Shown: piece after piece, positions 1-40,427 of the stretch
How the letters are laid out: each line of letters begins with the position of its first letter
Position numbering within the stretch: position 1 is the stretch's first letter
Assembly: GCA_025360805.1 (NCBI GenBank)
Contig: JANYBK010000175.1
Location: 1 to 40,427 of the forward strand
Direction: 5' to 3'
DNA from: Methanomicrobiales archaeon
GTDB lineage: Archaea; Halobacteriota; Methanomicrobia; Methanomicrobiales; Methanospirillaceae
Length of the DNA: 40,427 nt
The notes under the pieces: model-generated
What the model was told of the DNA's origin: nothing
The model's input: only the letters and a program-made list of their open reading frames with translations
Databases searched by the model: none
Translations under genes and position numbers: made by a program

Positions 1-315
1 AGGAACAAGAATCTGATCTTGAGAATAGGTGAGGATCTTTGACTGTATTTCCAGAAGTGAGTCCAGGTCCAGCTTGGACAAATGGTATCTGACTGACGTT
101 TCACAAGGGATTTTTTCTACAACTTTGTTGATGGAATGTACCGAGAGTTTGGTTGCCGACATCCCAACGAGTGACTGGATTATCGTCTTTTGTTTCAGGG
201 TTCCGTTGATGGAAATGGTGAGGTTCCGGTTTATTGCGTCTACTGCAATTTCGGAACAATCTTCTGCTCGTATCTCATCCTTTATTCGGCGGGCAATTTG
301 CCGTTGTTTGACCAT
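1..315 (-). CDS. Transposase, N-terminal part, truncated by the window edge (IS4-superfamily/ISH-like)
   Basis: Minus strand from ATG at 315 is open to the window edge: MVKQRQIARRIKDEIRAEDCSEIAVDAINRNLTISINGTLKQKTIIQSLVGMSATKLSVHSINKVVEKIPCETSVRYHLSKLDLDSLLEIQSKIL... It resembles N-termini of archaeal ISH-type transposases (SVHS..., ETSVRYHLxKLD). Not in the ORF track because it has no stop within the window. Confidence 0.6.
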   Translation of the reverse strand, partial: MVKQRQIARRIKDEIRAEDCSEIAVDAINRNLTISINGTLKQKTIIQSLVGMSATKLSVHSINKVVEKIPCETSVRYHLSKLDLDSLLEIQSKILTYSQDQILVP

Positions 316-780
316 ATTCGGCGCCCGCTGCCCTCTTAAAGCTACCGGTTTGTTTTAGCCCGAGCTAAAAATTAGTGAAGTACTGGGATCAGAAACCCCA
401 GAATATTCCCGATAACAATTCGATTGGTTTGTGTTCCTGTTCACACATCTTCGTAGGCGTTTTATGAAAAATATTAGATATTAAAAAAATATTGTTTAAA
501 CTTAATCAAGTAATTGTAATTGGAGTAGAAACCAAACCGTTTCGTTTCTAAAAAGGGGGATTTCCTCTTTGTAGATATGGATTGAATGTAGATGTTTTGG
601 GATGGATGTCTGCTCAGGTCCGGGCAGAAAGAAAAATGGTTTGTTTCAGGGTAATAGACGACCATATTTCGTTATGTATAAATACACGTAACACAAAACT
701 GAAAGAAGTGCGGAAAGACCAAGATGTTCGTCATTAAGCGAATCGTGTCTGGATGCCATCAAAATTAAAAGGGTTGTTTT

Positions 781-3700
781 ATGACTATTAAGAAATCGCT
801 AATCACAACGGATTGGAGAGCAAAAGGATTGAAGGCTAATCCGGGAACACGCTCTTTCAGGGCATGCTTCCTGCTTCTTATCCTGATGATGGTGTGTGTT
901 GCAGCTGTATCTGCAGCGTTAATCACCGGCATCTCACCAACTTCCGGTTCCCAATATGGTAACACCATAGTAACCATCACTGGGACTTTTACAGGAACGC
1001 CAACGGTAAATTTTTCCGCCAGTACTTATGATGCTACTGACAGCAAAGCGGGTACAGTGACGGCTTATTCCACTACTTCAATCACAGTGAAGACTCCGCC
1101 CCATGCACTCGGATTAGTCAACGTGTTTGTAAGCGATGACACGGGCATTACTGCTTCTAATGGTGCATTCACCTATACAGGTAATTTCCCGACGTTAGTC
1201 GGATTTAACACTAGCGCGAACACTACCCCCTCGGCCGGTTCCGCTCCAACTATGACCGAAACTTATTGGCCTGGTTTTGATGCAGTTCATAATGTTGAAA
1301 TGAAATACATCAAAGTTGCCGGGGGTTCCCTTATAAACCTAAGTGGGTCCTACTTAACAGCCCCGTATTATGTAACGTATACCGGGAATGGTCAAACCGT
1401 ACAAAACGCAACAACTGACTTTGTTGATGTTACGAAAGATAATGGTGGGACTGACTTCAACCTCACAATGAAAACCCCGGCCCATAGCGCAGGAACAGTT
1501 ACCGTCACCCTCTATACAGCCAATGGTTCTGTATCCAGAGGGAACTTAACCTATGTAGCTGTCCCAGTCATAACCGCTGTTTCGCCAGCATATGGCTCAA
1601 CTTTTGGCACTGGTACGATTACCATCTCAGGGACAGGAGACTTTGGATCAACGACTTCAGTATTCTTTAACAAGACGCAAGTTACTACCTTCCTTACGAA
1701 AAATGGAACTGCGGTCACACTGACTCTCCCAGCTCAACCTATATCGGGACCCTGTGTCGTTAATATCACCACAGTCGGTGGCGATTCGGCAATCACCGCG
1801 GGTCTATTCACTATTTATGATCCTCCGGCAATTGACACTGTTAGTAACCCCAGTGGTGCCTACGCCACATCACCGTTTAACATCTCGGTTCTCGGCGGTA
1901 CTACGGTAAACATTTACGGGAAAAACTTTACCGCAGCAAGCATGGTTGGAGCAACGGTAAAATTCAATGGAACAGCTGCTACCAGTGTAACGCGTGTCAG
2001 TGATACACAGATCACAGCGGTCGCTCCGGCTTGGCCATTCATGACAGTGAACACATTATGGCAAACCGCGCCTTTCATTAATATCCAAAACGCTTCGGTT
2101 AATGTTACTACATTAGGTGGGATCTCAAAGGACAACTTCGGCAATATCACCTATGATATACTAAAGCCGAACATCACCAGCATCTCGCCGACTAGCGGCT
2201 CGACAGGTGGCGGCGTCGTATTAACTATCACCGGGAAAAACCTTAGCTACGCAAGATTGGTATCCTTCAATCCTGTGACAGCGGGTAACCCGGTACTTTA
2301 CAACACAAGTGCTGGTGGTGTTACGGTTGTCAGTGACACTCAGATCACGTGTATAATCCCCAGTTCCACTCTAATTGGAGACTATAGAGTCAACGTGACC
2401 ACTCCGGCCGGGGTTTTATTCACCTCTTCCGATGTAAAGACATTCACCTATACCGCAATTGCTCCGGTCATCACAACGGTCTCGCCGAATTACGGCCCGG
2501 ACTTTGGCGGTCAATGGGTAAACATCACAGGGTCAGGCTTCTCCGGAACCACAGCGACCGGAGTAATCTTTAACGGTCAGGCGGGTAATAGTGCGTATGT
2601 ATTCAACGATACTTCGCTCACTGTGAATACCCCGGCATATCCGAAGGGAATTTCTTTCATCACAATCAACGCCGCCGGTGGCAGCATTACTAAACAGGCT
2701 GCATACACCTTTGCAGGACAACCGCAGATCACCAGTCTCTCACCGGTATCCGGATCGATTGCCGGTGGCAACACCATAACCATCAATGGGAGAAACCTTA
2801 CCGGTGCGAGTGTAGTAACATTTAACTTCACAAGGGCAACTGGTGTGACTGTTATCAACGATGGTCAGATCACAGCGATCCTCCCGGCAGCGAACCAAAG
2901 TGCAACCGGATCTGTTAACGTCAACGTGACCACCTACCTGACTAGCTCATCTGTAGAGGGGACGGGTGCCTTTAACTATGGATCCGCTCCGACCTTAACC
3001 AGCATCTCGCCGGTAAGCGGTTCGATTTCCGGTGGTACTTTAGTAACCCTCTTTGGGGCAAACCTTGCCAACGCGACATCAGTAACATTTGGTGGCCTAC
3101 CTGGAACCAATTTCACGCGTTTCGATGCAGCAACACAAGTCACCGTGAACACCCCGGCAACAACTACACCCGGAGTAGTTTATCCACTCATCTTAACACC
3201 CTCCGGCAGTGTAACTAACTCATCCGTAAGTTACACCTACTATGGAAGCCCGGTCATTACAAGCATCTCCCCGTCAAGCGGTCCGTTAGCCGGTGGCAAC
3301 TTAGTCACCATCACCGGAACCAGCTTTGTCGGAGCGAGCCAGGTAACCTTTGATGGTACACAGGCAACCAATTTCACGTATGTCGACTCGACAAAGATAA
3401 CAGCGAACGCCCCGGCCCATGCAGCTGGAGCTGTTACCGTTCTCATAGCCGCAACTGGTGGCACTGGGACAGGGACATACACCTATGCAGCAACTCCGAC
3501 CTCAACGGTAGGCGTATTCCGCAATGGAGCTGTCTACCTTGCAGGCACCAACACCAATGGTGGAGCACCAGTCAATGCCTTTAGCTATGGTATGACTGGC
3601 GATAAACCGGTAGTTGGACAATGGACCTCTACCCAAACTGCAAAAACCATCGGTGTCTTCCGTGGTAGCAGTGGTATGTTCTACCTCCGGAACACCAACA

Positions 3701-4179
3701 ATAATGGTGTAGCAGACACGAAGTTTAACTTCGGTCAGGCTAACGATGTACCGGTATCCGGTCACTGGTCAGGCGCTGGCATTGACACCGTGGGTGTCTT
3801 CCGCACTGGCACATTCTTCCTCGCAGGCAGCAATGTCAATGGTGGAGGAACGGTTAATGCCTTCAACTATGGTATGTCAACTGATGTACCAGTAGCAGGC
3901 GACTGGACCGGAAATGGAGCGACTGAAGTTGGTATCTTCCGCAATGGTCTGTGGGCTCTCGCTTCCAGCAACGTTGCTGGTGGTGGAACGCCAACCTACT
4001 TCACCTTCGGTCAGACTGGAGATGTACCAGTAACCGGAGACTGGAACGCAGATGGAGCAACTGAAGTTGGTGTCTTCCGCAATGGAATGATCTTCCAGGC
4101 AACACCAGCCGGAGCTCTCAGCGGTTACTTCAACTACGGTATGACCAGCGACTTACCAGTCGGTGGATACTTCGGTTGA
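781..4179 (+). CDS. Secreted multi-IPT/TIG-domain surface protein with C-terminal VGVFRNG...GDWxGxG repeat module
   Basis: 1132-aa ORF; hydrophobic signal-like segment (ACFLLLILMMVCVAAVSAA); about eight ITSISPxSGSxxGGxxVTITGxNL IPT/TIG signatures; C-terminal ~46-aa repeats; many NxS/T sequons. Confidence 0.85.
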   Translation: MTIKKSLITTDWRAKGLKANPGTRSFRACFLLLILMMVCVAAVSAALITGISPTSGSQYGNTIVTITGTFTGTPTVNFSASTYDATDSKAGTVTAYSTTSITVKTPPHALGLVNVFVSDDTGITASNGAFTYTGNFPTLVGFNTSANTTPSAGSAPTMTETYWPGFDAVHNVEMKYIKVAGGSLINLSGSYLTAPYYVTYTGNGQTVQNATTDFVDVTKDNGGTDFNLTMKTPAHSAGTVTVTLYTANGSVSRGNLTYVAVPVITAVSPAYGSTFGTGTITISGTGDFGSTTSVFFNKTQVTTFLTKNGTAVTLTLPAQPISGPCVVNITTVGGDSAITAGLFTIYDPPAIDTVSNPSGAYATSPFNISVLGGTTVNIYGKNFTAASMVGATVKFNGTAATSVTRVSDTQITAVAPAWPFMTVNTLWQTAPFINIQNASVNVTTLGGISKDNFGNITYDILKPNITSISPTSGSTGGGVVLTITGKNLSYARLVSFNPVTAGNPVLYNTSAGGVTVVSDTQITCIIPSSTLIGDYRVNVTTPAGVLFTSSDVKTFTYTAIAPVITTVSPNYGPDFGGQWVNITGSGFSGTTATGVIFNGQAGNSAYVFNDTSLTVNTPAYPKGISFITINAAGGSITKQAAYTFAGQPQITSLSPVSGSIAGGNTITINGRNLTGASVVTFNFTRATGVTVINDGQITAILPAANQSATGSVNVNVTTYLTSSSVEGTGAFNYGSAPTLTSISPVSGSISGGTLVTLFGANLANATSVTFGGLPGTNFTRFDAATQVTVNTPATTTPGVVYPLILTPSGSVTNSSVSYTYYGSPVITSISPSSGPLAGGNLVTITGTSFVGASQVTFDGTQATNFTYVDSTKITANAPAHAAGAVTVLIAATGGTGTGTYTYAATPTSTVGVFRNGAVYLAGTNTNGGAPVNAFSYGMTGDKPVVGQWTSTQTAKTIGVFRGSSGMFYLRNTNNNGVADTKFNFGQANDVPVSGHWSGAGIDTVGVFRTGTFFLAGSNVNGGGTVNAFNYGMSTDVPVAGDWTGNGATEVGIFRNGLWALASSNVAGGGTPTYFTFGQTGDVPVTGDWNADGATEVGVFRNGMIFQATPAGALSGYFNYGMTSDLPVGGYFG

Positions 4180-4198
4180 ACGTAAAGTAAGTAAGAAA

Positions 4199-4231
4199 AT
4201 GGGGAAAAATCCCCTAAACTTTTTTTTAAAT
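4199..4231 (+). terminator. Stem-loop plus T-tract after the IPT-repeat gene
   Basis: GGGGA-AAAA-TCCCC hairpin followed by cttttttttaaa about 25 nt after the stop codon. Confidence 0.5.
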
Positions 4232-4445
4232 CGCAAAATTCAAAGATTAAATTTTGATGTTTCCTCAAACGTCACAATTCGCAGTTTCGCCAGTCTTTTG
4301 ACGTTTCGGTTTTGTGATTGTATCTCGTTAGAATTGCAATAGCTATCTTCAGAAATTACCTTTCGATGTGATTCTTTGGGGTAAGATAATCCGATGGCAG
4401 TTTTACGTATTATGAAAAAAGTTACCCCGCTACCGGCACCGCGGA

Positions 4446-6377
4446 TTATATGCCGTCTTTTTTTATCTGGATAGAAACAACTCTTCGGAATGGGAACTCA
4501 GAATATTTTTGTTTCCCTCTCCAGAGATTATGCCCCTCGGCAGAGAGGAAATATGTTTCAACATCGTCTTTCAATTGATTTAGTGTTGTATCAAATCCGG
4601 GTAATAAATGATGTTCATTTAAAATCAATCGGATCTTTTCATCATGCTCTTTTGCACCGTTTCCCTGTATGACATGATCGACACAATGAATTGAAAAACC
4701 ATCGGGCTTTAAAATTCGTCGTACCCCATTAAAAACTTCAGGAATATTTTCATTGGGTATATGCTCTAAAACAGAAATTGAATATACGCAATCATATGAT
4801 CCCTCATCCAGCAGGTTTATGCCATCCTCAAAATAATTTTTAATAATTGTAATATGTGGATATTGTTTTTTAAAATATTCATATTCAACCGGACCATTCC
4901 CCGTCCCGTCGTATGGATCAATTATTGTTACGTCGTACCCGAGTTTATGTAAAAAATGTGCAACCTGGGGCTCTCCTGCACCAATCTCTATTAATTTTCC
5001 CCCAAATGGTATTGTAGCAATTATCTCTTTTACCATCCAGGGTCTCTGGACATTTTTTAAATCACCATTCGAATTACAGATATCCCTAAAAGTTTCGACA
5101 CTGTCACAAAAATCTCTTACAGTAGCATAACTCAAATTGTCTTTTGCATAATCCTTATATTTTCCATATAAATTGCTATGACGACTAAAAGCCTCTTTGT
5201 TTGGTACAATGTGACCTCGTATATCTTTGTAAAATGCTTCGAGTTTCTTTGTATTTTTTTCAATATCAAATTCCAGTTTAGCAAACTCCCGCCCCATGCA
5301 GGCAATACGTGTAGCCAGACCTTTATCATTCGCTAAAATCTTCACTTTTTCCATAATATCGATTGCATCCCCTTTGTCAAGAAGTAAAGCCTGTTCAGAA
5401 TTCTTTATAAATCGCCCTAAATTGGCATTCGGAAGAATTACTGGTTTACCCATGAAGAAAAATTCCGGTAATTTTGAAGGCAATCGATAGTCATTGAATC
5501 TGTCTGCTCTGCCCGGCTGTATTAAAAAATCAGAAATGCCCAACACAGAAGAGATCTTTTGATGAGAAACAAAACCCAGTTCAATTGAATATTGATGTGC
5601 CCAATCACTGTCATCGCCTAAAAAAGGAACAAAATCTCTTCCCGTGCGAATCAATTTTGCAGGTATCCCGTCACGGTTTAGTAACGCGACTGCCAGATAT
5701 AAACTTCGCACTTCTTTGGCATTTGAGGAATGCACATTTCCTGTGTAACATATTACAATATCCGTCTCCTCAATTCCAAGGTCATGTCGTAAATTTTTAT
5801 CAATTACATCCGCATGAAAACGTGAAGTATCGATTCCAGGCCATAACACCAGATATTTTTTATCTTTTGGGATAAAGTCAACGAGTGTATCCATAATGAC
5901 TGTTACCCCATCTGCAGCATTCAAAAATTCCCGGTAAAAGACAGGATGCGATGCGGTTTCCGGAACAATTTCATTTAATTTCTCGATAGATAATGATCTC
6001 AATTTGTCGATTGGAAGCGACAAAATATTTTCAAGAATTAATTCTTCATTATCTTCAAGATGAATAATTAACGTGCATTTAAGTTTTTTTAACAATTCCA
6101 TGCACTGTTTCCGAACAATCTCTCTCGGGGTCCATGCATGAATAATATCAGGCTCTTTGCCGTTTTTGAATAATTTTTTAAAATTCTGTAGCTCGGAGAA
6201 TTCTGCAGGAGTATACAATACTTCCCCACCGATCGCATCATATAATGAATTTTTATTGACAGGTACTGCAATACAACAATCGTTTCCTCTCCTGACTAAA
6301 TTATTCGCAAAATTATGGATTTGTATCGCGCTATTACTCGTAAAATCATGATAGGTGACAAATAAAATGTTTAACAT
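4446..6377 (-). CDS. Fusion protein: N-terminal GT4-type glycosyltransferase plus C-terminal class I SAM methyltransferase
   Basis: 643 aa; GT-B-like N-terminal half (LWPGIDTSRFHAD, LPSKLPEFFFMGKPVILPNANLG); C-terminal GGKLIEIGAGEPQVAHFLHKLGYDVTIIDPYDG and YDCVYSISVLEHIPNE methyltransferase motifs. Start overlaps the end of the upstream gene. Confidence 0.8.
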   Translation of the reverse strand: MLNILFVTYHDFTSNSAIQIHNFANNLVRRGNDCCIAVPVNKNSLYDAIGGEVLYTPAEFSELQNFKKLFKNGKEPDIIHAWTPREIVRKQCMELLKKLKCTLIIHLEDNEELILENILSLPIDKLRSLSIEKLNEIVPETASHPVFYREFLNAADGVTVIMDTLVDFIPKDKKYLVLWPGIDTSRFHADVIDKNLRHDLGIEETDIVICYTGNVHSSNAKEVRSLYLAVALLNRDGIPAKLIRTGRDFVPFLGDDSDWAHQYSIELGFVSHQKISSVLGISDFLIQPGRADRFNDYRLPSKLPEFFFMGKPVILPNANLGRFIKNSEQALLLDKGDAIDIMEKVKILANDKGLATRIACMGREFAKLEFDIEKNTKKLEAFYKDIRGHIVPNKEAFSRHSNLYGKYKDYAKDNLSYATVRDFCDSVETFRDICNSNGDLKNVQRPWMVKEIIATIPFGGKLIEIGAGEPQVAHFLHKLGYDVTIIDPYDGTGNGPVEYEYFKKQYPHITIIKNYFEDGINLLDEGSYDCVYSISVLEHIPNENIPEVFNGVRRILKPDGFSIHCVDHVIQGNGAKEHDEKIRLILNEHHLLPGFDTTLNQLKDDVETYFLSAEGHNLWRGKQKYSEFPFRRVVSIQIKKDGI

Positions 6378-9300
6378 GGATTATCCCTTTTTTCCTTTAT
6401 CTTGTAGCCCGTGGAACCCAATCCGTAATTTGCCAGATCAAAATTGCAATTATAATACCGATCTCCTTTTTTGATCAGCTCTTCCCATTGATCCAATAAC
6501 AAATTTCTATCAACTAAATTATACTGGGTTATATCCCGTGTTGAACACTCGTAATGCGTGATAATTACCCGGGGATTAAAAATGATCCTATAGCCGTTTG
6601 AAATAAATTTCAAACATAAATCAACGTCCTGGTAAATAATCGAATAATGTTCGTTAAATCCGTAAAGTTCAAGAAATACCGATTTTTTAACCATCATACA
6701 CGCAGCGGTAATAGCGGAAACTTCTCTGGCGCAGAGTAACGATCCTGCATAACCGTCACAATCCATGGGGTAATCTCTCATAATATGGTCGGCAGTGCCG
6801 CGGAACCCAAGAACAACGCCTGCATGTTGTACGGTATTATTGGGAAATACCAATAGAGGTCCAACTGCGGCTACATCTGGTTGTTCAGCATAGTATAATA
6901 AAAAATCAATCCAGTTTTTTGATTGGATTTGCGTATCATTATTTAAAAAAACCAGGTATTCACCATTGGCATTTTTTGCACCAACGTTATTTATTTTCGA
7001 AAAATTAAATGGCTCATTAAACAAAATTTTTTTGCAGGGAAATGAATCAAGTATCCTTTTTGCGTCCTCATTTGTTGTATTATTATCCATAATAATTACT
7101 TCAAAATTAGGATAAGACGTAAGTTCGTAGATACTTTTTAGACAGCGTTCAATTAATTCCGGTTTATCCTTCGTCGGAATAATAATACTTACTAATGGAA
7201 AATCTGCTCGTGGCAGCGGGGTGATTAACACCCTGTGGGGAATATGTCCTGCCGATGCAATGGCGTTTAAGCTAAGTCTCTTTAAATGAGAATTTACGGC
7301 ATTTACTTGTTTTTCACTGATATTTCCTTTTGAATCGGAGCTCGATGCGATGCTCCCTTCAATCTTCCTCCAGTGATAGAGAAGTTTAGGGATATGATAG
7401 ATATTTTTTGTATTTTCAGATAATCGCAACATGAATTCATAATCCTGTACAAAATCAAATTTTTTATCCAGAAGGGAAATTTTTTCTGCAAGTGACCGTC
7501 TTACCGTAAGTAAATGCCCCACATACATAACACCCCTGAAATATTCAGGGGACCAGTCTGGCTTAAAAAACGGTTCGCACAAGTCACCATTTTCTGAAAG
7601 TTTATCTTCATCGCTGTAAATTATATCCGCATCCGGATGTTCATTTAAGAATTTTACCACTTCAAAAAGGGCATCTTTTGGAATTGCATCGTCATTATCC
7701 AGAAGTGTGATAAATTCCCCGGTTGCCATTTTTATTGCATTGTTGGTTGTTTCACTAATCCCGGAATTTTTTTCATTAAATTCGATCCGTATCCTGGGAT
7801 CAGAACCATAATAACTTTTTAAAGTATCAGAAACATGTGATTTTGTGCTGGCATCATCAACAAGACATAATTCCCAATTCTCATAAATTTGTTCCAGAAC
7901 GGAATCAATACAAAATTTCAGCCATTTCTCATCGACATTGTAAACTGGTGTGATAATCGAAAGTTTTGGCAGATAGGTGAATTGTGTGATCTTTTCACGG
8001 ATCTCCGGAATATTTTCCGATGTAAATTCGCAGCGCTCCGAGTAAACATCCGCTGGATTTTGACCACGGACTGTGGTTGTTACGCGGTTTTTAAAAATGT
8101 GGAAATATTTTTTCAGAGAAGACACGGTAGTATTTGTTTTGAATTCATTGTGCGTGTTTCTCACTTTATATCTATTAAAATAATTACGCATCCGGTTCAG
8201 CCCAAGTTCATAATATTTTCTTCTTTGTGTGTTTTCTGCAAGGATTCTTCCGACAATTTTGTAATGGAATTTCATTGTTAATTGCCATACAATGCTTGTT
8301 TCAATGCCCGCGATCTTTTGTTCCAGGGAAAGAATGTATGCTGACTTTTCCGCTAGTTGCGAATCTTTGGCAGATATTACCTGATCAAGTTCCTGGATAT
8401 GAGCCGTTCCTTCCAGAACCTGTGTATGCTCGTTCGCGAGTGCGGTTTCCAGGGATTGCACATTTTCAGTTAACCCATATATGTTTTCATTCAACCCATG
8501 GATTTGCTGAACCTTGTCTGTTATTGTGTGTTCCAGGGATTGTACCTGGGTTGCCATGACCGTGATTTGTTGTTCTTTAGAAGCGAGAGTCTGGTAGAGG
8601 TAATTAACGTGATTGTTAGTTTCCGTGATTTGTTGTTCTTTAGAAGCGAGAGTCTGGTAGAGGTAATTAACGTGATTGTTAATATCCGTGATTTGTTGTT
8701 CTTTAGACGCGAGAGTCTGGTTGATGTTAATTACCTGAGCCCTCATTTCATCAATCTGCTCATTAACGGAATACGGAGAGGGCGATCCAGGGAAATAGGT
8801 TTGCTCCTTTCCAGAAACGAACTCCTGAAAAAGTGCCTCGAACTGAAAATTTTCAGTTAACCGGTGTTCGGAATATTGTGGATATATGTCCTGAAGCATC
8901 TCAATGATAAATAAATTTTTATTTTTATTTTTGAAGAACGGACCGATTTTTTCGAAAATATGGTATACGTTTCGGAATAAGATCAAATCCGCAGGAAGCG
9001 GTTCTTTTGACAGCCACTTTTTATCAATAAAATTAAATGTATTTTCAGGACTAACGATAATATTCCAGAATGTATAATCAATTGCTTCCCCATTCACCAG
9101 AGGATAACCTTCAGGATCTGTTATCCCAAGGGAATACGTACGTAACAATTCAGCATGTAAATCTTTTAGGATCTGTTTTAAATTAGATTCCGGGGATTTC
9201 TTAAATACCGCAGAAAGGATGTCGGAGCTCAAGAGCCTGCCCAGAACTAGTTCGTTATCCTGTAATGCAAATTCAATCTTACCCTCATTCACAATCGGTG

Positions 9301-10450
9301 GCGAATTAAAAATATGAGCACGATGCACGAGATATTTTTTTTCTGTATTTGCATCCGAAAAGTTTTTGCTCAAGGTAATTGTGTGATGAAATTTTAACTG
9401 GAAATTATCATTATTTGAATATTTTTTAATTAACCAATCAACAGACAAACGAACGTTTTTTGATTTCGTTGCTAATATCACAAAAGAATTTGAGAACTGC
9501 CACAACAACCCGGAATCGGTAATCGATGACATGAACAATGAATCGGGAAACAAATTGAGTTGTTTTACGAAATAATCCTCAAATGGTGTCCGAATCCAGT
9601 TCTGAGGATATAACGATATAACTTCAGAATTTTCAGGAATTATCGTTTCAGTTAGTTTGTAATCCGGAAAGACATGATAAAACTGGTTATTAATAAAGCC
9701 GGATTGGTGAATTATCGATTCAATCTCGTTTCTGGAAAATGTCACCGGTGTTTTGTCAGGATACCCGATTATTCCTTCAAATTCTTTTCCGGTATGATCC
9801 TCTTTACACCCGGAAAAATATTTTGCACCAAACTTATTTTCAATTGCGACAACGAGAATTCCGTTTTCATTCAATGCGCCATTAAGCCGGGTCAAAAGAG
9901 AAGAACACGCTTCTTTTGGATCGGCGTGTTCTGTATCATATAAGGGTGTATACTCAAGTGAACCTATCAGGATAATGAGATCATACTTTTTATCAAAGCC
10001 GGAATTGAGCAGGTTCCCGCAATAAACCTTCACATTATCCAGATCTTTTGTCCGGTAGCGGGTGATGAGGGCTCTTTGAGTATTTCCTTCCAGTGCATCA
10101 ACGCTGTTGAAATGCTCACCAAGCCACCGGGTAATCGCCCCACACCCGGATCCAATCTCCAGTACATTTGCAGACTTGGGGAAAATTTCTTGTATTGCCT
10201 CAAGAAAATTGATCCGTTTATTCGAAAAATGATATCGGGAAGGCCAGTCTTTGATATATTGTTTGAACTCCTGGGAATACGATGACAGGTCTTTTACTTT
10301 TTTTAACGATTCTAAAATGTATTCTTCCCCGCCATCAGTGTAATCAGTGGTAAGATTATCGGGATGTGTATAGATATTGCGTTCCTGATCAAAAATAAAC
10401 CGGCTTATGTTTATTTGAGGATAGTCTTTTTTTAAAGGCGTATTTTCCAT
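6371..10450 (-). CDS. Giant multidomain glycan enzyme: SAM methyltransferase, kinase-like region, coiled coil, two GT2 glycosyltransferase domains
   Basis: 1359 aa; VLEIGSGCGAITRWLGEHF methyltransferase motif I; AIDYTFWNIIV...FNFIDKKW kinase-like motif; long Q/E/N-rich heptad region with tandem repeats; GT2 domains beginning KLSIITPVYNVDEKWLKFCIDSVLEQ (with IIYSDEDK) and LVSIIIPTKDKPELIERCLKSI (with FLNNDTQ). Confidence 0.85.
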   Translation of the reverse strand: MENTPLKKDYPQINISRFIFDQERNIYTHPDNLTTDYTDGGEEYILESLKKVKDLSSYSQEFKQYIKDWPSRYHFSNKRINFLEAIQEIFPKSANVLEIGSGCGAITRWLGEHFNSVDALEGNTQRALITRYRTKDLDNVKVYCGNLLNSGFDKKYDLIILIGSLEYTPLYDTEHADPKEACSSLLTRLNGALNENGILVVAIENKFGAKYFSGCKEDHTGKEFEGIIGYPDKTPVTFSRNEIESIIHQSGFINNQFYHVFPDYKLTETIIPENSEVISLYPQNWIRTPFEDYFVKQLNLFPDSLFMSSITDSGLLWQFSNSFVILATKSKNVRLSVDWLIKKYSNNDNFQLKFHHTITLSKNFSDANTEKKYLVHRAHIFNSPPIVNEGKIEFALQDNELVLGRLLSSDILSAVFKKSPESNLKQILKDLHAELLRTYSLGITDPEGYPLVNGEAIDYTFWNIIVSPENTFNFIDKKWLSKEPLPADLILFRNVYHIFEKIGPFFKNKNKNLFIIEMLQDIYPQYSEHRLTENFQFEALFQEFVSGKEQTYFPGSPSPYSVNEQIDEMRAQVININQTLASKEQQITDINNHVNYLYQTLASKEQQITETNNHVNYLYQTLASKEQQITVMATQVQSLEHTITDKVQQIHGLNENIYGLTENVQSLETALANEHTQVLEGTAHIQELDQVISAKDSQLAEKSAYILSLEQKIAGIETSIVWQLTMKFHYKIVGRILAENTQRRKYYELGLNRMRNYFNRYKVRNTHNEFKTNTTVSSLKKYFHIFKNRVTTTVRGQNPADVYSERCEFTSENIPEIREKITQFTYLPKLSIITPVYNVDEKWLKFCIDSVLEQIYENWELCLVDDASTKSHVSDTLKSYYGSDPRIRIEFNEKNSGISETTNNAIKMATGEFITLLDNDDAIPKDALFEVVKFLNEHPDADIIYSDEDKLSENGDLCEPFFKPDWSPEYFRGVMYVGHLLTVRRSLAEKISLLDKKFDFVQDYEFMLRLSENTKNIYHIPKLLYHWRKIEGSIASSSDSKGNISEKQVNAVNSHLKRLSLNAIASAGHIPHRVLITPLPRADFPLVSIIIPTKDKPELIERCLKSIYELTSYPNFEVIIMDNNTTNEDAKRILDSFPCKKILFNEPFNFSKINNVGAKNANGEYLVFLNNDTQIQSKNWIDFLLYYAEQPDVAAVGPLLVFPNNTVQHAGVVLGFRGTADHIMRDYPMDCDGYAGSLLCAREVSAITAACMMVKKSVFLELYGFNEHYSIIYQDVDLCLKFISNGYRIIFNPRVIITHYECSTRDITQYNLVDRNLLLDQWEELIKKGDRYYNCNFDLANYGLGSTGYKIKEKRDNPC
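8562..8750. repeat. Tandem 63-bp repeat, three units (two near-identical, one diverged), coding for coiled coil
   Basis: Units 8562-8624 and 8625-8687 differ at 2 of 63 positions; the third unit 8688-8750 is partly conserved. Encodes YQTLASKEQQITDINNHVNYL-type 21-aa units. Confidence 0.95.
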
Positions 10451-10529
10451 TTTTCATCCCCGAATAGTATCTCCACGCTATGAAAAGAAAGACTATACTA
10501 GTATTATTTGTGTATCTTAGAATATGTGG

Positions 10530-12296
10530 TCATGATTCATATTTGATTTCTTTTACCGAGGATTCAAGATCCACAATCCCCACCATCAGGTCTCTCTTTT
10601 CGACCCTGAAGATCAGGCAGTCATACCGGCGATCGAGCACTTCAATTTCGTTATTGGAATGAACAATTACAAGACCGGCATTGATCGAGTACGTCCCAGA
10701 ATTAATTTTTAAGGATTGGGAAAACTCAACAATATAATGCCCATCTCTTTTTTTATCACTCAAATCCAGATGCTGCCATTTGGTATTGGTTCCGTAGATA
10801 TCACAAAATTTATTTTTAAATGTACAGCCAATGGTCAGATTTTCCCTGATATCTTCATGCAGTAAAAAATGGATCCGGACAATTGCAATGTCCCCTGAAT
10901 TAAAAATAGTTGTACGGTTAAGGTTTTCATCCATCAGTTCTACGCGAGTGATCTCGCCGCGTTTATTCCCAAATCGTTCTTCACCGGAAGTGTAAACCTC
11001 GGGCAATGTATCTTCTGACGAAGTTGTATTTACAGTATGAGTCTCGATTATCTCTTCCATCTTTACAATCTTTGCCCATCCCCACGCACTCCACGCATAA
11101 CTCAGGTCATCTCCGGACCCGGAAGTACTAAAAATAATAGAAACACTTTTTTTAGAAAACTGTTCCAATGGAATCATAAAGTTATGCCAGCCCTTATCCC
11201 CAATATTTCGCTTTGGCTGAAGTACGCGGGAAAAGACATTTTCTGTTTTCCCTTCACAGAGAATCTCAATATCAAACTTAACCCCCTGCGGAATTTTGTC
11301 CCACACAAAGGGCATGATCCCGATCGCAAATGCAAGTGACTGGCCCGGTTCGATGGTAACTGAGTACGTAATTGTTGACGGGGCATGAGCAAAGATTATC
11401 TTGCGGGGGGTGGAATTAATCTCAATTGCCTGTTCAATTACAGGTACTAATGGCGCGCTGATAATTTTTGCCTCTTGTAAGTTCTGGATAAAACTATATA
11501 CCGTACCGTACCGTTCAGTTGGCATCTCCCCATGCTCGATCAGGTTACCTTCTGTATATGCACGCTCACGTTCGGTGATCAGGGCATAATATTTATTGAC
11601 CACATAATTCGGATCCCCCCGCTCTATGATCCGTCCCCCGTCAAGGAGTAGCGCAGAATTGCAGAGATTTCGTACCGCTTCAGTGTCATGCCCCACATAA
11701 AGGATGGTCTTTCCTGCCATCTGCATCTCACGGATCTTCCGGAAACACCGGTGCTGGAAGATGGCATCCCCAACAGCAAGGGCTTCGTCAACAATGAGGA
11801 TCTCAGCATCCACATGCACCGCAACAGAGAATGCGAGCCTGACTGTCATACCTGTTGAATAGGTGCGGAGAGGCTGGTTGATAAAATCCCCGAGTTCGGA
11901 GAACCGGATGATCTCATCAAACCGATCGTCAATCTGCTGCTTGGAAAGTCCCATGATTGAACCGTACATGTAGACATTATCCCGACCAGAAAATTCCGGG
12001 TGAAACCCGGAACCCAGTTCAAGAATTGCCGAGACTTTTCCAGCAATCTCAAAAGAACCTTCACTCGGTTCAAGAACCCCGGCAAGAATGCTTAAAAGTG
12101 TGCTTTTCCCCGAACCATTCTGCCCAAGAATCCCTAAAGTAGTGCCGCTTGGAATCTCAAATGAAATATCTTTTAATGCCCAGAAATCGGTGTGGTGGGA
12201 AACTTTACCCAGACTTAAGTATTCAAGAACCCGTCTGCCCGGTGAGCCGAACAGTTTGAACTTTTTCCCCAGGTTGTGTACCGCAATTGCAATCAC
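10530..12296 (-). CDS. wzt: ABC transporter ATP-binding protein, Wzt-like polysaccharide exporter with extended C-terminal substrate-binding region
   Basis: 588 aa; Walker A GILGQNGSGKSTLL, ABC signature TYSTGMTVRLAFSVAV, Walker B ILIVDEALAVGD; C-terminal Wzt-C-like beta-rich region. 4-bp overlap with the permease gene. Confidence 0.9.
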   Translation of the reverse strand: MIAIAVHNLGKKFKLFGSPGRRVLEYLSLGKVSHHTDFWALKDISFEIPSGTTLGILGQNGSGKSTLLSILAGVLEPSEGSFEIAGKVSAILELGSGFHPEFSGRDNVYMYGSIMGLSKQQIDDRFDEIIRFSELGDFINQPLRTYSTGMTVRLAFSVAVHVDAEILIVDEALAVGDAIFQHRCFRKIREMQMAGKTILYVGHDTEAVRNLCNSALLLDGGRIIERGDPNYVVNKYYALITERERAYTEGNLIEHGEMPTERYGTVYSFIQNLQEAKIISAPLVPVIEQAIEINSTPRKIIFAHAPSTITYSVTIEPGQSLAFAIGIMPFVWDKIPQGVKFDIEILCEGKTENVFSRVLQPKRNIGDKGWHNFMIPLEQFSKKSVSIIFSTSGSGDDLSYAWSAWGWAKIVKMEEIIETHTVNTTSSEDTLPEVYTSGEERFGNKRGEITRVELMDENLNRTTIFNSGDIAIVRIHFLLHEDIRENLTIGCTFKNKFCDIYGTNTKWQHLDLSDKKRDGHYIVEFSQSLKINSGTYSINAGLVIVHSNNEIEVLDRRYDCLIFRVEKRDLMVGIVDLESSVKEIKYES

Positions 12297-13075
12297 AGGA
12301 GTTCACCAAACCCGCGTTTTGTTTTTTGAAAGAACCAGATGCTGATCACAAATAATACAACAGAAAAAATCAGGAAGGGCACAATAATTTCAAGCTCTGG
12401 AATCTTGCCGTAAAACAATACATCCCGATAGATCTCCAGCATGTAATAACCAGGATTCAGTTTCATTATCCATTGAAAATTCTCAGGAATGGAATTGATC
12501 GTATATGCAATCGGTGTAGCCCAGAACCAGATCATAAAAAGCGCTCCAAGGATTTGGGGGATGTCCCGGAAATATACCGCGCCGCTTGACAGGAAAAAAG
12601 CCAGTGACAGGGTAAATATCATCTGGAGGATGATCGCAATAGGAAGGAGAAGAATAAAGATCGTAGGTGCACCTTTCAGGATTAAAAACAGAATGAAAAA
12701 AATTCCGAGCCCGATAAATAGGTTCACAAATTCTGATAGTGTCGTATAGATCGGAAAAATTTCACTGGGGAACGGGACTTTTTTAATATAATTTTTGTTG
12801 TCGATGATCGAGCGCGAAGCCCTTAAAACAGATTCCTGGAATGTCAGCCAGGGAAGAAACCCGGCTGCAAAATACAATACAAAGTCCCAGATACTGGTGG
12901 ACCCGGGGAGGCGCACCTTCAGGAATACGCCAAAGACAATGACATACACAACAAGAGTGATGATAGGGTTAATAATGGACCAGTACAACCCCAGAAGAGA
13001 TCCAACGTATTTCGAGGAGATATCCCGTTTGATAAAATTCCAGATCAAGCCCCGGTATTCAAAGATGGAATTCAT
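12293..13075 (-). CDS. wzm: ABC-2 type transporter permease, Wzm-like polysaccharide exporter
   Basis: 260 aa; six hydrophobic segments; RDISSKYVGSLLGLYWSIINPIITLVVYVIVFG and MIWFWATPIAYTINSIP are typical of the O-antigen/teichoic-acid exporter family. Confidence 0.9.
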   Translation of the reverse strand: MNSIFEYRGLIWNFIKRDISSKYVGSLLGLYWSIINPIITLVVYVIVFGVFLKVRLPGSTSIWDFVLYFAAGFLPWLTFQESVLRASRSIIDNKNYIKKVPFPSEIFPIYTTLSEFVNLFIGLGIFFILFLILKGAPTIFILLLPIAIILQMIFTLSLAFFLSSGAVYFRDIPQILGALFMIWFWATPIAYTINSIPENFQWIMKLNPGYYMLEIYRDVLFYGKIPELEIIVPFLIFSVVLFVISIWFFQKTKRGFGELL

Positions 13076-13159
13076 TTTATTAATCTCAACTGTTGGATCT
13101 AACTTATACTTCCGTTTTCATAAATTAATCTTTAATCAGAACGGGCACACAAGTTGTTT

Positions 13160-13897
13160 TTAATTGGATCCATCTTTTTCTGCCACGATAATATCCTGAT
13201 AACTCAAAAAATTAGTTCTCCAACACCATGCCCCATAATGAATCGGTTCAATAATTGTAAATCCATGTTTTTTGTACAGATTTCTGATTATATCTTCTTC
13301 GTATGCAACTGCGCTTTCAGGATTGTTTTTATCTACAGCGCGATATCCGTTGAAAACATACTGGAAATCCTGTGAAGTCTGTTTTGCCGCAATAAACCGA
13401 TGTGATTCTTCATTTAATAAAAAGAATGTTATCAAACATCTCCCATTCTTTTTCAGAACCCGCGTAATTTCAGAAAAATAATTTTCCATGTCTTTAGGTA
13501 ACATATGGGTAAATACTGATGTAAGGTAAATAAAATCAAAGGATTCGTTATCATATGGGAATTTATAGTCTGAAGCTTGAACTGTGCCATTCTGGTTATA
13601 TGACTGATTAACGATTTCAGCTAATTGAAACTGAAAATTGGGATGTCTGGTTGAAATATTCTTTTGACACCAGTCGATACCCATCGATACAATATCAAAA
13701 CCTTCATAACTGCCTGTTTTATCCAAATACTCGGTTAATGGAATTGCCATCCGTCCTATCCCACACCCGATATCCAGGACTCTTGCATTCGGCTTTAAAT
13801 TTCCAAGTTCAATAAAATATTTTAAAAAGTCATTACCTATTTTTTTAAAATCGCCAGCGCCAACAAAAATCATTTCTTCTGGAGGTATCAGATCCAT
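13160..13897 (-). CDS. Class I SAM-dependent methyltransferase
   Basis: 245 aa; ARVLDIGCGIGRMAIPLTEYL motif I and FDFIYLTSVFTHMLP. Confidence 0.85.
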   Translation of the reverse strand: MDLIPPEEMIFVGAGDFKKIGNDFLKYFIELGNLKPNARVLDIGCGIGRMAIPLTEYLDKTGSYEGFDIVSMGIDWCQKNISTRHPNFQFQLAEIVNQSYNQNGTVQASDYKFPYDNESFDFIYLTSVFTHMLPKDMENYFSEITRVLKKNGRCLITFFLLNEESHRFIAAKQTSQDFQYVFNGYRAVDKNNPESAVAYEEDIIRNLYKKHGFTIIEPIHYGAWCWRTNFLSYQDIIVAEKDGSN

Positions 13898-14082
13898 AAA
13901 TGCTCACCGCAATTACTTACAATCCATTTTCATAAAAGGTTACCGTTTTCTTATGAAACCCGAAGCAACTTTTCGATGAGAAAAGAATGCCAATCCCTAT
14001 GAAACCGGGATGTCATGAGAAATATGATTATGAATACGTCAGGAACGGCACAGCAAATATATTCATGGCGGTTGAATTCAAG

Positions 14083-14116
14083 CAAGCCCCGGCATTCAAA
14101 GATCGATGCCATTGCT
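14083..14116 (-). pseudogene. Possible remnant of a wzm-like permease 5' end
   Basis: Minus strand encodes MASIFECRGLL versus MNSIFEYRGLI at the start of the intact permease (13043-13075); DNA similarity is confined to about 30 bp. Confidence 0.3.
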
Positions 14117-14362
14117 TTTTTTGTCCTTGTAGTTTTTATTATTATACATAATCGGGCATATAACAATCCGGTCATCGGTAGAGTTGAATTCCCCAATCCT
14201 GACGGATTATTAGCCCCCTCTCACTTAGATCTATCGTTACTTTTTTTGTCAAATATCTGGTCAATCTTAAATTTTAACACACGTTCTGGAGAAGATTGCC
14301 GGTAAGGAGGCTGTCGTTTGTATTGGCAGGTAGGATTTCTGACTGATGTTCTCTGGTGAATT

Positions 14363-14416
14363 GATGAAAAATCAGGTTCTCTTAAACAAAGATCAATGAG
14401 AAATTATTTCGGGACT
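14363..14416. repeat. Left copy of a 54-bp inverted repeat
   Basis: gatgaaaaatcaggttctcttaaacaaagatcaatgagaaattatttcgggact; 53/54 identical to the reverse complement of 19148-19201. Confidence 0.95.
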
Positions 14417-14512
14417 GTAACGAAGTTGAACATCGGGATTTTGGCTTAACTGATGACAGTCACATGGGAAATATTTGTATCCACAGGATGTTAACAAATT
14501 ACTACGGAATTT

Positions 14513-15559
14513 ATGGCAAAAAAAGCATTCATCACGGGAATTACCGGACAAGATGGATCGTATCTGGCCGAACTTTTACTCTCCAAAGGCTATGAAGTCC
14601 ATGGTCTTATCAGAAGATCATCGACATTCAACACAAGCCGGATTGACCAGATATACATTGACCCCCATGACCCTCATGCCAGGATGTTTCTTCATTATGG
14701 AGATCTTTCCGATTCGGAGCAGATCGCAAATATCATGCACAACTTTCAGCCGGACGAAGTGTATCATCTCGGTGCCCAGAGTCACGTCCGGGTGAGCTTT
14801 GAGACCCCGGAATATACCGGCAATGTGACGGCACTCGGTACTACCCGGCTTCTTGAGGCTTTGCGAAGGAGCAATTCCGGGATAAAGTTTTACCAGGCAT
14901 CATCGAGTGAGATGTTTGGATCTGCGCCTCCTCCGCAAAATGAAGATACCCTGTTCCAGCCCCGCAGTCCCTATGCCTGCGCTAAACTATATTCCTACTG
15001 GATGACCCGGAATTATCGTGAAGGGTACAAGATGTTTGCGGCAAATGGTATCCTTTTTAATCATGAGTCCCCCCGGCGTGGAGAGACATTCGTCACCCGA
15101 AAAATCACCCGGGGCATTGCCAGAATTCTCGCAAAAAAGGAACAATACCTGTATCTCGGAAATCTTGATGCCCGACGTGACTGGGGTTTCGCACCCGAGT
15201 ATGTGGAATGTATGTGGCAGGTCCTCCAGCAGAAAGAAGCGGATGATTACGTGATCGGCATTGGGGAAACCCATTCGGTGAAGGAATTCTTAAACGCAGC
15301 GTTCTCGTATGTCGGGCTCGATGTTGACGAGCATGTTAAAATTGACCCGAAGTACTTCCGGCCTACTGAAGTTGAAGTGCTCATATCAAACCCGGAAAAA
15401 TCTCGGAAGAAGCTCGGGTGGAAACCCAGGATCCGGTTTGACGATCTGGTGAAGATTATGATGGATGCTGACATGCGAGCGATTGGGCTTGCTCCTGTTG
15501 GGGAAGGGGACAAGATACTGCAAAAAGCGTTCCCAAAGAAATGGTGGAAAGGGGATTAG
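14513..15559 (+). CDS. gmd: GDP-mannose 4,6-dehydratase
   Basis: 348 aa; [81 protein letters not shown] are characteristic. Confidence 0.97.
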
Positions 15560-15577
15560 TCCAACCATCATTTTATA

Positions 15578-16669
15578 ATGAAGACCTTTTGTTTTTATGT
15601 CAGTGATTATGGCTATGGCCATGCTACCCGCTCCATAGCGCTGATACGGAAAATTCTGTCCCAGTATCCTGATTCCCGGATTATTGTGAAATCCGAAGGT
15701 CCGTTCGATCTCCTCTCAAAATCTTTGCAGGATCCCCGCATATCGGTAATCCGGTACCGTAATGACATTTCTGTTCCGCTTCTGCCTCCTACAGAAGCTG
15801 TCGATGTTGATAAGACACGGATTCTTTTAACAGAATGGCAGGAATCATGGCCTGATTATATTGAACGAGAGTTACGGTTCTGTAAGGAACATGGTGTTGA
15901 TCTAATCATATCTGATATCGCCCCGCAGCCATTTCTTGTTGCAGATATGCTGGGCATTCCTTCTGTGGGAATTTCCAATTTCTCATGGGACACAATCTAC
16001 CAGCATCTCGTTCCTGAAATGACCGGATTCATTAAAACCTTGCAATCTGCGTATTCCACTGCAACTCTTGCCTGCATCCTTCCGTTTCATGTCCCGATGA
16101 AAGCATTTAAAAAAAAAGTTCCTGTCAGTCTCCTGTCACGCGATATTTCAATTCCCCGGAATCTTATGAGAGAGCAACTGGGAATGAATGAGGATGATAT
16201 CGTTGTTTTCTTTAACCCCCGGTGTCCGGTTGATCAGCTGGGCCCGGATTTTTTCAATACCATTTCCCACGAATCTGTCAGGATTATCGTGCCATCCGCA
16301 TTTTCATCCCGGAATTCTCAAATCATCCCTCTTCCCGCAAATGAGACAGAGTCCCAGAACTGGATCGCAATGTGCGATCTTGTGGTAACCCGGTGCGGTT
16401 ACAGCACGGTATCTGAAGCAGTCCAGTCAAAAGTCCCGCTCGTTGTCTGGGAGCGCCCGGGTTTTATCGAAGATACTGCGATTGTCGCAGATATCCAGAG
16501 GCTGGGTCTGGGCAGATCATATGATTACTCACAGATCCGTTCCCTTGACTGGATAGCAGAAATACCTGAACTGTCCTGTTACAAACAACATTATGTGCAC
16601 ATAGATCAGAATTATTCAAACAGCGGATCTAAAGATATCCTCTCTTGCCTGCAGGAGTACATTTCATGA
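15578..16669 (+). CDS. Glycosyltransferase-like protein (GT28/MurG-like fold)
   Basis: 363 aa; N-terminal [20 protein letters not shown]-terminal [30 protein letters not shown] resembles the UDP-sugar transferase donor site. ATGA overlap with the next gene. Confidence 0.7.
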
Positions 16670-17607
16670 CATTCTGGGAAAACAAACGGATCCTTATCAC
16701 CGGGGGTGGCGGTTTTCTTGGCTCTCACCTTGTCAAACAACTGGTGAAGCGGGGCGTTCAAAAGGACCAGTTATTTATTCCCCGCAGCAGCGATCTTGAC
16801 CTCCGTACATGGGAGAACTGTGTTAAAGCGGTAAAGGGCAGGGATATTGTCATCCATCTTGCGGCTAAAGTCGGAGGTATCGGGTTCAACCAAAACTATC
16901 CCGGCGAACTTTTCTATGACAATGCGATTATGGGGATCCAGCTCATTGAAGCAGCCCGGCAGGAGTGTGTGGAGAAATGTGTAATCCTCGGTACGGTCTG
17001 TGCGTACCCGAAATTCACCCCGGTTCCTTTCAGCGAGGATGAACTCTGGAATGGATATCCGGAAGAGACCAATGCATCTTACGGCATTGCAAAGAAAGCG
17101 CTCCTTGTCCAGGCTCAGGCATATCGCCAGCAGTATGGGTTCAACGCGATCTATCTCCTGCCGGTCAATCTCTACGGACCGGGTGACAATTTCAACCCGG
17201 AGAGTTCCCACGTAATCCCGGCACTGATCAAGAAATTTGTTGACGCAGTACGCGAGAAGAAACCTTACGTTGATGTATGGGGTACCGGTACCGCATCGCG
17301 CGAGTTCCTTTATGTCGAAGATGCAGCCCGTGCCATTATCCTTGCCACCGAACGGTACAATAAGCCGGACCCGGTTAACCTAGGTGCCGGGAAGGAGATC
17401 TCTATTCGGGATCTTGTCACCATCATCAAGGAGCAGACGGGTTTTACCGGTGAGATCCACTGGGACACAACAAGACCCGATGGGCAGCCACGGCGGTGTC
17501 TTGTCACATCCCGGGCTGAGAAGGAGTTCGGGTTTGTAGCTCAGGTGCCATTCGATGATGGGCTGAGGCAGACAGTGGAGTGGTTTATTGAACAGACTCG
17601 CGGATAG
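16666..17607 (+). CDS. fcl: GDP-L-fucose synthase (GDP-4-keto-6-deoxymannose epimerase/reductase)
   Basis: [75 protein letters not shown]. Start placed at 16666 (ATGA overlap) rather than the ORF-track 16645. Confidence 0.95.
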
Positions 17608-17796
17608 AACCGTAGAGGAAATATTTTTTAGGACTGTCCAAATTTGCTCCGTTGGGGGTTCATTGATACAGAATTATTAAAACAGAGGTCAATAACACAC
17701 CCAATAATTTTTATGTCATCCAACATCCGAAGAATAATCCAATTATTACTTTCCTAAAAAAGATCACCGGTGGAATAGTGACATCTGGCATTTATG

Positions 17797-19077
17797 TCAC
17801 ACGATCGATGCTGCCTTGTTATTGATCATTGGTTTGGTTGTCACTACTGTGACTTGTGAGGCCGGCGCGGTTTTTGCGATTGATGTCGCTTTGTTATTGA
17901 TAATTGGTGTGTTTATCGCTGCTGTGGACGACCCGGTCGTGTTTGTTGAAGATCCAGAACTGTTGAACGCTGGCAGAATACTTTCGATGGATCCCGGATT
18001 CATGACGACAAATGCGACAGCTGCAATCGCTATAATGATGACAATAACAATACCAATGGTAATAGCCAGTTTCTTTGTGCTCCGGGGTTTTGCGGGGGGC
18101 ATAGACTTATTAACAAGCGGTGATTTGGAAAGATCCTTTGGAGTGAAGAGCTTGGGTATAACCTTTTTTTGTGGCTGTGCATCTGCAGGATCAGCCTCTG
18201 GTTGTATCTCCTGTACTGGAGCAGGTTCAGGCTGGACAGCATAAAGGGAATCATCGTTGACTTTTACTGATGAACTTTCGATGAGGGGCTCAACAGATTT
18301 AAACTTAAGATCAATTGGCTTCTCTTTTTTTACGGTCTGCACAGGAGCTGCGGGTGTGGGAATGGTGAGCGGGACCTGAGGCACTGCTCCCTGAACGATA
18401 ATACGCGAGCCGCACTTGTCGCAGAACACTGAATTATCCGGCACCTTTGCCCCGCACTTTGAACAATACGTTCCAAGCGTCACAGAATGAGACTCCGTTG
18501 TTACTGGTGCATGTGTGGCAGCCGGTTCAGTGGTCTGCCACGATAACTGAGTCTCTGAATTCGTTTTTACTGGCTGTTGCTTTGTTGCCGGCACGTAACG
18601 TGTAGTGGGTATTTGCGGTAAAGAGGATCTGGCAATATTAATTTTTTTGGGGGGTACCGGGCCAGCCTTTTCTGCTGGGTCAATACCGGGAATAACAGTA
18701 TGAACGACCTGCTCAAAGGACGGGTTGATGTTCTCATTTATCAATTGTACCCATTCGTTGCGTTCTTTTGCCCGATTTCCACCACTTTCGCGAGAGAATG
18801 TCAGCACCATCTGCTTTCTCTCTCTGCTATTTGTGACAACGGTAAGCGTGATCAACGTATCGCGGATCGCATTCTCTCCGGCCTCAACGCCTTGAACCGT
18901 GACAAGCGGGATCTCTTTTTGGGATAGAATATTTTTCACTCTGTTGATTAAGATAATTCGTTTGTTGGTGAGGATTGCTTCAAACGAGATTGATTTTACA
19001 TGGACATTCGCAGTCCGGATGAGAATTCTTTCATTACCGTACAATTCTGGATCGTCCATAGTTGACTCCCCTCCCAC
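17797..19077 (-). CDS. Membrane-anchored protein with N-terminal PH-like domain, zinc ribbon and C-terminal transmembrane segment
   Basis: 426 aa; YCSKCGAKVPDNSVFCDKCGSRI zinc ribbon; LAITIGIVIVIIIAIAAVAFVVM transmembrane segment; N-terminal TNKRIILINRVKNILSQKEIPLVTVQGVEAG is PH-like. Confidence 0.7.
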   Translation of the reverse strand: MGGESTMDDPELYGNERILIRTANVHVKSISFEAILTNKRIILINRVKNILSQKEIPLVTVQGVEAGENAIRDTLITLTVVTNSRERKQMVLTFSRESGGNRAKERNEWVQLINENINPSFEQVVHTVIPGIDPAEKAGPVPPKKINIARSSLPQIPTTRYVPATKQQPVKTNSETQLSWQTTEPAATHAPVTTESHSVTLGTYCSKCGAKVPDNSVFCDKCGSRIIVQGAVPQVPLTIPTPAAPVQTVKKEKPIDLKFKSVEPLIESSSVKVNDDSLYAVQPEPAPVQEIQPEADPADAQPQKKVIPKLFTPKDLSKSPLVNKSMPPAKPRSTKKLAITIGIVIVIIIAIAAVAFVVMNPGSIESILPAFNSSGSSTNTTGSSTAAINTPIINNKATSIAKTAPASQVTVVTTKPMINNKAASIV

Positions 19078-19147
19078 TATTCTTTCAATTGGGGGATATT
19101 TGCCGAGAAAAATATATGAGGCTTTCTAAGAATATCGATGGATTTGG

Positions 19148-19201
19148 AGTCCCGAAATAATTTCTCATTGATCTTTTTTTAAGAGAACCTGATTTTTCAT
19201 C
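19148..19201. repeat. Right copy of the 54-bp inverted repeat
   Basis: agtcccgaaataatttctcattgatctttttttaagagaacctgatttttcatc; reverse complement matches 14363-14416 with one mismatch. Confidence 0.95.
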
Positions 19202-19320
19202 TATTCACCTGTCAAAAACACTACCAGTCAATACAGAGGACAGCCTTTGGCCTCATGCGTTTTTTTTTTAAATTGAAAACTCCTGAAGTTAAAAATCCGT
19301 GATAAACTACACAACATAGA

Positions 19321-20262
19321 TCAGGATTTGTGAACACGGCTCCAGATCAGGATCCATTTTTCAATCACGCCTGCAGGTACGTGCCTTTTTATGTCGCGGC
19401 GTTTACATACCATCGCCGGGAGACCTTTTATCATATCAATTTTTGCCCGGATAATTGCGCGCCCTTTCCCATGAATGAAGTAATAAGGTATATCTGCACA
19501 ATTCCTCCCGATAATCCATGGACTACAGAGAAGGAGCGTTCGTGAGGGAAAATTTTTGATAACATACCAGATCAGGTTCCTGTTCCCATAATAGATCGAC
19601 AGATTAGATCGAAATCCCGCCGTCCCCCCATGGATATGCACAACCCGGGCCGTTGGCACATACATGCATTTCCAGCCGGAAAGTCGTGCACGGAATGCAA
19701 GATCAACATCTTCCATAAAGAGAAAAAAGTCCTCATCAAAGAGCCCGATTTCGTCCAGCATCGAGCGACGGTACAACGCCGCTCCGGCACAGGGACCAAA
19801 CACCTCTTTAGCAATATCGAACTGCCCGTGATCCTGTTCACCTCCCCCCTGATCCCATGCTGCGCCACTACGGGAGATACATATACCCGTTGAATTAATC
19901 CTGCCATCAGGAAAGATCATTTTTGCCGCACACATGCCCACACGGGAATCCATTTGCATGGGAGAGACAATCGCATCAATAAGATGTGGATCAGCAATGG
20001 TGTCGTTGTTCAGCGTCAGGATAAACTCGCCTTTTGCAATGCGGATTCCAGCGTTTGTCCCCCCGGCAAATCCAAGATTCGCTCCGGTTTCAACCAGAAT
20101 TACCGATGGATATCGCTCCCGTATATATGCAGGACTGTTGTCAGAAGAACCATTATCAACTACAATGATTTCAAAATTCTGGTATGTCTGTGTAACCAGT
20201 GATGACAGGCAGTTGTCAAGGAATTTTTTTCCATTGTAGTTGACAACAACAACACTGATCAT
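19321..20262 (-). CDS. GT2-family glycosyltransferase (rhamnosyltransferase-like)
   Basis: 313 aa; ISVVVVNYNGKKFLDNCLSSLVTQTYQNFEIIVVDNGSSDNS, LTLNNDT, FFLFMEDVDLAFRARLSGW. Confidence 0.92.
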   Translation of the reverse strand: MISVVVVNYNGKKFLDNCLSSLVTQTYQNFEIIVVDNGSSDNSPAYIRERYPSVILVETGANLGFAGGTNAGIRIAKGEFILTLNNDTIADPHLIDAIVSPMQMDSRVGMCAAKMIFPDGRINSTGICISRSGAAWDQGGGEQDHGQFDIAKEVFGPCAGAALYRRSMLDEIGLFDEDFFLFMEDVDLAFRARLSGWKCMYVPTARVVHIHGGTAGFRSNLSIYYGNRNLIWYVIKNFPSRTLLLCSPWIIGRNCADIPYYFIHGKGRAIIRAKIDMIKGLPAMVCKRRDIKRHVPAGVIEKWILIWSRVHKS

Positions 20263-20456
20263 GAAACTCCCGGTATAGTGTATCGTTACGGGTTTACATA
20301 AATTAACGGTAAATGGATGCTCTGAACGCCCCTCATGTTTTAGAGATATGGAACAATGAGGGTTTGATTCAGGGAAAATGCTGATGTGTTGCTATCAGGC
20401 ATCTTCTGGCAGAAACGTTCCTGGCCTGCTAAAAAGCCCAAAATTGATGGTTAAGA

Positions 20457-21179
20457 TCATCTCGAAGTCTGCGTTTTTCTGGACTCCTGCACCATCACGC
20501 TCGCATGGAGCAGGCTGTCAAATGTACCGGCATCGCTCCAGAAACCTTTCAGGAGTGAAAAGGTCATCGCGCTTTTCTGGATATATGCATTATTCACATC
20601 GGTGATCTCAAGTTCTCCGCGCCCGGAAGGTTTTAATTCCTGAATAATCCGGAACACCTCGGAATCATAGATATAAAGCCCAGTCACTGCGAGATTTGAT
20701 TTTGGCTGCTTTGGTTTTTCTTCAATACCGATAATATGATCCCCCGATATTTCTGCAACCCCGAATCTTTGGGCATCCGGAACCTCTTTTAAGAAAATAC
20801 GGGCTCCGGATTTAAAGGATTGCACAGCATCCTTTACGGGATCTTCAAAGATATTGTCACCGAGAATCACTGTAACTGAATCATGATCTGCCCAGCGTCT
20901 GGCAAGTCCGAGAGCCTGAGCGATCCCCCCGGCGCCTTCCTGAATTTCATACGACAACCGGACTCCCATGTCCGAACCGGATCCCAGCAATTCAAGAAAA
21001 TGTCCGACATGCCCTCGCCCGGAGACGATTAAAATGTCATCAATACCGGCATTGACCAGCGTATTCAATGGGTAACATATCATCGGTTTGTCATATACAG
21101 GTAACAAATGTTTATTCGTGACTTTTGTTAGCGGGAAGAGCCGGGATCCGGTTCCCCCTGCAAGAATAACTCCTTTCAT
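20457..21179 (-). CDS. rmlA: Glucose-1-phosphate thymidylyltransferase
   Basis: 240 aa; MKGVILAGGTGSRLFPLTKVTNKHLLPVYDKPMI and VILGDNIFED; located with rmlB/C/D. Confidence 0.93.
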   Translation of the reverse strand: MKGVILAGGTGSRLFPLTKVTNKHLLPVYDKPMICYPLNTLVNAGIDDILIVSGRGHVGHFLELLGSGSDMGVRLSYEIQEGAGGIAQALGLARRWADHDSVTVILGDNIFEDPVKDAVQSFKSGARIFLKEVPDAQRFGVAEISGDHIIGIEEKPKQPKSNLAVTGLYIYDSEVFRIIQELKPSGRGELEITDVNNAYIQKSAMTFSLLKGFWSDAGTFDSLLHASVMVQESRKTQTSR

Positions 21180-21991
21180 AATGTTCTCTCCTTTAAGTAT
21201 GTTTTTAGCGCCTCCTTCCAGGGACGCATCGGTGTAGTCTTAGTATTGGTAAGAACTGAATAGGCAGGACGTTTCGCTTTTCTTGGATACTCTGCTGTAC
21301 TGCAAGGTACGACATTGGGAATTATCGCACGGGCAAAATCATACCAGGAACAAATACCGTCATTTGTTATATGATAAATTCCCGGTTGGGACTGGGCAAT
21401 ATCGACAGTTTTCTGTGCAAGATCCGCTGTAAAGGTGGGTTTGCCGAACTGATCATTGACAACACGAACTTGTGGCATCTCTGATGAGAGCCTGAGCATC
21501 GTCTCGACAAAATTTTTCCCGTGTTTTCCAAAAAGCCATGACGTACGGATGATCCGGTAATCTGCCATGTTTTCCTGGATATTTTTCTCGCCAAGCAATT
21601 TCGATTCACCATATACATTGATGGGATGTGGAACGTCATCTTCCCGATATGACTTTTTAGTGCCATCAAAAACATAATCCGAACTGTATTGGATCAATAC
21701 CGCACCAGTGTCCCGGCATGCACGGGAGATATGAACAAGAGAATCTCCGTTGACTGCAAACGCCAGGTCCCGGTGGTCCTCACACCCATCAACATCAGTA
21801 TATCCAGAAGCGTTGATCACTAGTGTAGGGTTCAGGTTATGGATTGCTTTAGCAATTTTCCCGGCATCGGTAATATCAAGATCACGACCCCTGAATTCTG
21901 CATGAGGAAAGGCCCTCTGGAGATCATGCCCGAGCATGCCATAAGCACCAAGAATGAGCACTTTTTTCAGCGGAGTAATGGCTGCCACCAC
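21176..21991 (-). CDS. rmlD: dTDP-4-dehydrorhamnose reductase
   Basis: 271 aa; KVLILGAYGMLGHDLQ, INASGYTDVDGCEDHRDLAFAVNG, YSSDYVFDGTKKSYREDD, NVYGESKLLGE. Confidence 0.95.
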   Translation of the reverse strand: MVAAITPLKKVLILGAYGMLGHDLQRAFPHAEFRGRDLDITDAGKIAKAIHNLNPTLVINASGYTDVDGCEDHRDLAFAVNGDSLVHISRACRDTGAVLIQYSSDYVFDGTKKSYREDDVPHPINVYGESKLLGEKNIQENMADYRIIRTSWLFGKHGKNFVETMLRLSSEMPQVRVVNDQFGKPTFTADLAQKTVDIAQSQPGIYHITNDGICSWYDFARAIIPNVVPCSTAEYPRKAKRPAYSVLTNTKTTPMRPWKEALKTYLKERTL

Positions 21992-22929
21992 CCCTCATGC
22001 TGAACATACCAGTTCACCGTCTCTTTGAGTGCTGTCTCAAATGATGTCTGCGTTTTCCAACCCATTGCACGCAGTTTTGACGAATCCAGAGAATATCGCC
22101 AGTCATGACCGGGACGATCTTTTACAAATTCGATACTGGAGGAATCCTTATTAAGGATTTTTAAGATCTCGTACGTAATATCGAGATTCGTCTTTTCATT
22201 GTCGCTGCCGATGTTATAGATCTCCCCGTCTGAACCATGATGGAGCACGAAATCGATTGCACGACAATGATCCAGCACATAGATCCAGTCGCGAATATTT
22301 TTCCCGGTTCCATAGACCGGAACTTTCTTGCCTTTGAGAAGGTTCGTCACAAAAAACGGGATCAGTTTTTCCGGATACTGGAACGGTCCATAATTGTTGG
22401 TACACCTTGTTATGATGACCGGCAACCCATGAGTAATAAAAAAAGCACGCGCCAGCAGATCTGATGCCGCCTTGCTTGCTGAATACGGGCTGGATGGATT
22501 CAGCAGATCTGTCTCTTTAAATGATCCCGTTGCTGCACTCCCATATACTTCATCCGTGGAGATATGAATAAACCGTGAACATTTGTGGCGGAGTGCAGAA
22601 TCAAGAAGTGTCTGGGTTCCCAGCACATTTGTCGTCACAAATGCAGATGAATCATGAATGGAACGATCAACGTGGCTCTCTGCGGCGAAATGAACTACCG
22701 TGTCGATTGCATGGTGTGAAAATACAGATTCAACAATTTGTTGATCGCAGATGTCCCCTTTCACAAAAAAATATCGTGGATTCTTTTCAATGTCGACAAG
22801 ATTTGCCGGGTTTCCCGCATAGGTTATCGCATCAAGATTGGTGATCGTGCAATCCGGATGCACATTGAGCATATGCCGGATAAAATTGCTGCCGATAAAT
22901 CCAAGACCGCCCGTAACCAGAAGTTTCAA
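21967..22929 (-). CDS. rmlB: dTDP-glucose 4,6-dehydratase
   Basis: 320 aa; LLVTGGLGFIGSNFIRHML, HFAAESHVDRSIHDSSAFVTTNVLGTQTLLD, HISTDEVYGS, PYSASKAASDLLARAF, TRCTNNYGPFQYPEKLIP. Confidence 0.97.
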   Translation of the reverse strand: MKLLVTGGLGFIGSNFIRHMLNVHPDCTITNLDAITYAGNPANLVDIEKNPRYFFVKGDICDQQIVESVFSHHAIDTVVHFAAESHVDRSIHDSSAFVTTNVLGTQTLLDSALRHKCSRFIHISTDEVYGSAATGSFKETDLLNPSSPYSASKAASDLLARAFFITHGLPVIITRCTNNYGPFQYPEKLIPFFVTNLLKGKKVPVYGTGKNIRDWIYVLDHCRAIDFVLHHGSDGEIYNIGSDNEKTNLDITYEILKILNKDSSSIEFVKDRPGHDWRYSLDSSKLRAMGWKTQTSFETALKETVNWYVQHEGWWQPLLR

Positions 22930-22950
22930 ACGATTCCCCTCCAGAAAAGA

Positions 22951-23427
22951 TTATCCATGTTTTAATCCCGGTACAAGTCCCCAGTCATAGGGAATTTCCG
23001 GAGAATCAGGGGGGAGACGGTACTCATCAGGATCTTTATAATTATATGGCATTGTGGGGACGCTTATAAAAAATGCAGTCTCTGTTCCGATTGCCTTAAA
23101 CCCATGATATACACCTGGAGGCACACTGATAAGAACCGGATTTTTCTCACCGACAAAAATTTCCATAAGCGCCATGTAAGTGGGGGAATCTTTTCTGGCA
23201 TCATACAAAGCGACTTTCATGTTTCCTTTCACACAGGTAAAATTATCTGTCTGTATCTTGTGGTAATGCCATCCTTTGACTACGTTGGGGTATGCCGTGC
23301 TGAGATACACCTGACCGAATTTTTCAAAAATAGGATCATCGCACCGCAGGATTTCCATGAGCCAGCCCCGCTCATCAGAAATAACCCGCAGGTTTTTTAA
23401 AACAACACCCTCAATGGATTTGTCCAT
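22951..23427 (-). CDS. rmlC: dTDP-4-dehydrorhamnose 3,5-epimerase family protein
   Basis: 158 aa; DERGWLMEILRCDD, VVKGWHYHKIQTDNFTCVKGNMKVALYDAR, VPPGVYHGFKAIG. Confidence 0.88.
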   Translation of the reverse strand: MDKSIEGVVLKNLRVISDERGWLMEILRCDDPIFEKFGQVYLSTAYPNVVKGWHYHKIQTDNFTCVKGNMKVALYDARKDSPTYMALMEIFVGEKNPVLISVPPGVYHGFKAIGTETAFFISVPTMPYNYKDPDEYRLPPDSPEIPYDWGLVPGLKHG

Positions 23428-23501
23428 GGTACACTGTTTGATGTAAGCATATAAAAATACTAATTACCGAGAGAAATACTATCTATTCATTCAAAAATCA
23501 A

Positions 23502-24581
23502 TCATGAGATTTTTGACATTTCATTTACTTTTTTTCGAATTTTTTCTGAAAAAACTGAAATATCAAATTCCCGTGCACGGGCAATGCAGGCATCATGGTA
23601 CTGTGCAGGATTTTCTGATATTTGGTGGACTGCGCTCACTATTGACAGTACACCCGGTACCACAAGTATCCCGGTCTCTTTTGTCACGGTCTCTTGGAAC
23701 CCTCCTTCATCTACGGCAACAATCGGTTTCCCACTTGCCATCGCTTCGAGGGGAGCGATTCCAAAGTCTTCATCTTTTGCTGTACAAATAAATCCCCTGC
23801 AATGCGCAAACAGATCACGCAATTCTGCGTCTGTTATTTCCCCGAGAAATGATACGTTTGGGGGTATATCAGTCTGAATTTTTTTTGCATACTTGGCTGA
23901 ATGATCTCCTTGTGAAAATCCTCCGGCAATTACCAGTTTTTGTTCCGGCATCATACGGAAACTTTCAATCTGTAATTCAATCTGTTTCTCCGGGTAGAGA
24001 CGGTTTACCGACAGCCAGAAATTACCATATTCAGAAAAATAAAATTTTGAAGAGTTTATCGGTGGATAGATTACATCTGATTCATGGTTGTAAAAATGCT
24101 TGATTCTCATCTGGACATTATGTGAATTTGCCACAAATTGATCGATATGGGTGATAGACTTTCGGTCAAAGACACGAAACATTTGTGTATATACACGGAA
24201 AAAAAACCTTGTGAAAAAAGGTAACTTTTGTAAAAAATGTGAATAATTATCGTAAAATGCCCTTACGGGGGTATGACAATACCACAGATTCGGATGGTGA
24301 CGGTGCGCAGCATAATGAGCCCAGTTGCCACTGAAAATAAACAGGTCATAATTTTTGGAAAAATCGCAGAAATAAAATTTCAGTGTGGCCGAAATCTGCT
24401 TAAGCCCTGGATATTTTATCGTCTTTCCCAGGCTTATGACACGGACACCGGAGTCAATTTTATTTACCGCATCGGTATCGGTGGTGATAATATCTGCATC
24501 AAGGCACTTTGCAATCTCAATAACTACTCTCTCGCCCCCGCCAATGGCACCGAAATAGTCGTGAAAAATTGCAATCTTCAT
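23502..24581 (-). CDS. GT4-family glycosyltransferase
   Basis: 359 aa; IFHDYFGAIGGGERVVIEIAK, WLSVNRLYPEKQIELQIESF, EDFGIAPLEAMASGKPIVAVDEGGFQETV. Confidence 0.93.
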   Translation of the reverse strand: MKIAIFHDYFGAIGGGERVVIEIAKCLDADIITTDTDAVNKIDSGVRVISLGKTIKYPGLKQISATLKFYFCDFSKNYDLFIFSGNWAHYAAHRHHPNLWYCHTPVRAFYDNYSHFLQKLPFFTRFFFRVYTQMFRVFDRKSITHIDQFVANSHNVQMRIKHFYNHESDVIYPPINSSKFYFSEYGNFWLSVNRLYPEKQIELQIESFRMMPEQKLVIAGGFSQGDHSAKYAKKIQTDIPPNVSFLGEITDAELRDLFAHCRGFICTAKDEDFGIAPLEAMASGKPIVAVDEGGFQETVTKETGILVVPGVLSIVSAVHQISENPAQYHDACIARAREFDISVFSEKIRKKVNEMSKIS

Positions 24582-24610
24582 AGAAATTTCTTAATTCTTT
24601 GTGAAATGGA

Positions 24611-24642
24611 AATAATTACACACTCTTGTGTGTGTAATAATT
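24611..24642. repeat. Intergenic inverted repeat between divergent glycosyltransferase genes
   Basis: AATAATTACACAC-tcttgt-GTGTGTAATAATT; arms pair at 12 of 13 positions. Confidence 0.75.
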
Positions 24643-24774
24643 GAATAGATCTCATCATAATAGGTACGTGTTTAATTCTTAAAAAAAAAGTCGTGTGGAT
24701 GAGAATAAATACCTCAGCCCTATAAAATTTAACTACCTTTATCGTTTTATAAAAAAATCCCTTAAGGACATCCC

Positions 24775-25941
24775 ATGGAAACACGATCCGACACTCCCTA
24801 CCCCTTTGATCTATCAGTAATAATTCCCGCTCTCGATGAAGAGCTTACCATCGGAGAATGCATCACAAAAATTCAGGCGGTATTCCACGACAACGCAATC
24901 AACGGTGAGATTATTATTGCCGATTCATCATCTGATCGAACCGCAGCGATTGCACAATCTCTTGGTGCGCGGGTGATCAAACCCGAAAAAAGCGGGTACG
25001 GAAATGCGTATATCGCCGCGTTTAAACATGCAACAGGTCGTTATCTCATCCTAGGAGATTCAGATAATACGTACGATTTTTGTGAGATCCCAAAACTCCT
25101 TGCTCCATTAAAATCAGGCGCTGATTTCGTTATCGGTTCGAGATTCAAAGGAACCATCCATAGCGGTGCCATGGCCCCTCTCCACCGGTATATCGGCAAC
25201 CCTCTCCTCACATGGATGATCAATGTCATCTTCCAGACCCACTTCTCCGATACACACAGCGGCTTTCGTGCTATCACCCGGGAAGCACTTGACCGGTTGC
25301 CGATCAAAACCGGCGGTATGGAATTTGCATCAGAGATGCTTGTCATGGCATCAAAAGAACATCTCAACATTGTTGAAGTCCCCATCAATTATTACCCGAG
25401 GATAACTCCTTCCAAACTGCACAGTTTTGCCGATGGCTGGCGGCACATACGGTTTGTTCTCCTCATGAAACCCCTACCGTTCGTGGCAATTCCTGGGCTT
25501 GTATTTTCCCTTGTCGGTGTTTTATTAATGGTAATTTTCTCTCTCCAGGGGGATGTCGAAGTATCCCATCTTCACACCTTCATTCTGGGGGCAATCCTGA
25601 TTATCGGTGGTCTCCAGGTTGTAACCATAGGATTTTTAATGAAGACCTATTCAATTATCCATGGTTACGAGAATAAGGCAGGGATTATTGAATTTATTAT
25701 GACCTACAGCAATCTTGAAAAATTTCTTGTGCTGGGGTCTGCTCTCCTGTTTGGGGGAGTAATTATTGGACTTAATATCATGGTTCAGTGGATGTCTGTG
25801 AGTTTTGGATATCTTTCGGAGATCTCCACAGCAATCATTTCACTTGTATTGATTGTGAGTGGCCTCCAGATCGTTCTCTTTGCTGTCTTCCAGAGTATGA
25901 TGCTCTTAAACGAGAACAACAATAATGACAAGAGTATTTGA
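24775..25941 (+). CDS. GT2-family (dolichyl-phosphate sugar synthase-like) glycosyltransferase with C-terminal membrane domain
   Basis: 388 aa; LSVIIPALDEELTIGECITKIQ, IIIADSSSDRTAAIAQSLGARV, LGDSDNTYDF, HSGFRAITREAL; hydrophobic C-terminal segments. Confidence 0.9.
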   Translation: METRSDTPYPFDLSVIIPALDEELTIGECITKIQAVFHDNAINGEIIIADSSSDRTAAIAQSLGARVIKPEKSGYGNAYIAAFKHATGRYLILGDSDNTYDFCEIPKLLAPLKSGADFVIGSRFKGTIHSGAMAPLHRYIGNPLLTWMINVIFQTHFSDTHSGFRAITREALDRLPIKTGGMEFASEMLVMASKEHLNIVEVPINYYPRITPSKLHSFADGWRHIRFVLLMKPLPFVAIPGLVFSLVGVLLMVIFSLQGDVEVSHLHTFILGAILIIGGLQVVTIGFLMKTYSIIHGYENKAGIIEFIMTYSNLEKFLVLGSALLFGGVIIGLNIMVQWMSVSFGYLSEISTAIISLVLIVSGLQIVLFAVFQSMMLLNENNNNDKSI

Positions 25942-26077
25942 GGTTATTGAATGAGCGGGATTGAGGTTTTTACAAAAATGATATTTCTCAACGATACTGG
26001 CCGAGAAATCATATGAAAAAAAATACACCCTATCCCCCGATATACATGAGAATTAACATCAACCTCAGGTTTCCAGA

Positions 26078-27229
26078 ATGAAGGTCGCTATCATCTACGA
26101 TGTCATCTACCCTTACGTAAAAGGGGGTGTCGAAAAACGTGTCTGGGAACTTGCGACCCGCCTTTCCCGTCGTGGACATGATGTCCACCTGTATGGCATG
26201 AAGTTCTGGGAAGGTAACGATATCATCAACCGTGAAGGAGTCACTCTTCACGGTGTCTGCCCGGCACAAAACCTCTACACCAAAGGGAGAAGAACTGTCC
26301 GGGAAGCGATCTCATTTGGAATTGCCCTTTTTTTCCGGCTGCGAGAGGACACATATGATATTATCGACTGCCAGCAGTTTCCTTTTTTTTCCTGCATAGC
26401 GGCAAAATACAGCACAGTTTTAAAAAAAACTCCCCTTGTGATCACCTGGCATGAAGTCTGGGGGGATTATTGGTACACATATCTCGGCCTCGCAGGTTTC
26501 TTTGGGAAACTGGTTGAATGTTGGGTTTCCCGGCTCACTCCTGCGATGGTTGCTGTTTCAGCAACTACTGCAAAAAATCTCAGGAACCTCAATGGTTACA
26601 AAAACGTTCAGATTATCCATAATGGTGTTGACTTAAAAAGACTGAATACGATTCAGCCGCACGATGAAACATCAGATATCATCTTTGTCGGCAGATTGAT
26701 TAAAGAAAAAAATGTGGATCTGCTTGTCCGTGCCATGGGCATCCTCTCACACGAAGATAAAAATTATCAATTGCTCATCATTGGCGATGGCCCGGAACGA
26801 GAAACAATTGTGCAGATCATTTGCGAACTCTCACTTGAACCACAGGTTCGTTTGATTGGATTTAAGGAAAATCATGATGAGATCATCGCCCGGATGAAGT
26901 CCGCTAAGATGTGTGTGTTGCCATCCACGCGCGAAGGATTTGGAATTGCAGCACTTGAAGCGTTGGCATGTGGGATCCCGGTTATAACTGTCAATCATCC
27001 TGCAAATGCGATACGGGATCTTATTACCGTTCAGAATGGTCGCCTGTGTACGCTATCAGCTGAAGATCTTGCCGATAAAATTTCAGGGATGCTGGCACAA
27101 TACAAGGAAATGAAAACAGCCTGTATTGCATCTGCTAACACTTTTGATTGGGATAGTATTGCCTCCGATCTTGAGGCCTACTATCAATCTGTTACTAGTA
27201 CCGATTCATTCACCAAAAAAGTGCCTTAA
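26078..27229 (+). CDS. GT4-family glycosyltransferase
   Basis: 383 aa; YPYVKGGVEKRVWELATRLSRRGHDVHLYGM, IIHNGVDLKRLN, FVGRLIKEKNVDLLVRAM, REGFGIAALEALACGIPVITV. Confidence 0.95.
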   Translation: MKVAIIYDVIYPYVKGGVEKRVWELATRLSRRGHDVHLYGMKFWEGNDIINREGVTLHGVCPAQNLYTKGRRTVREAISFGIALFFRLREDTYDIIDCQQFPFFSCIAAKYSTVLKKTPLVITWHEVWGDYWYTYLGLAGFFGKLVECWVSRLTPAMVAVSATTAKNLRNLNGYKNVQIIHNGVDLKRLNTIQPHDETSDIIFVGRLIKEKNVDLLVRAMGILSHEDKNYQLLIIGDGPERETIVQIICELSLEPQVRLIGFKENHDEIIARMKSAKMCVLPSTREGFGIAALEALACGIPVITVNHPANAIRDLITVQNGRLCTLSAEDLADKISGMLAQYKEMKTACIASANTFDWDSIASDLEAYYQSVTSTDSFTKKVP

Positions 27230-27259
27230 AATAATATAACTCCGCAACGGGACAGACGA

Positions 27260-29926
27260 TCATGAAGCAGGTCTCCCCGCCAAAACATCGTCTTCAGTTA
27301 CCGTAATATACCGGGATGTACCGACAATATGGTAAGGTCCGGTTGCCCTGACCCCATAATGATTTCCTGTTGTTGAATAGGGTACGACAAATTCCCCGTT
27401 TATGCTTTCCTGTCGGTAAACAAATCCCCGGCCTGTATTTGTCAGGATCGGCACCTCTATGATCCCATCTCCCGTAATATGGGCCCCGTTGACATACTCA
27501 AATATTTTTACGTATTTTATATCCGGCAGTGTTGTGGGAGAAGATTCCGGAAATACCGTGACCGAGGCATTATTAACAGACTCGTGAATTAGCCGGTAAT
27601 GCTGCAATGCCGGGACGATTTCGATCGGTTCATCCGGCTTATCAGAAAACAGATCTGAATATTCCTGAGGCTTTAAATCTGAACCTTCACGTATGATTGG
27701 TGTGTCACTGGTGATGTGTGAACTATTTATGGGGCGCTCCTGGGTGATGACCCGTGCATACCCGTTCACATCCCCAGCAGTTTCTCCGGCAGCAGGTACC
27801 TGGCGTATGACATAATTTGTATATTGTACAGATTCTGGCACGGTCATCGAACCATCATAGATATGCAATCGGACGACCATTGTCTGGAAATATCCATTCA
27901 CATATCGGTGAACCTTAAGCAGGTGAGATGAATCGCCTGTGTCCGGTATCATGAACCATTTTATGTATGAGGAAATATCTACAGAACCGCTCTGCCATGG
28001 AACAAGATTGGTGAAGGTATCCACAGCCATATTCGAATCCGTGATAACATATTTCCCTCCCAGTTTTTTTAGGATCGGGTTAGCTTTGGACTCATTTGTG
28101 CTCAGGAAATAAGCAGCACCCCCGTTGGCACCTGCAAGATTGTCCTGAAACGGATTTGTTATCGGGATGCGGTGCGAGAAGACTGTGATCCAGTGCCCGG
28201 CATCCCAGATAGCCAGAATTCCGTAGGATTGTGAAGGGTACGTAAAACCACTGGCATCATAGGATTGATAGTAATCAATGCCTGTATCCGGGCTGTTTGA
28301 TCCCAGCCATTTCAGCGATTCGGTCCAGTCAGGAGATAATTTATGTACCGGTGTTTCCATTACAAAACTGATATCCTGTGAAATAGAAACCACAACAAAT
28401 GCAGCCGTTGTAATAATAACGATAATGAGAAGAATATTCTTAAAGGATTCATCCTTATTTGCCGGGTTGCGCATTGGTTGTTTTTGCTCATTTTTTTTAT
28501 TCTTTTTTGGTATGGGTCTTAAGGACTCATCCACGGGTATATCCGTTGATATCCCATGGGACGGAAAAAGCAGGGATGCAACCGATGCAAAGCGTTGTCG
28601 TAGTTTTTCCTCTCTCATAGCAAGTGAGTCTGCAATACAGATCGCGGCAAGCAATGCAATATTGACCGTAAAAAAATACTGGAACCGCTGGTACTGGATG
28701 GTCACAAGCAGCATGACCACAGACCATACCATAATAAAAACTGTGTTACACTCCCTCTTTTTTATCAGTGCGTAACCTACGAACAAAAATCCGCCAAATG
28801 CAAGGATCAAGGCAAAATTAAAATTTGCCCATGCATTTGGCAGGGTCCAGGGTAATGTTTCTACAATGCTGACAGCATATGTTGAAGAACCAAATACCAG
28901 TCCAAGCGCCTGTTTACTCACCGCATTGAGCAACGGATTTGTCTGAATGAGAAAAATGCCCCCGATGGCAATAACTGCAAGACAGCCAGTGTATAGCCAT
29001 TTTTTGCCGGAACAACCCTTGCTAATGAGTGTAAGTACTAACGTCTCAACGATAAGTGCATAATGCACATACACAACCCCGATTGAGTATTGCGTTATAG
29101 AAGTCCCGGTTTGTTTGATTCCAAAGAGTAAAAGCAAAACAGATGTTACTAACAATAAGATTATATTGACAATGAGAAGATAGTCAGAGTTGTTCCCCTG
29201 GTAATAATCCAGAATGTACTGGACTGCTGTGTAAATGGCAATGACCAGCAACACCAGGATGACTGTTGTCGATGAGAGCAGCGCAAGGAAGAGGGAAATA
29301 CCGGCTCCGGTTGAAAAGAGAATCGGGACCAAAAATCCTGTACCTTTTTTAATATCTACTGGATTTTTTTGTGTATAATCGAGTGTAGAACAATAGATGA
29401 GGATAAAAATCGTGCTGAATAATACTTCAGCCACATGGTGATCAGTCCAGCCATACGATGTTATAGAAAAATAATACAGCGATATTATTGCGATCATGCC
29501 TGCAGCTGCGAGGCCGGCACACCCGCTCCACAATCGTTTCCCGATATAGTACATTACGGGGACCATCATCATTGCCATGAGCGGCACTACCCATCCGGAC
29601 ATAAAAAAGATTGCATCCCTTGTAGTTGCGCCGGTAATGAGACAGATAATCGCGGCAATGAACGGAAGAAGCGGACCCCAGTCGAGGATTTTTCCTTCCG
29701 GAAATGCGGTCATGGGATCAAACCAGTTATACTGGGGAAAATGATTCACCATCACTTCGATCTGTCGCAAAGTGTAGTAACTGTCCGTATCGTGGAGATA
29801 GAGAAAACCTGTGTCATGAATGAATAGTGCAGGAATGGCTCTTAAGGCCATGGCGAGTACCATGAAAAACAACAATACTGCACTAACTAAGTATTGATGT
29901 TTTGTAAATCTCTTAAAAAAATCCAT
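27260..29926 (-). CDS. aglB: Archaeal oligosaccharyltransferase (STT3/AglB)
   Basis: 888 aa; multi-TM N-terminal part with FLYLHDTDSYYTLRQIEVMVNHFPQYNWFDPMTAFPEG; C-terminal soluble domain with SYGILAIWDAGHWITVFSHRIPITNPFQ at the WWDxG position. Confidence 0.92.
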   Translation of the reverse strand: MDFFKRFTKHQYLVSAVLLFFMVLAMALRAIPALFIHDTGFLYLHDTDSYYTLRQIEVMVNHFPQYNWFDPMTAFPEGKILDWGPLLPFIAAIICLITGATTRDAIFFMSGWVVPLMAMMMVPVMYYIGKRLWSGCAGLAAAGMIAIISLYYFSITSYGWTDHHVAEVLFSTIFILIYCSTLDYTQKNPVDIKKGTGFLVPILFSTGAGISLFLALLSSTTVILVLLVIAIYTAVQYILDYYQGNNSDYLLIVNIILLLVTSVLLLLFGIKQTGTSITQYSIGVVYVHYALIVETLVLTLISKGCSGKKWLYTGCLAVIAIGGIFLIQTNPLLNAVSKQALGLVFGSSTYAVSIVETLPWTLPNAWANFNFALILAFGGFLFVGYALIKKRECNTVFIMVWSVVMLLVTIQYQRFQYFFTVNIALLAAICIADSLAMREEKLRQRFASVASLLFPSHGISTDIPVDESLRPIPKKNKKNEQKQPMRNPANKDESFKNILLIIVIITTAAFVVVSISQDISFVMETPVHKLSPDWTESLKWLGSNSPDTGIDYYQSYDASGFTYPSQSYGILAIWDAGHWITVFSHRIPITNPFQDNLAGANGGAAYFLSTNESKANPILKKLGGKYVITDSNMAVDTFTNLVPWQSGSVDISSYIKWFMIPDTGDSSHLLKVHRYVNGYFQTMVVRLHIYDGSMTVPESVQYTNYVIRQVPAAGETAGDVNGYARVITQERPINSSHITSDTPIIREGSDLKPQEYSDLFSDKPDEPIEIVPALQHYRLIHESVNNASVTVFPESSPTTLPDIKYVKIFEYVNGAHITGDGIIEVPILTNTGRGFVYRQESINGEFVVPYSTTGNHYGVRATGPYHIVGTSRYITVTEDDVLAGRPAS

Positions 29927-30324
29927 AATCCCCCAGCTCGATATACCATCGTTTTATAATCTTTTAGTGACCCAGTCAATATTTCACATTCATGACAATA
30001 ATTCTTGCCGTTTAATTTTGATAAATTCGTTCAGCACCGTTTGATCCAGAAATGCCAGAATACGGATGACTATTCCCGGTTTATGTCAAGGGGAACCTTG
30101 AAGATTAACAGGCAGGATTATTCCCTTCTTCCTCCCGATGGATTACCACTCGCTTGCCGGATGGGCTGATATAGGTGGAAAAAAAGAAGGGCTTTTGAGT
30201 CAAACCGGGACAATCTTTCGTAGGATCTCAATGTATAAATTGAGATGCATATATGTGTCGAGGTACTTGTATCACATTGTGGGCCTCTTCAAGGACGATT
30301 TACGGTATAATTGACTGTTAACTG

Positions 30325-30355
30325 TAAAATAAAAAGCATGGGACGAATCCCCCAC
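30325..30355 (-). terminator. UUCG-loop hairpin plus T-tract after the 721-aa gene
   Basis: On the minus strand GGGA-TTCG-TCCC is followed by atgctttttatttta. Confidence 0.45.
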
Positions 30356-30374
30356 CTTCGATTTTTTTTTACGT

Positions 30375-32540
30375 TCAACCGAAATATCCTCCGACTGGTA
30401 AATCGTTGGTCATACCGTAATAGAAGTAATTGTTAAGATCTCCAGTGCTGGACGCCTGATAGATCATTCCATTGCGGAAGATCCCTACTTCTGTCTTGCC
30501 ATCTGCGTTCCAGTCTCCGGTTACCGGTACATCTCCAGCCTGACCGAAGATGAAGTAGGTAGGAGTACCTCCTCCAGCAGCATTGCTGGACGCAAGGGCA
30601 AACAGACCATTGCGGAAGATACCGACTCTGGTTACGCCATTTCCAGTCCAGTCACCAGTTATCGGTACATCTCCAGCCTGACCGAAGATGAAGTAGGTGG
30701 GAGTTCCTCCACCATCAGTGTTGCTCGACGCGAGTGCAAACAGACCGTTGCGGAAGATACCCGCAGTGTCACTGCCAGTTCCGGACCAGTGACCGGCTAC
30801 CGGTATATCTCCAGTCTGACCATAGTTGAATGTCGTACTTCCATTACCTCCAGTATTGGTGTTACGGAGGCAGAACAGACCATTGCGGAAGATGCCTATG
30901 GTATCAATTGCGGTTCCGGTCCATTTACCAGTTATAGGTTTATCGTCAGTCATACCATAGTTAAAGGTATTGACTGGTAATCCCCCATTGGTGTTGCTGC
31001 CTGCGAGGTAAACCGTTCCATTGCGGAAAACTCCGACTGTTGATGTTGAGGTCTGCTGGACAACTGTCACTGTGAACATTGTACCGGTCTGCGCCACTGT
31101 GGTGCCGTATCCATCAACGCCAACAAGACTGATAGTGTAAGAACCGGGGGCAGATAGTCCCGAGACTTCGATCCCGAACTCCCAGAGCGAGTTGAACCGT
31201 GCCGGGCTGCCGGAAGTATAGAGCCGGGACAGATTCACATCGTGCATTCCCATCCTGACGAGGTTTCCAGCCGCATCGGTGATAGTGCAGTTTACCTGCG
31301 TGATGCGGTTATCGATGGTGAACCGGTATGGGGTCGAAGTCGCAGTAACCGTAGAAGCGATCGGTTTTGTTGCCCCATAAACGACAAACTCCTTTCCCTG
31401 TGGGACTGTTATACCCCCACCAACATTAAAATTCAGGGTCTTTGGGGTCGTTATATCATTTGGATCGTACAGGTTTTCAAAGGACGTGCCAATTGGCGTA
31501 AAGATCTCTGCCCGGTAGATGACCAGTCGCTTGTCTGACGGGATAGGTATTGGATTCCCGGTCAGGGTTCGTAAGCCGGTGGATGCATCGTTAAACGTCA
31601 TTTGGGGTTCACCGGTGTCATAGTAAAGGAAGGTAGTGTTGGAACTGTCCTGAAGGCCATATTTCAGGATCTCTGATAGTTCGACACTGTATGTGGCGCT
31701 GCCACTGTTGATGTTGTAAATGAACATTGCGTTGTTTGCGACAACCGGGTTATCAATTATGGTTCCCGAACGGTCATTGACCACCTCGATCCCGTTATTT
31801 GGGGTCCAGCGCTTTGGAGACTCCCACCAGACGCTGCTGTTGTCAGGGTCGGTGAAATACCCGGGGAACCAGTCAAAATAGATTCGACGGTTGTGGGTTA
31901 TACCGTACTGGGTGAGGGCATCCTTGTTTGTGGTCGGCCGGAATGTCCCGAGAACCGCATTGGTAAGCCCGAGTGTGATTGTCTTTCTTACATCCTGTCC
32001 GGCAAAACTTCCGGATAGCCCGATCACCCGGATCGTATAGTTGCCCGCAGTCAGATCAACAAGCGGGGTTCCGGTACTGTCCGTGTAATTCGTATCGAAA
32101 CCTTTTGTGACACCTCCTAATATCATACCTAAGTAATATCGGTTGGTCACAACCAGTTTGTTGGTCGGGTCTAGAATACCCCCTGGTGATTCCACGAGAT
32201 CAGGCACCATGGCACCGTTTTTCCAGGTACAATACCCGGTCAAGGTGCAGTAACTAGCATTGATTACACTCGCATTCGTGATACCCGATACGGGATCGAC
32301 ATGACTCTGGATGACCCGTACCGGTGACCCTGATACCGTATCACCCGGGTAGACTTCGATCCGGATGTCACCGGGGTTTACAACAGTACCGGTAAATATT
32401 CCATAAACGTGGAAATCACGCTCCTCCGTAAGGAGGGTTTCATTTGCGCTTGGCTGGGTGATGACAAGCTGGTTGGCGCAAACTGCCGGGATGGAAAGGA
32501 AAAGTGCAATCAGTATGAGATAACTCATGACACGGTTCAT
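30375..32540 (-). CDS. Secreted surface protein with C-terminal VGIFRNG...GDWxGxG repeat module, paralogous to the C-terminus of the 1132-aa protein
   Basis: 721 aa; signal peptide MSYLILIALFLSIPAVCA; five C-terminal ~46-aa repeats; ends MTNDLPVGGYFG as the 1132-aa protein ends MTSDLPVGGYFG. Confidence 0.85.
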   Translation of the reverse strand: MNRVMSYLILIALFLSIPAVCANQLVITQPSANETLLTEERDFHVYGIFTGTVVNPGDIRIEVYPGDTVSGSPVRVIQSHVDPVSGITNASVINASYCTLTGYCTWKNGAMVPDLVESPGGILDPTNKLVVTNRYYLGMILGGVTKGFDTNYTDSTGTPLVDLTAGNYTIRVIGLSGSFAGQDVRKTITLGLTNAVLGTFRPTTNKDALTQYGITHNRRIYFDWFPGYFTDPDNSSVWWESPKRWTPNNGIEVVNDRSGTIIDNPVVANNAMFIYNINSGSATYSVELSEILKYGLQDSSNTTFLYYDTGEPQMTFNDASTGLRTLTGNPIPIPSDKRLVIYRAEIFTPIGTSFENLYDPNDITTPKTLNFNVGGGITVPQGKEFVVYGATKPIASTVTATSTPYRFTIDNRITQVNCTITDAAGNLVRMGMHDVNLSRLYTSGSPARFNSLWEFGIEVSGLSAPGSYTISLVGVDGYGTTVAQTGTMFTVTVVQQTSTSTVGVFRNGTVYLAGSNTNGGLPVNTFNYGMTDDKPITGKWTGTAIDTIGIFRNGLFCLRNTNTGGNGSTTFNYGQTGDIPVAGHWSGTGSDTAGIFRNGLFALASSNTDGGGTPTYFIFGQAGDVPITGDWTGNGVTRVGIFRNGLFALASSNAAGGGTPTYFIFGQAGDVPVTGDWNADGKTEVGIFRNGMIYQASSTGDLNNYFYYGMTNDLPVGGYFG

Positions 32541-33127
32541 GCTGGAGGATTATTCCAAAAACATATAATTCTTCTTTTTTGCACTGCTGGAACATTCAGG
32601 TTATATAAACCGGTGCAAAAACCTGTTCGGACTGGCAATGGATTATACTTTATCATCCATACATTTGCGACAGCTGAAATCCATCAATGATAACTTTAGG
32701 TTGTGTTAACGTTAGAACAGTCGCAATTCATGTAACTGAATATATGGCGGTTCACCCACTGGCGGATTAATATATATTAACTTATGCAATACTCTAAATT
32801 CATGTATAACTTATGTTGTTGTAGTGAAATATTTCAGTGCGCGACATATACCCCATTCACATTTTCAAGTGCAAAGATCTATGAACCGGATCGGGTAAGT
32901 TTTGGAATGCAAAATCTTATTTTTTCTGTCTTAAAATCCAAACGGGGCTCATTCAGGTCATTAATGTCCATAAAAAAAAGACCACAAAGGATATATTAGC
33001 TCTTTAACAAATACTGTTCCATATTCCGTCCAATCGGAGTATGGGGCTCGTAGAACTGTTATTCGGCATCTGTCGAAACTGTTCGCGGCTTGGAATGTAG
33101 ATGTAAACTTTGGAGGAACTTAAACAT

Positions 33128-35863
33128 ATGACTAAGCGATTTACTATTGCAATGGTTGCAATCGTTCTGTTCGTGCTGATGGCAGTTTTGCCGGTATCAG
33201 CAGTTAACGGAGCGGTAATCAACCAGGGAGCAACCGTCTTCATTGGTGAAGGCGGTTTGAATGTAGCCAATGCCCTTAACGCAGCACAGAATCAAGCAAT
33301 AGGTAGTACACCCGTAAGGACTACCATCGGATGGTGGGCATCAGCAGCAGCGTTAGGGTCTACATCACCGACCAAGTCTATTGATCTTGGCGTTGGTAAC
33401 AGATACCAGTCCATGCAAGTTGCACCAGCAGACTTTGTCGGCTATACCGGTAACTGGTATTTAGTAAACTCGAGTACTGGATATGCAGACACTCCATCTG
33501 TCTTCACCGTTGCAGACCCATCCCTCGGCATTGCAGTCTGGGACTTCCGGCTGGCAACAGGGAATGATGTAACTGGCAAATCAGTAGTTCAGGGAGAACC
33601 CCTTGGGTTCCAGATCAACACTAACATGTACGCTGCAGTTGACGGCAGGTACCGCGGCAACCCCAATAATGTAGGTACTTTCCCCAACCCGGCAACTGAC
33701 GGTTACATCACCATCAAGGTGAAGGATGCGAATGGTGCTACACTTAACGCACTTAGTGTAGGAGCCCCCGGCACTGCAGGAACAAGTACAAGTCTTCTCA
33801 AGCAATTTGTGGGCACCCAGCCATGGTACTTTGGTTCCTCTGCAACAGTCGCATGGGTAACCGATGCAACTGACTTCGGTAACCAGTACTTATACCCGGT
33901 AGGAACCTACTCAGCATGGGCAGAGTCCACCCTTAATGGCATGAAGGACAACTACAAGAATGCAGGTGCAGACTACACTGGAAAGACTGTTTCTGGAACC
34001 GGCACGATTACCCTCGTTTCTGACTCTGTCAAGATAGAGGCAAACAAGGATTCAGTCGTCCGCAGTAAGACATTCTCAGTATCCGTCACTGGTAAAGCCG
34101 CTACCCAATACTATCTGTGGGTTAAGGGCACAAGCACTATGACCGGTGGATACGACAACCAGCCCCCCATGGTCAATGTTAATCAGGAAGGGGTTACAGT
34201 AGATGATCTTATCCTCGCAGGAGCCGGTATACACCCAATCGGTGACTACCTGTATCAGAATGGTGGCGGAACATTAGCAACAGGATCCATCTGGTCTAAT
34301 GTTGCAGAAATGCGTTCAACTACCTACAACAAAACCCGCTACTATGCATCCATCCTCACCACCGCTTCAGGTACCAGGACTATTGAGTTTACAACCAACA
34401 ACTGGACCAAGGCACAGAAATACACCATCCGCGTAGAGCAGAGATTCCCAATCGGTGCAGCTTACGGTACCGGAAACGTCAAGAGTGACGAAGTTGATGT
34501 GAAGGTCGAGAAGGGTGCAGTCACTATCGTGGCAGCCGGCGACCAGAGCTACTATCTTGGCGAAGAGATCAAGTTCTCCGGTACAAATACCGAGACCTAC
34601 AATACATACCTGTTCATCACTGGTCCGAACCTGAAAAAAGGTGGTTCACAGATCCAGAGTGACAACCCCCGTACCGATGCAGTTGTAAATGGCAACGCAG
34701 CAACCTTCCAGCAGGTTAATGTCCTCGGTGACAACACCTGGTCATGGAAGTGGGGAACCTCAAAAGTTGCACTCGATGCAGGCACGTACACTATTTACGC
34801 AGTAAGCCAGCCCAACAATGCAGCTGATCAGAACCTTGAAAACGCAGCATTTGGAACGGTCTCTATCATCATCAAGAAGCCGTTCGTCTCAGCCACAGCA
34901 TCCCAGTCCACTGTTGCACAGGGTGACAGGATCTTCATCACCGGTACCGCAGAAGGTAACCCAACAGGTGTCAAGATCTGGATTCTCGGCAAGAACTACC
35001 CGACCACTGCTGGAGAAGTTAAGGATCAATCTGTGAATTCTGACGCTTCGTTCAAATACGAAGTCACGCAGACATCCACCAAGAATCTCTACCCCGGCCA
35101 GTACTTCGTTGTCGTTCAGCACCCGATGCAGAACAATATCTTCGATATTGACACATATGATTCAGGCGGTGGAGTCATCAAGGTCATTAACAAGCAGATG
35201 GCAGACAATTTAGGTATTGCGCCACTGCAAACTGTCTTCACCCTGCTTGGACAGGGCAGTCTCCAGGGATCCGACGCAGCTGAAGCCCTTGTTCAGGGTA
35301 TCAACAGCCCCAACGTCGATGATACCTACACCAAGCTCCAGTTCCTCGTTGAGGTACCAGTCATCCGTATCGCCCCGGTTGGCGACAAGCACGTTGGTGA
35401 CAAGTTCACCATCACTGCAGCAACCAACCTCGCGGTAGATGACGAAGTCCTCGTCCAGGTTTACTCATCATCATTCAAGCCGACTCAGAAGAGCCAGAGC
35501 GGCGAGTTCAGCGGAGCAACCGGCACCGTCAAGGTAGCCAAGGGAGACAGCGGCATGAACAAGATCTCGTTCGATATTGACTCATCAACATTCAAACCGG
35601 ACGAGTACATTGTTACTGCAGAAGCAATTCTCCAGGTAGCAACCGGAACTGCACTCTTCAATGTTCTTGAAGGCGCAGCACCCGTTGTAACAACCAAAGC
35701 ACCAGTTGTAGTAACAACTGTAGCTCCAGTAACAACTGTAGCACCCGTTGTAACAACCGCAGTCCCAGTCACGACAACACCCAAGCCGGCCCCCGGCTAC
35801 GGTGCATTGATCGCTTTGATTGGTCTCGGTGCAGTTGCGTTCATCGTTGTGCGCAGACACTAA
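33128..35863 (+). CDS. Major S-layer protein (DUF3821-like) with Thr-rich stalk and PGF-CTERM-like C-terminus
   Basis: Signal MTKRFTIAMVAIVLFVLMAVLPVSA then VNGAVINQGATVFIGEGGLNV; C-terminal TTTPKPAPGYGALIALIGLGAVAFIVVRRH. Start placed at 33128, preceded by ggaggaacttaaacat, rather than the ORF-track 33110. Confidence 0.9.
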   Translation: MTKRFTIAMVAIVLFVLMAVLPVSAVNGAVINQGATVFIGEGGLNVANALNAAQNQAIGSTPVRTTIGWWASAAALGSTSPTKSIDLGVGNRYQSMQVAPADFVGYTGNWYLVNSSTGYADTPSVFTVADPSLGIAVWDFRLATGNDVTGKSVVQGEPLGFQINTNMYAAVDGRYRGNPNNVGTFPNPATDGYITIKVKDANGATLNALSVGAPGTAGTSTSLLKQFVGTQPWYFGSSATVAWVTDATDFGNQYLYPVGTYSAWAESTLNGMKDNYKNAGADYTGKTVSGTGTITLVSDSVKIEANKDSVVRSKTFSVSVTGKAATQYYLWVKGTSTMTGGYDNQPPMVNVNQEGVTVDDLILAGAGIHPIGDYLYQNGGGTLATGSIWSNVAEMRSTTYNKTRYYASILTTASGTRTIEFTTNNWTKAQKYTIRVEQRFPIGAAYGTGNVKSDEVDVKVEKGAVTIVAAGDQSYYLGEEIKFSGTNTETYNTYLFITGPNLKKGGSQIQSDNPRTDAVVNGNAATFQQVNVLGDNTWSWKWGTSKVALDAGTYTIYAVSQPNNAADQNLENAAFGTVSIIIKKPFVSATASQSTVAQGDRIFITGTAEGNPTGVKIWILGKNYPTTAGEVKDQSVNSDASFKYEVTQTSTKNLYPGQYFVVVQHPMQNNIFDIDTYDSGGGVIKVINKQMADNLGIAPLQTVFTLLGQGSLQGSDAAEALVQGINSPNVDDTYTKLQFLVEVPVIRIAPVGDKHVGDKFTITAATNLAVDDEVLVQVYSSSFKPTQKSQSGEFSGATGTVKVAKGDSGMNKISFDIDSSTFKPDEYIVTAEAILQVATGTALFNVLEGAAPVVTTKAPVVVTTVAPVTTVAPVVTTAVPVTTTPKPAPGYGALIALIGLGAVAFIVVRRH

Positions 35864-36423
35864 AACCAAAATCTAAAAATCTTTTTTTTATTTGCAGTTT
35901 TTTAGCAATAAGTCAGATTGGCTTTTTACTGTATGCCTGATGCAAATCCATGAGATCTTTTTAATGCTGGGATGAAGTATTCCACATTCACGTCTTCTAC
36001 GGATTCATGCATGGATATGCCAGTGGATTTGTGATGAAAAGAATTAATGAGGCATATCATCAGGTCTGACTCATCAAAATCTTAATAAACAGCCCCCCGA
36101 TTCTCTTTTGTTAAAGTGTTGTCAATGAATGTTTCAAATTCTCTAATTTCGGTAGTGTAAGAATCCCAGATTGTATCGGGATAAGATTCCCGGGTTTGTT
36201 CGGAATAGCACTTCCCAGTCCGGTATCAGATATGTCATGGTGTGAGGCCATTTTCTCCTGCCGTGGTTACTCTCTAACCAATAACACTTGTACTAAAATC
36301 TCATCCACACTTTTGCTCTTTTCACAAACCCGGCGTGACACATTTTAATGCCAGAGCGGTTAACGTAACTGTAACCACGATGCATCTGACAGGTTGCATT
36401 GCTACATGTGGAGGGATAAATCA

Positions 36424-37947
36424 GTGAAATTCAGCGCAAATATTCTGGATATTGCAACGCGAGGCGTACTTCTCAACCGGACAGATGCCCGCAGCATCGG
36501 TGTTCTTGATGGTGATCGAGTCCAGATAATAAACATAAAAAATGGTTTATCAACAGCAGCATTAGTACACACAACCTCAACGATCGCACGACAGGGCACT
36601 GTTGGCATATACCGGATTACAAATGAACGCCTGCATCTCGAAGATAACGCAGAAGTAGAGATTCGTGAAGCCCGAAGACCGGCATCCCTTGACTATGTAA
36701 AAAAGAAGATGGATGGCATCAGGCTTACCAAAGAAGAAACCCTGACCATAATTAAGGATATCGTGAGTGATGATTTATCCGACGCAGAACTGACAGCTTA
36801 TATCACCGCGTCCTATATCAACCCGCTTGATATGGATGAGGTGGAGCATCTCACCCGTGCAATGGTAGAGACCGGAGAACAGATCAAGTTTGCCTCACGC
36901 CCGATTGTTGATAAACATTCCATCGGTGGCGTACCGGGCAATAAGATTTCGCTGCTCGTTGTCCCTATCATTGCTGCAAGTGGACTGAAAATACCAAAGA
37001 CTAGTTCACGGGCGATCACGGGTGCCGGTGGCACAGCAGACCTTATGGAAACCCTCGCATTTGTGGAGTTCTCTGCCAGTGAAGTGCAGCAGATGACTGA
37101 AAAAGTCGGTGGAGTTATTGTCTGGGGTGGTGCAACAAATATCGCACCTGCTGATGATCGCATCATCATTCAGGAATATCCGTTCAAAATAGATGCCAGA
37201 GGACAGATGCTTGCCAGTGTCATGGCCAAAAAATTTGCCGTTGGTGCAAATCTTGTTGTGATTGATATTCCCGTTGGCCTGCATACCAAAGTTTCGACCA
37301 TGACAGAGGGAAGAAAACTTGCCCGGGAGTTTATCGAATTGGGTGAACGGCTTAACATGAAAGTTGAATGTGCTCTCACCTATGGTGACATTCCAGTAGG
37401 GCACAGTATTGGTCCAAAACTTGAAGTAAAAGAAGCCCTCCGAGTGCTTGAGGGGGCTACTGAACCCAACTCGTTTATCCAGAAGAGTATCTCTCTTGCA
37501 GGGATCGCGTTTGAAATGTCAGGAAAAGCTGCACGGGGTACCGGAGCTGCAATGGCACGGGAGATCCTCATATCAGGAAAAGCGCTCGAAAAATTCCGCC
37601 AGATTATTGAGATACAGGGTGGAGATCCCACGGTAAAATCGGATGATATTATTCCCGGTGAACATCAGTATGTAGTAAAAGCTCCTGCATCAGGTTATGT
37701 AATCGAGATGAATAACCGATCCCTCATAACCCTCGCCCGCACAGCAGGAGCCCCACAAGACGCGGGTGCCGGCATTCTCCTTCATGCTAAAAAGGGAAAA
37801 TTAGTCAAAGCGGGAGAACCGCTCTTTACCCTGTATGCTGAACGAAACTGGCGGCTCCAGAATGCAATTGAGGAAGGCCGGCGTCTGATGCCCATACTTG
37901 TCGAAGGTATGCTTCTTGACCGTGTGCCCTCAATTTCAGAGATATAG
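36424..37947 (+). CDS. deoA: AMP phosphorylase (archaeal thymidine phosphorylase family)
   Basis: [51 protein letters not shown], with archaeal N-terminal extension. GTG at 36424 with GGAGG upstream (36410-36414) is a better start than the ATG at 36394. Confidence 0.93.
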
Positions 37948-37987
37948 ACCGATTGGCTGATATATGAGCAGGTAGCGATAATTTATC

Positions 37988-39382
37988 ATGTATAGTCAAA
38001 GACATCGTTTCCTTTTTGCTCTGCTGTGCGTGATCCTTCTCTGCAGCTCTGTACAGGCAACGAACCTGCAGATAACTGTGCAGGATATCATTGATAACTC
38101 CACGATCCCGCATGCAACGGTATTTCTCAACGGCGGCAACATTGCCCGGACAAATACCCTCGGCCAGGTATATCTCACTCATTCCGGATTAAATGACTTA
38201 AAAATCATGGTTTCAATGACCGGTTATGATGATTGGGTAAAAACGGTAAACAGAAATGAAACATCGCTCCTTGTCAACATGAGCAGGAAAACCCTCACCC
38301 TCAAAGTGAGTCTTTTTGACTCTGACACCCTTGTGCCGGTTTCAGGAGCCCTTGTAAATATTTCTGCAGAAAACGTGACAATGGGAAAGCAGACTGATCT
38401 CTACGGTTCTGCACTGTTTGGAGTGACAGCCACAACCTTGTATTCTGTGGATATTGAAGCAACCAACTACCAGCCTCGCCACGCTATTGTAGATATGGCT
38501 GCAGAAAACCGGGAAGTCCAGTACTGGTTGCTCTCAGGAAACCGCTTTGCCATTGAAATCAAAGACACGGATGGAAAGGCACCGATTTCTGATGCAGAAG
38601 TGCGTATCGATTCAGGACTTGTGGGAAAAACTGATGCTAAAGGCAGACTTGTTATTCCGGTTACCCGCGGAAACTCCTATACCATTGAGATCCGGAAAGC
38701 TGGCTATCAGACATTAACCGTATCCAGAGTAATCAGCGACGCAGATGCCATCTATTCCGTAGAAATCACCAAAGCCCCCATTGGTGCGTTCATTTACGTT
38801 TTTGATGAAAACCATGCAGCGATCAATGGTGCGGATGTATACGTCAATGGCAATTTGCTCGGAAGTACTAACCAGTACGGACGCAGCACAATACCAAGCT
38901 TAGTCTCGGGAACTTATCCGGTTGAAATCAGAAAAGCGGGGTATGTAACGGTAAGTCGTCCTATTCAGGTATCAAACCCCAACGAGGATTATTCGTTCGA
39001 AATGACTTTTGAGAATGCCGATCTCTCGCTGTTTGTCAAAGATAACGAACAGAAGATTGTTCAAAATGCCAGCATCTCCATCAATGGGAATGTTATTGGT
39101 ATGACTGATGATCGCGGGCAGTATAATACCAAACTGAAATTCAATATCCCTTACAATATCACTGCCTCAAAGGATGGTTACCAGCCAGCATCGATCCAGA
39201 AACAAGTCGTTTCCGGGAATGCAACAGCAACAGCAACTCTTACTCTCGAAAAGAGTCTTGACTGGGGATTGATTACTGTAATTGCAGCAGGGGTTGTGGG
39301 TGTTCTTGTGCTCTTTGCAGTAATCAGGATGATTGGTCATCAAAGGAAGCGGCGTCATACCGTGAGAAGGAACGACATATAA
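37988..39382 (+). CDS. Secreted or membrane-anchored protein with repeated PEGA/carboxypeptidase-regulatory-like domains
   Basis: 464 aa; signal peptide; repeated GxxVxxTDxxGxxxxPxxxGxYxxEIRKAGYxxx units; C-terminal TM WGLITVIAAGVVGVLVLFAVIRMI followed by a basic tail. Confidence 0.8.
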   Translation: MYSQRHRFLFALLCVILLCSSVQATNLQITVQDIIDNSTIPHATVFLNGGNIARTNTLGQVYLTHSGLNDLKIMVSMTGYDDWVKTVNRNETSLLVNMSRKTLTLKVSLFDSDTLVPVSGALVNISAENVTMGKQTDLYGSALFGVTATTLYSVDIEATNYQPRHAIVDMAAENREVQYWLLSGNRFAIEIKDTDGKAPISDAEVRIDSGLVGKTDAKGRLVIPVTRGNSYTIEIRKAGYQTLTVSRVISDADAIYSVEITKAPIGAFIYVFDENHAAINGADVYVNGNLLGSTNQYGRSTIPSLVSGTYPVEIRKAGYVTVSRPIQVSNPNEDYSFEMTFENADLSLFVKDNEQKIVQNASISINGNVIGMTDDRGQYNTKLKFNIPYNITASKDGYQPASIQKQVVSGNATATATLTLEKSLDWGLITVIAAGVVGVLVLFAVIRMIGHQRKRRHTVRRNDI

Positions 39383-39551
39383 TCTCTTTTTACGATGGTT
39401 TTTTGCAGAAAAAAATTGTGCAATATTCTCAAAAGTTCTACATGTTCGGTGTTGTTGCAATCGCTCTGGATACTCCGGATAATTATGCAATGCTCGCAGC
39501 GCAAAACCGCTGGCAGGCAAAAAAATCCGCATCAAAATAGAATTAAAAAAA

Positions 39552-39623
39552 CGGACCCAGCGGGAATCGAACCCGCGTCCTTGGGTTCGAAGCCCAAGAG
39601 GATGTCCTCTACCCCATGGATCC
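39552..39623 (-). tRNA. tRNA-Arg (anticodon TCG)
   Basis: Minus strand GGATCCATGGGGTAGAGGACATCCTCTTGGGCTTCGAACCCAAGGACGCGGGTTCGATTCCCGCTGGGTCCG; acceptor GGATCCA/TGGGTCC, anticodon arm TTGGG-CTTCGAA-CCCAA, T-arm GCGGG-TTCGATT-CCCGC. No encoded CCA. Confidence 0.95.
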
Positions 39624-39679
39624 TTCACATCATCTTTACATCAAAAGATATTAAGTATTTTCTACCGATACACTAGTGG

Positions 39680-40117
39680 ATGATTCTGTCTGCACCTGAA
39701 ATTGAGCGCCGTCTCGATCTCTACAGCCCCGCAGGGAAACTTGTTATCACCCCGTATGGGGCTGAATGCCAGCAACCCGCGTCCTATGATCTCCGAGCTG
39801 CTGGCAATATAGTGCTCGAACGAGGCGCATGCACCCTTGTCCCGACACTCGAATGGGTTGAACTCCCCTTGGATCTGGCAGGAACTCTGCGGTGCAGATC
39901 CTCGATGGGAAGGCGTGGTGTATTACTCGGCGCAGGTTTTGTCGACCCGGGTTTTCGGGGGCAACTGACACTCTGTCTGACCAATATGGGTGCGGATACA
40001 ATAACTGTGCAGAAGAATGACCGGATTGTACAGATGGTCCTTCATGAGGTCCGGGAAGGAACCCGGTTGTATGCGGGGCGTTACCAGGATAGCAAGGGTG
40101 TTGTTGAGGCAAAATGA
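39680..40117 (+). CDS. dut: dUTPase/dCTP deaminase superfamily protein, probably archaeal dUTPase
   Basis: 145 aa; ASYDLRAAG, LRCRSSMGRRGV, GFVDPGFRGQLTLCLTNMG, KNDRIVQMVL, YAGRYQDSKGVV motifs. Confidence 0.8.
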   Translation: MILSAPEIERRLDLYSPAGKLVITPYGAECQQPASYDLRAAGNIVLERGACTLVPTLEWVELPLDLAGTLRCRSSMGRRGVLLGAGFVDPGFRGQLTLCLTNMGADTITVQKNDRIVQMVLHEVREGTRLYAGRYQDSKGVVEAK

Positions 40118-40427
40118 GCGTGATTCGTACAGAGAGAAAATATATCGAGATTTTAAGGATCTTAAAAGAGCATAGTGAGCCGGTGGGGGCAAAACGACTT
40201 TCAGAACTTATGGCAGACCGGGGTTTTGTCTTAAGTGACCGTGCGGTCCAGTATTATCTCAGCTATCTCGACACTATGGGTTTTACCGAGAAGGTTGGGA
40301 ACCTGGGAAGATTATTAACCCCTCTTGGCCGGGATGAGACCGATAACGCCCTTGTTGATGACAGGATTGGATTTGTCATATCAAAACTCGAGCGTCTCGC
40401 GTACCGGAGCACGTTTGATCCGGAGAC
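40114..40427 (+). CDS. nrpR: NrpR-type transcriptional regulator, N-terminal part, truncated by the window edge
   Basis: MSVIRTERKYIEILRILKEHSEPVGAKRLSELMADRGFVLSDRAVQYYLSYLDTMGFTEKVGNLGRLLTPLG... winged-helix N-terminus; ATGA overlap with the upstream gene. Not in the ORF track because it runs off the edge. Confidence 0.8.
   Translation, partial: MSVIRTERKYIEILRILKEHSEPVGAKRLSELMADRGFVLSDRAVQYYLSYLDTMGFTEKVGNLGRLLTPLGRDETDNALVDDRIGFVISKLERLAYRSTFDPE

Follow-up and report, generated by a model that had tools for sequence, protein, structure and literature searches.

The 1359-amino acid product of a gene at 6371..10450 (minus strand, ATG at 10450) in a methanogen contig is, judged by its sequence, an archaeal member of the protein family typified by ORF6 of Klebsiella pneumoniae O7, and is not a WbdD by descent. 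The gene, established from its ORF call and homologues with exactly the coordinates and length of the initial annotation, lies in the 40,427 nt stretch that we analysed (hereafter the window: positions 1 to 40,427 of contig JANYBK010000175.1, assembly GCA_025360805.1, from a Methanomicrobiales archaeon of the Methanospirillaceae). We think it likely that the protein is a chain-terminating glycan polymerase of the ORF6-O7 type, which would cap its product with methylphosphate, use its coiled coil as a ruler and deliver the chain to Wzm/Wzt for export. The direct basis for this is the domain order, the homology, invariant catalytic residues, a kinase-like fold, a coil in a single register and the wzm-wzt operon; from these we infer the methylphosphate chemistry, the identity of the sugar, the ruler function and cap-dependent export.

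Gene neighbourhood and domain organisation

The terminator gene is located downstream in the wzm-wzt operon, 79 nt from wzt, in agreement with the earlier description of it as directly downstream of these genes. wzm (12293..13075, minus strand) encodes an ABC-2 permease and overlaps by 4 nt with wzt (10530..12296, minus strand), which by Pfam encodes an ABC ATPase with a C-terminal Wzt_C carbohydrate-binding domain. A separate SAM methyltransferase gene (13160..13897, minus strand; Pfam) is found upstream of wzm, and on the other side a GT4 plus methyltransferase gene (4446..6377, minus strand) shares 7 nt with the terminator gene. This overlap, the strand of the terminator gene and the 63-bp repeats in its coil are absent from the initial annotation. 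The Wzt product also has an extra middle domain (about residues 250-430, without a match in a Pfam search) between ATPase and Wzt_C, and this domain is present in the archaeal relatives L007, L013 and L015 too.

Within the terminator, Pfam recognised a weak methyltransferase at about residues 96-200 and two strong GT2 domains at 831-946 and 1087-1304, and assigned no family to residues 210-560. Our domain limits, all on the minus strand, are: a SAM methyltransferase at residues 1-330 (9461..10450; Pfam, alignment and residue numbering, and Foldseek matches to SAM methyltransferases); a protein-kinase-like domain at 331-555 (8786..9460); a coiled coil at 562-722 (8285..8767); GT2 domain a at 831-1065 (7256..7960; PF00535); and GT2 domain b at 1086-1340 (6431..7195; PF13641/PF00535). 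The order of methyltransferase, kinase-like region, coil and two GT2 domains, first proposed from the letters of the DNA, is thereby borne out by Pfam, AlphaFold and heptad analysis.

Relationship to ORF6 of the Klebsiella O7 system

ORF6 of K. pneumoniae O7 comprises a methyltransferase, an unannotated 223-aa kinase, a coiled coil and two GT2 modules; in vitro it adds phosphate, and then methyl, onto terminal rhamnose, and a D441A substitution abolishes its kinase activity (PMC11231755). The methanogen protein shares with it the N-terminal methyltransferase, a kinase that is unrecognisable by sequence, the coil, two C-terminal GT2 domains and wzm-wzt in the cluster. We made this comparison via the residues reported in PMC11231755 and via stand-in homologues. 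By alignment and numbering, Y37, Y73, G100, G102, E121 and Y167 of the methanogen protein correspond to the SAM-binding residues Y28, Y66, G91, G93, E112 and Y158 of ORF6-O7, and Pseudomonas asturiensis P0003 (1457 aa, obtained via tblastn) has all six ORF6-O7 residues at identical numbers. This Pseudomonas protein has the domain layout of the methanogen protein and likewise the gene order wzm-wzt-terminator; the two are 35% identical over 324 aa in the methyltransferase and 31% identical over 722 aa covering the coil and tandem GT2s.

There are also differences from the prototype. An Ig-like CBM between kinase and coil, which is a feature of the prototype and is not stated to define the ORF6-O7 family, is absent from the methanogen protein: in the model the final helix of the kinase stops at 546 and that of the coil begins at 561. 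The host is archaeal, the coil has 63-bp repeats, and no candidate for the ribofuranosyltransferase partner (ORF7) was recognised on inspection of the window. A methanogen homologue is already known: PMC11231755 reports counterparts of both ORF6 and ORF7 in Methanoculleus marisnigri, whose surface polysaccharide has the backbone of O7, and terminator-ruler-polymerase fusions are likewise known in bacteria. By analogy with ORF6-O7, methylphosphate capping may well be the chemistry of the protein described here.

The kinase-like domain

The catalytic loop lies at 9023..9079 (minus strand), where the D-x4-N...D signature noticed earlier proved to be D458, N463 and D476. D458 is the counterpart of the catalytic D441 of ORF6-O7; it and the metal-binding N463 are invariant in 75/75 aligned family members, and the metal-binding D476 is kept in 74/75. 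W479 is also invariant in this alignment and present in the methanogen protein. The initial annotation had suspected an inactive kinase, with A in place of the H of HxD, a suspicion which fails: the 75 members mostly have Y, F, A, L or S at this position with no conserved His, and since the whole family lacks it while D458 and N463 are invariant, its absence is no sign of inactivity.

The AlphaFold model of residues 326-560 has a mean pLDDT of 91, and when the kinase domain alone was compared with the PDB, the best 50 fold matches were all kinases, headed by archaeal RIO2 (E 0.009, probability 0.92, TM about 0.34). Because the best matches are kinases and yet TM-scores are low, the middle domain is, as modelled, a confidently predicted but remote protein-kinase-like fold; a fold of this kind had been anticipated for the region and is what the model and its PDB matches contain. 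The only sensible PDB match of a kinase profile was the choline kinase catalytic loop (E 0.24), and a search of a viral fold library gave weak kinase matches at best. The weakness of the RIO2 match counts against the ORF6-O7-type reading.

A different role for this domain would be that it does not cap the glycan at all but serves a structural or other purpose, leaving a terminator that only methylates. Such terminators exist in O8 WbdD (PMC3482155) and WsaE (PMC2943079), and E478, nearly invariant family-wide, is K in the methanogen protein. We nonetheless regard this as very unlikely, as the protein keeps D458, N463, D476 and W479, of which D458, N463 and W479 are invariant across the family, and the Asp corresponding to D458 is essential for phosphorylation in ORF6-O7 (PMC11231755).

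Comparison with WbdD and other terminators

The protein was initially described as WbdD-like, and in its domain order, its link to an exporter and its analogy to a terminator with a coil ruler the description stands. WbdD of E. coli O9a (4azs, 4ax8; PMC3482155) has the same order of methyltransferase, kinase and coil, the same D-x3-W-N-x12-D spacing, and acts as a terminator within an ABC-exporter pathway. It differs in that structure-aligned identity is 12% and that its kinase is unmatched by profile, so that the description does not extend to family; moreover WbdD has no GTs, and instead has a membrane-associated helix and a site recruiting the separate WbdA, whereas the GT2s of the methanogen protein are fused. 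When the model of residues 1-745 was compared with PDB folds, WbdD ranked 4-7 (alignments of 544-574 columns, 12-13% identity) and was the only methyltransferase-kinase among the best 50 matches. It was missing from the best 50 fold matches of the kinase domain alone, was not found at E<=10 by the kinase profile search of the PDB and did not appear among the matches listed when the PDB was searched by sequence and by profile. From this combination we conclude that the methanogen protein shares domain order and fold class with WbdD yet belongs to another family, and the O7 authors' own view of ORF6 relative to WbdD, similar but of a different family, agrees (PMC11231755).

The fusion of capping, ruler and transferase modules, pointed out in the initial annotation, is not new: O7 ORF6, WbbB and WsaE (the last without a described kinase) all have it. 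WbbB of K. pneumoniae O12, as outlined in PMC11231755, also unites a terminator, a coil ruler and two GTs for polymerisation within a single polypeptide, but its terminator is a Kdo glycosyltransferase where the N-terminus of our protein is a SAM methyltransferase. WsaE of Geobacillus stearothermophilus (PMC2943079) resembles our protein in having an N-terminal methyltransferase and two GT domains in a single protein, in the overlapping gene order wzm-wzt-wsaE and in coming from an S-layer organism; it differs in its 2-O-methyl cap and in that no kinase is described for it, while the methanogen protein has a kinase-like domain.

The coiled coil and its DNA repeats

The earlier estimate of a coiled coil of about 150 aa proved accurate: residues 562-722 form 23 heptads in one register, modelled as long helices, with an a/d hydrophobic contrast of 0.74 (mean of 0.11 and maximum of 0.26 in 2000 shuffles) and no proline in 161 residues. 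Such a coil would be about 23-24 nm long. Part of it is encoded by an in-frame tandem repeat of 63 bp (8560..8733, minus strand; 21 aa or 3 heptads, 2.7 copies, 94% matches by TRF), of which copies 1 and 2 differ at 3/63 bases.

Repeats of this kind recur in the coils of other terminators, in frame and with periods of 21, 42, 63 or 84 bp (TRF), in another methanogen family (84 bp, 97%), a Micrarchaeote (21 bp, 100%), cyanobacteria, Nitrosomonas, Nitrosospira, Clostridium and two actinobacteria. The Pseudomonas repeat is of 54 bp, or 18 aa, which is one heptad plus one hendecad, and a same-genus contig stops inside an exact 84-bp repeat. In-frame coil tandem repeats, mostly multiples of 21 bp, were seen at L013, L039, L028, L029, L079, L085, L064, L088, L048 and L057, and the coils of close homologues were seen to differ by whole repeat units.

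Across 44 close-homologue pairs there are 71 internal indels of >=5 aa, and every one of them lies in the stretch that follows the kinase and precedes the first GT (or the ORF end), the independent events being much fewer than 71 because the pairs overlap; none of this size was found in the methyltransferase-kinase part or the GT domains. Their lengths are mostly 7, 18, 36 or 54 aa, and at least one recurring 7-aa indel is a linker event beside the GT domain and not a coil unit. Length variation is in general smaller in coiled coils than in other regions (PMC5082667). A coil built of heptad-multiple in-frame DNA repeats, with indels confined between kinase and GT, may be a new observation, and we found no report of natural repeat-unit variation in these rulers in the open-licence literature.

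In O9a, according to the review in PMC5082667, a longer coil gives a longer chain and a shorter coil a shorter one. The coil may alternatively be an oligomerisation or spacing element only, with chain length decided by other means. Polymerase and exporter might compete, for instance, as they do in Klebsiella O2a, where chain length varies with the proportion of transporter to biosynthesis complex (PMC11231755); our literature search found no coil-length experiment on an ORF6-O7-family member. We think this unlikely here, given that the coil sits between the capping and polymerising modules, as it does in O9a and O12 where a ruler has been shown, so far as PMC11231755 recounts them, and that indels of >=5 aa fall only between kinase and GT, mostly as whole repeat units. 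If the coil is a ruler, we would tentatively suggest, at somewhat less than even chances, that it evolves by whole, phase-preserving steps, such that gain or loss of a repeat unit shifts glycan length in nature, in bacteria and methanogens alike.

The glycan and its export

The window contains rmlA, rmlD, rmlB and rmlC for dTDP-L-rhamnose synthesis (20457..23427, minus strand; the matches to rmlB and rmlD exceed the curated cut-off, those to rmlA and rmlC fall short of it), and with this full set a rhamnose-containing glycan would be a reasonable guess. In addition, gmd and fcl-like genes for a GDP-deoxyhexose surround an MJ1255-like GT (14513..17607, plus strand).

We propose that the two C-terminal GT2 domains elongate a lipid-linked polymer, probably with rhamnose, while the 23-heptad coil separates them by about 23 nm from the N-terminal kinase and methyltransferase. 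Once a chain had grown long enough for its non-reducing end to reach these two domains, that end would receive a phosphate and then a methyl group, and growth would stop. Recognition of the cap would then fall to Wzt_C on the neighbouring ABC transporter, and Wzm/Wzt would export the chain; in characterised systems it is a CBM on the transporter's nucleotide-binding subunit that recognises the cap (PMC11231755).

The product could instead be a glycan that AglB handles for the S-layer protein, and not a polysaccharide that the ABC transporter exports independently, since the window encodes both AglB (27260-29926) and an S-layer glycoprotein of MEMAR type that carries PGF-CTERM (33110-35863). 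AglB and an S-layer gene are to be expected in this archaeal group regardless, and here they are about 17 kb or more away. Although the wzm-wzt-wsaE route of Geobacillus does supply an S-layer (PMC2943079), PMC11231755 calls the O7-like glycan of M. marisnigri an unknown surface polysaccharide, and we judge an AglB-handled product to be quite improbable.

Distribution and horizontal transfer

A scan of one genome per species gave at least 400 relatives, and the 80 of them that were kept are nearly all bacterial. In archaea the family is rare: it was found in 3 of 397 genomes of the archaeal phylum (E<=1e-20) and in 5 of 232 of the archaeal order. In a quick tree of the methyltransferase domain, the methanogen relatives L007, L013, L015 and L016 group with our protein, and sequences of Methanosarcinales and Micrarchaeota branch at other points among bacteria, giving archaeal rows in three places. 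GC content is 38.6% in the island at 4446-13897 and 46% in the remainder of the window. The distribution of the family, broad in bacteria and patchy in archaea, fits gene transfer; the gene probably reached the methanogen from bacteria, and repeated transfer, though unproven, fits the pattern of tree and GC. Contamination was rejected, as the same contig bears the archaeal AglB and MEMAR-type S-layer genes. For the Citrobacter gene, no near copy was found in E. coli genomes.

Linkage to an ABC exporter, suggested from the single locus, holds for part of the family: the homologue is directly behind wzt in 37 of the roughly 70 cases with enough upstream DNA to be informative, and about half are elsewhere, some of them fused to GT2 domains with no wzt nearby. 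Nor is the fusion universal in archaea. Two close archaeal relatives have a gene not cut by a contig end: in L013 (1-3138), from a methanogen of another family, the ORF of the terminator (701 aa) overlaps a distinct ORF for the GT2, and in L015 the terminator stops soon after the start of the coil. These two genes, and the homologues that are not beside wzt, speak against the ORF6-O7-type reading.

In another archaeal family, the neighbour of a terminator homologue (L014, 1736-3196) is by eye a Wzx-like flippase and not wzm-wzt. A 568-aa relative from this same family (L099, 1000-2706) has lost several conserved methyltransferase residues and keeps the kinase motif.

Implications

Repeat-built coils provide length variants of the putative ruler in nature, and with them the ruler model would be testable without engineered proteins. 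A methanogen cell has no LPS. With a full terminator-ruler-polymerase beside an ABC exporter, and sugar-donor genes in the same window, the methanogen would make an LPS-type length mechanism testable without LPS.
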